Positions 1 through 63,759 of a stretch of DNA of 63,759 bases are shown here, piece by piece. This stretch comes from an uncultured Eubacteriales bacterium (GTDB lineage: Bacteria; Bacillota; Clostridia; Christensenellales; Aristaeellaceae): NCBI GenBank assembly GCA_902765735.1, contig CACXBB010000011.1, forward strand, positions 1-63,759. The letters are read 5' to 3'. The position numbers were made by a program, and so were the translations under genes. Under the pieces are notes generated by a model. It had not been told where the DNA came from and did no database searches. It saw only the letters and a list, made by a program, of their open reading frames with translations. Positions within the stretch are counted from its first letter, which is position 1. Each line of letters opens with the position of its first letter.

Positions 1-77
1 GGGCTGACGGAAGAGGTCGTGCCTTCCCCTTGAGGGGAAGGTGGACCGCCGCAGGCGGGACGGATGAGGTGTCAACT
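1..77. repeat. CTTCCCC-family palindromic repeat, left edge
   Basis: The stretch carries the CGGAAGAGGTCGT box, the hairpin CCTTCCCCTTGAGGGGAAGG and the arm CCGCCGCAGGCGGGACGG that recur through the window. It is followed by a CTCCACTCTCAAC-type microarray (about 76-104). No gene is visible before 155. Confidence 0.8.
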
Positions 78-154
78 CCACTCTCAACACTCCACACTCG
101 GGCATAGCCCGACAACTTCCAATTAACCGATACGACTGAACAGTTACGTCAATC

Positions 155-709
155 CTATTGCTCCATCTGTCTGCCGATGATGTTGGCGGTGGTCTCGGCC
201 ACCTTCTGATCGATGGTGGTCATCTGCTGGCCGGACTCCCTGCTCAGCAGGAACAGCCCGCCGATGATCTCCCCGTCGGCCAGTATGGGGGTGATCACCT
301 GGGCGGAGTAGTTCTCCACCCGGTCGTCGGCGGTGATGGGCAGAAGCCTGGCCCCCGAGGACAGGTTCAGTATCATCTGCTGCCGCCCGGACAGCGCCTG
401 GTCCGCCTCGGGGCTCAAACCCTTCTCCGCGTAGTCCCGCTTGCCCGCGCCGGAGCTGGACACAATGGCGTCCCGGTCGCTGATCAGGGCGACGTGCCCC
501 AGCGTGCGGTACAGCGAATCGGTGTAGTCCTTGGCGATCGCCGCGATCTCCCCGATGGGCGAATACTTTTTCAAGACCACCTCGCCGTCGTGATCGGTAA
601 ATATCTCCAGCGGGTCCCCCTCCCGGATGCGCAGGGTGCGCCGTATCTCCTTGGGAATGACCACCCGTCCCAGCTCGTCTATCCGCCTGACAATGCCCGT
701 TGCTCGCAT
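155..709 (-). CDS. spoVT: Stage V sporulation protein T (SpoVT), AbrB/GAF transcription factor
   Basis: The 184-residue product opens with the AbrB-type swapped-hairpin DNA-binding domain (residues 1-50; GIVRRIDELGRVVIPKEIRR) and continues into a GAF-like ligand-sensing domain (about 55-180). Length and order match SpoVT of Bacillus (178 aa), a late forespore regulator that tunes SigG-dependent genes. GGAGG sits 8 bases before the ATG. It is monocistronic and lies downstream of the symporter gene on the same strand, separated by a hairpin array. It supports an endospore-forming host. Other AbrB-GAF paralogues exist in Clostridia, but the N-terminus is typical of SpoVT. Confidence 0.93.
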   Translation of the reverse strand: MRATGIVRRIDELGRVVIPKEIRRTLRIREGDPLEIFTDHDGEVVLKKYSPIGEIAAIAKDYTDSLYRTLGHVALISDRDAIVSSSGAGKRDYAEKGLSPEADQALSGRQQMILNLSSGARLLPITADDRVENYSAQVITPILADGEIIGGLFLLSRESGQQMTTIDQKVAETTANIIGRQMEQ

Positions 710-791
710 AAAAAACGCCTCCGATTGCTCAAACTGCTTGCATCACTTCTCGTTGTGTGCGTAGTTTGCGCGAATCGTGGCGTTTTATGCG

Positions 792-848
792 GACGCTCGG
801 CGTCAGCGAAGACGCTCGGCGTCAGCGAAGACGCTCGGCGTGGCGCTG
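792..848. repeat. 19-bp tandem repeat with self-complementary units
   Basis: Two complete copies of a 19-bp unit (GACGCTCGGCGTCAGCGAA, starting at 792 and 811) and a partial third lie directly after the stop codon of the symporter gene. Each unit folds as GACGC-TCG-GCGTC, so the array is a run of hairpins that may end the symporter transcript. No T-tract follows. Confidence 0.75.
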
Positions 849-849
849 A

Positions 850-2292
850 CTATCCGCGGCTTGCGCGGTCGAACAGCGCCAGCACGGCCTTGTCGGGCTT
901 GCCGGACAGCTTGGAGAACGCCACCGCGGCGATCAGGCCCAGCACGAAGCCGGGGATGATCTCGTAGATGCCGGTGGAGCTCAGGAAGGTCAGCCACATG
1001 ATGTCCGCCGCCGCGCCGACGATGATGCCCGCCGTCGCGCCGGGGAAGGTCAGGTCGCGCCAGAAGAGGCTCAGCAGTATCACCGGGCCGAAGGCCGCGC
1101 CGAACACGCCCCAGGCGTTCTCCACCAGGCCCATGATGGTGCCGCTGTTGGGATTGGCGGCGATGACCAGCGCGATGACGGCGATGCCGATGACCACCGC
1201 GCGCCCGGCCCACAGCATCTCCTTATCGGAGGCCTTGGGACGGAACACAGACTTGTACACGTCGGAGGCGAAGGCGGAGGAGGCCGCCAGCAGCTGGGAG
1301 TCGGCGGTGCTCATGGAGGCAGCCAGTATGGCCGAGAGCAGTATGCCGGACACCAGCGGCGGGAAGATGTGGCGGGTCAGCTGGATGAACACGGTGGAGC
1401 TGTCGCTGATCTCGCCCAGGAACATGCGGCCCACGCAGGCGGACAGCACGGACATGACCAGTATGACCAGGGTCCAGGAGATGCCGATGACGCTGGACTT
1501 GCGCAGCTCCTTCTCAGACCTGAGCGACATGAAGCGTATGATGATGTGGGGCATGCCGAAGTAGCCGAGGCCCCAGCCCAGGCCGGAGACGATGTCCCGC
1601 CAGTCGGCGGCAAAGCTCCAGAAGTGCTCCGGGAAGGTGGTGCTGGCCTGCACCTGGCCGGACTGTATCAGGCTCCAGGCGAAGATCGGGGCGATCATCA
1701 ACGCCGCCAGCATCAGAAGGCCCTGGAAGAAGTCGGTCCAGCACACCGCGGAGAAGCCGCCCAGGAAGGTGTAGCCGATGATGATGGCCGCCGCAAGGTA
1801 CATGGCCACCGTGGCGTTCATGCCCAGCACCGTGTTGAACAGCGTGCCGCAGGCCTTGATGGAGGAGGCCGCGTAGATGGTGTAGGCCACGATGAAGATC
1901 ACGGCGCACACGATCTGCAGCGCCCGGCTCTTCGACAGGAAGCGGTTGGTCAGGTACTGCGGGATGGTGATGGAGTCGTTGGCCTCGATGGAGAACCGGC
2001 GAAGCCGCGGCGCCTCGAATATCCAGCTCAGCGCGTAGCCGATCATCAGGCCGATGGCGATCCACGCCTTGCCCAGGCCCGCCGCGTAGATCGACGCCGG
2101 CAGACCCATCAGCACCCAGGCCGACATGTCCGAGGCGCCCGCGGACAGCGCGGACACCCACGCGCCCATCTTTCGCCCGCCCAGGAAGTAGTCCTTCTCG
2201 TTGGCGCCCTTGGACTTCAGGAAGAAGTACAGCCCGATGCCAATCATCGCGACCAGATACAGTATGAACACAAACAGCTCTGCGTAGTTCAT
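850..2292 (-). CDS. putP: Sodium/proline-type symporter (SSS family)
   Basis: The 480-residue polytopic membrane protein has about 13 predicted transmembrane segments. Sequence typical of PutP follows helix 1-2 (GASDMSAWVLMGLPASIYAAG), with SSS-type glycine-rich helices throughout and a short hydrophilic C-terminus. Members import proline or related substrates with Na+. The start is supported by AGGGG upstream of ATG, and a TTGAAA-17-TATAAT promoter lies 50 bases upstream (2342-2370). The gene stands alone, with no proline catabolic genes nearby, so the substrate is inferred from family resemblance; pantothenate or sialic acid symporters of the same family are less similar. Confidence 0.88.
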   Translation of the reverse strand: MNYAELFVFILYLVAMIGIGLYFFLKSKGANEKDYFLGGRKMGAWVSALSAGASDMSAWVLMGLPASIYAAGLGKAWIAIGLMIGYALSWIFEAPRLRRFSIEANDSITIPQYLTNRFLSKSRALQIVCAVIFIVAYTIYAASSIKACGTLFNTVLGMNATVAMYLAAAIIIGYTFLGGFSAVCWTDFFQGLLMLAALMIAPIFAWSLIQSGQVQASTTFPEHFWSFAADWRDIVSGLGWGLGYFGMPHIIIRFMSLRSEKELRKSSVIGISWTLVILVMSVLSACVGRMFLGEISDSSTVFIQLTRHIFPPLVSGILLSAILAASMSTADSQLLAASSAFASDVYKSVFRPKASDKEMLWAGRAVVIGIAVIALVIAANPNSGTIMGLVENAWGVFGAAFGPVILLSLFWRDLTFPGATAGIIVGAAADIMWLTFLSSTGIYEIIPGFVLGLIAAVAFSKLSGKPDKAVLALFDRASRG

Positions 2293-2341
2293 TCATCATT
2301 CCCCTTTTCATGAATAACCTTCATGGTATGTATGCCATATC

Positions 2342-2370
2342 ATTATACCTGATCCGCGCCCGGATTTCAA
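2342..2370 (-). promoter_or_regulatory. SigA-type promoter for the symporter gene
   Basis: On the minus strand TTGAAA and TATAAT are separated by exactly 17 bases, about 50 bases upstream of the putP start codon. The surrounding 2293-2490 stretch is AT-rich and holds no other feature that I can see. Confidence 0.7.
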
Positions 2371-2490
2371 TTTCCGTCGTCAAAATGCGCCAATCCTTTA
2401 CCTCCGCTTAATCATTTTTGCCCGTTTTCAGAATTGCACATCAATCATTGATGCCATAAATTAAGTTTTTTCATGTATACGGGCATGAAA

Positions 2491-2514
2491 AGGCCCCGCC
2501 TCCCGGGCGGGGCC
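2491..2514 (-). terminator. Rho-independent terminator of the LCP gene
   Basis: GGCCCCGCC-loop-GGCGGGGCC followed on the minus strand by CCTTTT lies 10 bases after the LCP stop codon. Confidence 0.85.
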
Positions 2515-2524
2515 ATCCCATCCA

Positions 2525-3967
2525 TCATTCATAGATGAAATCGTACAGCTTCACGGCGTTGGTGGCGTAATCGCAGTCCCACAGCAGGCTCTTCTCCTTG
2601 CGGACCTCCTCCTTGTAGGTGCCGTTGACGGGCAGGCGGAAGGTGTCCAGGCTGGAGATGCCGTTGTTCATGACGGTCCCGGCGATCTTGAGGATGAAGT
2701 CCAGGTCCATGTTGGTGCGGACCATGGGCAGCATCTCCGCGCCGAGGGTGGCCAGGTCGATCAGCGACAGCTTCTTGGCCTTCTCCAGCAGCTTGCTCAG
2801 CACGATCTGCTGGCGGGTGGTGCGCATGTAGTCGCCGCCGTCCAGGTGGCGGATGCGGGCGTAGGCCAGGGTCTGGTTGCCGTTTAAGTGGGTGTTGGGG
2901 CCGTAGGTCTCCAGCTTGACCTGCTCGGGGTCGAAGTCGGTGATGCCCTCCTTGTAGGCCATCTTGAACTGGGACACGATGTCCTTGTTGATGATCTTCA
3001 TCTCGTCCTCGGTGATGTCCACCTCCACGCCGCCCAGGCGCTGGGCGATCTTGCCGAAGCCGAAGAAGTTGACCATCACGTAGTTCTGGATGTTCATGTC
3101 AAACAGCTCGTTGACGGTCTTCATGGCCAGCTTGGGGCCGCCGAAGAAGTTGGCGGCGTTGATGCCGTAGGTGCCGTTGAACTCGCCGATGTTGTCGAAG
3201 GCTACGCCCAGATCGCGCATGATGGAGGTCAGCTTCACCTCGCCGGTGTTGGTGTTGATGGAGCAGATCATCATGGCGTCGGTGCGGCCGGACTCGGAGA
3301 GTATGCGCTCGTCGGTGCCCAGCAGCAGCACGTTCAGCCACTCGGAGGGCAGCCCTTCCTTGATGCTCAGGCCCTCGACCTTCACCATCTTGTCGGCGGA
3401 CAGGCCCTCCACCTGGTTGCCGGTGTCCGAGAGCATCTCGGAGATGCTGGCGTACTGGGTCTGCTGCTCCGGCTCGGTGTCCGGCTCGTCGGCAAAGCCG
3501 GTGTTGACGGCCGCCGCGGGCGTCGGGGTGGGCGTCACGGGGTTGTTGACCGGCAGATCGGGCTGTCGTCCGGGCCGGGTGACCAGCAGGATCACTGTCA
3601 CCAGCACCACCGCAATCAGGGCGATGAAGGCGTAGAACCTGCCCTGGGGCTTTCTGCGGCGCTGCGGCGGGCGGCGGTTGCCCGCGCGCTGGGGCGGACG
3701 CTGCCCGGAGGGTCTTTGACCCGAGGGCCGCTGTCCCGAAGGACGCTGCCCCGAGGGTCTCTGTCCCGAAGGACGCTGCCCCGAGGGCCGCTGTCCCGCC
3801 GGGCGCTGGCCCGAGGACGGCCTGCGCGTGCCGCCGGACGCGCCGGAGTACCTGTCGCTGCTGTAATTCCTGCCGGAGCGGGAAATGCCCGGCTGGGTGG
3901 ATGAAACGGGACGGTCATAGCCGCCCGAAGCGCCCGTGGATCGATTCGAAGGATATTGCGTGGCCAA
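2525..3967 (-). CDS. LytR-CpsA-Psr (LCP) family wall-polymer ligase
   Basis: I place the start at a TTG (3967) because ACGGAGG lies 10 bases upstream; the product is 480 residues. The order is a basic cytoplasmic tail with about seven copies of the pentapeptide RPSGQ and an Arg/Pro-rich patch (about 35-100), one transmembrane helix, a linker rich in Pro/Thr, and the extracellular LCP domain with GRTDAMM and TSIMRDLGV, the arginine/aspartate motifs that bind the pyrophosphate of lipid-linked polymers. LCP enzymes attach teichoic acids or capsule to peptidoglycan. The gene has its own promoter (4008-4036) and terminator. The long repetitive basic tail is unusual for the family. Confidence 0.9.
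   Translation of the reverse strand: MATQYPSNRSTGASGGYDRPVSSTQPGISRSGRNYSSDRYSGASGGTRRPSSGQRPAGQRPSGQRPSGQRPSGQRPSGQRPSGQRPSGQRPPQRAGNRRPPQRRRKPQGRFYAFIALIAVVLVTVILLVTRPGRQPDLPVNNPVTPTPTPAAAVNTGFADEPDTEPEQQTQYASISEMLSDTGNQVEGLSADKMVKVEGLSIKEGLPSEWLNVLLLGTDERILSESGRTDAMMICSINTNTGEVKLTSIMRDLGVAFDNIGEFNGTYGINAANFFGGPKLAMKTVNELFDMNIQNYVMVNFFGFGKIAQRLGGVEVDITEDEMKIINKDIVSQFKMAYKEGITDFDPEQVKLETYGPNTHLNGNQTLAYARIRHLDGGDYMRTTRQQIVLSKLLEKAKKLSLIDLATLGAEMLPMVRTNMDLDFILKIAGTVMNNGISSLDTFRLPVNGTYKEEVRKEKSLLWDCDYATNAVKLYDFIYE
3700..3835. repeat. 15-bp in-frame minisatellite encoding RPSGQ
   Basis: CCCGAAGGACGCTGC-type 15-bp units repeat about seven times inside the LCP gene. Synonymous differences between units (CCCGAGGGTCTCTGT versus CCCGAAGGACGCTGC) show that the peptide, not only the DNA, is kept. 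Confidence 0.8.
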
Positions 3968-4007
3968 TTTACATAAACCTCCGTATAAATCGTAGTATAT
4001 CATTGTT

Positions 4008-4036
4008 ATTATACATTCTCTTCTATGATACTGCAA
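4008..4036 (-). promoter_or_regulatory. SigA-type promoter for the LCP gene
   Basis: On the minus strand TTGCAG and TATAAT are 17 bases apart, about 40 bases before the TTG start. Confidence 0.65.
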
Positions 4037-4150
4037 CCGCAAACCGGGCGGCAAATCGTACCAAACCGTGACATTGCGGTTATAAAACGGTTCCTTCGTG
4101 ACGATTCAGCCGCTTCCGTAAAGATTTTTGCATGAAATGGCCCGCGAACG

Positions 4151-4179
4151 TTGTCATTCGCGGGATTATATGCTATAAT
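4151..4179 (+). promoter_or_regulatory. Promoter of tRNA-Leu
   Basis: TTGTCA-17-TATAAT, ending 8 bases before the tRNA. The -35 box lies in the loop of the inverted repeat CCCGCGAA / TTCGCGGG (4141-4164). Confidence 0.8.
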
Positions 4180-4187
4180 ACATCCAT

Positions 4188-4268
4188 GCGGCTGTGGTGG
4201 AATGGCAGACACAACGGACTTAAAATCCGTCGGCGCAAGTCTTGCGGGTTCAAGTCCCGCCAGCCGCA
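4188..4268 (+). tRNA. tRNA-Leu (UAA anticodon)
   Basis: GCGGCTG pairs with CAGCCGC, the anticodon stem ACGGA/TCCGT encloses CTTAAAA (anticodon TAA), and a long variable arm (class II) follows before TTCAAGTC. The CCA tail is not encoded. A promoter precedes it and a terminator follows. Confidence 0.97.
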
Positions 4269-4271
4269 CTG

Positions 4272-4310
4272 AACCCCCGTTCGGAAGCATCGTTCCGGGC
4301 GGGGGTTTTT
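4272..4310 (+). terminator. Terminator of tRNA-Leu
   Basis: AACCCCCG...CGGGGGTTTTT with an internal TTCGGAA/TTCCGGG extension. Confidence 0.9.
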
Positions 4311-4324
4311 GTTGTACAAAGATA

Positions 4325-4545
4325 GATGAGAGTGAAGAGTGGAGAGTGGAGAGTGGAGAGTGAAGAGTGAAGAGTGAAGAGTGAAGAGTGAAGAGTGAAG
4401 ATATAGAATGCCTGAGAACGAAGCAGTGTGGTTTACTGTAATATAACGCATTCATTCGCGGGAACACCGGATTGCTGTCCGCTATGTATTCTGCGCGGCT
4501 AAATATAACTCCACTCTTCACTCTCCACTCTTCACTCTCCACTCT
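4325..4545. repeat. GAGTGAAGA microarray with an inverted second array
   Basis: Units of GAGTGGA and GAGTGAA run from 4329 to about 4400. The complementary array CACTCTTCACTCTCC lies at about 4509-4545, next to the 3' end of dus. The two arms could pair over the unremarkable 110-base stretch between them. Confidence 0.8.
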
Positions 4546-5576
4546 TATACCGTGTCCAGGTCCGTCCGGGGCTTGAGTTCCGGGTGGACGTGCACGTCGC
4601 CCGCGCGAACGAGGCCGTCGAGGTAGCCCTCCATCAGACGGTTGAAATCCTCCAGCGCGAACACACGATTGAGGCGCTCCAGCGCGTCCTCCGCGCCGGT
4701 GAGCCCGGGCAGCAGCCAGGAGGCGAACTTGCGCATCTCGCACACCGCGACGCGCTCCGGCCGGTGCAGGCAGGACAGCCGGGCAAGGCGCATGAGCACG
4801 TCCACGCGCTCCGCGGCGTCGTGCTCGCGGAGCGGCTCCCCCATTCTCAGCCTGCGGATGTCCTCGAAGATCCAGGGCTGCTTGAGTGCCGCCCGCCCGA
4901 CGGACACGCCCGCAGCCCGGGTCCTCTCAAGAAACGTCAGCGCGTCCCGAGCGCAGGTCACGCCGCCGTTGGCGTACACCGGGATGCGCACCGATTCCGC
5001 GATGCCGCGAATGGCGTCGGCGTCCACCGCCCCGGCGTAGCGCTGCATGCGGGTGCGCCCGTGTACCGTGACGCGCTCAAGCCCCATTTCCTCCGCGGCG
5101 CGGACCAGCTCCGGGGCGGTGATGCTGCCCTCGTCCCAGCCCAGCCGCAGCTTCAGACGAACGGGCAGCCGGGAACGCTCCCGAACCGCCCGCATGATCT
5201 CCACCGCCCTCTCCGGCGTCCGCAGCAGCGCCGCGCCGTTGCCGCTGCCCACCACCTTCCGGGCGGGGCAGCCCATGTTGATCTCGATGGCGTCAAACCG
5301 CTCAAGATCGCAGAGCTTTTGGGCTGAAGCCCCCATCATGGCCGGATTGCTGCCGATGAGCTGGGCCGCCAGGTCCCACTCCTCGGGAAAGCGTATCAGC
5401 GTCTCCAGAAAGGTCTCGCTGAGGCGGCGCTTCGCCCGCCCGTAGGCCAGGGACTGTATCATCTCCGTGGTCGCGCCGTCCGCGCCGTAGCCGAAGCAGA
5501 CCGCGCGGAACGACGCCCGGGTCATGCCGTCCATAGGCGCGAGCACGAACCGCGGCGCGTCAGCCCTGGGGCGCAT
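4545..5576 (-). CDS. dus: tRNA-dihydrouridine synthase (Dus family)
   Basis: The 343-residue flavoenzyme reduces uridine to dihydrouridine in the tRNA D-loop. It shows the FMN barrel start APMDGMT, the substrate loop EINMGCPARKVV with the catalytic Cys, LKLRLGWDEG, VHGRTR, YANGGV and GRAALKQPWIFED. I choose the ATG at 5576 because GGAGG lies 9 bases upstream; it overlaps the end of the preceding TPR gene by 17 bases, implying translational coupling. It is the last gene of the leftward cluster starting near 10975. Confidence 0.93.
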   Translation of the reverse strand: MRPRADAPRFVLAPMDGMTRASFRAVCFGYGADGATTEMIQSLAYGRAKRRLSETFLETLIRFPEEWDLAAQLIGSNPAMMGASAQKLCDLERFDAIEINMGCPARKVVGSGNGAALLRTPERAVEIMRAVRERSRLPVRLKLRLGWDEGSITAPELVRAAEEMGLERVTVHGRTRMQRYAGAVDADAIRGIAESVRIPVYANGGVTCARDALTFLERTRAAGVSVGRAALKQPWIFEDIRRLRMGEPLREHDAAERVDVLMRLARLSCLHRPERVAVCEMRKFASWLLPGLTGAEDALERLNRVFALEDFNRLMEGYLDGLVRAGDVHVHPELKPRTDLDTV

Positions 5577-6765
5577 TGCTGGCGGCCTCCAGCCGCGCGT
5601 CCCCGGTCTTCTCATAGCCCCGCTTCAAAAGCTGGGCCACGTCCCAGGGCCGGGAGTCGGCGTTGGGATAGAGGTTGAGCAGGTACACGTAAGGCTCCAC
5701 CGCCTCGGGCTTCAGGTCGATGCACTTCCTGAGCATCTCCGCGGCCCGGTCGTTGTCGCCGGCGGACAGGTACGCCATGGCCGCCGAGGAGGCGTAGTTG
5801 TAGCTGCCCGGGTCCCTGGCCAGGGCGCGCTCATAGTACACGCCGGACTGGGCGTATTCCCCGGACTGGTAGAGCTCATACGCCATGCGGCTGTAGATGT
5901 CCGCCCGCAGGGGCAGCGTGGCGTTGATCTTCGCCAGGGAGAGCTGGCCCGCGTCCGACAGCGCGTAGAACGCCAGGAGCGCCAGCAGCACCAGAAACAG
6001 CAGTATGCCCACGATGCCGCGGATGTGGCGGGAGACGAAGCTCCCGGGCTCGTCGTCGTCCTCCTCCTCGTCCTCGTCGTCCTCGTCCCGGCGGCGCGCC
6101 TTGCGGCCGCCGACCCGCAGGGGCTTGCGGGCGTCGCGCCTGAGCTCCGCCTCGAATTCGTCGAAGTCGTCCGTATCGTCCTCGTCGTCGTCAAAGGCGT
6201 CGTCAAAATCGTCGTCGAAATCCGCGTCGTCCAGGAACATGGAGACCTTGTTCGGCACCAGCGTCTCCTTGGACCTGTGCCCGGGCACCACGTTGCCCAC
6301 GTTGGCCGACCGTCGGTCCAGCGGCTTCGGCGCGACGGGCTCGGGCTCAGGTTCCGGTTCCGGCTCCGGCTCCGGCTCGGACTCGGGCTCCACGGGTACT
6401 TCCTCCGGGATCACCGGCTCCGGGATTATCGGCTCGGGAATCACCGGCTCCGGGAAAACCGGCTCCGTGAAGGGCGTCGGCGCTTCGGGTTCGGAGACCT
6501 CCGGCGCGGACGGCGCCTCAGTCGCTTCTACGGGCAGGTCGAACGAGAACACCGGCGACACCTCCGCCGCCTCCGGCGGGGGCGCCACGGGGGCGACGTT
6601 CGCCACGGGGGCGACGTTCGCCACGGGCTCGACGGGCGCGGCATTCGTCACGGGGGTGACGGGCGCGGCGTCGCCGTCCTGCTCCGGTATGATGATCTCC
6701 GCGCCGCAGAAGGGGCAGAACAGCATGGAATCCAGTACCTTTTTTCCGCATCGTGAGCAATACAT
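5560..6765 (-). CDS. Zinc-ribbon / single-pass membrane / TPR protein
   Basis: The 401-residue product starts at the ATG preceded by GGAGG (6765). Residues 3-23 form a zinc ribbon (CSRCGKK...FCPFCG). A long disordered Pro/Val/Glu segment follows, including tandem IPEP and a run of EP dipeptides (about 120-145), then an extreme Asp/Glu stretch (about 175-205), a basic patch, one transmembrane helix (about 250-270) and three or so TPR-like helical pairs. It resembles zinc-ribbon membrane scaffolds common in Clostridia. No enzymatic domain is visible. It sits between a HEAT-like protein and Dus in one transcription unit. Confidence 0.8.
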   Translation of the reverse strand: MYCSRCGKKVLDSMLFCPFCGAEIIIPEQDGDAAPVTPVTNAAPVEPVANVAPVANVAPVAPPPEAAEVSPVFSFDLPVEATEAPSAPEVSEPEAPTPFTEPVFPEPVIPEPIIPEPVIPEEVPVEPESEPEPEPEPEPEPEPVAPKPLDRRSANVGNVVPGHRSKETLVPNKVSMFLDDADFDDDFDDAFDDDEDDTDDFDEFEAELRRDARKPLRVGGRKARRRDEDDEDEEEDDDEPGSFVSRHIRGIVGILLFLVLLALLAFYALSDAGQLSLAKINATLPLRADIYSRMAYELYQSGEYAQSGVYYERALARDPGSYNYASSAAMAYLSAGDNDRAAEMLRKCIDLKPEAVEPYVYLLNLYPNADSRPWDVAQLLKRGYEKTGDARLEAASNAPQG

Positions 6766-6800
6766 CGTCGTTCCTCCCTCCGGTGGCGGATTCATCGCCT

Positions 6801-7619
6801 CTACATATTTCTCAGCGCCTCATACGCCGGGTCCCCGTTGAACACGCGCTCCTCGCCGGGATCGCCGCCCAGGACCTCGATGGCGTTGCGCACCTCGATG
6901 TAGTCCAGATAGTTGAGATCCACGAGCTGCTGCGCCTTCATCAGCGGCTCGATGGCGCGGGCGTCGCCGTAGTCGGCCAGCAGCCCGGCGTAATAGCCGC
7001 GGTTATCGTGCTCCGTCATCAGGCCCCGGACCATCTCCGCATAGGCGTGCTCGTTGACCGGGAACCTGGAGCAGACGTCCAGTATGGTCATTTTGCCGTA
7101 TTCGGTGGCGTCGTCGTAGCGGTCCATCAGTGGATCTACGACGGAAGAATCGCCCTTTTTGAGGGATTCGGCGGCCAGGTCGCCGAGGTCCTCCTCGTCC
7201 TCGCTTTGGCAGATCAGGTCGATGCACAGCTCCCGCGGCAGGGCGTTGTCCATGTCGCCCAGCATCGCCAGCGCCGTACCGCGCAGCTTGTCGGAGTTGT
7301 GCTCGCCCTGCACGATCCTGACCAGGTACGGCGCGCACACGTCCCCCAGCGCCACGATTCGGCTGTAAAGCGGCTCGGGCAGGCCGATGTCCCGCTTCAT
7401 ATATTCCTCGAGCAGCTTGATGAGGTCCCTGGGTTCGGTGTAGCGGTTGAAGTACTCCCCCGGCTTTTCGCCGTTCAGCCACTGGGCCGGGGCGTTTAAC
7501 CAGCTCAGCATCATCTCGTTGTACCTCTGCTCCACCTCGTCCTCCTTCAGGCCGGGGTGCAGCGCCATCCAGGTGCGCGCGTAATCGAAAAATTTGGCGT
7601 CAAAATCGTATATCTTCAT
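6801..7619 (-). CDS. HEAT-like repeat protein, function unknown
   Basis: The 272-residue soluble protein is made of helical pairs. Segments such as ARAIEPLMKA, CAPYLVRIV and KLRGTALAMLGDMDNALP have the spacing of HEAT/PBS lyase-type repeats. No catalytic motif, signal or membrane segment is seen. Its start ATG is preceded by GAGG, and it is separated by 6 bases from the upstream TPR gene, so the two are probably co-transcribed. A role as a protein-binding scaffold is inference. Confidence 0.7.
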   Translation of the reverse strand: MKIYDFDAKFFDYARTWMALHPGLKEDEVEQRYNEMMLSWLNAPAQWLNGEKPGEYFNRYTEPRDLIKLLEEYMKRDIGLPEPLYSRIVALGDVCAPYLVRIVQGEHNSDKLRGTALAMLGDMDNALPRELCIDLICQSEDEEDLGDLAAESLKKGDSSVVDPLMDRYDDATEYGKMTILDVCSRFPVNEHAYAEMVRGLMTEHDNRGYYAGLLADYGDARAIEPLMKAQQLVDLNYLDYIEVRNAIEVLGGDPGEERVFNGDPAYEALRNM

Positions 7620-7625
7620 GGTGAT

Positions 7626-9314
7626 TCATCCTCTGTTGCCGCGCTCGAGGGTCGCGGCCATGCGGCGGGCGCAGAACACCAATTGCCGCGCGTCGCAACC
7701 GAACTGCCGCGCGAGTTTTCCGATCCTCGGCGTCATGCCGTTCAAAAGCAGGTAGTTGTAGGCCAGCGCCCCGGCGGAGGCCTCGATGCGCTTGAGCGGG
7801 TCGCCCCTTAACCCCCGCAGTGCCCGATAGCCCGACCACATCAGGGCCAGGGCAGGCAGCGCGCGGATGTCGTAATCGTAGTCCAGCACCTCATCGGCAT
7901 AGCGCACCAGTTGTCGCTCGCCCACGGGCAGGCCGGACATCAGCGCGTCGATATCCACCAGCGCCGTGCCCACGTTTTCCGCCATGGCGGGCAGCAGCTC
8001 CTGTATGGGACGGCCCCGCAGGCGCTCGATCATCAGCGCGTGCAGCTTGAGCTCCCGGGGCACGCCGGGCCGGACCATCATCTCCCTGAGCTCGCTCCGG
8101 GCGTCCTCGGCGTCGATGGCGGAGAGCACCGTCACGGCGGCGCGGCCCAGCTTCACGTCCTCGGCGTGCGCCGCCCAGCGCAGAAGCCGCCTGAAATCCG
8201 GCTCCTCATGCCAGCGTCTTTGCAGCGCGTCGAAGTCCTGCCCGGACAGCGCGTCCGTCAGCGCCTTCATGCGGCGCACGTACTCCCCGTCGGGCACCTG
8301 ATAGCTGTAATCCAGCCGGCAGTCCCCCAGCGCGTTGTGGGCGGCGGCCTCCGAGTGAAACTGCGCCACGCTGTCCTCCGGGTCGAGCCGCAGTATACGC
8401 TCCCAGCACCGGCCCGCCTCCGCGTCCGGCGCGCCGCTCTGCTTCATCGCCACCGCGCGGATGTGCAAAAGCTCCCGGTCGAAGGGGGTCTCCTGCAGCG
8501 CCAGCCTGGCGTACTCGGCGGCCTTGTCGCTCATGCCCATCTCCCCGGCGGAGTAGATCATCAGCCGAAGCTCCGGACCCTGGGGCAGCTCCTTTTCGGC
8601 GGCCTCCATCAGCGCGACGGCCCGCGCCCGGTCCCCCAGCATGTTGTACACCTGGGCGCACACGCACAGCGCCCGCACCGACGGCGGATAGCCCGCGCAG
8701 GCCCGGTCCGCCTGCGCGCGCGCCTCCGACTCCCGCGAGGACATCATCAGCGCCATGGCGTACAGCGCGCGCATCTCGTACTGCTCGCTGGCCATCCGAA
8801 GGGACGACTCAAACAGCCGGCACGCCTTCTCGGAATTGTCGCCCTTCATCGCCTCGCAGGCCCGGTCCGCCACGCGCATGGCGCGGTACAGCCGCCGGCT
8901 GGCGGGGCGGTTGCCCCCGGCGTACATGTCCAGCTCCATCGCCAGGGCGTCCACCTCCTCGGCGTGGGCCCCCTGGGGGGATTTCTTGCGGTACAGGTCC
9001 AGCGACTGCTTCGCGCCGGTGATGTCGCTCATCCCGAGCTGGTTCATCGCCAGGCCATAGTAGCACTCGCTGGGGGCGTTGCCTTTCGAGAGCATGTCGA
9101 GCAGCAGCCTTGCCGACTGCTCGTGGCAGCCCATCTCGCAGTAGAGCTCCGCCAGGTCCAGCCGGTATTCGCTGTTCTCCGGGGAGGCCTCCACCGCGCG
9201 GCGCATCAGCTCCAGGGCGTCCACGGTGTGGTTGTCCCGGCGGTTCATCATCGCCCGATGGTGAAGATAGGCCGCCGACCGGTCAAAAGAGACCACTTTC
9301 GGATACTTGCTCAT
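7626..9314 (-). CDS. Tetratricopeptide-repeat protein, function unknown
   Basis: The 562-residue cytosolic protein has TPR units through residues 1-260 (for example ALELMRRAVEASPENSEYRLD and the repeats after it), a middle segment, and a helical C-terminal domain ending in a basic tail. The start codon overlaps the hslO stop as ATGA, so translation is coupled to the chaperone gene upstream. I do not recognise an orthologue by name. Confidence 0.75.
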   Translation of the reverse strand: MSKYPKVVSFDRSAAYLHHRAMMNRRDNHTVDALELMRRAVEASPENSEYRLDLAELYCEMGCHEQSARLLLDMLSKGNAPSECYYGLAMNQLGMSDITGAKQSLDLYRKKSPQGAHAEEVDALAMELDMYAGGNRPASRRLYRAMRVADRACEAMKGDNSEKACRLFESSLRMASEQYEMRALYAMALMMSSRESEARAQADRACAGYPPSVRALCVCAQVYNMLGDRARAVALMEAAEKELPQGPELRLMIYSAGEMGMSDKAAEYARLALQETPFDRELLHIRAVAMKQSGAPDAEAGRCWERILRLDPEDSVAQFHSEAAAHNALGDCRLDYSYQVPDGEYVRRMKALTDALSGQDFDALQRRWHEEPDFRRLLRWAAHAEDVKLGRAAVTVLSAIDAEDARSELREMMVRPGVPRELKLHALMIERLRGRPIQELLPAMAENVGTALVDIDALMSGLPVGERQLVRYADEVLDYDYDIRALPALALMWSGYRALRGLRGDPLKRIEASAGALAYNYLLLNGMTPRIGKLARQFGCDARQLVFCARRMAATLERGNRG

Positions 9315-10210
9315 TGATCCTCCCGCGCGGTCGTCGCGCGCAGCAGCGCCGCGAGCTCCGATTCGCTGAATTGATAGCGCTTGTTGCAGAAGTGGCAGTC
9401 CACCTGGGCGCCGTGCTGCTTTTCGATCATGTCCTGAAGCTCGTCCCGGCCCAGCGTGATCAGCGCCCGCTCCACCCGTTCGCGGCTGCAGTCGCAGGCG
9501 TAGCGGGTGTCGCGGCGCTCCAGGATTTCCGGCTCCAGGTGCAGAAGCAGCTGGTTCACCGCGCCCTCCAGGTGGTATTCCTTCATTGTGCCCGAAATGT
9601 CCGTGAACATGCCGGCGCTCAGCTCGATGGACTTAATGGCGGCCTCCGTCGCCCCGGGCATGACCTGTACGATCAGCCCGCCCGCGGACTCCACCTTCTC
9701 GTCCGACACCAGCACCCCCAGTGACACCAGCGAGGGCGTCTGCTCGGAGGCGGTGAAGTACATGGCGAAGTCCTCGGCGATCTCGCCGGACACCAGGTTC
9801 ACCTGCCCCACGTAGGGCTCTTTCAGGTGCATGTCCTTGATGACCGTCAGCCGTCCGTCCCGGCCCACCGCCGCGCCCACGGGCAGCTTTTTGCCGGTGC
9901 GGGGCAGGTCCACGGCGGGATTGCCCACGTAGCCCTTGACCTCGCACTTCTCGTTGGCCACCGCCAGCACCGTGCCGATGGGCCCGCCGCCCTTGATGGA
10001 GGCGGTGACGCTCTCGTCCGTGCCCTTGAGCATGGAGCCCATCATGGCCGTGGCCGTCAGCGTGCGGCCCAGCGCCGCCGTGGCAATCTTCGACAGGCCG
10101 TGGATGCGCTTGGCCTCCTGCACCATGTCGGTGGACTCGATCAGTATCGCCCGGGCCTGTCCCCCCATCAGCGATATATTCAGTATGCCGTCCCGGCTTC
10201 TCAAATCCAT
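9311..10210 (-). CDS. hslO: 33-kDa redox-regulated chaperone Hsp33
   Basis: The 299-residue holdase responds to oxidation through a C-terminal zinc centre. The conserved four cysteines are present as CDC (YACDCSRERV) and CHFC (about residues 240-280), and the N-terminal substrate-binding fold is intact (LMGGQARAILIESTDMV). AAGGAG precedes the ATG by 8 bases. It lies 12 bases downstream of the methyltransferase gene, so a shared transcript is likely. Confidence 0.95.
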   Translation of the reverse strand: MDLRSRDGILNISLMGGQARAILIESTDMVQEAKRIHGLSKIATAALGRTLTATAMMGSMLKGTDESVTASIKGGGPIGTVLAVANEKCEVKGYVGNPAVDLPRTGKKLPVGAAVGRDGRLTVIKDMHLKEPYVGQVNLVSGEIAEDFAMYFTASEQTPSLVSLGVLVSDEKVESAGGLIVQVMPGATEAAIKSIELSAGMFTDISGTMKEYHLEGAVNQLLLHLEPEILERRDTRYACDCSRERVERALITLGRDELQDMIEKQHGAQVDCHFCNKRYQFSESELAALLRATTAREDQ

Positions 10211-10222
10211 GGTTTTTTCTCC

Positions 10223-10975
10223 TTAATCCTGTCTGCGCGTGGCGATAAAGTGGATGCGCGCCTCCTCCGGCTTTGGCGCGTCGAAGGTCCTGTCGCCGTA
10301 CACCCGCACGTCGGAAAAGCCGTTTTTCTCGAGCAGCGCTGCGATGTGCGCCGCCTCGTGGGCCTTCTGGACGTGCACCTCCGAAAAGCGCCGGTAGAGG
10401 TCACCCTTTTGACGGACGAAGAACGTCAGGTCCATCGTCACGGTGCGCGCCGCTTTATCGAAGCGGTTCGACCACAGGTAGGCCACGTCGTCGCGCTCCT
10501 CGCCGAAGAAGCCGTCTCCGAGCACATGCTCCAGCTTGTGGGCGGAGGAGATGTCGAAGGCCAGCGCCCCGCCGGGGCGGATGGAATCATAAGCCCGCGT
10601 AAAGAACCGGTTCAGACGCTCGTCGTCCAGCAGGTAGTTCACCCCGTCGCAGGCGCACACCAGCGCGTCCACGCGCCGGGGCAGCTCAAGCGCGCACATG
10701 TCCTGCTCCACGAACATCGCCCTGACCCCGCTTTGACGCGCCCGGACCTGGGCCTGTTCCAGCATTTCCCGGGAAATGTCTATGCCGGTCACCTGGATGC
10801 CCCGCAGGGCGAACTGTATCGACATCGCCCCGGTGCCGCAGGCGCAGTCGCACAGCCGCACCGGCACGACCCAGGCCGTTTCCAGCAGCTTGAGATAGTA
10901 TGCCGCCCAGGCCGGGTAGTCCACGTCGTCCATCAGCCTGTCGTAGAGGCCCGCCAGCCCCGAATATGCCGCCAT
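10223..10975 (-). CDS. Class I SAM-dependent methyltransferase, YqeM-like
   Basis: The start at 10975 (GGAG 7 bases upstream) gives a 250-residue protein beginning AYSGLAGLYDRLMDDVDYPAW, a hallmark of the YqeM group. Motif I is LCDCACGTGAMS and the acidic strand 2 end is VTGIDIS. Substrate is unknown for the group. It is the first gene of the leftward cluster that includes hslO and dus. Upstream to 11200 is a divergent promoter region. Confidence 0.85.
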   Translation of the reverse strand: MAAYSGLAGLYDRLMDDVDYPAWAAYYLKLLETAWVVPVRLCDCACGTGAMSIQFALRGIQVTGIDISREMLEQAQVRARQSGVRAMFVEQDMCALELPRRVDALVCACDGVNYLLDDERLNRFFTRAYDSIRPGGALAFDISSAHKLEHVLGDGFFGEERDDVAYLWSNRFDKAARTVTMDLTFFVRQKGDLYRRFSEVHVQKAHEAAHIAALLEKNGFSDVRVYGDRTFDAPKPEEARIHFIATRRQD

Positions 10976-11200
10976 GCCATCGCTCCGTCCCGCCGCGTCG
11001 TTAATGCTTACGCCGACACGACGCCGATTATTACACCTTATCAGTGTGTATTTTACCATATGTCACATTTATTTTCAATCCATCCCCGCCAATCTCCACG
11101 CCGATTTCACCTGCATAACGAAATTGTAACCCGTTGGTTGCGGTTCATTCAAGCTGTTCTGATATGATATTATCAACGAAAGCGAAACGGAGAAGCGCCC

Positions 11201-11854
11201 ATGAAATACGCCCTTGTGATATTCGATCTGGACGGCACGCTGTTGAACACCCTCGACGACCTGGCCGACGCCTCCAACGCGGCCCTCGAGGCCTACGGCT
11301 TTCCCCGGCGCACCACGGAGGAGATCCGCGCCTTCATCGGCAACGGCGTGTCGCGGCTCATCCGCCGCGCGGTGCCGGAGGGGACGGATGAGGCCGTCGT
11401 CGCCGGGGTGCTTGCGCGCTTCAAGGCCGTCTATACGGAGCACGTGAACGATAAGACCGTCCCCTATCCCGGCATCCTCACGCTGCTGCGCGCCCTCAAC
11501 GACCGTGGCGTGCGCTGCGCGGTGAACTCCAACAAGGTGGACAACGCGGTGCAGATGCTCTGCGACGCGCATTTCGACGGCCTGCTCAGCATGGCCCTGG
11601 GCGAGCGCGAGGGTATCCCCAGAAAGCCCGCCCCGGACGGCGCGCGACTCATCATGGAACGGCTGCGCGTCCGCCCCGGAAACACGCTGTACGTGGGCGA
11701 CGGCGAGGCCGACCTCCGCACCGCGCAAAACGCCGGGATCGACTGCGCCTGGGTGTCCTGGGGCTACCGAAAGCCCGCCGAGCTCGATGGCCTCGACATC
11801 CCCCACCGCTGCGACAGCGTGGCGGCGCTGCGCTCCCTCATCCTCGGATATTAA
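11201..11854 (+). CDS. gph: HAD-family phosphatase, phosphoglycolate phosphatase-like
   Basis: The 217-residue protein has all HAD motifs: DLDGT with the nucleophile Asp (motif I), NSNK (motif II), KPAPDG lysine (motif III) and GDGEADLRTA (motif IV). An alpha-helical cap follows motif I. Such enzymes hydrolyse 2-phosphoglycolate or other small phosphates; the exact substrate cannot be read from sequence. GGAG precedes the ATG. It is divergent from the methyltransferase gene. Confidence 0.85.
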   Translation: MKYALVIFDLDGTLLNTLDDLADASNAALEAYGFPRRTTEEIRAFIGNGVSRLIRRAVPEGTDEAVVAGVLARFKAVYTEHVNDKTVPYPGILTLLRALNDRGVRCAVNSNKVDNAVQMLCDAHFDGLLSMALGEREGIPRKPAPDGARLIMERLRVRPGNTLYVGDGEADLRTAQNAGIDCAWVSWGYRKPAELDGLDIPHRCDSVAALRSLILGY

Positions 11855-11903
11855 TATACGGTTAACATTTGTCGATTATAATACCTGCATTAAGGCAATA
11901 GGG

Positions 11904-12038
11904 CAGGCTGTGACGGAAGAGGTCGTTGCCTTCCCCTTCAGGGGAAGGTGGCACAGCCGCAGGCTGTGACGGAAGAGGTCGTTGCCTTCCCCTTCAGGGG
12001 AAGGTGGCACAGCCGCAGGCTGTGACGGAAGAGGTCGT
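11904..12038. repeat. 56-bp tandem array of the CTTCCCC repeat
   Basis: CAGGCTGTGACGGAAGAGG begins at 11904, 11960 and 12016, an exact 56-bp period; the two complete units are identical. Each unit contains the hairpin CCTTCCCCTTCAGGGGAAGG and the arm pair CACAGCC/GGCTGTG. The rest of 11855-12086 holds no gene; an AAGGAG 14 bases before the next ATG is the only other signal. Confidence 0.9.
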
Positions 12039-12086
12039 AACCCCTACTCCCTACTCCCTAACCCCCAAGGAGCGTGATCGTCCATA

Positions 12087-13349
12087 ATGGACAGCAACGG
12101 TACATTGATCCTCTATCTGATCCTTCTGGTCCTGTTTTCGGCGTTCTTCTCGGCTTCCGAGACGGCCTACACCAGCTTGAACCGCGTGCGCGTGAAGGGC
12201 CTGGCCAACGCGGGCAACCGCCGCGCGGAGAAGGTGCTTTCACTGGCGGAAAAATACGACAAGCTGCTCTCGGGCATACTGGTGGGCAACAACATCGTCA
12301 ACATTCTCTCCGCCTCGCTGGCCACGGTGCTTTTCGTGAACCTGGTCGGGCCGCGTGGCGTGTCGCTGTCCACGGCGGTGATGACCGTGGTGGTGTTGAT
12401 GTTCGGCGAGATCGCCCCCAAGAGCATCGCCAAGGAGCACCCGGAGGAGATCGCCTTCGCGTTTTACCCGATGCTCAGCCTGATCATACGGCTTTTGACC
12501 CCCATCATCTACCTGACCACGCTGTGGCAGAAGCTGATCTACCACATCTTCAAGCCCTCGGACGACCGCGGTATCACCGAGGAGGACCTCATCACCATCG
12601 TGGAGGAGGCCGAGAATGACGGCGAGATCGACGCCCACGAGAGCGAGCTGATCCGCTCCGCCATAGAGTTCAACGACATGACCGTGGGCGACATACTCAC
12701 CCCCCGGGTGGACATGACCGCCGTCTCCATCGACGACGACATCGACGCCATCGCCCGCGCCTTCGAGGAGAGCGGCTACTCCCGCCTCCCCGTGTACCAG
12801 GACAGCGTGGATGACATCATCGGCATACTGCATGAGAAGGACTTCTACACCCGCAAGGAGGGCGTGTCCATACGCGAGATCATGACGCCCCCGCTGTGCG
12901 TGGTGCCCACCACGCAGCTTGCGGTGCTGTTGAAGCTATTGCAAAAGACCAAGAACCACATGGCCGTGGTGATGGACGAGTACGGAGGCGTGCTGGGCAT
13001 CGCCACCATGGAGGACGTGCTGGAGGAGCTGGTGGGCGAGATCTGGGACGAGCACGACGAGGTGGTGCAGGACATCGAGGAGCTGTCCGACGGCAGCCTG
13101 CGGGTGTCCGGCGGGGCCAGCCTGGACGACCTAAGGGAGAAGATCGACATCCCCGGCGAGTATGAATCCGTGACCGTCAACGGCTGGGTGCTGGAGGTGC
13201 TGGGGCGCTTCCCGCAGCCCGGGGACGGCTTCGACTTCGGCGACAGCCGCGTGACCGTGGAGAAGGCGGCCCGCCGCCGGGTGGAGCAGATACACATCGA
13301 ACCCAAACCGACCGAGCAGGTGGCAGACGATGAACGAGCAGATCATTAA
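12087..13349 (+). CDS. CNNM (DUF21) / CBS-pair / CorC membrane protein
   Basis: The 420-residue protein has an N-terminal DUF21 domain with transmembrane helices (about 1-180), a tandem CBS pair ([16 protein letters not shown] and [14 protein letters not shown] regions, about 200-325) and the C-terminal CorC/HlyC domain. Family members take part in magnesium or cobalt efflux or homeostasis. The Shine-Dalgarno AAGGAG is distant (14 bases). The last 20 bases overlap the start of rnr, which suggests coupling between the two genes. Confidence 0.9.
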
Positions 13350-15420
13350 TCTATTGGCGGAGTCCGGCGCGCCGGTGGGCATCAAGGAGATCGCATCGCG
13401 GCTCAAATGCCCCATGCCGGCGGCGAAGGAGGCCCTCGAATCCCTGATTTCCGAGGGCGAGGTCGTCGTGACCAAAAAGGGGCGCTACATGACCCCTGAG
13501 GCCGCGGGGCTCATCAGGGCCCGCATCAGCTTCCAGCGCAACGGCACGCCCCTGGCCCATCCGGCAAACGGCGACCCCGCCCTGCCGATGAACGCCGTCG
13601 GCCACGAGCGCTGCATGCCGGAGGACGTAGTGCTCATCCACCCGGAGGGCGCGCGGTGCACCCTGCACAGCATCCTCAAGCGCGGCAGGACGGGCTTTTC
13701 GGCCTACGTGCGCGTCGAGCAGCGCTCCCGGAGGGGCGAGGGCCGGGGTGACGCCCGCAAAACCGCCACCGCTGTGCCCTGCGACACGCGCATCCCCTAC
13801 GACGTCGTGCTGACCGGGGACCTCTCCTTCGTCAAAAACGACGAGATCGTGCAGCTCAAGATCGAGAAGTACCCCGAGTTCAACCGCCCCATCTATGCCA
13901 GCGTGGAGCGGGTGCTGGGCAACGTCTCCAGCATGCGCGCGCTGATGAAGGCCGTGGCCGAGGACCACGGCTTCGCCACGGAGCCGAATCCCGAGGTGGA
14001 GCGGGAGTCCCGGGACATGCCTGCCGCGGTGTCCGAGGCGGACCTCGCGGGCCGTGAGGACCTTCGGGACCTTTTGACCTTCACCATCGACGGCGCGACG
14101 GCCAAGGATTTCGACGACGCCGTGTCCATCGAGCCCACGCAAAAGGGCTGGCGGCTGGGCGTGCACATCGCGGACGTGTCCCACTACGTGCGACCGCACA
14201 CCGCCATCGACGAGGACGCCCTCATGCGCGGCACGTCGCTGTACCTGCCGGGGCTTACGGTGCCCATGCTGCCGGAGTGCCTGTCCAACGACCTGTGCTC
14301 GCTGATGCCGGACGTGGACCGGCTGGCCATGAGCCTGTTCATGGACATCGAAAACGGCGTTATCAAGGACCACCGGCTGGTTGAGTCGGCGATCCACTCC
14401 CACGCCCGGCTGACCTATCAGGCCGTGAACCGCCTGTGGGACGGGGGCGAGACGGACATCGCCGAGGACGTCCGCAGGGCCTTGAACGACATGCTCACGC
14501 TCTCCCGTGAGCTGCGCGCCCGCCGGCAGTCCCGCGGCGCCATCGACTTTGAGATGGACGAGCCGGAGTTCGTGCTGGACGATAAGGGCGAGCCCACCGA
14601 CATACTCTGCGAGCCCCGGGGCGAGGCGGAGAAGATGATCGAGGACTTCATGCTGGCCGCCAACGAGACCGTGGCCGCGCTGGCCCGGAGCACCGAGCTG
14701 CCCTTTATCTACCGCGTCCACGAGGAACCGGACGCGGACCGGCTGCACGCGCTGGAGGCGTTTCTGTCCGGCATCGGCATGCACGTCCACATCGGTGCAA
14801 ACCCCCACCCGGGCAGGCTCCAGGCCATACTGGAGGACGCAAAGGACCATCCCGCCCGTGAGATCATTCGCCACTACCTGCTGAGGGCGTTGAAGCGCGC
14901 GAAGTATTCCGAGAAGCCGCTGGGCCACTACGCGCTGGCGATGTCGGACTACTGCCACTTCACCTCCCCCATCCGCCGCTACCCCGACCTGACCGTGCAC
15001 CGCATGCTCAAGCTGCTCATCCATGGCGACATGGACCGGGCGGGCCGCATGGCCAAACGCATGCCGGAGCTGGCCGTGCAGTGCTCCCGACGGGAGTACG
15101 CTGCCACGCTGTCCGAGCGACAGGGCGACGACATCATGATGGCCGCCTACATGTCCCACCAGATCGGCCGCAAGTTCGATGGCGTGATCTCCGGCGTCAC
15201 CGCCTGGGGGCTGTACGTCACGCTGCCCAACCGGGTGGAGGGCCTGGTGCGCATCTCGGAGCTCGACGACTACTACGTCTACGACGAGGCTCGCAGGCGC
15301 ATCGTGGGCGAGGCCACCGGCACCGTGTTCAAGCTGGGCGACCGCGTGCGGGTGCGCATGCAGAGCGCCGTGGTGCCCGCCGGGGAGATCAACTTCGAGC
15401 TGCTTCCGCCAAAGGCGTAG
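13330..15420 (+). CDS. rnr: Ribonuclease R
   Basis: The 696-residue 3'-5' exoribonuclease starts with a winged-helix region, followed by cold-shock-like domains, the RNB catalytic domain with [14 protein letters not shown] (metal-binding aspartates) and a C-terminal S1 domain (about 620-690, [15 protein letters not shown]). It degrades structured RNA and acts in tmRNA quality control. Length is usual for Firmicutes RNase R. The start lies inside the preceding CBS gene. Confidence 0.95.
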
Positions 15421-15446
15421 AACATAGGGCTGTTTGGAACAGGAAA

Positions 15447-15481
15447 TTAGGAATTAGGAATGAGGAATTAGGAATTATATA
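15447..15481. repeat. GGAATTA microarray, left arm
   Basis: Five units of GGAATTA/GGAATGA run here, and an inverted array of the same unit stands at 15749-15778. The two arms bracket two different nested repeats. The 342 bases from 15421 to 15762 hold no gene. Confidence 0.85.
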
Positions 15482-15492
15482 ATGCCGGCAGG

Positions 15493-15585
15493 CATGCGTA
15501 GGGGCACCGATGCGGCGCCCGCCCAAAAGCCTTCCCCTCAAGGGGAAGGCTTTTGGGCGGGCGGCGCATCGCCGCCCCTACATGC
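15493..15585. repeat. GTAGGGGC palindromic element with a CTTCCCC hairpin core
   Basis: Outer arms CATGCGTAGGGGC / GCCCCTACATG and inner arms GATGCGGCGCCCGCC / GGGCGGGCGGCGCATC flank CAAAAGCCTTCCCCTC AAGGGGAAGGCTTTTG as the centre. The whole 93 bases can fold into one long hairpin. A relative lies at 36926-37010. Confidence 0.85.
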
Positions 15586-15608
15586 TCGACTGCTGCTAAC
15601 CCAATTCC

Positions 15609-15751
15609 TAGAGTGTGTTTCTAAATGCCGGGAGATGCAGTTTCGAGCGGATTTGGCTGCATTTCAAGGCGATTTTCCGCAGGCTTAGTGGGGCTAAGTC
15701 AAAGCCAAAGACGCCGAAAATGCGCTTCAGGCATTTTAGAAACACACTCTA
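15609..15751. mobile_element. 143-bp MITE-like element with 20-bp terminal inverted repeats
   Basis: Ends TAGAGTGTGTTTCTAAATGCC and the complement of GGCATTTTAGAAACACACTCTA match over about 20 bases with one gap. No open reading frame of note lies inside. It sits between the two arms of the GGAATTA array. Confidence 0.75.
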
Positions 15752-15762
15752 ATTCCTATCTC

Positions 15763-17055
15763 CTAATTCCTCATTCGTATCAAGCCGTCTCTCTCGATCA
15801 CGATATCCATCTCTTGAAACGCCCGTATCGCCCTTACCATATATTCGACGTCCCGCGCCCCGGCGGATTCGTTGGCGGAGTGCATCGCCAGCTGGGCCAG
15901 GCCGATGTCCACGGTGCTCATGGAGGCGTGGGTGTTGGCGATGTTGCCCAGCGTGGAGCCGCCGGGGATGTCCGAACGGTTGGCGAAGCGCTGCACGGGC
16001 ACCCCTGCCCGGGCGCAGACGCCCTCGAAGATCGCCTGCGACACGCCGTCGCTGGTGTACTTCTGGCTGGCGTTGAACTTCACCACCACGCCGCCGTTCA
16101 TGACCGCGCGGTTGTCGGCGTCGTACTTCTCCGGGTGGTTCGGGTGGACCGCGTGGGCGTTGTCGGCGGAGAGCATCATGCTCCGGGCCAGCATGGCCTC
16201 GAGGCTCCGCGCGCCCCGCGCCGCCGCGACGCGCCCGAGCACCTCCCGCAGGAAGCTGGAGTCCGCGCCCTGACGGGTGCCGCTGCCCACCTCCTCGTTG
16301 TCAAAGACGCACAGCACGTCCATGTGGCGGGAGGGCGCGGCCTCCTCAAGCGCCCGGGCGGAGGCGAAGGCGCACGCCAGATCGTCCAGCCGCGGCGCGG
16401 CGATGAACTCACGGTTCGCACCCCACAGCCGGGGCTGATCCCGGTTGACCAGGTAGAGGTCCGCGCCCGCGATCTGTTCTTTTCTCACGCCCAGCGCCGC
16501 CGCCACCAGCGCCGTCAGGTCCGACCCCGCCGCGCCGTACACCGGCAGCATGTCCACCTGGGCGTTCAGCTTCACGCCGTCGTTGACCTCGCGGTTGAAG
16601 TGTATGGGCACATTGGGGATGAGGGCCAGGTCGCGGTCCAGATTGACAAGCCGCGATTCAAACCCCGCGCCGGTATTCACGATCGCCCGCCCCGCCACGG
16701 ACAGCGGCCGGTCGAACCATGTGGACATGATCATGCCGCCGTACTTCTCAACGTTCAGCGTCGCGTAGCCGTTGATTGTCCGCGCCGAGGCGGGTTTCAG
16801 CTTGAAGCAGGGCGAATCCGAGTGGCTGGCCACGATCTGAAAGTGGTCCGCTTCCCCCTCCGGCACGCGAAACGCGATGACCGAGGACTGGTTGCGCGTC
16901 ACATAATACCGCCCGCCCGGCTCAAGCGCCCAGTCCTCGCACTCGTTGAGCGCGCGAAACCCGCGCTCCGACAGCATCGCCACGATATTCCCCACCGCGT
17001 GAAACGCCGTGGGCGAACGGCCGATAAAGGTCAATAGTTCCTCAATATAATCCAT
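15763..17055 (-). CDS. M18 family aminopeptidase (aspartyl aminopeptidase type)
   Basis: The start at 17055 is preceded by GGAGG at 5 bases; the product has 430 residues. Zinc ligands and catalytic residues of M18 are all visible: ASHSDSP (His), LDDLACA (Asp), FDNEEVGSGT (Glu-Glu), SADNAHAVHPNH and the C-terminal NTHASMSTVDIG (His). The enzyme removes N-terminal acidic or neutral residues from peptides in the cytosol. The last four residues (RMRN) and the stop codon are encoded by the GGAATTA microarray, so the native C-terminus appears to have been replaced. Confidence 0.92.
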   Translation of the reverse strand: MDYIEELLTFIGRSPTAFHAVGNIVAMLSERGFRALNECEDWALEPGGRYYVTRNQSSVIAFRVPEGEADHFQIVASHSDSPCFKLKPASARTINGYATLNVEKYGGMIMSTWFDRPLSVAGRAIVNTGAGFESRLVNLDRDLALIPNVPIHFNREVNDGVKLNAQVDMLPVYGAAGSDLTALVAAALGVRKEQIAGADLYLVNRDQPRLWGANREFIAAPRLDDLACAFASARALEEAAPSRHMDVLCVFDNEEVGSGTRQGADSSFLREVLGRVAAARGARSLEAMLARSMMLSADNAHAVHPNHPEKYDADNRAVMNGGVVVKFNASQKYTSDGVSQAIFEGVCARAGVPVQRFANRSDIPGGSTLGNIANTHASMSTVDIGLAQLAMHSANESAGARDVEYMVRAIRAFQEMDIVIERDGLIRMRN

Positions 17056-17066
17056 TTTTACCTCCG

Positions 17067-17195
17067 TTAATTGAGAATGGAGAATTGAAAATTGAGAATG
17101 GCGGTGCAAATCCCTTCGGGATTTGTTTTAATATTAAAGAAATCCGCAGGATTTCCACCAGATTTCTCAATTCTCAATTTTCAATTCTCAATTTC
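17067..17195. repeat. GAATTGA array element with inverted arms
   Basis: The left arm (about 17070-17098) and the right arm (about 17163-17193) are complementary runs of ATTGAGAATTGAA-type units. Between them, two short hairpins of the form AAATCC..GGATTT lie back to back. Related arms stand at 18748-18782 with 19278-19299 and at 36850-36888. Confidence 0.8.
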
Positions 17196-17234
17196 ATCAT
17201 CCTTCCCCCTTCATTATAATCATACACCGCCCTG

Positions 17235-17264
17235 TTGACAAGCACATCCCATATTGGTTATAAT
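17235..17264 (+). promoter_or_regulatory. SigA-type promoter for the DUF4432 gene
   Basis: TTGACA and TATAAT with an 18-base spacer, about 45 bases before the start codon. Confidence 0.8.
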
Positions 17265-17309
17265 ATGAATTGTTAAGAAATGGGTCATTCCCGATACGGA
17301 GGTAGGCAT

Positions 17310-18362
17310 ATGAAACGATCTGAACTGTTTGAATTGCGCAAAAAGTGCGGCGACCCGTCGGCGCTGTGCGGCATCAGGGACTACGTGTTCAACGACGGCC
17401 CGGCCCGCGGGGTGCGGGCGTTCGATCTGAAGAACGGCCGGGGCCTCGAGCTGACCGTGCTGGCGGACCGCGGGCTGGACATCCCGTATCTGAGCTTCAG
17501 GGGCGTGAACATCGGCCTTCTGAACAAGGTGGGCATACGCTCACCCCATCTGTACCAGGAGGACGGCGCCTCCGGCTTCCTGAAGCAGTTCTACGCGGGC
17601 ATGATGACCACCTGCGGCCTGACCTACGCCGGGGCCGCCGGCGTGGACGGCGGCAAGGCGCTGGGCCTGCACGGTCCCTTTGACAACATCCCCGCCGCGA
17701 AGGTCACCGCCTGGCAGGACCACGAGGGCGACGACATCGTGCTGCGCGTGGCGGGCGAGGTCCGGGAGGCGGAGGTGTTCGGCCCCAACATGGTGCTGAC
17801 CCGGCTGATGACCGTGGACACCGAGCGCGACGCGGTACACATCCGCGACGTGGTGGAAAACCAGGGCTTCGACACCCAGCCGCTGATGATGATCTATCAC
17901 ATCAACTTCGGCTATCCCATGCTGGACGACGGCGCGAAGGCGTACTTCTCCACGACGCAGGTCGCGCCACGCACCGATTTCGCCGCGGAAGGCATGCACA
18001 ACTACGACGTGATGGAGGCCCCCGGCGTGGGCCGCGACGAGCAGTGCTACTACCACACCGGCCACGGGGAGGGCGAGGCCTTCGCCATGCTGCACAACGA
18101 GAAGCTGGGCATCGCCGCCATGGTGCGCTACGACAAGGCCGTTTTCCCGCTGCTGTGCGAGTGGAAGTGCATGCGCGCCGGCGAATACGCGCTGGGACTG
18201 GAGCCCACCACCAGCGGCGTGGTGAACCGCGCGGAAGCCCGGGAAAACGGCATGCTGACGTTCCTCGAGCCCGGCGAGACGCGGGAGTTCAACGTGACCA
18301 TCGAGCTGTCCGACGATCCCGCGCGCATCGACGGCTTCAAGGCCCGGGCTCACAGGCGGTGA
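17310..18362 (+). CDS. DUF4432 aldose 1-epimerase-like protein
   Basis: The ATG at 17310 has GGAGG 7 bases upstream; the product is 350 residues. The sequence follows the galactose-mutarotase-like beta-sandwich: RGLELTVLADRGLDIPYLSFRG, MTTCGLTYAG, LHGPFDNIPA and the late HTGHGEGEAFA and GLEPTTSGV segments. Family members are thought to act on sugars or sugar derivatives, but the substrate is not established. The DUF3783 gene follows 4 bases later, so they form an operon. Confidence 0.85.
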   Translation: MKRSELFELRKKCGDPSALCGIRDYVFNDGPARGVRAFDLKNGRGLELTVLADRGLDIPYLSFRGVNIGLLNKVGIRSPHLYQEDGASGFLKQFYAGMMTTCGLTYAGAAGVDGGKALGLHGPFDNIPAAKVTAWQDHEGDDIVLRVAGEVREAEVFGPNMVLTRLMTVDTERDAVHIRDVVENQGFDTQPLMMIYHINFGYPMLDDGAKAYFSTTQVAPRTDFAAEGMHNYDVMEAPGVGRDEQCYYHTGHGEGEAFAMLHNEKLGIAAMVRYDKAVFPLLCEWKCMRAGEYALGLEPTTSGVVNRAEARENGMLTFLEPGETREFNVTIELSDDPARIDGFKARAHRR

Positions 18363-18366
18363 TCGC

Positions 18367-18744
18367 ATGCTCCCCGCGACGGTACTGACGTTCAACCTGC
18401 CCGTCGACGTCCACGCCCGCATGCGCGGCCTGGCCGCCGCCCTCGGCATCCGGGTCAAAGCGGTGCCCCCGGAGAGCTTTGCGACGCCCCTCGGGGCGAT
18501 GCTGGGCATCCCGGCGGCGCCCGCGGACGCCCCGGCGGAGGCGGGCGGCTTCTCCGATCCGATGCTTCTGATGTGCAATCTGAACGAGGCGCAGTTCAAC
18601 CGCTTTTTGCAGATGCTGCGCGGTCCCGGGCTGCCCCGCATCCCCCTCAAGGCCGTGCTGACGCCCCATAACGTCGGCTGGAACGCCCTTCAGCTGCACG
18701 ACGAGCTTGCACGGGAGCATGAGGCGATGGGAAAAAAGCATTGA
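18367..18744 (+). CDS. DUF3783 family protein
   Basis: The 125-residue protein has the typical DUF3783 C-terminal half (PMLLMCNLNEAQFNRFLQML and IPLKAVLTPHNVGW). No catalytic residues or membrane segment are evident. It is translated 4 bases after the DUF4432 stop. The function is unknown. Confidence 0.8.
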   Translation: MLPATVLTFNLPVDVHARMRGLAAALGIRVKAVPPESFATPLGAMLGIPAAPADAPAEAGGFSDPMLLMCNLNEAQFNRFLQMLRGPGLPRIPLKAVLTPHNVGWNALQLHDELAREHEAMGKKH

Positions 18745-19299
18745 TGTGAAATTGAGAATTGAATAATTGAGAATTGAGAATTTATGGTAGAAATCCTTGC
18801 GGATTTCTTTGATAAAAAAGTTCTTCACGTTATCTTGTGGGATAGGCACCTCATCCGCCCCTACGGGGCACCTTCCCCTCAAGGGGAAGGCATGACCTCT
18901 CAGTCACAGCCTGCGGCTGTGCCAGCTCCCCTAAAAGGGGGCACCTCATCCGTCATGGCTTCGCCATGCCACCTTCCCCTGAAGGGGAAGGCAAAGGCTG
19001 CCGCGCGTATACCGTAACCCCCTTGCCTCCCCTTCCAGGGGAGGTGCCCCCGAAGGGGGCGGAGAGGTACCCCGTCATGCCTCCCTCTTAGAGGGAGGTG
19101 GCTCGGCGAAGCCGAGACGGAGGGAGTGGGAGGTGCCGAGCGAAGCGAGGCGGAGAGGTTCCCCAAGCGATGGAGAAGAGTATCCCACAAGTTTCTGTGA
19201 AGAGCCAAAAGGGCTGCGAATGATCATAAAACGTTTCATGCACAGTTTAAATCAAACAAATCCGTCAGGATTTGCACCGCCATTCTCAATTCTCAATTT
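18744..19299. repeat. Composite repeat island between DUF3783 and the first Big_2 gene
   Basis: GAATTGA arms (18748-18785 and 19278-19299) with AAATCC/GGATTT hairpins (18791-18808, 19254-19274) enclose a block bounded by CTTGTGGGATA (18834) and its complement (19181). Inside are several CTTCCCC hairpins in both orientations and a related CCTCCCTCTTAGAGGGAGG unit (19080-19125). The 608 bases hold no gene; the small open frames here are repeat translations. Confidence 0.85.
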
Positions 19300-19304
19300 A
19301 CCTG

Positions 19305-19342
19305 AAAACGGCGGGCGATCCCACGATCGCCCGCCGTTTTTG
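19305..19342 (-). terminator. Terminator of the first Big_2 gene
   Basis: AAAACGGCGGGCGATC - CCAC - GATCGCCCGCCGTTTT, with T-tracts on both strands, starting 11 bases after the stop codon. Confidence 0.9.
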
Positions 19343-19352
19343 TTTGCTTTGT

Positions 19353-22300
19353 TTACAGTCCCGCCAGCCTGCGGACCTTATACCCGCTCTTCTTGAAGCC
19401 GGCCACGGTCTTGATGTCGCAGTGCACGGTGTTGGTGCCCGCCTCGGAGCCGCCGTTCTCGATCATCATGAAGGTGCTCTTGTCCTCGTTGGCGTAGTAC
19501 AGGAACATGATCACGTGGGCGTTGCTCTTGCAGATCAGGTCGCCGGGCAGCATCGCGCCGTAATCGCTGATGGTCTTGTAGGCGCTGGTCTTGTTGATAT
19601 CGTCGGTGCGGTCCGCTGAGTGGCTGCTGCCGGTGCCCCAGATGGACACGTTGACCAGCCCTGAGCAGTCGTTGCCGACGTACTTGCCGTTGAGGTAGTT
19701 GCTCTTGTTGAGCACGTAGTAGCCCAGGCCGGAATCGGTATAGCGCCCTTCGGAGACGGCCAGCGCCGCGCTGTAGCGCCGGTTCGCGCCGGAGCCGGAA
19801 ATGTAGGGCATGCCGTAGTACACCACGTCCGGCTTAAAGTCCTTCGCGCCGTTTTCGGAGTTGGCGGCCTTCCAGTACTTTTGCAGGCTGGGGGTCATCC
19901 AGGGGAAGGCGTAGTTGGCGAAGATGTTCTCGACGATCTCCCTGCGCCGCGCGGCGCTCTCGGCGCTCAGCGTCCCGGCGCTCTGCAGCCGGCTGATCTC
20001 GCCGAGGGTCGAATTCTTGATGTCGTTGATCATCGCCAGGTTGCCCGCGATGCCATCGATGCCCGTGGTGCGCGCCGGTATGGTCAGGCACAGCGTTCCC
20101 GTCTGGGGGGTGCCGGGGTCCACCGTGCCGGTGTTCTTCACCGTCAGCTTGAGGGTGGTCTTTTTCTTGTTGTGCGTGGTGATGGTGATCTTGGTCGTGC
20201 CCTTCTTGAGGGGCGTCACCGTGCCGTCCGCGCCGACCGTGGCCACGCTCTTCCTGCTGGACTTGAACGTGAACGTGGTCTGGCTGCCCGCGGGGATCTT
20301 CGGTTCGATCCTGAACACCTGCCCCACCGAGACGGTCATCGCCTTCTGCTCCAGCCATACCCTCGAGGGCGGGCCGAACACCGTGAACACGGTCTCGGCG
20401 TACAGTCCGGGCACGAAGGTCTTTGCCCGCAGCACGGTCTGGCCCACGGAGACGCCGGTGATCACGCCGTCCGCGGACACCTTCGCGACCTTGGGATTGT
20501 CCACCTCGTAGGTGATGTTGGACCACGCGCCCGCGTTGAACTTCATCTGAAGCTGCAGCTTCTGCTTCTTCCCGACGCTGGTCTGGGCGGGGTCAAATTC
20601 CACCGAGGTCGGAGCGGCGTGGACCGTCACCGGGCAGGTGGCCACCTTGCCGTTGAAGCTGACGAGGGTCACCGTGCCCGAGCCGGGCGCGATGCCGGTG
20701 ATCTGGCCTGTGGCCTCGTTGACCGAGAACACCGAGGGCGCGTCGCCGGTGAACAGCACGCTGCCCGCGCTTCCGGCGGAGGTCTTGTAGCTCAGGGTAT
20801 AGGTCTCCCCCACGCCCAGGTTCAGCGGATTCGGGCTGGCGGAGATCGAGCGCGGCGCGCGCCGGACCACCACCTTCACCCGCACGCTGCCGCTTGCGGT
20901 CCGGACGGTCACGTTGGCGGAGCCGGTCTTCACGCCGTAGAGGAAGCCGCCGCCCTCGGCCCTGACCACCTTTTTGTTGCGGGAGGTGCAGCCGGTCACG
21001 GGGTCGGCGTCGCCCGCGGCGGTCTGGACGCGCACCCGGTCGCCCTTGCCGATGCGCAGCACCTTGCCCGGGGCAACGGTGACCACCGGCGTCGGCACGG
21101 CGAACACGGTGACCGTGACGGTGGCGCGCTTCTTGTTGTACGTGACGGCGGTGATCTTCGCCGTGCCGGGGCTCTGGGCGATGGCCAGGCCGGTCCCGGC
21201 ATCGACCGCGACCACGGCGGGATTGCTGCTGGACCAGGTGACGCCGCCGGCGCTGCCCGCGGGCAGGGTGTAGGTCAGCTGCAGGGATTCCCCGACGCTC
21301 ATGGAGCGCTTCTTCGGCTTCAAAGTCACCTTTTTGGGAGCGTTTTTGACCGTCACGGCGCACTGGAGCGTCTTGCCGTCGGGGAAGGTGGCGACGATCT
21401 GCGCGCTGCCCTTGGCGATGGCGCTGACCTGGCCGTCCGCGGCCACCGTGACGATCTTGGCGTCGGAGCTGGCGTAGCTCACCGTGCCCTGGTACACCTT
21501 CGCGCCGCCGGCCCAGATCAGCCGGGGCAGATGCCGCGTCTCACGGAGGCCGAGCTGCATTTCGCCGGCCTCGAAGGTCACGTCCGGCGGCACCTCGATG
21601 ACGGTCACATCGCAGGCGGCCTGCGCGCTGCTTTCGTCCTTCGCGACGATGCGGGCGGTGCCCACGGCCACCGCGGTGACCACGCCCTGGGCGTCCACCG
21701 TGGCCACGGCCGCGTTCTCGGAGGTCCAGGTGATCGCCCCGGTGCCGCCGCTGGCCTTGAGCGTCACGGTGCCCTGCACGGGGACGGTCGCCGCGGCCTG
21801 GTCCAGCGCCAGCGTGGAGGACGGCTCCATCAGCGGATTCGACGGGTTTTCTTCGCCGGCTTCCGCCTGCCCGTCGCCCTCGGTGGCCTCCTGCCCCGCC
21901 TCGGCCGTTGCCGCTTCGGCGTTCCCATCGGCCTTCTCGTCCGTCTTTTCGTCTCCCTTGTCGTCAGCCTTGTCGCCGGTCTTCTCTTCTTCTTTGTCGC
22001 CGGTCTTCTCGTCGGACTCTTCTTCTGTCTTTTCTTCGACCTTTTCGTCGGTTATTTCGTCGGTCTTTTCTTCGGTTTTATCCGATTCCGCGTCGGCCTT
22101 GTCCTTTTCTTCGCCCGCTTCGGAGGGCTCGGAGGGCTCCCCTTCCTTTTCTTCGCCGTCCGCGGGCGTCTCGTCGGGGGTCTGCGCGCCTTCCGGGTCT
22201 TCGACGGGCTGCTGTGGATTCTCAGCCTCCCCGGCCTCGCCGTCGGACTCCTTCGCGTCTCCGGCATCCTCGACCGTGACCGCGGGCTCCGCCTGTTCGT

Positions 22301-23021
22301 CGTCCTCCGTGACAGCCGGCTGCTTTTCGGGCGTTTCCTGCGCGGGCTTGTCTTCGGTCTTTTCGGCCGGTTTGTCCGTCACGTCCTGCGCGGGCTTGTC
22401 TTCGGTCTTTTCGGCCGGTTTTTCCGTCACATCCTGCGCGGGCTTGTCTTCGGCATTCTCCACCGGTTTTTCCGTCACGTCCTGTGCGGACTTGTTCTCG
22501 GCATTCTCCGCCGGTTTGACGATCGTGTCCTGAACGGCAATATCGTCGGTGCTTTCCTCCGGGTTTTCGTCGGGCGTCTCCGAAGAAACCTCGGGGAGGC
22601 CCTCCGCGACAGCGGTCACCGCGCCCTTCGTCACGGCGTCGCCGGCCGGAGTCGTCGCTGCCGCGGGCGCTTTTTCCGCGCCGGCAGCGCCGGCAGAACC
22701 GGTCGCACCGGTCGCACCGGTCGCACCGGTCGCACCGGTCGCACCGGTCGCACCGGTCGCGCCGTCCTGCCCGCTGGCCGGATCGTCACAGATGTCCGTG
22801 AGCTCCAGGCCGTCCATCTCCATGACGGCATCCTCGCCCTCCGGCGCCACCAGATCCTCCAGATCGGCCAGGTCCGGGGCTTCATCGTCCCAGCCCTGCT
22901 CCCTCACCTCGGCATCGATATTTTGCGCCTGCACAAGGTCGGCTTCGGACAGTGCCTCCACCGGAAACGCCGACACCAACAGACACAGGGCAACCCACAG
23001 TGCCAGGAAATTCTTCTTCAT
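19353..23021 (-). CDS. Secreted Big_2 repeat protein with C-terminal NlpC/P60-like cysteine peptidase
   Basis: The ATG at 23021 follows AAGGGG; 1222 residues. Residues 1-25 are a signal peptide. Then follow an acidic segment, a collagen-like Gly-Ala-Thr run (86-109), tandem PAQDVTEKPAEKTEDK-type repeats (about 165-225), a long Glu/Lys/Asp stalk (to about 390), six or so Big_2 Ig-like domains (about 405-960), and a C-terminal domain with NDCSG (Cys1119) and NAHVIMF (His1169), the dyad of NlpC/P60/CHAP amidases. It probably cleaves peptidoglycan outside the cell, but no sortase signal or cell-wall-binding repeat is seen. It shares its architecture with the gene at 29781 but has a different catalytic end. 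Confidence 0.85.
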   Translation of the reverse strand: MKKNFLALWVALCLLVSAFPVEALSEADLVQAQNIDAEVREQGWDDEAPDLADLEDLVAPEGEDAVMEMDGLELTDICDDPASGQDGATGATGATGATGATGATGATGSAGAAGAEKAPAAATTPAGDAVTKGAVTAVAEGLPEVSSETPDENPEESTDDIAVQDTIVKPAENAENKSAQDVTEKPVENAEDKPAQDVTEKPAEKTEDKPAQDVTDKPAEKTEDKPAQETPEKQPAVTEDDEQAEPAVTVEDAGDAKESDGEAGEAENPQQPVEDPEGAQTPDETPADGEEKEGEPSEPSEAGEEKDKADAESDKTEEKTDEITDEKVEEKTEEESDEKTGDKEEEKTGDKADDKGDEKTDEKADGNAEAATAEAGQEATEGDGQAEAGEENPSNPLMEPSSTLALDQAAATVPVQGTVTLKASGGTGAITWTSENAAVATVDAQGVVTAVAVGTARIVAKDESSAQAACDVTVIEVPPDVTFEAGEMQLGLRETRHLPRLIWAGGAKVYQGTVSYASSDAKIVTVAADGQVSAIAKGSAQIVATFPDGKTLQCAVTVKNAPKKVTLKPKKRSMSVGESLQLTYTLPAGSAGGVTWSSSNPAVVAVDAGTGLAIAQSPGTAKITAVTYNKKRATVTVTVFAVPTPVVTVAPGKVLRIGKGDRVRVQTAAGDADPVTGCTSRNKKVVRAEGGGFLYGVKTGSANVTVRTASGSVRVKVVVRRAPRSISASPNPLNLGVGETYTLSYKTSAGSAGSVLFTGDAPSVFSVNEATGQITGIAPGSGTVTLVSFNGKVATCPVTVHAAPTSVEFDPAQTSVGKKQKLQLQMKFNAGAWSNITYEVDNPKVAKVSADGVITGVSVGQTVLRAKTFVPGLYAETVFTVFGPPSRVWLEQKAMTVSVGQVFRIEPKIPAGSQTTFTFKSSRKSVATVGADGTVTPLKKGTTKITITTHNKKKTTLKLTVKNTGTVDPGTPQTGTLCLTIPARTTGIDGIAGNLAMINDIKNSTLGEISRLQSAGTLSAESAARRREIVENIFANYAFPWMTPSLQKYWKAANSENGAKDFKPDVVYYGMPYISGSGANRRYSAALAVSEGRYTDSGLGYYVLNKSNYLNGKYVGNDCSGLVNVSIWGTGSSHSADRTDDINKTSAYKTISDYGAMLPGDLICKSNAHVIMFLYYANEDKSTFMMIENGGSEAGTNTVHCDIKTVAGFKKSGYKVRRLAGL
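22705..22765. repeat. 9-bp minisatellite encoding Gly-Ala-Thr
   Basis: Six or more perfect tandem copies of GTCGCACCG encode the collagen-like tract. The near-identity of the units suggests recent expansion or slippage. Confidence 0.85.
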
Positions 23022-23052
23022 CCGCTTGTACCCCTTTATGGTTATTACGCAT

Positions 23053-23081
23053 ATGTTACCATTTTTTGCCTGTAATGTCAA
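23053..23081 (-). promoter_or_regulatory. Promoter of the first Big_2 gene
   Basis: On the minus strand TTGACA-17-TAACAT lies 30 bases before the start codon. Confidence 0.65.
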
Positions 23082-23218
23082 TAAATACCACAGTTTTGCC
23101 CGTAAAATATAAAATAAGTTGTAATATATAGTGCCCGTACCCCTTGACGTACTTTGCTTTACTTCACTAAATTTTGTCTTTTGCGCCGGATGGTCTTTAT
23201 TTTCGCGCGACAATGTGC

Positions 23219-23224
23219 TATAAT
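23219..23224 (+). promoter_or_regulatory. Extended -10 promoter of mscL
   Basis: TGCTATAAT is an extended -10 element; the -35 position (TTTATT) is poor. It lies 48 bases before the mscL start. Confidence 0.55.
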
Positions 23225-23271
23225 ACTGTGTGTATTGGAATTACTCTGCAAATACGAAAGGGTGGTTTTTC

Positions 23272-23685
23272 ATGGGAAACATGCTTAAGGAATTCAAAGA
23301 GTTTGCGATGAAGGGCAATGTCGTCGATATGGCCGTCGGCGTGGTCATCGGCGGCGCCTTCGGCAACATCGTCACCAGCATCGTGAACGATCTGTTCACC
23401 CCGCTGATCGCCTGCGTCTTCGGAGACGTGGATTTCACCCACATCGCCGTCCACCTCAAGGGCAGCGGCGAGAACGCCATCACCCTGAACATCGGCAACT
23501 TCCTGCAGGTCGTGTTCAACTTCATCATCGTGGCCATCTGCCTGTTCAGCGTCGTGAAGGCGATGAACAAGCTCAAGAAGCCCGCGCCGGTGGAGGAGAA
23601 GCCCGCGCCCAGGCTGTGCCCCTACTGCAAGAGCGAGATCGCGGACGACGCCACCCGCTGCCCGCACTGCACCTCTCAGCTGTAA
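23272..23685 (+). CDS. mscL: Large-conductance mechanosensitive channel with C-terminal zinc ribbon
   Basis: The start at 23272 follows AAAGGGTGG. The 137-residue protein has the MscL amphipathic N-terminus (MLKEFKEFAMKGNVVDMAVG), the pore helix with VVIGGAFGNIVTS, and the second helix. The usual C-terminal helical bundle is replaced or extended by a zinc ribbon (CPYCKSEI...CPHC, residues about 115-135). MscL releases solutes on hypo-osmotic shock. Zinc-ribbon-tailed MscL is known in some Firmicutes; the ribbon's role is not established. Confidence 0.93.
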   Translation: MGNMLKEFKEFAMKGNVVDMAVGVVIGGAFGNIVTSIVNDLFTPLIACVFGDVDFTHIAVHLKGSGENAITLNIGNFLQVVFNFIIVAICLFSVVKAMNKLKKPAPVEEKPAPRLCPYCKSEIADDATRCPHCTSQL

Positions 23686-23756
23686 TCGCCCGCCTGCAAG
23701 GAATACACGCGCTGCCGGAGACATGACAATGCCTCCGGCAGCGGCATTATGAAGCC

Positions 23757-24617
23757 ATGAATACGACAAAGCGCAAGACGCTGAACATCCGCAAGGCCGC
23801 CCGGTTCGCCGTGGTCATCAACATCCTCCAGGTGGCGACGATGCTGGCCGCCGTGGCGGTGGTACTGTTCTCCGACAAGAGCGACAGTCCGCTCGTGGAG
23901 ATCTCCATACTGGCGGCGGGGCTGTTGATCGTGAGCTGGGGCGCGGTGCTGGACATCCGCGAGGCCATCAACGCCGGACGCGCGGCGGAGCAGGCCGCCA
24001 TGCTGGAGGACGCCTACCGCCAGCTCGAGGCCCTGAACAGCACCCTGCGCAAGCAGCGGCACGATTTCAGGAACCATCTGCAGGTGGTGTTCTCGCTGAT
24101 GGAGATGCGGGAGTACGACGACGCGGCCCAGTACATCGAGAGCGTCTACCGGGACATCCAGAAGACCGGCAGCAGCCTGCGCACCGCGATCCCCGCCGTG
24201 AACGCCCTGATCGCCGCCAAGCGCGCCGACTGCGAGGCCCGGGGCATCTGCCTGAACCTGGACATCCGCGCCTCCTGGCAGGACATGCCCGTCTCCGGAT
24301 GGGAGCTTTGCCGCGTGCTGGGCAACCTGATCGACAACGCCGTGGACGCACTGACCGAGGGAGCCGCCGTCGACCCCGCCATCGACGTCGCCATCGCCGA
24401 GACCCCGGAGGCCTTCACCTTCGAAATTGCCAACAACGGCCCGCCGATCCCACCGGAGAACCTGGAAGCCATCTTCCGGGAGGGCTTCACCACCAAGAGC
24501 GACGGCCACGGCTCCGGGCTGGGCATCGTCCGGGAGATCCTGGAGAGCTACGGGGGGGAGATCACAGTGCGCTCCGACGAAAAGCGGACCGCGTTTTCCG
24601 GCACGGTCCCGAAATAG
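23757..24617 (+). CDS. Orphan sensor histidine kinase (SpoOB/CitA-type core)
   Basis: The 286-residue protein has two transmembrane helices (about 15-65), a coiled linker, the phosphoacceptor motif RHDFRNHLQVV (His about 102) and an HATPase domain with NLIDNAVDAL (N box) and GHGSGLGIVRE (G box). There is no periplasmic or PAS sensor of note. No response regulator gene adjoins it, so the partner is elsewhere. The ATG is weakly supported by a Shine-Dalgarno sequence, and a GCTGCCGGAG hairpin (23711-23742) separates it from mscL. Confidence 0.85.
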   Translation: MNTTKRKTLNIRKAARFAVVINILQVATMLAAVAVVLFSDKSDSPLVEISILAAGLLIVSWGAVLDIREAINAGRAAEQAAMLEDAYRQLEALNSTLRKQRHDFRNHLQVVFSLMEMREYDDAAQYIESVYRDIQKTGSSLRTAIPAVNALIAAKRADCEARGICLNLDIRASWQDMPVSGWELCRVLGNLIDNAVDALTEGAAVDPAIDVAIAETPEAFTFEIANNGPPIPPENLEAIFREGFTTKSDGHGSGLGIVREILESYGGEITVRSDEKRTAFSGTVPK

Positions 24618-24682
24618 CGGGCGATGAGGGCATCGCCCCTACGAACACTCTGCGGTTGTAGGGGCGATGCCCTCATTGCCCG
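24618..24682. repeat. GTAGGGGCG double-hairpin element
   Basis: Arms CGGGCGATGAGGGCATCGCC... and its complement are 25 bases each with one mismatch. Each arm is itself a hairpin (GGGCGATG-AGGG-CATCGCCC), so the site can fold as one long stem or two short ones. It lies between the convergent kinase and CbiC-like genes and may terminate both. Confidence 0.85.
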
Positions 24683-24688
24683 GTAATA

Positions 24689-25297
24689 TTAATTCATTTC
24701 TCTTGCGACCTCCCGGAGGATCGCGTTGAGCATCATGACGGTGACGGGTATGCCACCCTTTTTGCCACGCACCACGATGCTGGACAGGTCGGAATCCATC
24801 AGCCGCTCCTTGAGCTGGATCACGCTTGCGAACCCCGTGGGGGCCGCCAGCACGCACACATCGCTCATCGGCTCGCGCTGCCGGCGCTGGATCATGCGAT
24901 TGATCGCCGCCGGGGCGCTGCCCACGACCATCAGCTTCATGCCGGGGATCGAGAGCCCGTAGTCCACGGCCACCTCCGCCCGGGTGATGTGCTTTTGCTC
25001 CGCCAGGGCCACCACCTGCGGGTCGTCGATGAAGCAGACGACCTTCGCCGCGCTGTTGCCGAACAGGGTCATGTCGATGCCGTTGGCCACCAGGGTGGTG
25101 TCCGCGATGATGGAGCCGCCCATCTCCATCAGCCGCTTGATATGCGTCAGGGCGGTGGGTCCGAAATAAATGCTTTGCGCCAGTGCCGGGTCCTTGCTTT
25201 CCTCTGCGATTTCCTTCAGGATATTGGTCGTTCCCGGATTGACATAGGGAACGCCCACGCGGTGCCTGCCATTTTCTCCCGCATCTTTTCTGTACAA
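24689..25297 (-). CDS. CbiC/CobH-like protein lacking the catalytic histidine
   Basis: The TTG at 25297 has GGAGG 7 bases upstream; 202 residues. The fold core matches precorrin-8X methylmutase: IIADTTLVANGI, FIDDPQVVALAEQKHITRAEVAV, VVGSAPAAINRM, APTGFASVIQLKERL and VVRGKKGGIPVTVM. Aligning back from FGPTAL with the family's RVIHATGDFDIADLLRFSP, the catalytic His falls on a Glu (EESKDPALAQSIYFGP). No other cobalamin gene is in the window. Canonical hydrogen-shift chemistry is therefore doubtful; a binding or regulatory role is possible. Confidence 0.75.
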   Translation of the reverse strand: MYRKDAGENGRHRVGVPYVNPGTTNILKEIAEESKDPALAQSIYFGPTALTHIKRLMEMGGSIIADTTLVANGIDMTLFGNSAAKVVCFIDDPQVVALAEQKHITRAEVAVDYGLSIPGMKLMVVGSAPAAINRMIQRRQREPMSDVCVLAAPTGFASVIQLKERLMDSDLSSIVVRGKKGGIPVTVMMLNAILREVAREMN

Positions 25298-25536
25298 TTT
25301 TCACCCTCCATTTCGACAAGCTGTTTTCCAGGATTGTCGGGAGCGTCTCCATAGTCAGTCATGGGCAACACGTTTTCATATGATCTTTTTATTTTTGCAC
25401 CACATGCCAACTATTGTCGATAAACTCTGTCTACAATATACCTCTTTATTACCATTTCGTCAAGAAGTTAGATAAAGATATTACGTTAACAATTGAAGGC
25501 AATGGATACCATATCACCTGTCTGGAGGAAGAACAC

Positions 25537-25671
25537 GGGGGAACGACCTCTTCCGCCTCACTGCGTTCGGCACCTTCCCCTGAAGGGGAAGGCATAGGGT
25601 AACGCTTCCAAAAGCCTTCCCCTTTAGGGGAAGGTGGCACGCGAAGCGTGACGGAAGAGGTCGTCCCCCTG
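25537..25671. repeat. CTTCCCC cassette bounded by GGGGGACGACC inverted ends
   Basis: GGGGGAACGACCTCTTCCG and its complement bound two oppositely oriented CCTTCCCC hairpins. The same design stands at 40703-40837 and 48450-48591. In 25298-25536 I see only AT-rich sequence and no gene. Confidence 0.85.
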
Positions 25672-25702
25672 TTTCCTCACAGCAGGGGTAAATGGCGTAC
25701 AC

Positions 25703-25743
25703 AAAAGGCCGCAGGCGCGTCCGTCGGGCAGCCTGCGGCCTTT
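25703..25743 (-). terminator. Terminator of yebC
   Basis: AAAGGCCGCAGGC and its complement, followed on the minus strand by TTTTGTG, 14 bases after the stop codon. Confidence 0.85.
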
Positions 25744-25756
25744 GCATCTGGGAAGA

Positions 25757-26506
25757 TCAGTCCTCTTCCTCCTCCTCGGGCAGCTCGGCGTCGTGATACA
25801 CGTTTTCGGTGTCGTCGTACTCCTCCAGCCAGTCCAGCAGCTTGGTGACCTTCTGAACGCTCTCCTCGTCCGGCAGCGCCGTGGTGGTGGTGGGGATCAT
25901 GGCGCGCTCGGCGGACAGGAAGGTGCACCCGGCGTTCTCCAGGTTGTCGCGCACCTCGGAGAAGTCGTTGGGGTCGGTGTAGATCACCGCGGAGTCCTCG
26001 TTGTACTCCACGTCGTCCGCGCCGGCGTCCAGGGCCAGCATGGTGAGCTCGTCCTCATCCATGCCCTTGGAGTTGTCGATCACGATGACGCCCTTGCGCT
26101 CAAACTTCCAGGACACGCAGCCGGAAGCGCCCAGGGAGCCGCCGCACTTGTCGAAGATGTGGCGCACCTCGCTGGCGGTGCGGTTTAAGTTGTCGGTGAC
26201 GATCTCCACGATCACGGCCACGCCGCAGGGCGCGTAGCCCTCGTAGGTGACCTCCTTGTAGTTGGCGGATTCGCCCTCGCCCGCGGCCTTCTTGATGGAG
26301 CGCTGGATGTTGTCGTTGGGCATGTTGGCCGCCTTCGCCTTTGCGATGACGTCCTTCAGCTTGCTGTTCAGCGCGGGGTCGGCGCTGCCGCCGGTCTTCA
26401 CGGCGATGACAATTTCACGGCCAATCTTGGTGAAAATCTTGCCCTTTGCGGCATCCGTCTTGGCCTTCTTATTCTTGATGGTTGACCATTTGTTATGTCC
26501 CGACAT
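25757..26506 (-). CDS. yebC: YebC/PmpR family protein
   Basis: The ATG at 26506 (GGAGG 8 bases upstream) gives 249 residues beginning SGHNKWSTIKNKKAKTDAAKG, the family signature. The three-domain TACO1/YebC fold is complete, with a short acidic tail (ELPEEEEED). Family members have been described as transcription regulators and, more recently, as aids to translation of proline-rich stretches. It is divergent from recX. Confidence 0.93.
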   Translation of the reverse strand: MSGHNKWSTIKNKKAKTDAAKGKIFTKIGREIVIAVKTGGSADPALNSKLKDVIAKAKAANMPNDNIQRSIKKAAGEGESANYKEVTYEGYAPCGVAVIVEIVTDNLNRTASEVRHIFDKCGGSLGASGCVSWKFERKGVIVIDNSKGMDEDELTMLALDAGADDVEYNEDSAVIYTDPNDFSEVRDNLENAGCTFLSAERAMIPTTTTALPDEESVQKVTKLLDWLEEYDDTENVYHDAELPEEEEED

Positions 26507-26624
26507 GGACAATCCCTCCCAGTACACTAATGGATATATGATAACACAAACAGGCTGGAATCGTCAAGAAAAACAGCGTATAATTAATACCGGCATAAAG
26601 ATATTTTATCGGGAGGCGGCGCGC

Positions 26625-27236
26625 ATGGCGGTCATTACGGGAATCGAGGTCAACCGGGGGCGGGTGGTCGTGCAGGCCGACGGCGCGACGATCGCCCGTC
26701 TGCCGAAGGCGCACTTCGAGAAGTGTCCGCTGCATGAGGGCGATGAGATCGACCCGGAGCGCTGGCTCGGCAGCGTCGCCGAGGCGCAGCGCGCCGACGC
26801 CTACGAGGCCGCGCTGACCCTTCTGGATTACAGCGCCCGCACCGCCAAGCAGCTCTCCGACGCCCTCCGACTCAAGGGCTACGTGGCCCCGGCCGTCGTC
26901 TCGACGGTGGAAAGGCTCCGGTCCGCCGGGCTCATCGACGACGCCCGCTATGCCCAGCGCATGGCCGAGGCGCAGGCCGCGAAGCCCGTGGGGATCTACA
27001 GCTTCAAGCGCAAACTGATGGTCCGGGGCATCTCCGAGGATGACGCCGAGGAAGCCCTCTCCCGCTTCGACGACGGGCAGCAGCGCGACGCCTGCCGCGC
27101 CGCCGCACAGAGCCTGTGGCGCAGATACGGGGCCCTGCCCCCGCGCGAGGCTCGGGCGAAGCTGTCCCAGGCGCTGGCCCGTCGGGGATTCGGTTGGGAT
27201 GTGATTGAGGCGGCGGTGGACGATCTCACGGAATAA
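26625..27236 (+). CDS. recX: Regulatory protein RecX
   Basis: GGGAGG stands 8 bases before the ATG at 26625; 203 residues. Three-helix RecX repeats are visible (ALTLLDYSARTAKQLSDALR, VVSTVERLRSAGLIDDARYAQR and a C-terminal unit). RecX binds RecA filaments and limits recombination. A TATAAT (26579-26584) lies 40 bases upstream, so it is probably expressed on its own. Confidence 0.88.
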   Translation: MAVITGIEVNRGRVVVQADGATIARLPKAHFEKCPLHEGDEIDPERWLGSVAEAQRADAYEAALTLLDYSARTAKQLSDALRLKGYVAPAVVSTVERLRSAGLIDDARYAQRMAEAQAAKPVGIYSFKRKLMVRGISEDDAEEALSRFDDGQQRDACRAAAQSLWRRYGALPPREARAKLSQALARRGFGWDVIEAAVDDLTE

Positions 27237-27280
27237 AGGCTCTTTACAAGTTGTGGAATCCTCTTCTCTATCGCTTACAG

Positions 27281-27628
27281 AACCTCTCCGCCTTGCTACT
27301 CTCGGCACCTCCCCTGAGAGGGGAGGCAAGAGCCTACGTTCACAGGCGATAACCTTGACTCCCCTTCCATGGGGTTACTGCATACGCGCGGCAGCCTTGG
27401 CTCCCCTTTCACGCACCGGCGTCCGCGCGAGCGGGCCGCCGGCAGCGCCGCGCTGGAATCCGAAGGATTCGCGCGGGCTGGTCGCGCCTGCCGTAGGCAG
27501 TGGCGCGACTGCTGTCCAGGGGAGCTGTCGCCGACGAAGTCGGTGACTGAGAGGTCATGCCTTCCCCTTGAGGGGAAGGTGCCCCGTAGGGGCGGATGAG
27601 GTGCCTATCCCATAAGAGAACGTGAAGA
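27281..27628. repeat. CTTCCCC repeat cluster between recX and the HD gene
   Basis: Several CTTCCCC and CCTCCCCTGAGAGGGGAGG hairpins follow one another. The segment 27543-27628 is an inverted copy of 18821-18905 with about two differences in 86 bases. The 396 bases after recX carry no gene. Confidence 0.85.
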
Positions 27629-27632
27629 TTCA

Positions 27633-28199
27633 TTATTTCTCGCTCTCCGCGATCTTCTCCTCCGTGTCCCGCCGGATGGCGGCGCGAAGCTCCTTCAGAT
27701 AATCGGAAAAGGCCACCCGATCGTAGGCGTAGGTGCGGTTCAGCTCGTACTCGTGGGGCTCCCAGGTGTCGAGATCGGACTCGTTGTGCTGGATCACGGC
27801 CTCCAGGCTGTCCATGGCCTTGTAGATCTTCGCCTCCAGCGTCTCACGGGCGGCCATCTCATCGTACATCTGCCGCATGTCGGTGGCGAAGGGCTCCGGC
27901 AGGCCGGCCACCCAGCGGTACAGCAGCTCCTCCTCCTTCGCCTCGTCCCCCTCGGTCTTTAAGAAGGTGGGAATGTCGCCGGTGAAGCACTCCCCCAGAT
28001 CGTGGATCAGACACATCCTGATGACCCGGTTCATGTCGGCCTCCGGGAACTCATCGGACACCAGGTAGGCCATCAGCGTCATGCGCCAGCTGTGCTCCGC
28101 CACGCTCTCCCGGCGTCCGCCGGAGGTGTAGCAGTGCCGCATGGTGTCCTTGAGGCGCTCGGCGACGTGCAATGCGTTCAGCAGTTCATCGGGCTTCAT
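27633..28199 (-). CDS. HD-domain 5'-deoxynucleotidase-like protein (YfbR type)
   Basis: The 188-residue protein has the HD metal site of the HD_3/YfbR group: ESVAEHSWRM (His), IHDLGECFTGDIP (His-Asp, Asp) and a distal KAMDSLEA Asp. YfbR hydrolyses deoxynucleoside monophosphates. Its Shine-Dalgarno GGAGG is inside the last codons of the thyX-like gene, 3 bases away, so the two genes of dTMP metabolism are coupled. Confidence 0.87.
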   Translation of the reverse strand: MKPDELLNALHVAERLKDTMRHCYTSGGRRESVAEHSWRMTLMAYLVSDEFPEADMNRVIRMCLIHDLGECFTGDIPTFLKTEGDEAKEEELLYRWVAGLPEPFATDMRQMYDEMAARETLEAKIYKAMDSLEAVIQHNESDLDTWEPHEYELNRTYAYDRVAFSDYLKELRAAIRRDTEEKIAESEK

Positions 28200-28202
28200 G
28201 GC

Positions 28203-29537
28203 TCATTCCTCCCATATGGATTTGTACGGCTTCCCACAGCTCATGCGCCCCTCGGGGCATTTGCCGTAGACGCAGCTCGGGCCGATGCCGCCGAAGATCT
28301 CCGGGCAGGACTCCCGCAGCGCCTCAAGCATCCGCCACGCCACGCCGCGGATCTCCCACTGGGCTCTGCGGCAGGTGCGCAGCTTCATGAAGTGCACGAT
28401 CTCCCGGGCGTTCATGGTGAGCATCAGGTCGATCTCGTGGCCGCTCAGGGCGAAGTACGACAGCGCCTCCATCGAAAATCCCAGCGCCACCGCCTCCCGG
28501 GCGGCGCGGTACTGGTCCTCAAAGGCGCGGCGGTACACCGCCTCGGCCTCCGGGACGGCCTTCACCGTCTCGGGCAGCACGTAGTCCCCGTCCGCCAGGC
28601 CCTTCACCACCGGCGGCACCAGCAGCGAGACCATCCTGTGCCGGGTGAAGTGGGTCACGCACGCCAGCGACACGCGCCGGATGCGGAAGGTGTAGCTGAG
28701 CGCCTCCAGCTCCCTCGGGCGCGCGTCGGTCAGCATGGCCCGCAGGTTTTCGCGCTTCACGTCCGGGAACGCCCTCGGGGCAAAGCGCCCGGTGAACTCC
28801 AGCGCCAGGCCCAGCAGGTCCTCGGCGTCCCGGGGTGCGTCGATCAGCTCGGCGTCCCCCTCCCGGTCCGCGCCCGCATCAAGCCCCGTCGGCATCGGCA
28901 GGGGCTCATACGCGGCATACCGGGCGGCCTCGGCGTCGATCACGCCGGGGTACATGGCGTCGAACTGCGCCTTCAGCTGACGCCCCAGCGCCTCCACCTC
29001 GGCAAAGCCCTTCCCCCGCCCGTACAGCATGGCGCAGATCAGCGCGATCAGCTCCCGGGCGTTGACGGTCATGAAGAAGTTGCTCCTGAGGCAGTACGGC
29101 AGCACGAAGCGGGCGTCCTCCTTCGGCACGCCCAGCTCCAGAAGCCGCCGGTAGTCCTCAAACCGGGCGGACATGGCCTCGTCGTACAGCCTGCCCTGTT
29201 CGCCGGTCAGCCCCTCGGGGCGCACCCAGCCCGCCGCGCCGAAGTCCACGTACCGCCGGGACTTCACCGTGAACGACGCCAGCCGGCACTCGATCACGAA
29301 CTGCTCCACCAGCACGGACACATCGTTGAACGCGATGTTCACGGTCTGGTGCTCGATCACGGACTTGTGCCCGCTGGAGAGCACCTTGTTCATCAGGCTC
29401 AGGTCCCTGGCGTCCCCCAGGCTGCGGGCGTAGATCTCCATGGCCGTGCCCTGCTGGGTGGAGATGCGCGCGGAGCCCGCCGCGACGCGCAACGCCTCCG
29501 GGTTTCTGTTGACGATGATCGCCTTTGACTGCTTCAT
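28203..29537 (-). CDS. thyX: Two-domain FAD-dependent thymidylate synthase (ThyX-like)
   Basis: The ATG at 29537 follows GAGGTG; 444 residues, about twice a usual ThyX. The N-terminal half carries GHKSVIEHQTV, EQFVIECRLASF...SRRYVDF and PYCLRSNFFMTVNAREL. The C-terminal half carries FTRHRMVSLL, ALSGHEIDLMLTMNAREIVHFMKLR. The RHR flavin/dUMP motif is replaced by ECR in the first copy and kept in the second, while the SRRY arginine is kept only in the first. The two halves probably build one composite active site. It is divergent from the second Big_2 gene and coupled to the HD gene. Confidence 0.85.
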   Translation of the reverse strand: MKQSKAIIVNRNPEALRVAAGSARISTQQGTAMEIYARSLGDARDLSLMNKVLSSGHKSVIEHQTVNIAFNDVSVLVEQFVIECRLASFTVKSRRYVDFGAAGWVRPEGLTGEQGRLYDEAMSARFEDYRRLLELGVPKEDARFVLPYCLRSNFFMTVNARELIALICAMLYGRGKGFAEVEALGRQLKAQFDAMYPGVIDAEAARYAAYEPLPMPTGLDAGADREGDAELIDAPRDAEDLLGLALEFTGRFAPRAFPDVKRENLRAMLTDARPRELEALSYTFRIRRVSLACVTHFTRHRMVSLLVPPVVKGLADGDYVLPETVKAVPEAEAVYRRAFEDQYRAAREAVALGFSMEALSYFALSGHEIDLMLTMNAREIVHFMKLRTCRRAQWEIRGVAWRMLEALRESCPEIFGGIGPSCVYGKCPEGRMSCGKPYKSIWEE

Positions 29538-29678
29538 ATGTTCACCTCTGCGTCTCATCTTATATTGTGTATAGTCTATCACAAAACCAATATTGTTACA
29601 ACCCATTCGGCTGAAAAGGTCTTATGTTCAGCTATTTGTGTCAATTATATGTCAATCTGTAATTTAATTGTGTATGAA

Positions 29679-29707
29679 TTGAAATATTTGAAATATTATG
29701 ATAATAT
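29679..29707 (+). promoter_or_regulatory. Promoter of the second Big_2 gene
   Basis: TTGAAA-17-TAATAT in an AT-rich region, leaving a leader of about 70 bases. The rest of 29538-29780 is AT-rich and featureless to me. Confidence 0.6.
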
Positions 29708-29780
29708 AGATGTGGTTATACATGCGCTGCCCCGAGGCGCTCCGGGTTTCCCGGGATTGACAGAAAAGGGTGATTTAGCG

Positions 29781-32717
29781 ATGAAAAAGAGTTGGATGAA
29801 GCGCGCGATATCCGTTATGGCGGCGCTTACGCTGGCCCTCACGACGGCGGGCCTGGCGGAGATGTCGTTCGCGGTGGACCCATATAACGAGCTGATCGTC
29901 GCGGAGGCGGTGGACGACGTCGTCGTATCCGAGGAATTTGAGCTGGGCGGCGATCCCGAGACGGACGAAACGATGCCCGAGGCTTCGGACGATGCCCGGA
30001 CGGACGATGCCCGAACGGACGATGCCCGGACGGACGATGCCCGAACGGACGATGTCCGAACGGACGACGCCACGACGCCCGCCGCCGCCACCGTCACGCC
30101 CCCGGCGACCGCCCCCCTGACCGGCGCGAAGGCCGTCAACGGGGCCGAAGCGACCCCCGCCGAGCCGGAGGCCGACGGGGAGCAGGCCGCGCCCGAGGCG
30201 GCGGAGGACACGGAGGCGCAGGCCACGCCGCAGGAGAAAAAGGTCGCGGAGGCGCCTACCGACCCAAAGGCCGCCAAGACGCCGGAAGATCAGGCTGCGG
30301 CAAAGACCCCCGTGATTTCAAAGGATGCCGCTGTGTCCAAACCGGCGGAGGACAAGGGGACCGAAACCGCGCTCGTTGAGACGGAGAAAAAAGCGGAAGA
30401 ATCCGTGCCCGTTGAGACGGAGAAAAAAGCGGAAGAAACCGCGCCCGAAGCAGCGGAGGATAAAGCAAAAGAGACCAAAACCGAGGAAGTCGAAAACAAA
30501 GCGGAAGAACCCGCACCCGAAGTGACTGAGGATAAAGCGGAAGAAACCACTCCTGAGACGACGGAGGACAAGTCGGAAGAATCCACTCCTGAGACGACGG
30601 AGGATAAGTCGGAAGAACCCACACCCGAGACGACAGAGGACAAGTCGGAAGAATCCGCACCTGAGGCGGCTGAAGACAAAGCGGAAGAAGCTCCGGAGGA
30701 CGTCGCGCAGGAGCCTGCCGCCGCCCACGAGGCCGACGCAGCGGCGGACAGCATCGCCCAGGCCGAGGCGGACGGCGCCAAGGCCGAGGAGACCGGCGCG
30801 CCCGCCGAAGCCCCCGCCGCCGAGGCGCAATCGTCGGAGGCCGCCGCCCTCGAGGCCGCGCCCTCCGCGCTGACCTTCTCCGCACCGAAGATCTACATGG
30901 GCATCGGCGAAAGCGCCCCTCTGACGGTGCTGTCCGCCGACACCGGCGCCCCGGTGGAGGCCACCCTGACCAGCAGCAAGCCCGCCATCGTGCGGGTGGA
31001 GGGCGCGGGGGTGCTGCACGCCCGCAAGAAGGGCATCGTAAAGATCACCGCCACCGCCGCAAACGGCGTGAAGGCCACCTGCATCGTGAAGGTGGTGAAG
31101 GCCCCCTCGAAGATCCGCCTGACCCCGAAGAAGCTGATCGTCGGCCTGGGAGAGACCCGCGCGATGAAGGCGAAGCTGTCCAAGGGCTCCGCCTCCGCCA
31201 TCACCTGGGCAAGCGACAACCCCGCTGTGGTCACGGTGGACGCCGCGGGCAATCTGCAGTGCGTCGGCGTCGGCACGGCCCGGGTGACCGCCAGCACGTT
31301 CAATAAGAAGAAGGCGAGCTGCAAGGTCACGGTGCTCAACGGCACGACCCCCACGAGCCTCACCTTCCCCGCCGCCACGATCAGCATGGGCATTAAGGAG
31401 AAGCTGCAGCTCCAGCCGGTGCTGGGCGCGGGCGAGGCGGCGCTGTTTACATTCTCCAGCAGCAAGAAGGGCGTGGTCTCCGTCAGCAAGAACGGCCTGT
31501 TGACCGCGAAGAAGAAGGGGACGGCGAAAATCACCGTCAAGACCCACAACGGGCTTAAGTTCAGGCTGACCGTGAAGGTCGTCAAGGCTCCCGGCAAGGT
31601 GACGCTGTCCAAGAGCAAGCTGTCGCTGCAGGCGGGCCAGAGCGCGGCGCTCACGGCGACGCTGCCCGCCAAGACCGCCTCGGCCATCGCCTGGTCCAGC
31701 AGCAACGCCAACATCGCCTCGGTGGACGCCGCCGGCAACGTGGCCGCGCTGAGTCCGGGCAAGGCGACCATCACCGCCGCCACCTTCAACGGCAAGAAGG
31801 CCACCTGCACGGTGACCGTCACGGCCCCGCCCACCGCCGACGATCTGGCAAAGCGCACGCCGCCGGCGCTGTCCAATGCCCAGATGGCCGCCAACATACG
31901 GGCCGCCACGTCGCTGGGCTCGAAGCGCAACGCGCTGGGCAACGTCGCCGAGCTTCTGATGAACAACGGCTTCGAGTGCTCCTTCGCCGCGGGCGTCTGC
32001 GCGAACATTTACTCCGAGGGCAGCTACGGCTTCTTCGAGAGCAGCAAGTACATCAAGAACTACCAGAAGCGCCCCCGGTACTTCTGCTTCCTGGACGGCG
32101 GCGATTACTACACCAAGGACGCGAACGGGAACTATGTGGTCACCGACGTGTACCTGTCCCCGGAGGAATACGCCGCCTACACCGGCCCCTCCATCAAGCA
32201 CCTGCGCTTCGGCGACGAGAAGTTCTACTGGAACAACTTCTCCGGCAAGTACGTTTGGGAGATCGATCTGAACTTCCTCCAGGCCTTCATGGACCTGCTC
32301 ACAAACGGACAATTACTTAACGGACAATCCGATGGTTATGTAGATAATAACGGCAAGCCGAAGGGCTGGCAAGGCAAGTTCGGCCTGGGCTGCACCCAGT
32401 GGACCGGCGGGCGCACCCGGAAGCTGGTGGCTCTCTACCGCAAGTACGCCGGGGAGGGAAACCCCACCATCACCAAGGACCAGGTCATCGCCGCCGAGCA
32501 CGACATGATACTCTACGACCTCCAGGGCGACTACAAGAAGGTCTACACCGGCTGGCGGAACGAAAACATAAACGGCCTTTACTGCCCGGAGGCCGCCAAC
32601 AGCGCCGGCTCCTGGGTGTGCCTCAAGTACGAGATCCCCGCCAACAAGGAGGAGAGCGCCGTCAAGCGCGGCAAGAAGGCCGCCGAGATCTACAACATCA
32701 TGGTTGGGGCAGCATGA
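29781..32717 (+). CDS. Secreted Big_2 repeat protein with C-terminal phage-tail-lysozyme-like domain
   Basis: The ATG at 29781 follows AAGGGTGA; 978 residues. The order is: signal peptide (1-30), acidic segment, tandem DARTD repeats (about 74-97), Ala/Glu/Thr-rich tandem repeats (PETTEDKSEES-type, about 190-300), four Big_2 domains (about 360-685) and a C-terminal domain with ANIYSEGSYGF (candidate catalytic Glu746) and LGCTQWTGGRTRKLVALY, matching the phage tail lysozyme family. It probably cuts glycan strands. Its design parallels the NlpC/P60-type protein at 19353. Surface retention could come through the Big_2 repeats, but no anchor motif is seen. Confidence 0.83.
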   Translation: MKKSWMKRAISVMAALTLALTTAGLAEMSFAVDPYNELIVAEAVDDVVVSEEFELGGDPETDETMPEASDDARTDDARTDDARTDDARTDDVRTDDATTPAAATVTPPATAPLTGAKAVNGAEATPAEPEADGEQAAPEAAEDTEAQATPQEKKVAEAPTDPKAAKTPEDQAAAKTPVISKDAAVSKPAEDKGTETALVETEKKAEESVPVETEKKAEETAPEAAEDKAKETKTEEVENKAEEPAPEVTEDKAEETTPETTEDKSEESTPETTEDKSEEPTPETTEDKSEESAPEAAEDKAEEAPEDVAQEPAAAHEADAAADSIAQAEADGAKAEETGAPAEAPAAEAQSSEAAALEAAPSALTFSAPKIYMGIGESAPLTVLSADTGAPVEATLTSSKPAIVRVEGAGVLHARKKGIVKITATAANGVKATCIVKVVKAPSKIRLTPKKLIVGLGETRAMKAKLSKGSASAITWASDNPAVVTVDAAGNLQCVGVGTARVTASTFNKKKASCKVTVLNGTTPTSLTFPAATISMGIKEKLQLQPVLGAGEAALFTFSSSKKGVVSVSKNGLLTAKKKGTAKITVKTHNGLKFRLTVKVVKAPGKVTLSKSKLSLQAGQSAALTATLPAKTASAIAWSSSNANIASVDAAGNVAALSPGKATITAATFNGKKATCTVTVTAPPTADDLAKRTPPALSNAQMAANIRAATSLGSKRNALGNVAELLMNNGFECSFAAGVCANIYSEGSYGFFESSKYIKNYQKRPRYFCFLDGGDYYTKDANGNYVVTDVYLSPEEYAAYTGPSIKHLRFGDEKFYWNNFSGKYVWEIDLNFLQAFMDLLTNGQLLNGQSDGYVDNNGKPKGWQGKFGLGCTQWTGGRTRKLVALYRKYAGEGNPTITKDQVIAAEHDMILYDLQGDYKKVYTGWRNENINGLYCPEAANSAGSWVCLKYEIPANKEESAVKRGKKAAEIYNIMVGAA
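29995..30066. repeat. 15-bp minisatellite encoding DARTD
   Basis: GACGATGCCCGGACG-type units repeat about five times in frame, differing mainly by CGG/CGA synonymous changes. Confidence 0.85.
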
Positions 32718-32724
32718 TAAAAAC

Positions 32725-32856
32725 GGGGCTGTCTCAAAACGACGATCATACGGTGTAATCCATCCGTAGGGACGCCATTTATGGCGTCCGCGGGCGGCAT
32801 GAATGTCGCCCCTACGGCGAATTGCCTGCGTTGGTCCGTTTTGAGACAGCTCCCTT
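32725..32856. mobile_element. MITE-like element with GGGGCTGTCTCAAAACG ends, also a terminator
   Basis: GGGGCTGTCTCAAAACG at 32725 and its near-complement CGTTTTGAGACAGCTCCC at 32837 bound a GTAGGGGCG-family double hairpin (32764-32818). The right end runs into TTTTTT, so the outer stem would end transcription of the Big_2 gene. Ends of this type occur in IS1182/IS5-like elements; no transposase is present. Confidence 0.75.
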
Positions 32857-32858
32857 TT

Positions 32859-33917
32859 TTATGTCACATCCCCCAATATCTCCGGCTCGGCGAACAGCGC
32901 CGTCGCGCCGCCGGTGTGCCAGAACAGCACGCGCTCCCCGGGGCGTATGTCGCCGCGCTCGACGTCGGCGAGCAGCCCGGCCAGCGCCTTGCCCGTGTAG
33001 ACGGGATCGACGAACAGCCCCTCCGTGCGCGCCAGCAGGCGGATCGCGTCGCTGCCCGCGGCGCTGGGCTGCTCGTACCCCGGCTGCCACTGATCGAGCC
33101 TGACCCGCATGGCCTCCCGGTCCGGCGCGGCGTCGCTGCCGATCAGCTCAAGCGCCGCGCGGGTCAGCCCGACCACCTTGTCGATGTAGGCCGCCTCGTC
33201 CTTCGGGCTTGCGGCGACGGAGACGATCTGCGTATCGTCCATGCCCAGCATGGCCCGCCCCGCGTGCAGCCCGGCCATGGTGCCGCCGGTGCCGGTGGAA
33301 TGGTAGATGCGCGAAAACCGCAGGCCCGCCGCGTCCGCCTGCGCCCTGAGCTCAACCATCGCCTCGGCAAAGCCCACCGATCCCAGCGCGCTCGCGCCGC
33401 CCATGGGGATGTCCGCGCACCCCGACCCCGCCGCGCTCAGCTCCGCCGCCCGGGCTGCGCCCATTTCGAAGGAGCGCGCCTCGGCGTCCGCTTCGGTCTC
33501 GCCCGGCTCGATGGGCACGATGTGGATCTCCGCCCCGAGTATGTGATCCAGCAGCAGGTTGGCGCGCATCTCCTCCGGCCTGGGCGGCACCACCGCGGTC
33601 AGGTACAGTATCGGCTGTATGCCCAGCCTGCGGCAGGCCCAGGCGGTCTCCATGGCGTGGTTCGACTGGGTCGCGCCGTAGGTGACGGCGTGCGTCGCGC
33701 CGTCCCGGAGGGCCTGCCCCAGCAGGTATTCCAGCTTGCGCACCTTGTTGCCCCCGAACAGGTTGACGCCGGAGCAGTCGTCCCGCTTGATATACACCGA
33801 GACGCCCAGCTTCTCAGACAGCCTGTCCAGCCGCATAAGCGGTGTCGGGAAAAAGCCCAGTCTCGCCCGGGGCAGTCTGTCGAGCAGGGCCCGTGCCTCC
33901 TGTACCGTCAGTGCCAT
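32859..33917 (-). CDS. dcyD: D-cysteine desulfhydrase / ACC deaminase family PLP enzyme
   Basis: The start at 33917 follows AAGGATGAT; 352 residues. The PLP lysine is in GGNKVRKLEYLL (about residue 59), with SNHAMETAWACRRLG, the phosphate loop STGTGGTMAG and WHTGGATALF near the end. The enzyme would convert D-cysteine to pyruvate, sulfide and ammonia; related members act on 1-aminocyclopropane carboxylate or D-amino acids. It is followed by the MITE terminator and preceded by radA on the same strand, 44 bases away. Confidence 0.87.
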   Translation of the reverse strand: MALTVQEARALLDRLPRARLGFFPTPLMRLDRLSEKLGVSVYIKRDDCSGVNLFGGNKVRKLEYLLGQALRDGATHAVTYGATQSNHAMETAWACRRLGIQPILYLTAVVPPRPEEMRANLLLDHILGAEIHIVPIEPGETEADAEARSFEMGAARAAELSAAGSGCADIPMGGASALGSVGFAEAMVELRAQADAAGLRFSRIYHSTGTGGTMAGLHAGRAMLGMDDTQIVSVAASPKDEAAYIDKVVGLTRAALELIGSDAAPDREAMRVRLDQWQPGYEQPSAAGSDAIRLLARTEGLFVDPVYTGKALAGLLADVERGDIRPGERVLFWHTGGATALFAEPEILGDVT

Positions 33918-33961
33918 ATCATCCTTCCTTTCATCACGATAGCAAGCGTATCCGTAAATCG

Positions 33962-35362
33962 TCAATGATTGAGCCGGGATCTGTCCATGAGCCCCAGCTC
34001 CGCAAGCGCCTGCCACACCGTCTCCACGCCCACGACGCGCATGCCCTCGGGGACGCGCAGGCCCTTCATATTGTACTTCGGCACGATCAGGTTGTTGAAG
34101 CCCAGCCGCGCGCACTCCGACACGCGCCGGTCCGCCTGGGCGATGGCCCGCACCTCTCCGGCGAGGCCCACCTCCCCCATCACGGCCCAGTCGCCGCCGA
34201 TGGCGCGGTTTTTCTGGGAGGACGCCACCGCCGCGCACAGCGCCAGGTCGGCGGCGGGTTCGGTCAGCGACATGCCTCCGGCGATGTTGATGTACACGTC
34301 CTGGTCGTAGAGCCTCAGGCCCACCCGCTTCTCAAGCACCGCCAGCAGCAGCGCCAGGCGGCCCTGATCGACGCCGCTGGCCATGCGCCGGGGATTGCCG
34401 AACACGGTGGTGGCCACCAGGGCCTGCACGTCCGTCAGCAGCGGGCGTGTTCCCTCCATGGCGCACATCACCACCGCGCCGCTGGCGTCGTGGGCCCGCT
34501 CGGACAGCAGCGCCTCGCTGGCGTTCTCAACCTCCAGCATGCCGCGCTCGCTCATCTCAAACATCCCCAGCTCGTTGACGGAGCCGAAGCGGTTCTTCAC
34601 AGCCCTGAGCAGCCGGTACTGGTGCTGCCGGTCGCCCTCGAAGTACAATACGGCGTCCACCATGTGCTCCAGTATGCGCGGACCTGCGATGGCCCCCTCC
34701 TTGGTCACGTGCCCCACCAGGAACACGCTGCACCCGCTGAGCTTCGCAAGCCGCATCAGTTGGGCGGCGCACTCCCGCACCTGGGACACGCTGCCCGGGG
34801 CGCTGGCCATGTCCGGGCGATACATGGTCTGTATGGAGTCCACCACCATCACCGACGGGGAGAGCTGCTGCATGCGCTTCTCCACGGTGTTCATGTCGTT
34901 TTCCGACAGCACGAAGAACCCGGAATCCGCGTCTCCCAGCCGCTTCGCGCGCATCTTCACCTGCCGGGCGGATTCCTCGCCGGACACGTACAGCACGCAC
35001 GCGCCGTCCCGGGACATGTTGGCGCACAGCTGGGTCAGCAGCGTGGACTTGCCGATGCCGGGGTCGCCGCCCACCAGCACCAGCGAGCCGTCCACCACGC
35101 CGCCGCCCAGCACCCTGTCCAGCTCACCGATGCCGGTGCTTCTGCGCTCCATGGCCTCGTCGGGAATGGCGTCGACCCGCAGGGCCTCCGCGTCGGCGCC
35201 CGGCGCGCGCTTGAGCTTCTTCTCGTCGCTCTTCAGGAAGGCCGGGGCGGCCTCCTGCTCCGTCAATGTGTTCCAGCTGCCGCACTCCGGGCATTTGCCC
35301 AGCCAGCGCGGGGTCTCGTAGCCGCACTCCGAGCACACATAGATCGTCTTTGCCTTTGCCAA
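33962..35362 (-). CDS. radA: DNA repair protein RadA
   Basis: The 466-residue protein begins at a TTG with GGAGG 10 bases upstream. It has a C4 zinc finger (CSECGYETPRWLGKCPECG), Walker A GGDPGIGKSTLL, the RadA-specific KNRFG, and a C-terminal Lon-like domain. RadA drives branch migration in recombination and transformation. An ATG 4 bases earlier is in another frame. Its -10 box overlaps the divergent promoter region of the phosphoesterase-like gene. Confidence 0.95.
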   Translation of the reverse strand: MAKAKTIYVCSECGYETPRWLGKCPECGSWNTLTEQEAAPAFLKSDEKKLKRAPGADAEALRVDAIPDEAMERRSTGIGELDRVLGGGVVDGSLVLVGGDPGIGKSTLLTQLCANMSRDGACVLYVSGEESARQVKMRAKRLGDADSGFFVLSENDMNTVEKRMQQLSPSVMVVDSIQTMYRPDMASAPGSVSQVRECAAQLMRLAKLSGCSVFLVGHVTKEGAIAGPRILEHMVDAVLYFEGDRQHQYRLLRAVKNRFGSVNELGMFEMSERGMLEVENASEALLSERAHDASGAVVMCAMEGTRPLLTDVQALVATTVFGNPRRMASGVDQGRLALLLAVLEKRVGLRLYDQDVYINIAGGMSLTEPAADLALCAAVASSQKNRAIGGDWAVMGEVGLAGEVRAIAQADRRVSECARLGFNNLIVPKYNMKGLRVPEGMRVVGVETVWQALAELGLMDRSRLNH

Positions 35363-35420
35363 TGTTCATCCGCCTCCGTGGACCATGCGTTATATTTATT
35401 ATAACATATTTTGTCACGGC

Positions 35421-35449
35421 TTGCCAGATTGAAAAAAAGAAACTATAAT
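35421..35449 (+). promoter_or_regulatory. Promoter of the phosphoesterase-like gene
   Basis: TTGCCA-17-TATAAT about 35 bases before the start codon. Confidence 0.75.
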
Positions 35450-35483
35450 AAAATAGATGAATTGTGTGATGTGAGGTTCTTTC

Positions 35484-36848
35484 ATGCCTGATTCTGAGAA
35501 TAAAAAGCGCCGGAAGGTGAACGTGCCCCGACCGGACGCCGACGACCAGGCCGCGCGGGACGAGTCCAGCCTCTACGGCGACGAGGGCGACATCCCCCTA
35601 AGGCGCAAAAAGGCTAAGCCGAAGCAGGGCGACGGGAAGGCAAAAAAGGGCGTCAAGGCGAAGGCTTCGAAGTCCAAAGCCCGCGGCAAGAAGGCCGCCC
35701 GGCGGCGCAAGGGCTATCGCTCCCTCTTCGAGCTGATGAGCGCCACCGGCAGCGACAGCCTGTTCAAGCCCCTCAGGCTGTTCGGCCGTGAGATCCGGTT
35801 CTGGCCGCTGTTTCTGGCGGGCATCATCGCCCTCTTGGCGGTGGGCGTGATGCTCAACAACAGCAACCTGACCGTGGCCGAGAACAAGGTGACCATCGTG
35901 GGCCTGCCCGAGGCGCTGGAGGGCTGCCGGGTGGTGGTGCTGTCCGATATGAACGGCCGGCGCTTCGGCGACGCCCAGAGCCTGCTTCTGCGCACCGTCA
36001 ACGCGCTGAACTACGACTACATCTTCTGCCTCGGGGACATGGTGGGCAAGGGCGGCGACCCGCAGCCCTTCTACGAATTCCTGGAGGGGCTCAAGAGACC
36101 CGAGAAGGTGTACTTCATCTGCGGCGACTGCGACCCCGGCCCCTACGTGGAATCCCCCCGGCAGATCACGGGCACGCTGTCGCAGATCGTGCTGGCGGAC
36201 TGGATCCTCGGGGCCGTCGAGCGCGGGGCGAACTACGTGGACGCGCCGGTCAAGCTGCCCGTCAAGGACGCCAACCTGTGGGTGTCCCCGGTGACAATGC
36301 TCAACCTCGAGACCGTCTCCACCGCGGAATACTGGAAGGCCCAGACCGAGCAGGAGGTGGACGGCGTGATCTCCGGCGTCTCGGCGGACTACAACACGCT
36401 GCCGATGACCGACTACCGCTACCAGCTGATGCAGAAGCTCTACGACGCCGAGATCAACATGGCCACCACCGACCTGCACATCGCGCTGGCCCACGAGCCC
36501 CCGGCGGAGGACTTCATCTACACCTCGGAGTCCCACAAGGTGGACGAGCGCTACCTGCTGCCGCCGGAGCTGGTACTGGCGGGACACTACTGCAACGGCG
36601 TGTGGCGGCTGCCCTTCATCGGGGCGCTCTACGTGCCGGACAAGACCCTGCCCCGCGGCGGCTGGTTCCCGGCTCAGTCCTCCATCTGCGGCTTGAGCAG
36701 CGTGGACGAGACCCAGATGTACATCACCGCCGGCATGTCCAACAACGGCGCCGTACCGCTGATGCCCTTCCGCCTTTTCAACGGTCCCCAGATCTCGCTG
36801 CTGACCCTGACCTCCACGCTGCCGGAGAATATGCTGGAGGCGGGATGA
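35484..36848 (+). CDS. Membrane-anchored metallophosphoesterase-like protein with altered metal site
   Basis: The 454-residue protein has a highly basic Lys/Ala-rich cytoplasmic N-terminus (about 30-80), one transmembrane helix (about 112-130) and an extracellular calcineurin-like domain. The motifs can be followed but are changed: LSDMNG for SDxH, LGDMVG intact, CGDCD for GNHD/E, ALAHEPP intact, and GHYCNG for GHTHGG. At least three usual metal ligands (His, Asn, His) are replaced. It may bind metals differently or be non-catalytic. GAGG lies upstream of the ATG. Confidence 0.7.
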   Translation: MPDSENKKRRKVNVPRPDADDQAARDESSLYGDEGDIPLRRKKAKPKQGDGKAKKGVKAKASKSKARGKKAARRRKGYRSLFELMSATGSDSLFKPLRLFGREIRFWPLFLAGIIALLAVGVMLNNSNLTVAENKVTIVGLPEALEGCRVVVLSDMNGRRFGDAQSLLLRTVNALNYDYIFCLGDMVGKGGDPQPFYEFLEGLKRPEKVYFICGDCDPGPYVESPRQITGTLSQIVLADWILGAVERGANYVDAPVKLPVKDANLWVSPVTMLNLETVSTAEYWKAQTEQEVDGVISGVSADYNTLPMTDYRYQLMQKLYDAEINMATTDLHIALAHEPPAEDFIYTSESHKVDERYLLPPELVLAGHYCNGVWRLPFIGALYVPDKTLPRGGWFPAQSSICGLSSVDETQMYITAGMSNNGAVPLMPFRLFNGPQISLLTLTSTLPENMLEAG

Positions 36849-36849
36849 T

Positions 36850-37010
36850 ATGAATTGAGAATTGAATAATTGAGAATTGAGAATTGATGTTGAGACTGTC
36901 GCACAGCGCTGACAGATTCTTGGAACATGCGTAGGGGCGCCGATGCGGCGCCCGCCGGGGTACGAAACGCAATGTACTTCACGACGGGCGGCGCATCGCC
37001 GCCCCTACAT
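36850..37010. repeat. GAATTGA array followed by a GTAGGGGCG element
   Basis: GAATTGA units run to about 36888. A palindrome (36926-37010) opens with CATGCGTAGGGGCG and ends with GCCCCTACAT, with long GATGCGGCGCCCGCC arms. It matches the outer parts of the element at 15493 but has a different centre. Confidence 0.85.
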
Positions 37011-37097
37011 CGTTTTGGCTCCGTCTCCCTTCTTTGTCATAATCCGTCTTCCATCTGGACATAATGATACTCATCAAACGCAAGGGAGGCGGCGTCA

Positions 37098-38594
37098 TTG
37101 AATCGTGCGCAAGTCGAAACGGCGCAGGGCGTGCTGTCGGGCGATCTTAACGAAAACATCGCGTATTTCAGGAACCTCCTGCACGCGGACGTGAATTCGG
37201 ACGCCCACTTTCGCCCATTCATGGCGGGCGGGACGCGCTTATGCGTCATCTACATCGAGGGCATGGCGTCGGACCAGAAGATCAGCGACTTCATCCTGCG
37301 TGCGTGCGCCGCGGACATATCCGAAAAGACCCTGCCCATCACGCCGGAAAGCCTGATGGAGCGGGTCGTGGAGATCGCCCAGTGCGACACGGAGGAGCGC
37401 GTGCCGGAGATACTGGACGCGGTGGTCACCGGCATGACGGCGGTACTGGTGGAGGGAGCAGACGCGGCGCTGATACTGGAGACCCGGGGCTATCCCGCGC
37501 GCTCGGTGGACCGCACCACCAACGAATCGGTGGTGCTGGGGGCGCAGGAGGGCTTCGTGGAGAGCCTGCGCACCAACATGACGCTCCTGAGGCGCTACCT
37601 GCCCTCGCCGCACCTGGTCACCGAGGCCATGACCGTGGGCACGGCGGTGCCCTGCCGGCTGTCGCTGGTGTACCTGTCCGGCGTGGCCGACCCGGAGATC
37701 GTCAATCGGCTCAGGGCTCGCATCAAGCGCGTCGACGTGCCCACGGTGATGGGCGCGGGCGCGCTGGGGCAGCTGATCGAGGACAGGCCCTCGGCGCTGC
37801 TGCCCCAGATATTGCAGACCGAGCGCCCCGACCGCGTGGCGGCCTGCCTGGCGGACGGCCAGGTGGCGCTACTGGCGGACAACTCCCCCTGCGCGCTGGT
37901 CATGCCGGTGAGCGTGTTTCACCTGATGCACGCCCCGGACGACGCCTTCGCCCGCTGGCAGTACGGCAGCTTCCTCCGCCTCATCCGTGTGGCGGGCATG
38001 CTGCTGTCGGTGTTTCTGCCGGGGCTGTACATCGCCATGACCGACTACCACATGCACCTCATTCCCATGAGCCTGCTGGTCTCGATCTCCGAGGCCCGGG
38101 TGAACGTGCCCTTCCCCATATTGGTGGAGATACTGATCATGGAGTTCGCCTTCTACCTGATCAACGAGGCCGGCACCCGCATGCCCCGTCAGATCGGTGG
38201 CGCGCTGGGCATCGTGGGGGCGCTGATCCTGGGCCAGGCGGCGGTGGCGGCGTCCATCATCAGCCCGATACTCATCATCATCGTGGCCATCACGGGGCTG
38301 GGCAACTACGCCACGCCGGAATACAGCTTCAGCATCGCGCTGGTCATCTACCGGCTGTTCGTGATACTGGCCGGGGCGCTGCTGGGGCTGTACGGCATCT
38401 GCATCGCGGGCTTCTGCATCACCGCGTCGGTCTGCGGCATGCGCTCGCTGGGGGTGCCCTACACGGAGCCCGTCGCCCCGCCCCGGCCCCACAACCCGGA
38501 CCTGCTTTTGAGGCTGCCCACCCGCATGCAGCGGCGGCCCATGCCCTATGCCCAACAGCCCAATTGGATGGAGGCGCACCGGGATGAGGCTTGA
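37098..38594 (+). CDS. gerAA: GerA-type spore germination protein, A subunit
   Basis: The TTG start has GGGAGG 8 bases upstream; 498 residues. A large hydrophilic N-terminal domain (about 1-290) is followed by five or so transmembrane helices and the family motifs ALILGQAAVAASIISP and AITGLGNYATPEYSF. It forms the nutrient-gated germinant receptor with the B and C subunits in the spore inner membrane. The sequence CATAATG about 32 bases upstream resembles a SigG -10 box, but the -35 is not convincing. First gene of a three-gene operon with overlapping ends. Confidence 0.93.
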   Translation: MNRAQVETAQGVLSGDLNENIAYFRNLLHADVNSDAHFRPFMAGGTRLCVIYIEGMASDQKISDFILRACAADISEKTLPITPESLMERVVEIAQCDTEERVPEILDAVVTGMTAVLVEGADAALILETRGYPARSVDRTTNESVVLGAQEGFVESLRTNMTLLRRYLPSPHLVTEAMTVGTAVPCRLSLVYLSGVADPEIVNRLRARIKRVDVPTVMGAGALGQLIEDRPSALLPQILQTERPDRVAACLADGQVALLADNSPCALVMPVSVFHLMHAPDDAFARWQYGSFLRLIRVAGMLLSVFLPGLYIAMTDYHMHLIPMSLLVSISEARVNVPFPILVEILIMEFAFYLINEAGTRMPRQIGGALGIVGALILGQAAVAASIISPILIIIVAITGLGNYATPEYSFSIALVIYRLFVILAGALLGLYGICIAGFCITASVCGMRSLGVPYTEPVAPPRPHNPDLLLRLPTRMQRRPMPYAQQPNWMEAHRDEA

Positions 38595-39591
38595 GATGTC
38601 CAGAAGCGCCGCCTCCGCCAGCCTGATCGCCGCGCTGACCTCCCGGCTGTTCTACGGCCTGACGCTGGAGACCGCCGACGCCGCCAACGCCGGGTGGATG
38701 GCCGCGCTGCTGGGGCTTGCGCTGTCCCTGCCGTCGGTGTGGCTGATGAGCCGACTCAGGCCTCCGGCGCGACGGGCGCTGGCACTGCCGCTGCTCGTGG
38801 GTCTGGCGCTGGACGCCGCCTGCACCGTGGAGTGCACGGCCTACTCGGAGAGCTGCCTGGCCTTCAACCACGTTGCCCCCGTCTTCCTGATGCTGCCGCT
38901 GCTGGCCGCCATACTGCGCTGCGCGTGGCTGGGCGGCGACGCGCTGGGCGGCGCGGCCCGCATCTGGACACGACTGTTCGCGGCGCTGATGCTCATCGTC
39001 ATACTCTACCAGCTCCCCTACTACAACGCCGGATGGCTCATGCCCTGGTTCGGCGCGGGCGGGGGCGGCATACTCCGCGCGGGCGTTCGCGCGGCGGGCT
39101 GGAACGTGCTGCTGGCCGGAAGCGCCGCGGGCATCTGCCGGGAGGAGATCGGATTCAGGCGCCTGCTTCGGGGCCTGCTGGTCTCCACCGCAGTGGCGGC
39201 GGGGCTGGTGGCGCTTCGACAGATGATGGCCCCGGCCTTCACATCGGAGGCCGTCACCCGCTTCACCCGCATCGACACCCTGCTGACCAACGGCCGCGCG
39301 CCGCTGTACCTGCAACTTCCGATGATCGTCGCCTGGTTCGGCGGGATGCTTCATTTGATGTGCTTCGAGAGCGTCGCCGCCTGCGCCCTGACCCGCAAAC
39401 TGCTGCCGAACGTCAAAGAAGGCGCGTGCATGGCGCTCGGGCTTGCCGCGGTGTTCGCGCTGGCGCTGCTTCGCGTGTCCCGCGCGGTCGCAACGCTGAA
39501 GCTCGCGCCCTATCTGTACCACGCGCTGACCGCCGCAGCGCTGACCCTCTGGCTCGTGAAGGGAGGCGAAGCCCCGTGCGCCGCGTCTTAG
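38584..39591 (+). CDS. gerAB: GerA-type spore germination protein, B subunit
   Basis: The ATG at 38584 has GGAGG upstream and overlaps the end of gerAA; an internal ATG at 38596 is also possible. The 335-residue product is almost wholly hydrophobic with about 10 helices, as in the spore germination permease (APC-superfamily) B subunits that bind germinants. Sequence conservation is low, so the call rests on hydropathy plus position between the A and C subunits. Confidence 0.87.
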   Translation: MRLEMSRSAASASLIAALTSRLFYGLTLETADAANAGWMAALLGLALSLPSVWLMSRLRPPARRALALPLLVGLALDAACTVECTAYSESCLAFNHVAPVFLMLPLLAAILRCAWLGGDALGGAARIWTRLFAALMLIVILYQLPYYNAGWLMPWFGAGGGGILRAGVRAAGWNVLLAGSAAGICREEIGFRRLLRGLLVSTAVAAGLVALRQMMAPAFTSEAVTRFTRIDTLLTNGRAPLYLQLPMIVAWFGGMLHLMCFESVAACALTRKLLPNVKEGACMALGLAAVFALALLRVSRAVATLKLAPYLYHALTAAALTLWLVKGGEAPCAAS

Positions 39592-40694
39592 TCCTGATGC
39601 TTTTGATGATCATCCCCGCCCTGACCGGCTGCGCGGTCACCGGCGAGGTGGAGAACCAGGCCTACGCGCTGGTGATGGGCGTCGATAAGACCCCCGCCGG
39701 AGGGATCGACCTGACCATCCGCATCCCCCGCATCGGCCACGGCGATTCCGGCGGCGAGGGGGCCGTGGGCAAGGGCGAGCCCTACCTGGTGCTCACCGCC
39801 GGGGGCGACGACTACGCCCAGGCCATGGAGCATTTGCAGTGGGCCGCGGCGCGGGAGTTGAACCTGAGCCACCTGAACCTGCTGATCGTCTCCGAAGCCC
39901 TGGCGACCGGTGCGGACTTCCCCGCGCTCATCCGGGAGATCGCGACCACCCGGCACCTGTACGCCACCGCGGGCTTCGTGGTGTGCGAGGGGCGGGCGGG
40001 CGACTTCATCGAGGGCCAGGAGACGCTGCTGGGCAGCCACCTCTCCAGCGACATCAGCGCCATGTTCCGCCACTACGCCGCCCACGGCTTCATCCCGGGT
40101 TCCACCTTCGCCGACCTGTACTACGCCACGCTGTCCTGTTATTCCGACCCCACCGGGCTGTGGGGCTTCCCGGACTCCGGGGAGCAGGCGGCGGCCGCCG
40201 TCATAGAGACCGACGAGTCATCCCTCAACGCGCAGACCAGGACCGCCTCCTCCCGGCAGTACCTGGGCACGGCGCTCTTCCGGGACGGCGTGTGCGTGGG
40301 GCGGCTGGACGGCGCGGAGACCCTCTGCCTCAACCTGCTGACAAGGCGCGTGGACGCCTTCGGCTTCGAGGCCGACGGCAGGGTGTGGGCGCTGTCCTCC
40401 GCCCTGCCGCCGAGGGTGCGGGCGCGGCGCGACGGCGATAAAATGCGGATAGACGTCTCCGTCTCCCTCGTCAGCGAAAACCCCGGGGACCCGGCGGGCG
40501 CGGAGGCCGCCGTCGCCCGAGCGATCACGCAGGTCGTGGATAAATGCAAGGCCCTACGGGTGGAGCCCTTCGGCTTTGCCGCGAAGGCCGCCGCCCGCTT
40601 TGCCACGCTGGACGACTGGCTCCAATACGACTGGCGCGCCCGCTTCCCCGAGGCAGACGTCCGCGTGGCGGTGCACATCGCCACGGCGGAGTGA
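39576..40694 (+). CDS. gerAC: GerA-type spore germination lipoprotein, C subunit
   Basis: The GTG at 39576 has GGGAGG 9 bases upstream and overlaps gerAB. The 372-residue product has a lipobox LTGC (Cys about 19), the start of the mature region (GEVENQAYALVMGVDKT) typical of Ger(x)C proteins, and the C-terminal domain ending near DWLQYDWRARFPEADVRV. It is the outer-face lipoprotein of the receptor. Confidence 0.92.
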   Translation: MRRVLVLMLLMIIPALTGCAVTGEVENQAYALVMGVDKTPAGGIDLTIRIPRIGHGDSGGEGAVGKGEPYLVLTAGGDDYAQAMEHLQWAAARELNLSHLNLLIVSEALATGADFPALIREIATTRHLYATAGFVVCEGRAGDFIEGQETLLGSHLSSDISAMFRHYAAHGFIPGSTFADLYYATLSCYSDPTGLWGFPDSGEQAAAAVIETDESSLNAQTRTASSRQYLGTALFRDGVCVGRLDGAETLCLNLLTRRVDAFGFEADGRVWALSSALPPRVRARRDGDKMRIDVSVSLVSENPGDPAGAEAAVARAITQVVDKCKALRVEPFGFAAKAAARFATLDDWLQYDWRARFPEADVRVAVHIATAE

Positions 40695-40702
40695 GCAAAC
40701 AA

Positions 40703-40837
40703 GGGGGACGACCTCTTTCGTCTGGCCTGCGGCCAGCCACCTTCCCCTGAAGGGGAAGGCTTTTGGCAGCGCTTCCATATGCCTTCCCCTTCAGGGGAAG
40801 GTGGCACGCGAAGCGTGACGGAAGAGGTCGTCCCCCC
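40703..40837. repeat. CTTCCCC cassette bounded by GGGGGACGACC inverted ends
   Basis: GGGGGACGACCTCTTTCG and its complement bound two CCTTCCCC hairpins in opposite orientation. It fills the gap between the convergent gerAC and helicase genes. Confidence 0.85.
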
Positions 40838-40843
40838 GTTACC

Positions 40844-43156
40844 CTACAACATTGTTGCCCTCCAGAACCCCTCCAGTTCCCGCTTCAGTTCGCTCAGCTT
40901 CCCCACGTCCGTCACGTCCCAGTGGGGCGGCATGAGCTCCCTCATCTTCTCTTGCCGGTAGCGCACATCCATTAAAATCACCACGCCCCGGTCGGTCTCG
41001 GTGCGGATCACGCGCCCCGCGGCCTGCAAGACCCGCCTCAGGCCGGGGTAGGTGTAGGCCGCGTCCATGCCGCCGTCGTCGGCGTCGTCCAGCAGTTCGC
41101 GCAGGGTCTCCCGCTCAAAGCTCAGCTGCGGCATGCCCGTGGAAACGATGGCCGCGCCGGACAGCCGGTCCTCCGGCAGATCGACGCCCTCCGCGAACAC
41201 CCCGCCCAGCACGATGAACCCCACCAGACTCCGCGCCGGCGCGGGCTTGAAGCGCTCGATGAAGGCCATGCGCTGGGGCTCAGTCATGTGGGCCTCCTGG
41301 CAGACGGCATCGTCATAGGGCCATAGCATGCGGTAGTGTTTGAACACCAGCGTCATGTAGGCGTAGGAGGGAAAGCAGGCGATGTAGTTGCCGGGCTTCG
41401 CCTCCGCCATGGTGTGGATCACCTGCGCCACGGTGTGCCTGGTGCACTCCCGGTCCCGAAGCGACACCGACACCGGCAGCCGCAGTACCTTCAGATTCTC
41501 CCGCGGGAACGGCGATTCCAGCCGGAGCGCCTCGTCCGCCTCGCCGTCCGCGCCCAGCTGCGCGGCATAGAAGTCCATCGGCGCGAGGGTGGCGGAAAAC
41601 AGCGCCGCGCCGCCCACCCGTTTAAGCGCCCGGCGCATGTGCTTCGACGGGTCGTAGCACCACAGCCTGACCAGCAGCCAGCGGTCCTGGGGGAGCGTCA
41701 TCGCCCGGTAGCACTCGGGGTCGAAGCGCCTGGACACATTCACGAACCACTGGACGTCGAACACGAACTCCCGCACGTCCGGCTCGGGGCTGTTCAGCTC
41801 CCCCGCCGCCTCCGCGAACCGCCGCGCCGCCTCCACGATCCCCTCCGGCAGGTCGGACAGTGCCTCCGGTTCCTGGTCATCCTCACTTCGCAGCGACCTG
41901 AGCAGCTCGGTCATCAGCCGCACCATGGGGCTCTCCTTCCCCTCGAAGGCCGCGACGCGCTTCCTCAATTCATAAAGACGCCGTCCACTCAGGTTCGCCG
42001 ACAGCATCTCCCGCGCCCGGTCCGGGAGGTTGTGGGCCTCGTCCACCAGCAGACCGGCCTTCGACCGGGTGTCGAAGTAGCGCTTGATGCGCACCCGGGG
42101 GTCGAAGGCGTAGTTGTAGTCGCAGATGATCACGTCCGCCGTCTCGGAGATGTCCAGCGACAGCTCGAAGGGGCACAGGCCGTAGTCCTCCGCCAGCGCG
42201 CGGACGGCCTCCGCGTCCAGCTTCTGCATGCCCACCGCCGCCCTGAGGGCGTCCCTGCGCCGGTCGTAGTAGCCCATGGCGTGGGGACAGCCCATGCAGT
42301 CCATGGTGTCCAGAAGGCAGCACTTCTCCTTGGCGGTGACGGTCACGGACCGTATCGCCAGCCCCTGCGCGCGCATCCTGTCGAGGGCGTCCTCGGCGGC
42401 GCGGCGGCCGGTGGTGCGGGCGGTCAGGTAGAATACGGCGGTGATGTACCCCTTCCCCAGCGCCTTGAGCGCCCCGTACAGCGACGCCGCCGTCTTGCCG
42501 ATGCCCGTGGGGGCCTCGATCAGCGCGTTTGCGCCCCGCTTCATGGCGCGGAATGTGGCCCTCGCCATCTCCTTCTGGCCGTCCCGGTAGTCGTCGTAGG
42601 GAAAGCGGAAGTGTTCAAGCGTCGCCCGGCTCTTCTCCTTCCAGTCGTCCACCGCCGTGATCCAGCCCAAATAGAGCTTTACATAGCCCGTCAGCAGTTT
42701 ATCGAGCGTCCTGGCGTCGTATTCCTCGCGGTACTCCCGCACCCGGCCGTCCATCCGGGCGTAGGTCAGAGTCACCTCGGCGCGGTCCACGCTGTGATTC
42801 AGGCACAGCATCGCCGCGTAGATCTCCGCCTGGGCCCAGTGCACGGGATGATCGTACTTCATGATGGTGTCGGGATTGCGCCCGGTGGTCTTGATCTCCT
42901 TGACGCACACGACATCCGGGCCGACGTACACGGCGTCCGCCCGCCCCTGCACGCGCAGTATGTGGCCGCCCGTCCCGATGTCCCGGCTGACCGGCGCCTC
43001 CGCCTGCCAGCTGGCGGGCAGCAGCTCCTGCAGCGCCTGATGGCCCCTGACGCCCTCGCGCATGCGGGCGTAGGACGCGCCGCCGGGGATCAGGTCGCCC
43101 TTCTCCATGGCGTATTCCGCCAGCGTCCGAACGCTGACCACGTGAATTTGCGGCAA
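40844..43156 (-). CDS. PD-(D/E)XK nuclease - XPD/DinG-type Fe-S helicase fusion
   Basis: I start it at the TTG (43156) preceded by GAGGGG; 770 residues. The N-terminal 170 residues form a Cas4/RecB-like nuclease: GRADAV...VCVKEIKTTGRN (catalytic Asp, Glu, Lys) and the QAEIYAAM motif. The helicase part has Walker A EAPTGIGKT, cysteines KEKCC..CMGC..LCPFE for a 4Fe-4S cluster, the DEAH box VDEAHNLP and late motifs LGGVFAEGVDLP and QAAGRVIRT. It is a 5'-3' DNA helicase with its own nuclease, known across Clostridia. The cellular role is not established. It is divergent from manA. Confidence 0.87.
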   Translation of the reverse strand: MPQIHVVSVRTLAEYAMEKGDLIPGGASYARMREGVRGHQALQELLPASWQAEAPVSRDIGTGGHILRVQGRADAVYVGPDVVCVKEIKTTGRNPDTIMKYDHPVHWAQAEIYAAMLCLNHSVDRAEVTLTYARMDGRVREYREEYDARTLDKLLTGYVKLYLGWITAVDDWKEKSRATLEHFRFPYDDYRDGQKEMARATFRAMKRGANALIEAPTGIGKTAASLYGALKALGKGYITAVFYLTARTTGRRAAEDALDRMRAQGLAIRSVTVTAKEKCCLLDTMDCMGCPHAMGYYDRRRDALRAAVGMQKLDAEAVRALAEDYGLCPFELSLDISETADVIICDYNYAFDPRVRIKRYFDTRSKAGLLVDEAHNLPDRAREMLSANLSGRRLYELRKRVAAFEGKESPMVRLMTELLRSLRSEDDQEPEALSDLPEGIVEAARRFAEAAGELNSPEPDVREFVFDVQWFVNVSRRFDPECYRAMTLPQDRWLLVRLWCYDPSKHMRRALKRVGGAALFSATLAPMDFYAAQLGADGEADEALRLESPFPRENLKVLRLPVSVSLRDRECTRHTVAQVIHTMAEAKPGNYIACFPSYAYMTLVFKHYRMLWPYDDAVCQEAHMTEPQRMAFIERFKPAPARSLVGFIVLGGVFAEGVDLPEDRLSGAAIVSTGMPQLSFERETLRELLDDADDGGMDAAYTYPGLRRVLQAAGRVIRTETDRGVVILMDVRYRQEKMRELMPPHWDVTDVGKLSELKRELEGFWRATML

Positions 43157-43174
43157 GTTTTCCGCCCCTCTCCC

Positions 43175-43203
43175 TTGACAGTTACGCAACAAAATGGTAA
43201 ATT
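43175..43203 (+). promoter_or_regulatory. Promoter of manA
   Basis: Consensus TTGACA, a 17-base spacer and TAAATT, about 55 bases before the manA start; it overlaps the helicase ribosome binding region. Confidence 0.65.
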
Positions 43204-43259
43204 GTATATGAACAGTATACCCGACACCACGGGCATTTGCAAGAAGGAGGAGATAATTC

Positions 43260-44270
43260 ATGAACCTCTACCCACTGCTGATGGCGCCCGCCTTCCGTTA
43301 CGGCAAGGCAACCCCCTGGGGCGGACACATGCTTCGCGACGTCTTCATGAAGGACGCGCCGGACAACACCGGCGAGAGCCTCGAGGTCTCCACGCTGGAG
43401 GGGCTCGAGAGCATGGTCGCCAACGGGGCCCACGCAGGCAAATCCCTGACCCGTATGGTGGAGCTTTGGGGCGAAGACCTGACCGGACCCATCGAGGGCG
43501 GTTTCCCGCTGGTGCTCAAGCTGCTGGACGCCCAGGAGCCCTCCTCCGTGCACGTGCACCCCGACGATGCCTACGCCCGCGCACACGGCGGCGCGCGGGG
43601 CAAGAACGAGGGTCTGGTGATACTGAACGCCGAGCCCGGCGCGAAGATGGTCTACGGTCTGAAGACCGACGGCGAAAGCCTGAAGGCGATACTGGACGGC
43701 GGCAGCGTCGGCGAGCACCTGCGCTGGGTGAACGTTCAGCCCGGCGACGTGTACTACATCCCCGCCGGCATGGTGCACGCCCTGGGCTCGGAGATACAGT
43801 GCTACGAGCTGCAGGACGCCTGCGACATCACCTACCGCCTCTACGACTGGGACCGCACCGACAGGGACGGCCAGCCCCGGGAAAAACACCCCGAGCAAGC
43901 GCTGGACGTCACCGATCCCGACCTGGCGCTTTATAAGAACGAGGGCACCACGGTGCTTCGCAAGGGCGGCAGCGTGACCTATTACATCTCCAACACCCAC
44001 TTCGAGTTCTGCCGCCTCAACATTTCGGGCAAGATGCCCCTGCCCTCCGGCAGGATGCTGCTTTTAACGCCCCTGGGCGAGTGCGCGCTTCACTGGGACG
44101 GGGAGTCCATGACGCTCAACCCGTTCAGCACGGTGATCGTGCCCGCGGCGATGGAGGGCGTGGTGATCGAGGGCAACACCAAGGTGCTGATGTCCTCCCT
44201 GCCCGACCGCGAGGCGCTCCGGGAGGAGCTGGGCTACCGCGCGGAGAACGTGGCGGGATTGATGGACTGA
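43260..44270 (+). CDS. manA: Mannose-6-phosphate isomerase, class I
   Basis: The 336-residue enzyme interconverts mannose-6-phosphate and fructose-6-phosphate. It has the zinc site SVHVHPDD, then KNEGLVILN, YIPAGMVHALG and the C-terminal YRLYDWDR. It is the short Firmicutes type. GGAGGAG lies 7 bases before the ATG. It ends against a strong hairpin shared with the convergent RhaM-like gene. Confidence 0.92.
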   Translation: MNLYPLLMAPAFRYGKATPWGGHMLRDVFMKDAPDNTGESLEVSTLEGLESMVANGAHAGKSLTRMVELWGEDLTGPIEGGFPLVLKLLDAQEPSSVHVHPDDAYARAHGGARGKNEGLVILNAEPGAKMVYGLKTDGESLKAILDGGSVGEHLRWVNVQPGDVYYIPAGMVHALGSEIQCYELQDACDITYRLYDWDRTDRDGQPREKHPEQALDVTDPDLALYKNEGTTVLRKGGSVTYYISNTHFEFCRLNISGKMPLPSGRMLLLTPLGECALHWDGESMTLNPFSTVIVPAAMEGVVIEGNTKVLMSSLPDREALREELGYRAENVAGLMD

Positions 44271-44280
44271 ACCATATAAG

Positions 44281-44317
44281 CGCGCGGCGCGATTCCGTGA
44301 GGGTTCGCGCCGCGCGT
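44281..44317. terminator. Bidirectional hairpin between manA and the RhaM-like gene
   Basis: GCGCGGCGCGA and its complement with a 12-base loop; the T-tract is weak (CGTTTAT). Confidence 0.65.
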
Positions 44318-44320
44318 CGT

Positions 44321-44920
44321 TTATACGATCCGCCGGATATGCGGGTGCTTCTGGCCGGTGATCCAGTCCACGTCGTCGGTCAGCCAGTCCATGATCTCCA
44401 GCTGGCGGGTCTCCCACGCGATATCGGCGGCCTTCTCCGCCTCCGTGGGTTCGTGGTCGAAGGCTTTGACCTTCTCGCAGTAGCCGAAGATGTAGCCCGC
44501 GCCGTACCAGATGGTGAAGTTGCTGTCCGGGCCCTCGGAGACGGCGTCGCCCCGCTCGGCGATCAGCGCGTCGTGGCGGCGCTTGTACTCCTCGGCGCAG
44601 CCGGGCTTCAGCTTTGTGCAGAACACCCGGTGGCGGATGAGGGACTTGTCCTCGCGCACGATGCCGATGTCGTGGTACATGAGCCGCATACTCCCCGGCG
44701 CGGCCAGCAGCTCGGCGCCGTCCAGCTTCGCAAGTATCGCCTCGCACACCTTTGCCGCGCCGTCCCCGGCGTCCTCGCCGTAGCACAGCAGCAGATCCCC
44801 GATCCCCCAGACCGAGAAGTTGTCCACCCCTTCTCTGCGCGCCAGCGCCCGAAGTTCGTCGGCGCAATCGCCGAGCGCCGCGCCGTTTTCAGCGCGGATG
44901 ATGAATGCCTTGCGTTCCAT
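44321..44920 (-). CDS. Tandem RhaM-like (L-rhamnose mutarotase fold) protein
   Basis: The 199-residue protein is two ferredoxin-like domains. The C-terminal one (about 100-180) matches L-rhamnose mutarotase: VFCTKLKPGCAEEYKRRHDAL with the conserved Arg-His, then NFTIWYGAGYIFGYCE. The N-terminal one (about 1-75) repeats the pattern (AFIIRAENGAALGDCADEL, NFSVWGIGDLLLCYGE) without the histidine. No rhamnose genes adjoin it. It is the last gene of the gerM operon region, after a 192-base gap with CCTCCCTC repeats. Confidence 0.75.
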   Translation of the reverse strand: MERKAFIIRAENGAALGDCADELRALARREGVDNFSVWGIGDLLLCYGEDAGDGAAKVCEAILAKLDGAELLAAPGSMRLMYHDIGIVREDKSLIRHRVFCTKLKPGCAEEYKRRHDALIAERGDAVSEGPDSNFTIWYGAGYIFGYCEKVKAFDHEPTEAEKAADIAWETRQLEIMDWLTDDVDWITGQKHPHIRRIV

Positions 44921-44955
44921 GGTATTGCCTCCGTGTCAGATTTCGTAACTGTTCC

Positions 44956-45107
44956 GTCCGGTCTGAGTGGACTCCCTCAGTCAGCTTCGCTGACAGCTCC
45001 CTCGGAGAGGGAGCCTTTTGGTGCCGAGAGCATCCCTGTCAGTGTCGATAAGCCTCCCTCTTAGAGGGAGGTGGCCCGCGAAGCGGGTCGGAGGGAGTCC
45101 GGGAATG
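44956..45107. repeat. CCTCCCTC variant of the palindromic repeat
   Basis: CTCCCTCAGTCAGCTTCGC...TCCCTCGGAGAGGGAG and CCTCCCTCTTAGAGGGAGG with arm GGCCCGCGAAGCGGGTCGG. It is related to the unit at 19080-19125. Confidence 0.75.
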
Positions 45108-45112
45108 AACCG

Positions 45113-45403
45113 CTACAAGATTTCAAAGTCGCAGGCCACCGAGCCGCTGCGCACCTCGTGCATGCGCTTCTTCACGGGCAGGTGCACCGGGTGGGTCTGG
45201 TAGGCGTCGAAGGCCTCCCGGGTCTCAAACAGCGTGATCAGCGCCAGGTCGTAGCTGCGTTCGCTGTGCAGCACGTCCGCGCCGGCCTCCAGGTCCACCA
45301 TGCCCTCGATTTTGCCCTTCATGCCGTAGAAATTCTTCACCAGCCGGGGAATCTCGTCCTTGAACTCATCCTTGATCTTGAACATCACGATATGCCGGAT
45401 CAT
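45113..45403 (-). CDS. Dabb (dimeric alpha-beta barrel) domain protein
   Basis: The 96-residue protein begins MIRHIVMFKIKDEF, typical of Dabb/stress-responsive barrel proteins, and continues with GMKGKIEGMVDLEAGAD and YDLALITLFETREAFDAYQTHP. Family members range from stress proteins to cyclases; no specific role can be assigned. Its GGAGG overlaps the yfcE stop codon. Confidence 0.88.
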   Translation of the reverse strand: MIRHIVMFKIKDEFKDEIPRLVKNFYGMKGKIEGMVDLEAGADVLHSERSYDLALITLFETREAFDAYQTHPVHLPVKKRMHEVRSGSVACDFEIL

Positions 45404-45415
45404 CCGTATCTCCTC

Positions 45416-45880
45416 CTACAATTCAAGTAATGTGGGTATGACGCGCTTGCCGTCCAGCGTGAGCACCGCGTAGCGCCCCCGCATCAGCGCGCCGGGGTTG
45501 ACCATCATGACCGGCCCCACGTATTGGGCGGCGGCCTCGTGGGTGTGGCCGTAGAGCACGATGTCCACGCCGTGCTCCCCGGCGTAATAGGAGAGCTGAT
45601 CAAGCCCCCACTTCACGTCGTGCAGATGCCCATGGCAGGCCAGTATGCGGTGCCCCTCATAGCTGGCGAACACCTCCCGACCCACCTTGGAGAACATGTC
45701 GCAGTTGCCCGCCACGAACTGCATCGGCATCTTCAGCCGCCGGGACAGCCAGCGGGCCTCGGCCTCGCCGTCGCCCAGGTGGAACACCGCGTCGAACTTC
45801 TCCCGGTTGGCGACCTCCAGGAAGCGCTCCGTCCAGAACCTGCTCTGGTGGCTGTCGGACACGACCCCCAGCCTAACCAT
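45416..45880 (-). CDS. yfcE: YfcE/MJ0936-type metallophosphodiesterase
   Basis: The 154-residue enzyme has a complete metal site: [25 protein letters not shown] and YGHTHEA. Proteins of this family hydrolyse phosphodiesters such as bis-pNPP in vitro; the physiological substrate is unknown. The start codon overlaps the rph-rdgB stop by 8 bases, a common arrangement in Clostridia. Confidence 0.9.
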
Positions 45881-47204
45881 TTTCGGCCTCCAGCCTGTCG
45901 AGCACCATCCGCGCGGCGCGGGCCCGGTGGGACACGCCGTTCTTGGCCTCCGGCGACGCCTCTGCGAAGGTCACGCCCAGGTCGTCGGATAAAAACAGCG
46001 GGTCGTAGCCGAAGCCGCCGTCGCCCCGGTATTCGTCGATGATCTGCCCGTCGCACCGTCCGTAGACCACGATGTCCTCATGCCCGGGCCGGCAAAGCGC
46101 CAGCACCGCGCCGTAGTGGGCCCTGTGGGGCTTCGGCTTGTCGGCCAGCTCCTTCAGGAGCAGTCGGTTGTTGGTCTCGTCGTCCCCGTGGACGCCGCAG
46201 TAGCGCGCGGAGTGCACGCCGGGCCGGCCGCCCAGCTGGTCCACGCACAGCCCGGAGTCGTCCGCCAGCGTGGCGCAGCGGCAGATGTCCATCAGCGCGT
46301 GGGCCTTGATGAGGGCGTTTGCCTCGAAAGTCTCGCCGTTCTCCTCCACGTCGATCTCGACGCCCGTCTCCCGCATGGAGACCACGTCGAAGCGCTCCCC
46401 GAGTATCTGCCTGAATTCCCTCAGCTTGCCGAAGTTGTTGCTGGCGATCACCAGCCGGGGCTTCCGGCAGATCACCTGCGCCCGCTCGCCCAGGGCGGCG
46501 CACTGGGCCTCCATGAGCTCAAGGCAGCCCTTCTCGCCCAACGAGAGCAGTTGATCCAGCTCCCCGCGGGTGTAGCAGCGGCCCTCACCGGTGCCCTGCA
46601 CCTCCACGAAGCCCAGTTCGCCCTTGCCGTCGCGGGTCATGACGATGTTCATGTCCACCTGGGCGCGGCTGTCCTGGGCGTACTCCAGATCGAGGGTGCA
46701 CACGTCGTCGATCACCCCGGCGGACACCGCCGCCACCTGCCGAATGATAGGCGAATCGACCAGCTTGCCCTCCTGCATGAGCCTGTCCACGGCGATGCAC
46801 AGCGCCGTGAACGCGCCGGTGATGGAGGCTGTGCGGGTGCCGCCGTCGGCCTGTATGACGTCGCAGTCGATGTAGATCGTGCGCTCCCCAAGCCGCGTGA
46901 GGTCGCACGCCGCGCGCAGGGAGCGCCCGATGAGCCGCTGGATCTCCACGCTGCGGCCGTCCTTCTTGACGCCGTCCCGCGGCTTGCGCGTGGACGTGGA
47001 GCCGGGCAGCATGGCGTATTCCGCCGTCAGCCAGCCCTTCCCCTTCCCCTTCAGGAACGGAGGCACGCCCTCCTGCACCGAGGCGGTGCAGATCACGCGG
47101 GTCCTGCCGCATGAGATCAGCACGGACCCCGCCGCCATCTCCGTATAGTCCGGCACGATGCGCACCATGCGCAGCGCGTCACAAGCCCTGTCCATCGTAT
47201 CCAT
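45873..47204 (-). CDS. rph-rdgB: Fusion of ribonuclease PH and XTP/dITP diphosphatase
   Basis: The 443-residue protein joins two enzymes. Residues 1-245 are RNase PH ([45 protein letters not shown]), which trims tRNA 3' ends. Residues 248-443 are the RdgB/HAM1 pyrophosphatase ([50 protein letters not shown]), which removes ITP and XTP. Both active sites look intact. The linker is very short. Fusions of these two genes occur in some Firmicutes. The gene lies downstream of gerM. Confidence 0.94.
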
Positions 47205-47227
47205 GGGGTATCATTCCTTCCGTATTA

Positions 47228-48343
47228 TCAATCCATCTCAAAAAGCGCGTTCGACTGGGTCTGTATGGCCTCGTAGTAGATCGAATCGGCGATGTTCATG
47301 AAGCTCGGCACGCCGAGCTCGCCCTGGGCGGCGTCGTATTTCTGCCCGTCCACGTAAATCTCCACCGACTTCACGCCCTCAAACTGCGTGCAGGTCAGCA
47401 CCAGCGCCTTGAGCGCCAGCCGGCCGCCGTCGGAATTTTGCACGAGGTTTACGAATTCCCCGGTGAAATTGAGCTTCGCCACGCCGTCCTCCACCTTCAC
47501 GTCGATGAGTCCGCAGCCCGCCGGGACCACGCTCTCCAGCATCTCGTCGCCGGTGGGACCCTTGGCCAGCTCCAGTACGGCGGTGTTGATGTCGGACTGG
47601 CCCTCCACCATGCGGGTCACCGGCACGATCACCGCCCCGGAATCCGCCGGGAAGTACAGCATCACGGGGCTTGCGTCGGTCACACTCATGGTGGGCTCCA
47701 TGGACTCCACGTTGATGTCGCCCCGGGTGAAGGTCTTGGACACATCGGTGCCGTGGGTCAGCTTCTCTCGCTTCTGCCCGCCGATCAGGAATTCCACCCG
47801 GTCCACGGTGTCGAACTCGGTGAGCGTCTGCACGATGGCGTCGATCATGTTGCTCTCCGCGGCGGCGTCGGCCATGTCCAGCACCTCGCGGCCCAGGTCG
47901 ATCCGGGCGAGGCCGCCGGAGATGTCCAAGTCGATGGAGGTGTTCTCCGGCAGCACCGTACGAAGCCCCAGCCGCGCGGCCTGCATGTCGTTGTCCGGCG
48001 ACTGCACCATCATCGACAGCGTGGCCTTGGCGATGCCGTCCGCCAGCGGCACCGAGCACATCACCGGCACCAGATAGCCGTAGTTGTCCTGATAGTAGAC
48101 GATGGTCGAGGTCTTCTTCGCCGCCTGCGCGGGCGTGACGGTGTGAGTGGTCGTCGTCTCCGGGGCAGTTGTCGCCGCCGGGGCGGGGGTAGCCTGCAGC
48201 GCGGCGGTGGGCGTGGGCGCGGCCAGGGAGGCCGAGTCCGCCGGCTTCAGCCACAGCGACCACGTGCTGATCAGCGCGATGGCGACCAGTATCAGCGCCA
48301 GCGCCAGATAGTAGACCTTTCTCTGATTCTGTGAGATATTCAT
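47228..48343 (-). CDS. gerM: GerM domain protein (two GerM modules)
   Basis: The ATG at 48343 has GGAGG 7 bases upstream; 371 residues. A transmembrane/signal anchor (about 13-33) is followed by a Thr/Ala/Pro linker and two GerM modules (about 80-200 and 215-345; LVPVMCSVPLADGIAKATLSMM and VIVPVTRMVEGQSDINTAVLEL), as in GerM of Bacillus, a mother-cell protein of sporulation and germination. Unlike Bacillus GerM, no lipobox is evident. It heads the operon gerM, rph-rdgB, yfcE, Dabb. Confidence 0.88.
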   Translation of the reverse strand: MNISQNQRKVYYLALALILVAIALISTWSLWLKPADSASLAAPTPTAALQATPAPAATTAPETTTTHTVTPAQAAKKTSTIVYYQDNYGYLVPVMCSVPLADGIAKATLSMMVQSPDNDMQAARLGLRTVLPENTSIDLDISGGLARIDLGREVLDMADAAAESNMIDAIVQTLTEFDTVDRVEFLIGGQKREKLTHGTDVSKTFTRGDINVESMEPTMSVTDASPVMLYFPADSGAVIVPVTRMVEGQSDINTAVLELAKGPTGDEMLESVVPAGCGLIDVKVEDGVAKLNFTGEFVNLVQNSDGGRLALKALVLTCTQFEGVKSVEIYVDGQKYDAAQGELGVPSFMNIADSIYYEAIQTQSNALFEMD

Positions 48344-48449
48344 TCGGAACCCTCCTTGTGACATGCGTTTCGATTCAATCTATTCCGCCGCACCGGAAGG
48401 TATGCGCGATTTGCCGGACCGTCACCATTTACCTGTCAGGGGAGTTTGT

Positions 48450-48591
48450 GGGGGGACGACCTCTTCCGCCTCACTGCGTTCGGCACCTTCCCCTGAAGGG
48501 GAAGGCAAGTGTACGCGAATCCAAAAGCCTTCCCCTTCAGGGGAAGGTGGATTAATGCCGTCAGGCATTAAGACGAAAGAGGTCGTCCCCC
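48450..48591. repeat. CTTCCCC cassette bounded by GGGGGACGACC inverted ends
   Basis: Same plan as 25537 and 40703: outer GGGGGACGACCTCTTCCG and its complement, two CCTTCCCC hairpins inside, and a private arm (ATTAATGCCGTCAGGCATTA) in the right half. The remainder of 48344-48723 has only the rqcH promoter. Confidence 0.85.
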
Positions 48592-48661
48592 GCTTCCTGA
48601 CAACATGGACAAACGTCAACCCCAAACCGTGTTTACTGATATTTTATCACAGATATTGCGG

Positions 48662-48690
48662 TTGCGCAATCCGTCCTGTTGCGTTATAAT
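48662..48690 (+). promoter_or_regulatory. Promoter of rqcH
   Basis: TTGCGC-17-TATAAT, 33 bases before the start codon. Confidence 0.7.
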
Positions 48691-48723
48691 GGTTATATCT
48701 GTTTATTGTCGGAGGAAAGAGCC

Positions 48724-50448
48724 ATGCCCATGGACGGACTGACGCTGGGCCTGATCGCCCGGGAGCTGAGCAGCGCGCTGGTGGGGGGCCGCATTGCGAA
48801 GGTGGTGCAGCCGGAGCGGGACGAGATCATACTGACCGTCCGCAACAACGGCGAGAACCGCCAGTTACTGCTGTCCGCCACGGCCAACTGCGCCCGGGCG
48901 CACCTGACCCGTGTCAAAAAGAACAACCCGCTGGAGCCGCCGGCGCTGTGCATGCTGATGCGCAAGCACATCGTGGGGGGCCGGGTGGCGGCGATACGCC
49001 AGATCCTCGCCGACCGCATCCTCGAAATCGAGATCGAGCACCGCGACGAGCTGGGCGACCCCGCCCGCAAGAGGTTGATTTGCGAGTTCATGGGCAAGCA
49101 CTCCAACCTGATCTTCGTGGACGAGGGCGGCAGGATCATCGACAGCGCCCGCCGGGTCAACGACCAGATCTCCTCGGTGCGCGAGGTGCTGCCGGGGCTT
49201 CGGTACGAACTGCCCCCGGCCCACGGCAAGCTCGACTACGACGCGGTGACCGCCGACGCGCTCTACGCCGCCATGGCGGGCATGAACGGCCGGCTGCACA
49301 AACTGATCGCGCAGACCGTCAGCGGCATGTCCACCCAGACCGCCCGGGAGCTGGCGTTTCGCGCCACGGGCAGCGAGGAGGCGCACTCCGACGAGATCGA
49401 CCTGCGCGCCTGCTGCGCAAGCATCGCGGACAATCTACGGGCCATCCCCGGGCACATCGCCCCGGCGGTGCTGCTGGACGAGACCGGCGCGCCTGCGGAC
49501 GTGGTGGCCTTCGAGTACCGAAGCCGCGCCCACCTGCGCGCGGAGCCCTACCCCACCATCTCCGAGGCGGCGGACGCCTTCTACCGCACCCGGGACATGA
49601 ACGAGCGCATCCAGCAAAAGAGCGCCGCCATCCACCGCACCCTCAAGAAGAACATCGAGCGCCTGGAGCGCAAGCTGGCGCTGCAGCGGGAGGCGCTGCT
49701 GGGCAGCGAGCGCATGGAGGAGTACCGCCTGAAGGGCGAGCTGCTCACCGCCAACCTGCACCTGGCACAGAAGGGCATGAAGTCCGTGGACCTTCCGAAT
49801 TACTACGAGCCGGACATGCCGCTTCTGACCGTCGAGCTGGACGAGAAGCTGTCCCCCGGCCAGAACGCCCAGAAGTATTTCAAGCTCTACCAAAAGGCCC
49901 GAAACGCCAAGACGCTGGCGGCGGAGCAGATCGAAAAGACAAGCGCGGAGCTCAACTACCTGGAGGGGCAGATGGACAACCTGTCCAAGTGCCGGGAGGA
50001 ATCGGAGCTGTTCGAGCTTCGGCAGGAGCTGGAGAAGTTCGGCTACGTGAAGCCCAACCGCAGCCGCCGGCAGCTAAAGCAGCTGCCGCCCTCGAAGCCC
50101 ATGAAGTTCACCGCCCCCTCGGGCCGGGTGGTGCTGGTGGGCAAGAACAACCTGCAAAACGACAAGCTGACCTTCACCGCCCAGCCCGACGAGGTGTGGC
50201 TGCACGCCAAGGACATGCCCGGCTCCCACGTGATCATCGTCGATCCGAACCCGGACGACGCCACCATCGGCTGGGCCGCGCGGCTGGCGGCGGCGTACTC
50301 GAAGGGCGGCGCGTCCTCCCGGGTGCCGGTGGACTACACCCTGAGACGCTATGTCAAAAAGCCCGGCGGCGCGAAGCCGGGGTTCGTGATCTACACCCAC
50401 CAGCGCACGCTGTCGGTGGAACCCTTGAAGATCGAGCCGGACAGATAG
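48724..50448 (+). CDS. rqcH: Rqc2-homologue RqcH (NFACT / FbpA family)
   Basis: The ATG at 48724 has GGAGG 8 bases upstream; 574 residues. The NFACT-N domain (about 1-180), a helix-hairpin-helix region, a coiled coil (about 290-440) and NFACT-R with EVWLHAKDMPGSHVIIV are complete. RqcH binds stalled 50S subunits and adds C-terminal alanine tails. Older annotations call it fibronectin-binding protein. DUF1836 follows. Confidence 0.94.
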   Translation: MPMDGLTLGLIARELSSALVGGRIAKVVQPERDEIILTVRNNGENRQLLLSATANCARAHLTRVKKNNPLEPPALCMLMRKHIVGGRVAAIRQILADRILEIEIEHRDELGDPARKRLICEFMGKHSNLIFVDEGGRIIDSARRVNDQISSVREVLPGLRYELPPAHGKLDYDAVTADALYAAMAGMNGRLHKLIAQTVSGMSTQTARELAFRATGSEEAHSDEIDLRACCASIADNLRAIPGHIAPAVLLDETGAPADVVAFEYRSRAHLRAEPYPTISEAADAFYRTRDMNERIQQKSAAIHRTLKKNIERLERKLALQREALLGSERMEEYRLKGELLTANLHLAQKGMKSVDLPNYYEPDMPLLTVELDEKLSPGQNAQKYFKLYQKARNAKTLAAEQIEKTSAELNYLEGQMDNLSKCREESELFELRQELEKFGYVKPNRSRRQLKQLPPSKPMKFTAPSGRVVLVGKNNLQNDKLTFTAQPDEVWLHAKDMPGSHVIIVDPNPDDATIGWAARLAAAYSKGGASSRVPVDYTLRRYVKKPGGAKPGFVIYTHQRTLSVEPLKIEPDR

Positions 50449-50464
50449 AAGGGAGATGGGAGCC

Positions 50465-50947
50465 GTGGCCCCCGGATTTCAGGAAATCAACGCCTTTGCG
50501 CCCGTGCCCTGGGAGCAGATCCCGGACCTCGGGCTGTACATGGATCAGGTCATCACCTTCATCGGGCGCATCTACCAGCCGCTCTACGGCGCGGACATGA
50601 AGAAATACCTGTCCCCCGCCATGATCAACAACTACGTCAAGAGCCGCCTGATCCCCCGCCCCGCGGGCAAGAAGTACAGCCGGGAGCAGATCGCGCTGCT
50701 GATCATGATCGTGGCCTTAAAGCAGGTGTCCGCCATGGAGGAGATCCGCGCCATGCTGGCCCTGCGGGAGGGCCAGACAGTTGAGGCGCTCTACACCGCC
50801 TTCTGCAACCGGTTCAGTGAGGTGATCCACTCGCTGCGCGTCGATGATGCCGACCCCCTGGACGCCGCGCTGGATTTCGCCATACTGGCCTCCGGCTTTC
50901 GCGCGGGCTGCGCGGCGGCGCTGAGCGGAGAAGTGGTGGAAGGCTGA
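50465..50947 (+). CDS. DUF1836 protein with a MerR-like helix-turn-helix
   Basis: A GTG at 50465 is preferred because GGGAG lies 9 bases upstream; an ATG at 50456 is too close to it. The 160-residue product has YLSPAMINNYVKSRLIPRPAGKKYSREQIALLIMI, reminiscent of MerR-type binding helices, then an all-helical C-terminal part. Members are thought to be regulators, but targets are unknown. It follows rqcH by 16 bases and ends at a strong hairpin. Confidence 0.82.
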   Translation: MAPGFQEINAFAPVPWEQIPDLGLYMDQVITFIGRIYQPLYGADMKKYLSPAMINNYVKSRLIPRPAGKKYSREQIALLIMIVALKQVSAMEEIRAMLALREGQTVEALYTAFCNRFSEVIHSLRVDDADPLDAALDFAILASGFRAGCAAALSGEVVEG

Positions 50948-50952
50948 TAAAG

Positions 50953-51002
50953 CATGACAGGGCGGGCTGAATCCCTCGGGGATTCGGCCCGCCCTGTCAT
51001 GT
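50953..51002 (+). terminator. Strong hairpin after DUF1836
   Basis: CATGACAGGGCGGGCTGAAT and its complement form an almost perfect 22-bp stem with a 4-base loop; only TTT follows. Confidence 0.8.
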
Positions 51003-51057
51003 TTCGCGTCCGCGCTGCTTACAATTACGTCAGATCAATCGCAATGCGGAGGCGGAC

Positions 51058-52167
51058 ATGAAGCGAATCGCGCTGGTGCTGATACTGATGCTGATGATGC
51101 CCGGGGCGTCGGCCTCGGAGGCGCTGACGGTGGCCGCCAAGGGCGCGGTGCTGATCGACGCCGCCAGCGGGCGGGTGCTGTTCGACCAAAACGCCGACGC
51201 CCAGTACCCCATGGCCTCCACCACCAAGGTGATGACCACGCTGTTGGCGCTGGAGAACGCGGCGCTGGACGAGACGGTCACCGCGGGCAAGAACGCCGCC
51301 GGGGTGACGGGCACGTCGCTGTACCTTTCCGAGGGCGAAAAGCTGTCCATGGAGCACATGCTCTACGGCCTGATGCTTCGAAGCGGCAACGACGCCGCGG
51401 TGGCGGTGGCGGAGCACGTCGCGGGCAGCGTGCCCGCCTTCGCGAAGATGATGAACGCCCGGGCCGCCGAGCTCAACGCCGACGCCCACTTCGTCAACCC
51501 CCACGGCCTGGACGCCGACGGCCACAAGACCTCGGCGCTGGGGCTGGCGCGCATCATGCGGGAGGCCATGAAGAACGAGACCTTCCGCACCATCACCGGC
51601 ACGAAGCGCAAGGTGATCCCCTGGGTGGGCAACGAGTACAGCCGGGTGCTGGAGAACAAGAACAAGCTGCTGAGCACCTACGAGGGGGCCACCGGCGGCA
51701 AGACCGGCTATACAAGCAAGGCGGGGCGCTGCCTGGTGTTCTCGGCGAAGCGGGACGGGCTGGAGCTCATCGGCGCGCTGCTCAACTGCCCCACCTGGTT
51801 CGACACGGCCACCGCCATGCTGGACTACGGCTTCGACAGCTTCCGGCTGGAGCAGGCCTACGCCCCCGGGGAGGTGGTGCGGGCGCTGCCGGTGCTCAAC
51901 GGCATGGACCGGGCGGTCAACGTGGCCGCGGCGGAGGGGCTCTCCGGTGCGGTTCGCATCGGCGCTCCGGTGGACGTCATGGTCACCCTGCCCGACCAGG
52001 CCGAGGCCCCGGTGCGCGCCGGGGACATACTGGGCACCGCCGCCATCAAAAGCGACGGCGGCGTGATCGCCCAGTGCAATCTCGTCGCCGTCAACACCGT
52101 GGAAAAGCTGGACATCCGCCAGGCCTTCAGGCGCCTGCTTCGGAACTGGACGCTGCTGTTTCGGTGA
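51058..52167 (+). CDS. dacF: D-alanyl-D-alanine carboxypeptidase (DacF type)
   Basis: The 369-residue penicillin-binding protein has a signal peptide (1-20), the SxxK motif MASTTKVM (Ser about 53), SGN (RSGNDAAV), KTG (GGKTGYT) and a C-terminal PBP5-like beta domain. It trims pentapeptides in the wall; in sporulating species DacF acts on the spore cortex. GGAGG stands 5 bases before the ATG. Its last 41 bases overlap the convergent WG-repeat gene. Confidence 0.94.
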   Translation: MKRIALVLILMLMMPGASASEALTVAAKGAVLIDAASGRVLFDQNADAQYPMASTTKVMTTLLALENAALDETVTAGKNAAGVTGTSLYLSEGEKLSMEHMLYGLMLRSGNDAAVAVAEHVAGSVPAFAKMMNARAAELNADAHFVNPHGLDADGHKTSALGLARIMREAMKNETFRTITGTKRKVIPWVGNEYSRVLENKNKLLSTYEGATGGKTGYTSKAGRCLVFSAKRDGLELIGALLNCPTWFDTATAMLDYGFDSFRLEQAYAPGEVVRALPVLNGMDRAVNVAAAEGLSGAVRIGAPVDVMVTLPDQAEAPVRAGDILGTAAIKSDGGVIAQCNLVAVNTVEKLDIRQAFRRLLRNWTLLFR

Positions 52168-53431
52168 CCGGCCACGTCTTTAGCGCGTTGCCGTCGAGGT
52201 CCGCGAAGATCACCGCGTCCCCCGTGATCAGCACCAGCCGGTCGTCCCCCGCGGGCAGTATCGCGTCGTATTCCGCGCTCAGTATCCCGCGCCCGTCCGC
52301 GGAGATCAGGCCCCAGCGCGCGCCGTCGTAGTCCCAGTCCGCCTGAGACCAGGCGTATTCTGACGCCCGCCGCCCGAAGGTCATGAAGGCGTAGCGCCCG
52401 CCGCACAGCGGGAGGATGTATTGATACGACGCCGCGGCGGCGCTGCCGTCGGGATTCATCACATACTGGCACGCCTCGCCCCATTCCCCTTCGGAGATGA
52501 TCACCTGCCCGTCCAACCCCGGGGTGTACAGCGTGCCTGCGGGGCCTTCGTGCAGGCAGGTCCCGGCGGCGTCATAGAGATAAGCTGTATCCCCGGACCG
52601 TATCGCTATGTATGCGCCGCAGACCTCAACGGCGTCGGCCCTCACGGGGACTGTGAACCGCACTTCGGACCCGTCGGCGGCGTACACGTCCGCCCGGCCC
52701 TCCGCGTCCAGCCCGACGATGATGCCCTCGCCCCGCCGCATCCATATATAGCGCGGCGACACGACGACCTGCCCCTGCGCGTCGATGAGCCCCATCTCCC
52801 TGCCGTCGGACACGATGGCGACCCCCTCGGCAAAGGGGCCCGCCCAGCGCCATTCAGGCGGGATGACCTGCCGCCCCCGACCGTCCACGTAGCCGTACTG
52901 CCCGTCCGAGAGCATGAAGGGCATACGGCCGTCGCGAAAGGCGTGCAGGCCGTCGGCGGTGAAGCTGCCAGTGGTGAGCCGCGCGCCGTCGGGGGTGACG
53001 CAGATCATTTCGTCCGGCAGGTCGTCGTAGATGTCCCCCTCCAGCGCCAGGAAGGCCCCCTCGCCCGCATAGGTGAGCTGGGCCCACACCGGCGGGATGA
53101 GCGCCCCGCCGTTTAGATCCATCGCGCCGTAGAGCCCGTTCTGCCGGTAGAGCACCGCGTCCTCCACGGCCTCCAGCATGTCGAAGCGCTCCGCGTTCAC
53201 AGGCTTCCCGGAGGCGTCGTAGAGGCCGTAGCTGCCCACGGTGCCCAGGGCGTACAGGGCGCCCGGCTTGACGGCAAACGCGCTGTCCGCCGCCGGTTCG
53301 CGCACGACCTCCACGCCGTCATGATCCACCAGCGCGGCCACCCCCGATACCTGCACCGCGTAGAGATTCTGGGCCCGCGCGCCCGTCATGAGCATCAACG
53401 CCAGCATCACAGCGGCGATCCTTCCAGCCAT
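52127..53431 (-). CDS. Secreted WG-repeat protein
   Basis: The 434-residue protein has a signal peptide (1-20) and a series of WG-type beta repeats (GSYGLYDASGKPVNAERF, NGLYGAMDLNGGALIPPVW, GQYGYVDGRGRQVIPPEW, MGLIDAQGQVVVSPRY, ARWGLISADGRGILSAEY), which build a propeller-like or solenoid fold. No catalytic site is seen. AAGGGG lies 6 bases before the ATG. It is convergent with dacF, and the two share 41 bases of coding sequence in opposite strands. Confidence 0.85.
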   Translation of the reverse strand: MAGRIAAVMLALMLMTGARAQNLYAVQVSGVAALVDHDGVEVVREPAADSAFAVKPGALYALGTVGSYGLYDASGKPVNAERFDMLEAVEDAVLYRQNGLYGAMDLNGGALIPPVWAQLTYAGEGAFLALEGDIYDDLPDEMICVTPDGARLTTGSFTADGLHAFRDGRMPFMLSDGQYGYVDGRGRQVIPPEWRWAGPFAEGVAIVSDGREMGLIDAQGQVVVSPRYIWMRRGEGIIVGLDAEGRADVYAADGSEVRFTVPVRADAVEVCGAYIAIRSGDTAYLYDAAGTCLHEGPAGTLYTPGLDGQVIISEGEWGEACQYVMNPDGSAAAASYQYILPLCGGRYAFMTFGRRASEYAWSQADWDYDGARWGLISADGRGILSAEYDAILPAGDDRLVLITGDAVIFADLDGNALKTWPVTETAASSSEAGA

Positions 53432-53505
53432 CGCAAGCCCCCCTTTCGTTGATGATCCATTATAACATCATAAGGTAAAATGTTGGTTTATTTGATCAGC
53501 GGATA

Positions 53506-53534
53506 TAGACAAAATCGTCAAAAGATGCTATAAT
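53506..53534 (+). promoter_or_regulatory. Promoter of the tRNA cluster
   Basis: TAGACA-17-TATAAT, 43 bases before tRNA-Arg. Confidence 0.75.
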
Positions 53535-53577
53535 TACTTACTGTCGGCGGGAACTGTTCTCCCAGACGTCTCAGACT

Positions 53578-53654
<77 letters not shown>

Positions 53655-53659
53655 GTTAT

Positions 53660-53737
53660 GGTGGGTATAGCTCAGTTGGTTAGAGTGCCAGGTTGTGGCC
53701 CTGGAGGTCGTGGGTTCGAGCCCCACTACTCACCCCA
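53660..53737 (+). tRNA. tRNA-His (GUG anticodon)
   Basis: GTGGGTA pairs with TACTCAC; the preceding G at 53660 can serve as the G-1 opposite discriminator C; loop TTGTGGC with GTG; CCA is encoded. Confidence 0.96.
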
Positions 53738-53765
53738 TTTTTTTGATTGGCGGCCTTTTTTATAT

Positions 53766-53840
53766 TGGGGCGTAGCCAAGCGGTAAGGCACGGGACTTTG
53801 ACTCCCGCATTCGCAGGTTCGACCCCTGCCGCCCCAGCCA
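53766..53840 (+). tRNA. tRNA-Gln (UUG anticodon)
   Basis: TGGGGCG pairs with CGCCCCA; loop CTTTGAC with TTG; CCA is encoded. Confidence 0.96.
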
Positions 53841-53844
53841 ACGC

Positions 53845-53917
53845 GCTCCATTAGCTCAGTCGGTAGAGCACCTGACTTTTAATCAGGGTGTCCGGGGTTC
53901 GAATCCCCGATGGGGCA
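53845..53917 (+). tRNA. tRNA-Lys (UUU anticodon)
   Basis: GCTCCAT pairs with ATGGGGC; loop CTTTTAA with TTT; unlike its three neighbours no CCA is encoded. Confidence 0.96.
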
Positions 53918-53928
53918 CTGCGAAATGT

Positions 53929-53956
53929 CCGAAAACTGCGGTTTTCGGGCTTTTTT
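53929..53956 (+). terminator. Terminator of the tRNA cluster
   Basis: CCGAAAAC / GTTTTCGG stem followed by CTTTTTT. Confidence 0.9.
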
Positions 53957-53961
53957 AATAT

Positions 53962-53996
53962 GCAAATGCCGCGGAGGGTCGCTCCGCGGCATTTGC
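53962..53996 (-). terminator. Terminator of the TRAP operon
   Basis: GCAAATGCCGCGGAG and its complement with a 4-base loop, 22 bases after the dctM stop codon; AT-rich sequence follows on the minus strand. Confidence 0.8.
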
Positions 53997-54018
53997 CTTA
54001 TGATGGTATCCGTACCGA

Positions 54019-55308
54019 TCACGGCGTATAGCCCATGGCGATGGGCAGCGCGGTGGTCAGGCCGGGGAAGACGCTGATGCAGATCAGCACGATCACATTG
54101 CAGATCACATAGGGCAGCGCGCCCTTGAAGATGTCGATGATCGGCATGCGGTTGATCTTGTTGCAGGCATTCAGGCACATGCCCACCGGCGGGGTCACCA
54201 GGCCGATGGCGAGGCCGGTGATCATCATCGCGCCGAACTGGAGCGTCGAGAAGCCGTAGCTGTTCATCACAGGAAGCATGATGGGCGTCAGCAGCAGTAT
54301 GGCCGGGGAGACGTCGATGAACGTGCCGATGATGAGTATCAGTATGTCGAACACCACGGCCACGCCCCAGTAGGGCATGTTCAGCGACAGGAAGAAGTTG
54401 GCCACGATCTGCGGCACGTTGCCCATGGTCAGCATCCAGGTGAATATCTGGGTAAAGCCGATGATGATCATGATGGAGGACGATGAGATCAGCGTCTTTT
54501 TGAGCGCCGTCCAGATGTCCGCCCATTTGAGCTCCCGGTAGATGAAGAAGCCCACGACCACCGAGTACAGCACCGCCACGCCGGCGCTCTCGGACGCCGT
54601 GCACACGCCGCCGGACACGCACACGATAATGAAAAGCGGCATCAGCAGCGCGGGGATGCCCGCCAGCACGGCCTTCCAGAACTGCTTGGCGTCGAACTTC
54701 TCGCGGGCGGGGTGCCAGCCCTTGCGGGCGCTGATGATGTAGACCAGCACCAACTGGGTCAGGCCGATCAGTATGCCCGGCACCGCACCGGCCATGAACA
54801 GCGCGCCCACCGAGCCGCCGGAGACCATGGAGTACACCACCATCGGGGTCGAGGGCGGTATGATCATACCCATGGTGGAGGAGGCCACCGTGATGCCCGC
54901 GGAGGCGTCGGCGGGATAGCCTTCCTTCTGCATCGCGGGGATCAGTATGGAGCCCAGGGCGGAGGTGTCGGCCACGGAGGAGCCGGAGATGCCGCCGAAA
55001 ATCATCGAGGCGACGATGTTCACCTCGCCCAGGCCGCCGCGGATGGGCTTCAATATCGCCATGCAGAAATTGATGATGCGGTTGGTGATGCCGCCCACGT
55101 TCATCAGCTCGCCCGCCAGCATGAACAGCGGCATGGCGATCATCAGCTCGCTGTACACGCCGTTCCACACGCGCTGGGGGATCATGGACAGGAACATGGG
55201 GGTGCTCACGGACATGTAGCTGATGCAGGACGCGCCGATGGCGAAGGCCAGCGGTACGCCGATGGCGGCGAACACCACCAGGCCCAGCAGCAGGAAGATG
55301 ATGATCAC
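54019..55308 (-). CDS. dctM: TRAP transporter large permease subunit (DctM)
   Basis: The 429-residue protein has about 12 transmembrane helices and TRAP-type signatures (ELMIAMPLFMLAGELMNVGGIT, GGISGSSVADTSALGSILIPAM, PPSTPMVVYSMVSGGS, TPPVGMCLNACNKI). It imports an organic acid using the sodium gradient together with DctQ and DctP. The start is a GTG overlapping the dctQ stop as GTGA. Confidence 0.94.
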   Translation of the reverse strand: MIIIFLLLGLVVFAAIGVPLAFAIGASCISYMSVSTPMFLSMIPQRVWNGVYSELMIAMPLFMLAGELMNVGGITNRIINFCMAILKPIRGGLGEVNIVASMIFGGISGSSVADTSALGSILIPAMQKEGYPADASAGITVASSTMGMIIPPSTPMVVYSMVSGGSVGALFMAGAVPGILIGLTQLVLVYIISARKGWHPAREKFDAKQFWKAVLAGIPALLMPLFIIVCVSGGVCTASESAGVAVLYSVVVGFFIYRELKWADIWTALKKTLISSSSIMIIIGFTQIFTWMLTMGNVPQIVANFFLSLNMPYWGVAVVFDILILIIGTFIDVSPAILLLTPIMLPVMNSYGFSTLQFGAMMITGLAIGLVTPPVGMCLNACNKINRMPIIDIFKGALPYVICNVIVLICISVFPGLTTALPIAMGYTP

Positions 55309-55826
55309 TTGGCGTCACCCTCCTTTGCTTCGTAGGCGCTGCGGGGCGCGCGGACGGCCAGTATCAGCTTTGCCACGATACACACCGCGGCCAGCGCGCC
55401 GCACACGGGCATGATGCCGTACATGTAGCGCATGGGGATCTCCATGCCCTGGCTGATCTGCATGCCCATCTTCTGGGTGTATTCCCAGGCAAAGCGGGTG
55501 AACACGCAGTCCACCGCCAGCATGATGACGAGTATCAGGCAGCGCACCGCCCGCTTCACGGCAGGGGGCAGCACGTCGTAGAGCATGTTGATGGCCACGT
55601 GCTCGTCCTTGAGCACGTTGAGCCCCAGCCCCCAGAAGGTGGTGAAGGCGAACAGCGTCACGTTGAACTCCGACACCTGCTTCCAGCTCAGCGAGAAGCA
55701 GTAGCGGCAGATGACCGTAAAGATCACCATCACCGCCAAAAGCCCCATCGCCACCGCGCCGATGCCGGTATATATGCTGATGATCCACTCGCCGACGGAC
55801 TTCCTCGGCTTGCCGGTGTCGCTCAT
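55305..55826 (-). CDS. dctQ: TRAP transporter small permease subunit (DctQ)
   Basis: The 173-residue protein has four transmembrane helices, with RYCFSLSWKQVSEFNVTLFAF and GLNVLKDEHVAINML, the usual DctQ segments. It bridges DctP and DctM. It lies between the two other subunit genes, with stop/start overlap into dctM. Confidence 0.92.
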   Translation of the reverse strand: MSDTGKPRKSVGEWIISIYTGIGAVAMGLLAVMVIFTVICRYCFSLSWKQVSEFNVTLFAFTTFWGLGLNVLKDEHVAINMLYDVLPPAVKRAVRCLILVIMLAVDCVFTRFAWEYTQKMGMQISQGMEIPMRYMYGIMPVCGALAAVCIVAKLILAVRAPRSAYEAKEGDAK

Positions 55827-55921
55827 CAGACATCACTATCCTTTCAAAAGATGGTATTTCCTGATACACAAACCGAGGGTCAGGGCATTTGCCCTGATCC
55901 TCGCGCTTGTCCGGGGCCGGA

Positions 55922-56938
55922 TCACTTCGCGGCTTCGACGATGGCCAGCATCTCCTCCAGCTCCTCCTGGGTGCAGATGCCCTCGTCCACGCACTGCTGG
56001 TACACGCCCTGGCAGGCCTCCTGGAAGGCGGCCAGCTCTTCGGCGGAGGGCTCATAGACCTCCGCGCCGGAGTCGATGATGGTCTGCTTGGCGGCGTTGC
56101 TGTTCTGGTCGATCAGCTGGTCGTTGTACTCGCCCATCTCGGTGGCGCACTCGGAGATGATGGTCTGGAACTCCTCGGGCAGGCTGTTCCACCACTGGGC
56201 GTTCACATAGAAGGGATCGGGATGGAACTGATAGTTCACCTCGGTGAAGTACTTCTGCACCTCGTAGAACTTCATGCCCTCGACGTTGACCCAGGGGTTC
56301 TCCTGGCCGTCGGCGACGCCGGTCTTGAGGCCCATGTACAGATCGGCATAGGGGATCGTGGTGGTGGTGGCGCCCAGAGCGATGAAGGTCATGTCGATGG
56401 TCTTCATGCCGTTGGTGCGCATCTTCAGGCCCTCAAGGTCGGCGGGCTTGGTGATGGGATGCACGTTGTTGGAGAACTGGCGATAGCCGCCGGCGTCGCA
56501 CAGGTTGATGATCACGGTGCCGGTGGTCTCCTCAGCCTCGGCGCACACCTTCTTGGCCAGGTCGGACTGCAGAAGCGCGGTGACCTGGGCGCGGGTGTTG
56601 GTCAGGAAGGGCAGGGTGAACATCAGAAGGCGGGGGCTGAAGTCAAACTGGCCGCCGCGCATGCCCTGGGTCACGCCCTGCACGACCTGCTCCAGCATCT
56701 CCTTCTCGGTGCCGAGCTGGCCGTTGCCGTAGACCTGCACGGTCACGTGGCCGTTGGTGCGCTCCGCCACGTCCGCGGCGAACTTCTCCATCGAGACCCA
56801 GCGGGGATTGCCCTCGGGCTGGGCGTGGCCGACGATCATGGTGAAGTTGCCTTTATCGGCAAAGGCGTCCTCGGCCAGAGCGCTGAAGCAGCAGAGCGTC
56901 AGCATGGCGACGAGCATCAGGGCAAGCAGTTTTTTCAT
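55922..56938 (-). CDS. dctP: TRAP transporter solute-binding protein (DctP)
   Basis: The ATG at 56938 follows GGAGG; 338 residues with a cleavable signal peptide (1-22, LTLCCFSALA). Family landmarks are GHAQPEGNPRWVSMEKFAADV, GNGQLGTEKEMLEQV and the substrate-clamping arginine in LEGLKMRTNG (about residue 180). The ligand is probably a C4-dicarboxylate or other small organic acid, not determinable here. A promoter (56995-57023) precedes it; it is the first gene of the operon. Confidence 0.94.
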   Translation of the reverse strand: MKKLLALMLVAMLTLCCFSALAEDAFADKGNFTMIVGHAQPEGNPRWVSMEKFAADVAERTNGHVTVQVYGNGQLGTEKEMLEQVVQGVTQGMRGGQFDFSPRLLMFTLPFLTNTRAQVTALLQSDLAKKVCAEAEETTGTVIINLCDAGGYRQFSNNVHPITKPADLEGLKMRTNGMKTIDMTFIALGATTTTIPYADLYMGLKTGVADGQENPWVNVEGMKFYEVQKYFTEVNYQFHPDPFYVNAQWWNSLPEEFQTIISECATEMGEYNDQLIDQNSNAAKQTIIDSGAEVYEPSAEELAAFQEACQGVYQQCVDEGICTQEELEEMLAIVEAAK

Positions 56939-56994
56939 GGGTGATTCCTCCTCATTTTTTGACAAATGCCAATCAGGCTTTGCCATTTGAGGCT

Positions 56995-57023
56995 ATTTTA
57001 CCACATTTCAACCCCGAAGGCAA
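56995..57023 (-). promoter_or_regulatory. Promoter of the TRAP operon
   Basis: On the minus strand TTGCCT-17-TAAAAT, 56 bases before the dctP start. Confidence 0.6.
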
Positions 57024-57072
57024 CCAATATATTTAATTTATTGATGTCGATTCTGTCACAGTTTTTACATCA

Positions 57073-57101
57073 TTGACATCGTGGCGGTTTCCATCTATAA
57101 T
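57073..57101 (+). promoter_or_regulatory. Consensus promoter of the SdpI-like gene
   Basis: TTGACA and TATAAT, both perfect, with a 17-base spacer, 33 bases before the start codon. Confidence 0.85.
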
Positions 57102-57134
57102 GGTCTGTGAGATTTGGCGATACGGAGGCAGTTT

Positions 57135-57794
57135 ATGGAAAACCGGCGTCGCAGGCGTTTGACCCTGCCGATCCACACGCTCTACGTCGCGTGCCAGTAC
57201 CTCGGCGCGTGCGCGGTGTGCCTGGGCTATCCCGGCGTGGGCGACTTTGCCCGGCTCTGGCCCGGCGGCCCCGCGATGCCCCGGCCCGTCATCATGCTGT
57301 GGCCGCTCGCGCTGCTCACGGCGGACCTCATGCTGGACCGCACCTGGCTGCGCGCCTATCGCCTCGACCTGGCGGAGGGCCCGGGCCACGGGCACGGCCT
57401 GCACCGCAGGACCCTGGAGGCCCTCGCCGCGCCGGTGCTGTTCATACTGGACGTCGTCGCCATACTCGCCGTGCTCGCCTCCCAGCGTGAAAACGCCGCA
57501 TACGACGCGCAGGTCCGGCTGCACACCGCCGCCATGGCCGCGGGCATCGCGCTGTGGATCTACGGGCGCGCGCTGCCCCGCATCCGATATAAGAGCGTCT
57601 GGGGCCTGCGCACAGCCGCCGCGATGCGGAGCGTGCGCAACTGGGGCGCCGTCCACCTGAAGGCCATGCCCGGAGCCTGCCTGTGCGGGGCGCTGTGCCT
57701 CGTCGCCGGGACATTCCTCTCCCCCATCCCCGCCCTTTGCACCGCCGCCGCCCTGCTGGTCGCTGCGTTTGTGTTCATGTTCACCCGGAAATAA
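57135..57794 (+). CDS. SdpI-like polytopic membrane protein
   Basis: The ATG at 57135 has GGAGG 6 bases upstream; 219 residues with about six transmembrane helices. The segment GRALPRIRYKSVWGLRTAAAMRSVRNWGAVHLKA matches the SdpI/YhfL C-terminal motif (GxxxPKIKxNxxxGIRTxWT...W..TH), though the final Thr-His is Val-His. SdpI proteins confer immunity to the SdpC toxin or sense it; no toxin gene is seen here. The promoter is unusually perfect. Confidence 0.7.
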   Translation: MENRRRRRLTLPIHTLYVACQYLGACAVCLGYPGVGDFARLWPGGPAMPRPVIMLWPLALLTADLMLDRTWLRAYRLDLAEGPGHGHGLHRRTLEALAAPVLFILDVVAILAVLASQRENAAYDAQVRLHTAAMAAGIALWIYGRALPRIRYKSVWGLRTAAAMRSVRNWGAVHLKAMPGACLCGALCLVAGTFLSPIPALCTAAALLVAAFVFMFTRK

Positions 57795-57891
57795 AAAAGA
57801 TTATCCCCTCGCCCGGAATAGGAAACACATGCAGAAAAGATGTATTCATGGTAGAATAGCCATAGAGCGCTCGCTGTGGAGGCATTGATCC

Positions 57892-58734
57892 ATGGAAATC
57901 AATAATGAATATCTCAATGCAAGATACCACGAAGAGGATCTGCAAAGACTGCGCGGCTTCCGACCCATCGATGATACCTTCATGCGCTGTCTCTTCCACG
58001 ACAACCTGCCACTGGCACAGTTTGTGCTTCACATCATTACCGGAAAACCGGACCTGATACTGACGCACGAGGAAACGCAAAAGGATCTGAAACGATTGCT
58101 CGGCACGCGTTCCCTGTGTTTGGACGTTCACGGCATAGACAGCGAGAACAGGGAATATGACATGGAGATCCAGCGGGCGGACATCGGCGCTCGTCCCGAA
58201 CGGGCAAGGTATCATTCCGCCGCCATGGACATCGAAGCGCTCAATGCGGGACAGGAGTTTGAAGACCTTCCCGAAACCTACACGATCTTTGTCACTGAAA
58301 GCGACTTCTTCGGGAAAGGCGTCGGGCTCTACCCCATCGATAGAATGAATCTTGCCACAAATACACCTTTTAACGACCGGGAACACATCCTCTATGTGAA
58401 CGGTCAGTATCAGGGAGAGGACGACTTGGGGAAGTTGATGCACGATTTCCTGTGCAGCGACCCCGACGATATGCACTTTGACATACTGGCGGAAAGATCA
58501 CGTTATTATAAGGAGAATCCGGAGGGGGTTAGCGAAATGTGCAAGGCCATGGAAGACATGCGCAATGAGGCGCTGGAGAGGGGACGCATTGAAGGGCGCG
58601 CAGAAGGGCGTTTGAATAATATGATCGAGTCCGTTCGGAGCCTGAAAGCCAAGCTCGGCCTTTCTGACCAGCAGGTGAAGGATGCCCTCAGTATCTCCAA
58701 CCAGGATTGGGAACAGATTGCCGTTAAGGTATGA
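57892..58734 (+). CDS. Rpn/PDDEXK-family transposase-like nuclease
   Basis: The 280-residue protein has DDTFMRCLF near the start, the nuclease core LDVHGID...REYDMEIQRAD (Asp and Glu-x-Gln of the PD-(D/E)XK fold), RARYHSAAMD, and a helical C-terminus with a GRIEGRAEGR repeat. This is the Rpn (recombination-promoting nuclease) or PD-(D/E)XK transposase family. GGAGG lies 9 bases before the ATG. GC content is lower than in its neighbours, and it borders the accessory region, so it may be acquired. Confidence 0.85.
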   Translation: MEINNEYLNARYHEEDLQRLRGFRPIDDTFMRCLFHDNLPLAQFVLHIITGKPDLILTHEETQKDLKRLLGTRSLCLDVHGIDSENREYDMEIQRADIGARPERARYHSAAMDIEALNAGQEFEDLPETYTIFVTESDFFGKGVGLYPIDRMNLATNTPFNDREHILYVNGQYQGEDDLGKLMHDFLCSDPDDMHFDILAERSRYYKENPEGVSEMCKAMEDMRNEALERGRIEGRAEGRLNNMIESVRSLKAKLGLSDQQVKDALSISNQDWEQIAVKV

Positions 58735-58769
58735 TATTTCCAACAATCTGAACGATCAGCAGGACAGAG

Positions 58770-58807
58770 AAAACCCCCGACAGGTCTTGAGCCATCGGGG
58801 GTTTTGA
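58770..58807. terminator. Terminator between the Rpn gene and the rpsI relic
   Basis: AAAACCCCCGA / TCGGGGGTTTT with T-tracts on both strands. It would serve the Rpn gene and, on the minus strand, looks like the original rpsI terminator, 8 bases after the relic's stop codon. Confidence 0.9.
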
Positions 58808-58814
58808 TTTCTCC

Positions 58815-58865
58815 TTAGCGCTTGGAGAACTGGGGCGCGCGACGGGCGGCCTTCAGGCCGTACTT
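58815..58865 (-). other. Attachment site: duplicated 3' end of rpsI (ribosomal protein S9)
   Basis: On the minus strand these 51 bases encode KYGLKAARRAPQFSKR and a stop, the C-terminus of ribosomal protein S9. Resemblance to S9 ends abruptly upstream (MPV instead of the Arg/Lys-rich run). No rest of rpsI is present. Directly inside lies the dyad CTGGC-GTTCGAT-GCCAG (58868-58884), like an integrase core site, followed by an integrase remnant at 58972. This is the pattern left by an integrative element that uses the rpsI 3' end as its target. Confidence 0.85.
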
Positions 58866-58971
58866 GACTGGCATCGAACGCCAGAACCCCTGGTATTACA
58901 GGCTTTTCGAGCCATACGGGAATTTTTCCCCCAGAATTTAACCACCTGTCGGAAACCCCGAAACGAAGTCG

Positions 58972-59670
58972 TCACTGCTCATCCGGCTGGGATGTAGTCG
59001 CGACAGCCTCACCGTTTGTAAAAGCGGCATCCACAACAGCCAGCAACTGTTCTGGTTTATTATACTTCACTTTTGCATAAATGTCCATAGTAATTTTGCT
59101 GTTTTCGTGACCCGCCAAATACTGAACCGTCTTCGGATCAACACCCGCATGAATGAGATTCGTAATATAGGTGTGTCGCAGCAAATGCGGACTAACATCA
59201 AAGTCAATGCAGTATACGATCTTCGGACGATTGGAGCACTTCTCTCCTGTTTTCGGCTTAAACTGCTTCTTGATAGCGTGGCCGTTGACATATCGATAGA
59301 TTGTTCGCTCCCTGGTACTCCTAATCGTAATATACCTCCATATTCTCTGGAACTGCGATGCGGACAGTGGTTCGCCTTTGTTGTTTGAAATTACGTATTT
59401 TGATGTTGATCGTTCATTTTCTGCACTCAAGCAGTCCACAAGGCATTTCGGAATCGGGATATCCCTTCTTGCTGCCTTCGTCTTCAAATCCGTCGTAACG
59501 ACCGGCCTGTTATGATCTGGATGCCACGCTCTTCGAACTGAAATATACGGAACAGCTCTATCCAAGAAAACACAATCCCATTGAAGGCCTAATATCTCCT
59601 CCCGTCTCAATCCCGCATATAGTCCTATCATAACAAAGAGATATGGTGGAAGATCACGGATTGTTTCCAA
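58972..59670 (-). pseudogene. Truncated tyrosine integrase, catalytic domain only
   Basis: The 232 residues hold the catalytic domain: GLRREEILGL (Arg), PHLLRHTYIT (His-x-x-Arg), GHENSKITMDIYAKV (His and Tyr nucleophile). The SAM-like core-binding and arm-binding domains of a 370-400 residue ICE integrase are missing. The reading frame continues upstream only to about 59691, where it joins an unrelated ATPase fragment. The listed start is a TTG without a ribosome binding site. It belongs to the adjoining rpsI attachment site. Confidence 0.85.
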
Positions 59671-59686
59671 AAGCAGTTTTACCTGC

Positions 59687-59971
59687 TCATCGCGCCGCGC
59701 TGAAGGGCGCCTCCAGGTTGATGGTCAGGTATTCGCCCACGCGCACGCCGTTGACCACGGTGCCGACGTACAGTGAGCCGGATTCGTTCTCCGTGTCGAT
59801 CACGCACAGCTTCTCCCAAATGTCAGCCTCCGCCATGCTGGGATGCGCCGCTTTGATGAGCCCGTACCCCAGCAGCAGGGAGCTCAGCGTCTTTCCACTG
59901 CCGGAAGGTCCCGCGATGCCCAGCTTGAGCTTCGCCTATGATCGTTTTGCCTTGTGAATCTGGATTGCCAT
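59687..59971 (-). pseudogene. Remnant of a phage/ICE AAA ATP-binding protein with an in-frame TAG
   Basis: The ATG at 59971 has GGAGG upstream. Codon 12 is TAG (59936-59938), after which the same frame reads AKLKLGIAGPSGSGKT (Walker A) and continues to GVRVGEYLTINLEAPFSAAR before a stop at 59687. The intact family (AAA ATPases near single-strand annealing genes in phages) is more than 200 residues long, so this is both nonsense-mutated and truncated, fused at its 3' side to the integrase fragment. Confidence 0.85.
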
Positions 59972-60340
59972 ACTGTTGTCCTCCTTTTCGTTCTGAGGTG
60001 CTTACTTACCCCTCTATCTATAGAGGGACACAGCGGAGGGATTGAAATTGCAGAAATCGATGTTAAACAATGATTAAATCCAAATCCTCGCTCTGCTGTT
60101 GTTTTGACAAGCATTGCGGATTATAGCATACATTCTTTTGAGTGACAATGAGCTTTTTTTGACCAACGGTCTGACGTCTGCGTCCCATGCCACGACCAAA
60201 GCTTATTCTGTTGAATCTATTTCAAAATCTCAAAGGCATATACTTGAAACCAAGAACAATCTCATCTTGTCTGTAGTGTATGCGGAACTATATGAAAATT
60301 CGATCGTCTAAAATGCAGAATTCACGAAAGGGATGATCGC
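59972..60340. other. AT-rich stretch without a recognised gene
   Basis: The only signals are the dyad CCCTCTATCTATAGAGGG (60009-60027) upstream of the ATPase remnant and an isolated TTGACA near 60105. A 65-codon open frame (60114-60311) has no ribosome binding site and no resemblance that I can name. Confidence 0.5.
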
Positions 60341-60661
60341 ATGAACAGGTTTATTCCAAGGGAGAAGCTAAGCAAGAAGGCCCGTAAGAAACTCGACAGC
60401 GAAAAGCGCGCCGGTTGGACGTTCTCACCCGTATCCAGAAGAGTTGAAAGCAAAAAAGTGTACAGCCGCAAAGGAAAATCCCATGACCGTTATAATGATT
60501 ACGGGCATGGGATTTTTTATGGAAGATTGCCCTTCTGCGTTATGAAGGAACATGCGCTTCCGTCCGTGACACACTCAATGTCGCCGGAAATATCTGTCCT
60601 CAGAATTGTAACGCCGGCATCGCGCAGTCTGGACAGCACTTCCTCTGAGGGGTGCCCATAG
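60341..60661 (+). CDS. Small conserved protein of mobile elements, altered 3' end
   Basis: The ATG follows AAAGGGATGATCGC. The first 65 or so residues are very basic (MNRFIPREKLSKKARKKLD...RAGWTFSPVSRRVESKKVYSRKGKSHDRYND), a sequence pattern I associate with short hypothetical proteins next to phage/ICE genes of Firmicutes. The remaining 40 residues are read from the antisense of the neighbouring metallo-beta-lactamase gene, and a hairpin (60475-60518) lies inside the frame, so the 3' end is probably not original. The function is unknown. Confidence 0.6.
   Translation: MNRFIPREKLSKKARKKLDSEKRAGWTFSPVSRRVESKKVYSRKGKSHDRYNDYGHGIFYGRLPFCVMKEHALPSVTHSMSPEISVLRIVTPASRSLDSTSSEGCP
60475..60518. terminator. 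Hairpin with T-tracts on both strands
   Basis: AAAATCCCATGACCGT / ACGGGCATGGGATTTTTT. It covers the stop codon of the convergent MBL gene and lies inside the frame of the small basic protein. Confidence 0.75.
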
Positions 60662-61365
60662 CTGTTGTCAGACCCGACGCTTATGATTGCGTATGTCGGC
60701 ATGACCGCACGCAGAAACACATAAGAACTGCTGGTATCGCTGCCGTGATGGTTGACGTGCAAAACATCTGCCGACAAATCGACGCCTGTCTCTACCAGAT
60801 CATGCTCCGCCTCCCATTCAGCGTCGCCCCCAAATAGAAAACGGACATCACCATAGGTAATCCTGCATACAATAGACATATCGTTGCTGTTTGCGTAATT
60901 CCGTATGGGACCGAGTATAACCACGCTTGCCGTTCCCACCGAAAAAGTGTCACCCGGAGACGGAATGACAATGCGCGTATCCTGCTTCCGGGCATATTTC
61001 ATCAGGGATCTAAAAGCCTTAGAATCATACTCCAAGACGGAAGTGTAGAGCACATCGACAGTACAGGCATTCAGCGCTGCCGCCAGCCCTCCCACGTGAT
61101 CCTCATGTGGATGCGTCGCGATCATGTAGTTGATATGCCGGATTCCCAGCGTATTGCGGAGATATGCGTATATCAGGCGGGAATCGGCTGCGTTTCCGCC
61201 GTCGATCATTAGGACCTCATCGTCACAGATGATGATCGTCGCGTCAGCCTGACCGACATCCAGGAAGTAAAGGCGCATAAGTCCTTCAGCCCAACCACCA
61301 CCAGGGTGAAGCATCCCCGCGGTCAGCAAAAGGATAATCACAAGAATTCCCAGTCTTCTGCTCAT
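60517..61365 (-). CDS. Secreted metallo-beta-lactamase-fold protein, ComEC-C-like
   Basis: The ATG at 61365 follows GGGAG; 282 residues. A signal peptide or anchor (1-28) precedes an MBL domain of the ComEC/Rec2 C-terminal group: LYFLDVGQADATII, MIDGGNAADS, ATHPHEDHVGG (HxHxDH), FLFGGDAEWEAEHDL, VLHVNHHGSDTSSS, GHPSEEVLSRL. Such stand-alone proteins are exported hydrolases, possibly nucleases. It is divergent from an XRE regulator, with a dyad in its promoter. Confidence 0.87.
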   Translation of the reverse strand: MSRRLGILVIILLLTAGMLHPGGGWAEGLMRLYFLDVGQADATIIICDDEVLMIDGGNAADSRLIYAYLRNTLGIRHINYMIATHPHEDHVGGLAAALNACTVDVLYTSVLEYDSKAFRSLMKYARKQDTRIVIPSPGDTFSVGTASVVILGPIRNYANSNDMSIVCRITYGDVRFLFGGDAEWEAEHDLVETGVDLSADVLHVNHHGSDTSSSYVFLRAVMPTYAIISVGSDNSYGHPSEEVLSRLRDAGVTILRTDISGDIECVTDGSACSFITQKGNLP

Positions 61366-61406
61366 TTCACGCTCCCGTGCCTGTTCATGATCCCAACAGC
61401 CAATAC

Positions 61407-61435
61407 ATAATAGCATATATCTATATGCGTTTCAA
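61407..61435 (-). promoter_or_regulatory. MBL-gene promoter with an operator-like dyad in the spacer
   Basis: TTGAAA-17-TATTAT on the minus strand. The dyad GCATATATCTATATGC (61413-61428) fills the spacer, between the two divergent genes, as expected for a site bound by the XRE protein. Confidence 0.6.
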
Positions 61436-61496
61436 GTCGTTACTATTATACATCCTGATATGGAAGTAAAATGTTCATAGAAAGGATGGTGGTGCT

Positions 61497-61811
61497 ATGG
61501 ACATTCACGCCCGCCTTCACCAGCTCCTGATGGAGCGAGGCTGGACAGAATACCGACTCTCAAGGGAATGCGATTTGGCACAGACCACCATCGGGAATAT
61601 CTTTCGACGGAATACAATGCCGTCACTGGCCACACTGGAGACCATCTGCAAGGGATTTGGCATCAGCATGTCACAGCTTTTTGCCGAAGAAGAAATGGTA
61701 GAACTTACGCCCGAGCTGAAAGAGCTGTTCGATTGCTGGATAGCCCTGGCGCCCGAACAAAAGAAGGCAGCTCTGGCGATGTTAAAGGCCATGAATCACG
61801 ATTCTCTTTGA
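61497..61811 (+). CDS. XRE-family transcriptional regulator
   Basis: The 104-residue protein has an N-terminal lambda-repressor-like helix-turn-helix (LHQLLMERGWTEYRLSRECDLAQTTIGNIFRRNTMPSLATLETICKGFGISMSQLFA) and a short helical tail. AAAGGATGG precedes the ATG. It probably controls itself and the divergent MBL gene through the dyad between them. It ends 18 bases from the convergent recombinase gene. Confidence 0.9.
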   Translation: MDIHARLHQLLMERGWTEYRLSRECDLAQTTIGNIFRRNTMPSLATLETICKGFGISMSQLFAEEEMVELTPELKELFDCWIALAPEQKKAALAMLKAMNHDSL

Positions 61812-61829
61812 TAAAGGTCTGCTTTTCCT

Positions 61830-62756
61830 CTACTCTGCCAGCATACTCGCATAACTCATGCTGTTCACCGCCGCCCGCCGTTCCTCCGGTGTCGTATGCA
61901 GATAGTTGTTGGTAATCGCCACGCTGCTGTGTCCGCCGAGGTCGCGGGCCAGCGCGGCACTGCCGTTGGAGTGGTGATCCACATCGGAGAGGAAGGTGTG
62001 GCGGAAGCGGTGGACGCCGGTATCGAGGCCAAGCTCCCGCTGCTTGCTGGCGAAGGACTTCCACAGGGCATTGCGCGTCATGCGATTGCCCTTCTGGGAG
62101 ACGAACAGCGGGGCGTCAGGGGCGCATTTGCCGCGGAGCAGCAGGTATCGCTGAACGTGGGGATAGACGAAGCTCGCGACATTGACCTCTGACATCTCCC
62201 CGCCCTTGCGCTTGCAGCAAACGACGCCATTCTGAATATCGCGCAGCTGGCAGATGTTCAGGTTGCACGCCTCCGAAGCCCGCATGCCGCTGCCGAGGAT
62301 CAGGGCGATGATCGCGAGGTCACGGTAGTCGGTCAGACGATCGGACCCATTCTCCAGACGGTCCAGCAGCGCCGCAATCTGCTCGGCGGAATAGACCTTC
62401 TCCTGCGCCTTCGCCAGCTTCTGCCGCGCCTTCTTGTCCTTCACGCAGCGCAGCACCCGGGAAGCATCCTCGGGCACCTTGTTCAGCCTTGCCAGATAGT
62501 CGAAGAAACGATGCAGGATAACGACATAGTTGTTCCGCGTCGGCACGCTCAGCCCGCGCGCGTACAGTTCCTGGTAGTATTCGCTCAGCATGACGGCGGT
62601 GACCTCCGGGACGTGCGCCTCGGTCAGGGACAGGCTGTAGCGCTCGCCCAGCCACTTCTCAAAGCGGCTCAGCTCCTCGCCGTAGTGCGCCAGCGTCTCC
62701 GGCGACTTTTCCTCCGCGGCGAGTTGGTTCAGGAAACGCTCGATCAGGTTTGTCAT
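61830..62756 (-). CDS. Tyrosine recombinase (XerC/D-like)
   Basis: The ATG at 62756 follows GGAGGAG; 308 residues. The N-terminal SAM-like domain (about 1-90; FLNQLAAEEKSPETLAHYGEELSRFEKWL) and the catalytic domain are complete: GSGMRASEACNL (Arg), VHRFRHTFLSD (His-x-x-Arg), GGHSSVAITNNYLH (His, Tyr). It is codon-rich in GC, unlike the degraded integrase at 58972, and may serve this or another mobile unit. The Cys-rich fragment lies just upstream on the same strand. Confidence 0.9.
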   Translation of the reverse strand: MTNLIERFLNQLAAEEKSPETLAHYGEELSRFEKWLGERYSLSLTEAHVPEVTAVMLSEYYQELYARGLSVPTRNNYVVILHRFFDYLARLNKVPEDASRVLRCVKDKKARQKLAKAQEKVYSAEQIAALLDRLENGSDRLTDYRDLAIIALILGSGMRASEACNLNICQLRDIQNGVVCCKRKGGEMSEVNVASFVYPHVQRYLLLRGKCAPDAPLFVSQKGNRMTRNALWKSFASKQRELGLDTGVHRFRHTFLSDVDHHSNGSAALARDLGGHSSVAITNNYLHTTPEERRAAVNSMSYASMLAE

Positions 62757-62769
62757 GGTGCTCCTCCTC

Positions 62770-62903
62770 TCAGTGCTCGTTGAAAACCACGGATTCACCG
62801 CGCTTCAGGTCCCAGCAACTCATGCCTGTGGCGACGCAATCGCCGCAGTAGGACGGGCAACGGCGGGCGTCTGCGGGAATGTCCGTGGATACCTTCTTGA
62901 AAC
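62770..62903 (-). pseudogene. 3' fragment of a Cys-rich small protein cut by IS66
   Basis: On the minus strand the frame reads KVSTDIPADARRCPSYCGDC, then VATGMSCWDLKRGESVVFNEH, and stops 13 bases before the recombinase start. It has no start codon, since the IS66 end (62904) replaces the 5' part. Five cysteines, arranged CxxYCGDC and MSC, suggest a metal-binding protein. I do not recognise the family. Confidence 0.65.
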
Positions 62904-63759
62904 GTAACTGTTCAGTCTACCCCGAATAATACTCCAACAGCCATACCCCGGAATGCGGCAACGATGGCATCAAAAGAAGAGACGCCATGAAGAGCCGCCG
63001 AGGAAATGAAGCTGAGGACACGCGCGAAATCATCTGCGCCGGATTTGGTGCGGAAGCAGCCGGAAACCTTCTCCTTGACCCTTGCGCAGCGAATCGCCCG
63101 TGGCTGGAGGCTTCGCTGCAGTTTCAGCGGTATTGTTGGTATAGGGAACGCGCCAATCCCTCGCAAATCTCAGGATGTCATCCTTGAAGTCGCGGAAGCG
63201 CTCCAGAAGACACCTGAATTTGCCTTTGGCCTTGGGACCGCGTTTTCCGGGAGTGCGCTCCGGAATGGGATTGGCGGCAAGCCCCTCGTCGACCAGTCTG
63301 TCGTAGCGTTCAAGGTAACCCGCCAATTCCTGCTCCGGGAAGACTTCTTTCCCTTCGGATTGAAGCACCTTGCGACGATGGCACAGGGTTTGCAGCAACT
63401 CCCGCAGCAGCCCGGCCCAGTCCTGGTTGCCGGTCTCATGGGCGTAGACCAGTTCCCGCTCCAGGTGCGCGCAGCACATGGCATGATCGACATTGGCGTA
63501 CTTCTTGTAGGGCATCCAGAAGTCATGCACCGCCACGCCGCTGGCGTTCGGCAGCACGCCCATATCCGTGATGCCCTCCTGGCCGCGCTTTTCCTGTACG
63601 GTGTAATAGCGCCACTGCTCATTGCAGGCGCAGTGCAGCCAATGCAGCTTCCCGGCGACGCGCCAGCCGGTCTCATCATAGTGGGCGACCGGCAACTGGG
63701 TTACCGTCTGGCGGATGCGTTCAACAGGTGCCTTTACCAGATTTGCGGCTTTGACCAGC
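62904..63759. mobile_element. IS66-family insertion sequence, right part outside the window
   Basis: The element starts with GTAACTGTTCAGTC, the GTAA end typical of IS66, immediately beside the transposase stop codon, and runs off the right edge. The other end and any 8-bp target duplication are not visible. Confidence 0.8.
62912..63759 (-). pseudogene. IS66 transposase (TnpC), interrupted by a 22-bp insertion; 5' end outside the window
   Basis: The frame enters from the right edge (VKAPVERIRQTVTQLPVAHYDETGWRV), carries DFWMPYKKYANVDHAMCCAHLEREL and RDWRVPYTNNTAE, then shifts. The sequel RAIRCARVKEKVSGCFRTKSG, continuing ADDFARVLSFISS, lies in the +1 frame. Removing 22 bases (63101-63122) restores the family's NNTAERxxRxxKxKxKVSGCFR motif exactly. 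The interrupted part follows the last catalytic motif. Confidence 0.85.

Follow-up and report, generated by a model that had tools for sequence, protein, structure and literature searches.

The S9 Tail Stub and Its Surroundings

The window analysed here is the entire contig C11 (63,759 bases) of a draft genome assembly in 73 contigs, and the DNA past its right edge is not directly readable. On the minus strand, positions 58815–58865 hold the final 16 codons and the stop codon of rpsI, the gene of ribosomal protein S9, with the gene body absent. Read from 58865 to 58815, this stub (attR) translates to KYGLKAARRAPQFSKR followed by a stop, and the preceding sequence is unrelated to rpsI. The first-pass annotation had described an S9 C-terminus without its rpsI body, and the comparison bears this out: the stub matches the rpsI end of G004, a genome of the same genus, at 51 of 51 bases and that of the intact rpsI on contig C15 of its own genome at 50 of 51. 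The same 51 bases also terminate five further rpsI genes of the genus (L027, L028, L033, L077, and L078).

Past the stub, a hairpin of 14 pairs at 58770–58805 (minus strand) folds with −21.4 kcal/mol (z −4.45), and only one of 200 shuffled sequences folds equally well. A near-identical sequence follows rpsI in G004, and the hairpin is probably the terminator of the original rpsI, in agreement with the terminator noted earlier at this place. A simple terminator scan detected none, probably because the U's sit within the stem.

On the other side of the stub, the dyad CTGGC-N7-GCCAG is present at 58868–58884, next to the crossover discussed below. It was read by eye, its 5-base arms lying under the 12-base minimum set for the repeat search, and might serve as the core-binding sequence of the integrase. 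With that minimum, the search of 58700–60200 gave no direct repeats and four inverted pairs, all weak. The repeat GTGGTTAANNNNTGGGGGAAAA at 58924–58945 (minus strand) is the sole match in the window even when three mismatches are allowed, with none in 100 shuffles; two more copies are found on C15, adjoining the intact rpsI, and it is a possible arm site of the integrase. The 60 bases adjoining the stub are identical in another genome (G023:C5).

The Truncated Integrase and Its Relatives

The gene adjoining the stub, at 58972–59700 on the minus strand, encodes the catalytic half of a tyrosine integrase of the rpsI-associated family. The catalytic domain named by the first-pass annotation is confirmed by PF00589, and the product aligns to residues 171–402 of the 403-aa integrase of G027, residues 1–170 being unmatched; this loss fits the earlier description of the element as decayed. 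The genome holds four other integrase matches, with E values of 5e-8 or worse. Since the N-terminal 170 residues are missing and no close relative of the integrase was found elsewhere in the genome, self-excision is unlikely.

The association of this integrase with the stub is widespread. Among the best 80 of 255 confirmed relatives in named genomes, the same S9 stub adjoins the integrase in 76, on the same strand, beginning 85–208 bases past the matched stretch. In the remaining 4 of these 80 loci (L163, L171, L175, and L182) no stub was found with up to four substitutions allowed; the sequence of L163 stops 83 bases past the matched integrase, and the tails of the other three are altered or missing. 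Moreover, two full-length integrases stand in tandem at 68 of the 71 loci from this set that have room for them. In one element of the stub-linked kind from a named genome, genes for a relaxase and a coupling protein accompany one for a VirB4-like ATPase. No description of tandem integrases at rpsI turned up among the literature titles and abstract openings searched, by which absence is unproven. The idea of a conserved mini-integrase (the window, L128/L282, and L117, with matches starting at residues 171, 152, and 138) was rejected since the break points differ, and it is also undercut by the search query being itself the catalytic half.

Other Genes of the Island

The first-pass annotation had placed a phage-type ATPase remnant, a small mobile-element protein, a second recombinase, and IS66 beyond the integrase, and these identifications stand. 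A fragment of a phage-type ATPase gene with its upstream sequence (59690–60188, minus strand) is 94–95% identical in DNA to G007:C43 and G023:C175, and the matching G007 protein is an AAA_24 ATPase (PF13479). The small ORF at 60341–60661 (plus strand), which has neither a Pfam nor a PHROG match, is of a type recurring across the genus: 60329–60523 gives 14 matches at 70–80% in 28 genus genomes. It is followed by a metallo-beta-lactamase-fold hydrolase (60517–61416, minus strand, PF00753) and a Cro/C1-type regulator (61497–61811, plus strand, PF01381 and PF13443). The second tyrosine recombinase, at 61830–62798 on the minus strand, is an open frame of 322 aa with both domains (PF00589 and PF02899); it recurs at 94–95% in G007:C43 and close to rpsI in G008:C9. 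Finally, an IS66-family transposase gene (62905–63759, minus strand, PF03050) is cut off by the contig end, and the only other copy in the genome is partial and 94% identical (C7:69272–69648).

Neither a relaxase, a coupling protein, nor VirB4 was found in the eight window ORFs (57892–63758) and seven C15 genes, and the same eight ORFs gave no capsid, portal, terminase, or tail genes by Pfam, the middle of the island falling in an assembly gap. In the PHROG comparison of five ORFs, only the hydrolase matches a "tail protein" family (4.9e-52, profile positions 621–886 of 1077), and it matches a PHROG family listed as unknown better.

The Intact rpsI and the Empty Site

Only one rpsI turned up in the genome. 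It is encoded on the minus strand of C15, and its tail differs from the stub at one of 51 bases. The intact rplM-rpsI pair had been predicted to lie beyond the right edge of the window, with the same 51-base end; the gene is indeed intact, on the minus strand, and adjoined by rplM, but it was found on C15, a separate contig. Thus, the 51 bases form a direct repeat with one mismatch at both junctions, which are on separate contigs. On the 3′ side of the C15 gene lie the repeats, a gene for a 65-aa regulator, and a block of redox genes shared horizontally, so this gene is not the rpsI without an adjoining element that would have spoken against the earlier reading. The block (C15 96–5656) is 96.4% identical to its counterpart in G007, whereas the neighbouring rpsI-rplM is only 87.9% identical, and on these identities it is taken to be horizontal cargo. 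The first 95 bases of C15 look repeat-like. The 25.9 kb from rpsI to the contig end in G007 yielded no stub.

A close relative without the island is G004, in which window positions 40857–58865 and C15 positions 5956–20419 are contiguous at an intact rpsI, with 87–95% identity. Because G004 joins both flanks in this way, the sequence comparison identifies it as the empty site and places the island precisely at the rpsI 3′ end. The stretch 40857–58814, once directly downstream of rpsI, is collinear with G004:C36 in blocks of 88–95% identity that reach the S9 tail and continue across it; 57793–58366 is missing from G004, and the 1.4 kb of G004 past the position of 40857 has no match to the window. 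The left 58.7 kb had been taken as chromosomal flank as a whole, which holds for 40857–58814, the part that can be compared. The same junction is found in G023:C5 (89% over 304 bases), where an intact rpsI lies 6.3 kb off on one contig.

These comparisons bear on two other explanations. An S9 tail copy might have been brought to an unrelated secondary site, the left flank never having been beside rpsI; G023:C176, with a bodyless S9 tail and a coupling-protein gene about 5 kb on, is a possible case of this kind, but the very flank of the window is joined to rpsI in G004, which makes such an origin extremely improbable here. It is also very improbable that the contig fuses unrelated pieces. The assembly is a draft in many contigs, and the integrase–ATPase joint near 59700 has no counterpart in the rest of the 28 genus genomes searched; against this, the joint of stub, arm, and integrase is also present in G023, the stub–integrase order recurs at the 76 of 80 named loci (best 80 of 255), and the joint of left flank and stub is collinear with G004.

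Probable Crossover Position and Tail Replacement

The position of the exchange was approached with 24 named copies of the related element and 21 rpsI genes. In these 24 copies, sequence constant for the element gives way to sequence variable with the host at tail columns 0–7 (AAG TAC GG), and the crossover interval for the present copy, inferred from them, is most likely 58858–58865 (minus strand). The exchange would most likely have occurred at the 5′ margin of the 51-base tail, at Lys115-Tyr116-Gly117 within AAGTACGG. On the stub side, the 24 copies with the common flank have 34 minor letters of 2448 at columns −100 to 1 and 170 of 1032 at columns 8–50, and all 24 stubs are mutually different; the 707 minor letters of 7200 at columns −400 to −101 come from an ungapped comparison and are probably inflated by indels. 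On the gene side, rpsI pairs with at most 40 differences in the 120 bases after the stop were considered. In the seven pairs with at most 5 of 120, the tails (columns 3–50) differ at 0–3 of 48 bases, while the gene bodies differ at 69, 54, 33, 22, 17, 15, and 5 of 120. In some cases the exchange may have taken place deeper in the tail: with identical sequence after the stop, L265 still has 3 of 48 tail bases unlike those of L266 and L267, and L265/L267 shows no contrast of body and tail (5/120 vs. 3/48).

These comparisons call for a correction: the 51-base copy is probably the displaced original tail of the host S9 rather than one belonging to the element, and the working gene would have the tail of the element. 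For this copy, the case for tail replacement is carried by one base, in a codon that reads TCG in C15 but TCC in both the stub and G004. The C15 codon may be a plain mutation since G001, which has the C15 arm type, carries TCC, and G006 carries TCT; the five further genus rpsI genes that share all 51 bases with the stub also count against the case. As a wider pattern, we lean towards the view that the final 16 codons of S9 pass between species of gut and rumen Clostridia on a widespread family of elements with tandem pairs of integrases, every insertion swapping the tail and terminator of the host for those of the element, and decayed elements fixing a foreign tail permanently and leaving an island of cargo.

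Proposed History of the Island

It is very probable that an integrative element of the rpsI-3′-end type was inserted here by its tyrosine integrase and then decayed, probably after exchanging the tail; the event is ordinary in kind and unusually clear at this locus. The integrase would have put the element into the end of rpsI, and, given exchange at the 5′ margin of the tail, attP would have brought the element's own 16-codon S9 tail and terminator. After integration, the essential gene would continue into the tail of the element, and the old tail and terminator of the host would be stranded at the far end, as 58770–58865. The integrase would then have lost its N-terminal 170 residues, making self-excision unlikely, and the element would have decayed into a mosaic of the ATPase piece, the small ORF, the hydrolase and regulator, the phage-type recombinase, and IS66, the redox genes beside the C15 rpsI being retained as cargo.

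A single history is opposed by the separation of C11, which ends in IS66, and C15, which starts with the repeat-like bases, the sequence between these ends being unseen. The two ends are candidates for a single element, and that element may have been an ICE. Elements may instead have been stacked at rpsI, with the stub-side and rpsI-side ends deriving from separate insertions and a decayed accretion between them. The cargo block, 96% alike in G007, is accompanied there by a different type of arm sequence, so the two ends need not share one insertion. In G005, the integrase beside rpsI is another one (430 aa, 26% identity), and 9 of the 51 tail bases of that gene depart from the stub. Pairs of stub and rpsI comprised 3 from the genus and 19 from 22 named genomes (L118 had no rpsI match, and L175 and L182 had no stub), and in two of these 22 pairs (L151/L265 and L128/L278) the stub and the gene are followed by the same 9 bases, as tandem insertion predicts. 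Accretion at rpsI, rpmG, or rplL has also been reported in streptococci (PMC5357655). On the other side, the possible arm-site repeat described above, in which 18 bases are specified, occurs exactly at both ends here, and no end other than the stub and that at rpsI was found in the genome. Stacking is accordingly regarded as possible but rather doubtful, and insertion of one rpsI-type element with subsequent decay is preferred.

On this preferred reading, what looked like a 51-base curiosity is an insertion mapped at its two junctions and set against an empty site. An S9 stub next to an integrase of this family offers a simple way to locate integrative-element ends in Clostridia, gut species included. 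If the mapped crossover is right, the element replaces the tail of an essential gene rather than merely flanking the gene.

Comparison with Known Systems

The 3′ end of rpsI had been called a known ICE target in Firmicutes, and published reports of ICEs integrated at rpsI agree with this (PMC4701971, PMC5357655, PMC12904643). An ICE counts as decayed if it lacks one end or if one or two of its signature genes are defective (PMC4701971). ICE_RhoA2-183_rpsI of Roseburia hominis resembles the present case as a putative ICE in rpsI of gut Clostridia, and a comparable region is depicted for Dorea formicigenerans; the account of it presents an ICE and not a decayed element, and the likeness is one of insertion site and host group (PMC12904643). 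The streptococcal ICEs and IMEs of rpsI (PMC4701971, PMC5357655), including IMESag-rpsI (PMC5090054), are alike in the tyrosine integrase, the rpsI 3′ end, the terminal direct repeats, and accretion with decayed elements; they belong to another bacterial lineage and are likened by these features, not by integrase kinship.

The paired-integrase elements are exemplified by that of Anaerotruncus massiliensis AT3, which extends about 56 kb from rpsI to stub. Their integrases are 67–78% identical to the present one over 213–232 residues, with the same stub on the same strand, as here, in 76 of 80 (best 80 of 255), but with two full-length tandem integrases at 68 of 71 loci with room, whereas only part of one is present here. 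The island of Oscillospiraceae bacterium RGIG6917 (L282) spans about 10 kb from rpsI to stub, its integrase matches at residues 152–397 only, and metabolic genes lie inside; these are tricarboxylate transporter-like genes, named by eye from their translations, in contrast to the redox genes on C15.

The stub and the empty site

The G000 draft assembly consists of 73 contigs, and the window is the entire contig C11 (63759 bases). Its minus strand carries, at 58865-58815, the last 16 codons and the stop of rpsI (AAGTACGGC...CGCTAA) preceded by DNA unrelated to rpsI, i.e., an S9 C-terminus of 51 bases without a gene body, just as the first-pass annotation had read it. An intact minus-strand rpsI with the same 51-bp end had also been predicted, and it was indeed found on another contig, C15:6004-6366, as the sole S9 gene in a Pfam model search of the genome. 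The tail of this gene differs from the stub in a single base (TCG versus TCC in the stub), and a DNA query with 58740-59020 detects only these two places in G000. The stub is identical (51/51) to the rpsI tail of the same-genus relative G004, as well as to the tails of five further genus genes (L027, L028, L033, L077, and L078).

When 58700-58920 was compared with 28 genus genomes, G000 included, matches were obtained in 21 of 28; besides G000, only the match in G004 spans the query start through the tail (58700-58865, 91%). G004 thus served as the close relative without the island that the annotation had proposed for comparison, and it joins the window flank directly to intact rpsI. Its contig C36 is collinear with window 40857-58865 as far as this gene (blocks of 88-95% identity), while C15, from base 5956, carries on from the G004 rpsI to at least C15 20419 (92% and 87%). 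Since both the C11 flank and C15 are collinear with G004, the order is uninterrupted there, and G000 bears an insertion at the rpsI end. The left 58.7 kb, suggested to be chromosomal flank, is confirmed as such for 40857-58865, whereas the first 40.9 kb is not placed by this comparison because the G004 stretch fetched beyond 40857 gave no match to the window. Window 57793-58366 is missing from G004; it forms the first part of a PD-(D/E)XK transposase-like gene adjoining the stub, and G004 keeps only the end of this gene.

Terminator hairpins fold at both ends (-21.4 kcal/mol, 1/200 shuffles as good, and -19.2 kcal/mol, 0/200), so that rpsI transcription would still end properly after the insertion. 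The repeat GTGGTTAANNNNTGGGGGAAAA (58924-58945), a putative integrase arm site, has a single match in the window at up to 3 mismatches (0 in 100 shuffles) and two copies beside rpsI on C15. As a looser pattern was found at neither the Anaerotruncus nor the L282 ends, GTGGTTAANNNNTGGGGGAAAA may belong to the genus's own element variant.

The integrase family

The window integrase (58972..59700, minus strand) is a PF00589 catalytic domain that corresponds in alignment to residues 171-402 of a relative with an open 403-aa frame, located beside a stub in G027:C89. A scan of named genomes with this protein gave 255 confirmed relatives; among the best 80 of the 255, an S9 stub lies on the same strand in 76 and begins 85-208 bases beyond the match. 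Within these 80 (L115-L194), 71 loci extend for 1.7 kb or more ahead of the stub-side integrase match; in 68 of them, two full-length tyrosine integrases from a single family stand in tandem. rpsI was found in 21 of the 22 paired-integrase genomes searched. In Anaerotruncus massiliensis AT3, ~56 kb extends from rpsI to the stub and encodes a relaxase (PF03432), a coupling protein (PF02534), and a VirB4-like ATPase with weak matches (DUF87 above the cut-off, AAA_10 below); Flavonifractor sp. AGMB03687 also has a relaxase between rpsI and the stub. At least one intact family member therefore looks like an ICE.

A different tyrosine integrase (26% identity) is oriented toward rpsI in G005:C9 (L034 16801-18259), perhaps a second integrase type at rpsI in the genus; the rpsI tail of G005 differs from the stub in 9/51 bases. 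In G023:C176, an S9 tail without the S9 body (L076 7246-7296, 10/51 differences) has a coupling-protein gene (PF02534) ~5 kb away, and visual inspection showed no adjacent integrase; this tail may mark one end of an ICE integrated at a secondary site.

Probable position of the crossover

In 24 named copies sharing a common integrase-side flank, minor letters were counted per column from the tail 5′ edge: 34/2400 in columns -100 to -1, 0/48 in columns 0-1, 9/24 in column 2, 2/120 in columns 3-7, 170/1032 in columns 8-50, and 581/960 in the 40 columns past the stop. No two of the 24 stubs are alike, and from about column 2 onward the stub looks like host DNA. On the gene side, 21 rpsI genes include seven pairs with at most 5/120 differences after the stop. 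Differences in the body, in tail columns 3-50, and after the stop are 69/120, 0/48, and 5/120 for L261/L268; 54/120, 1/48, and 0/120 for L268/L272; 33/120, 1/48, and 5/120 for L261/L272; 22/120, 0/48, and 0/120 for L271/L273; 17/120, 0/48, and 0/120 for L266/L267; 15/120, 3/48, and 0/120 for L265/L266; and 5/120, 3/48, and 0/120 for L265/L267. Five of the seven pairs support the reverse of the stub pattern in working rpsI, with the tail going with the element; in both L265 pairs this is not clear. From these alignments, we infer strand exchange within about columns 0-7 (window 58865-58858).

Within one genome, however, third codon positions account for most stub–gene differences (22 pairs); the 51 bases are thus also under protein constraint, which counts against tail replacement. 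Columns 3-7 and 33-36 both show zero differences in all 22 pairs and are told apart by the cross-host comparison only. The TCC/TCG difference within G000 lends little support to replacement, because G001, with the arm type of C15, has TCC at this position and G006 has TCT.

Element remnants and putative cargo

Sequence comparison shows a mosaic to the right of the integrase. Two pieces, one of an ATPase and one of a recombinase (the second recombinase, 61830..62798, minus strand), resemble segments of a phage-like region in G007:C43 at 94-95% each, but the DNA between them in the window differs from that in G007. This recombinase piece is also present ~0.9 kb from rpsI in G008:C9. The mosaic further includes a multi-copy small ORF, a hydrolase and a regulator that have relatives at 66-71% in G004:C29, and an IS66 truncated at the contig end. 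All three copies of the phage-type ATPase frame (window 59687-59970, L255 8650-9753, and L256 2011-3114) contain an in-frame TAG shortly before the Walker A stretch, and two long L256 frames likewise continue across TAG; this may point to a phage in which TAG is read as an amino acid.

G023:C5 holds both island ends. Its stub, dyad (58868..58884 in the window), and repeat match window 58764-59064 at 89%, with the 60 bases adjoining the stub identical, and intact rpsI lies 6.3 kb beyond the stub junction. The island genes, named by eye from translations, are SnoaL-like, Rrf2-like, flavin/ferredoxin, sirtuin-like, and nitroreductase-like, with a small regulator beside rpsI; only the integrase end is left, corresponding to residues 193-231 of the window protein.

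On C15, rpsI is adjoined by genes for a Crp-type regulator, a ferredoxin, a DUF2249 protein, a cupin, a 2-hydroxyacid dehydrogenase, a flavodiiron-type protein (lactamase and flavodoxin domains), and a 65-aa HTH_26 regulator; the latter adjoins rpsI in seven genomes (95-100% identity). Over 5561 bases, the block shares 96.4% identity with G007, compared with 87.9% for the adjoining rpsI-rplM, which suggests that it was transferred between species after the core genes had diverged. At its left end (L005 1-95), C15 bears short repeats with the pattern GTGAGGCTATTTC-CCGTGA; these may be the terminus of a further insertion sequence, in which case the break in the assembly would be accounted for. 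In RGIG6917, a compact ~10 kb island from rpsI to the stub (L282 492-10692) has a cut integrase and genes resembling a tricarboxylate transporter, perhaps a case of parallel decay with cargo retained.

Relation to known elements

The proposal of a decayed integrative element in the rpsI 3′ end is borne out by the insertion relative to G004, the cut integrase, and the mosaic; the term decayed ICE is not applied, since its conjugation genes have simply not been seen and no defect in them is demonstrated. A named putative ICE in rpsI is described for Roseburia hominis (PMC12904643). In streptococci, rpsI is reported as a target of ICEs and IMEs that have direct repeats at their ends and accrete with decayed elements (PMC4701971, PMC5357655). 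With such rpsI-targeting elements already in print, the G000 element is a decayed example of a published kind.
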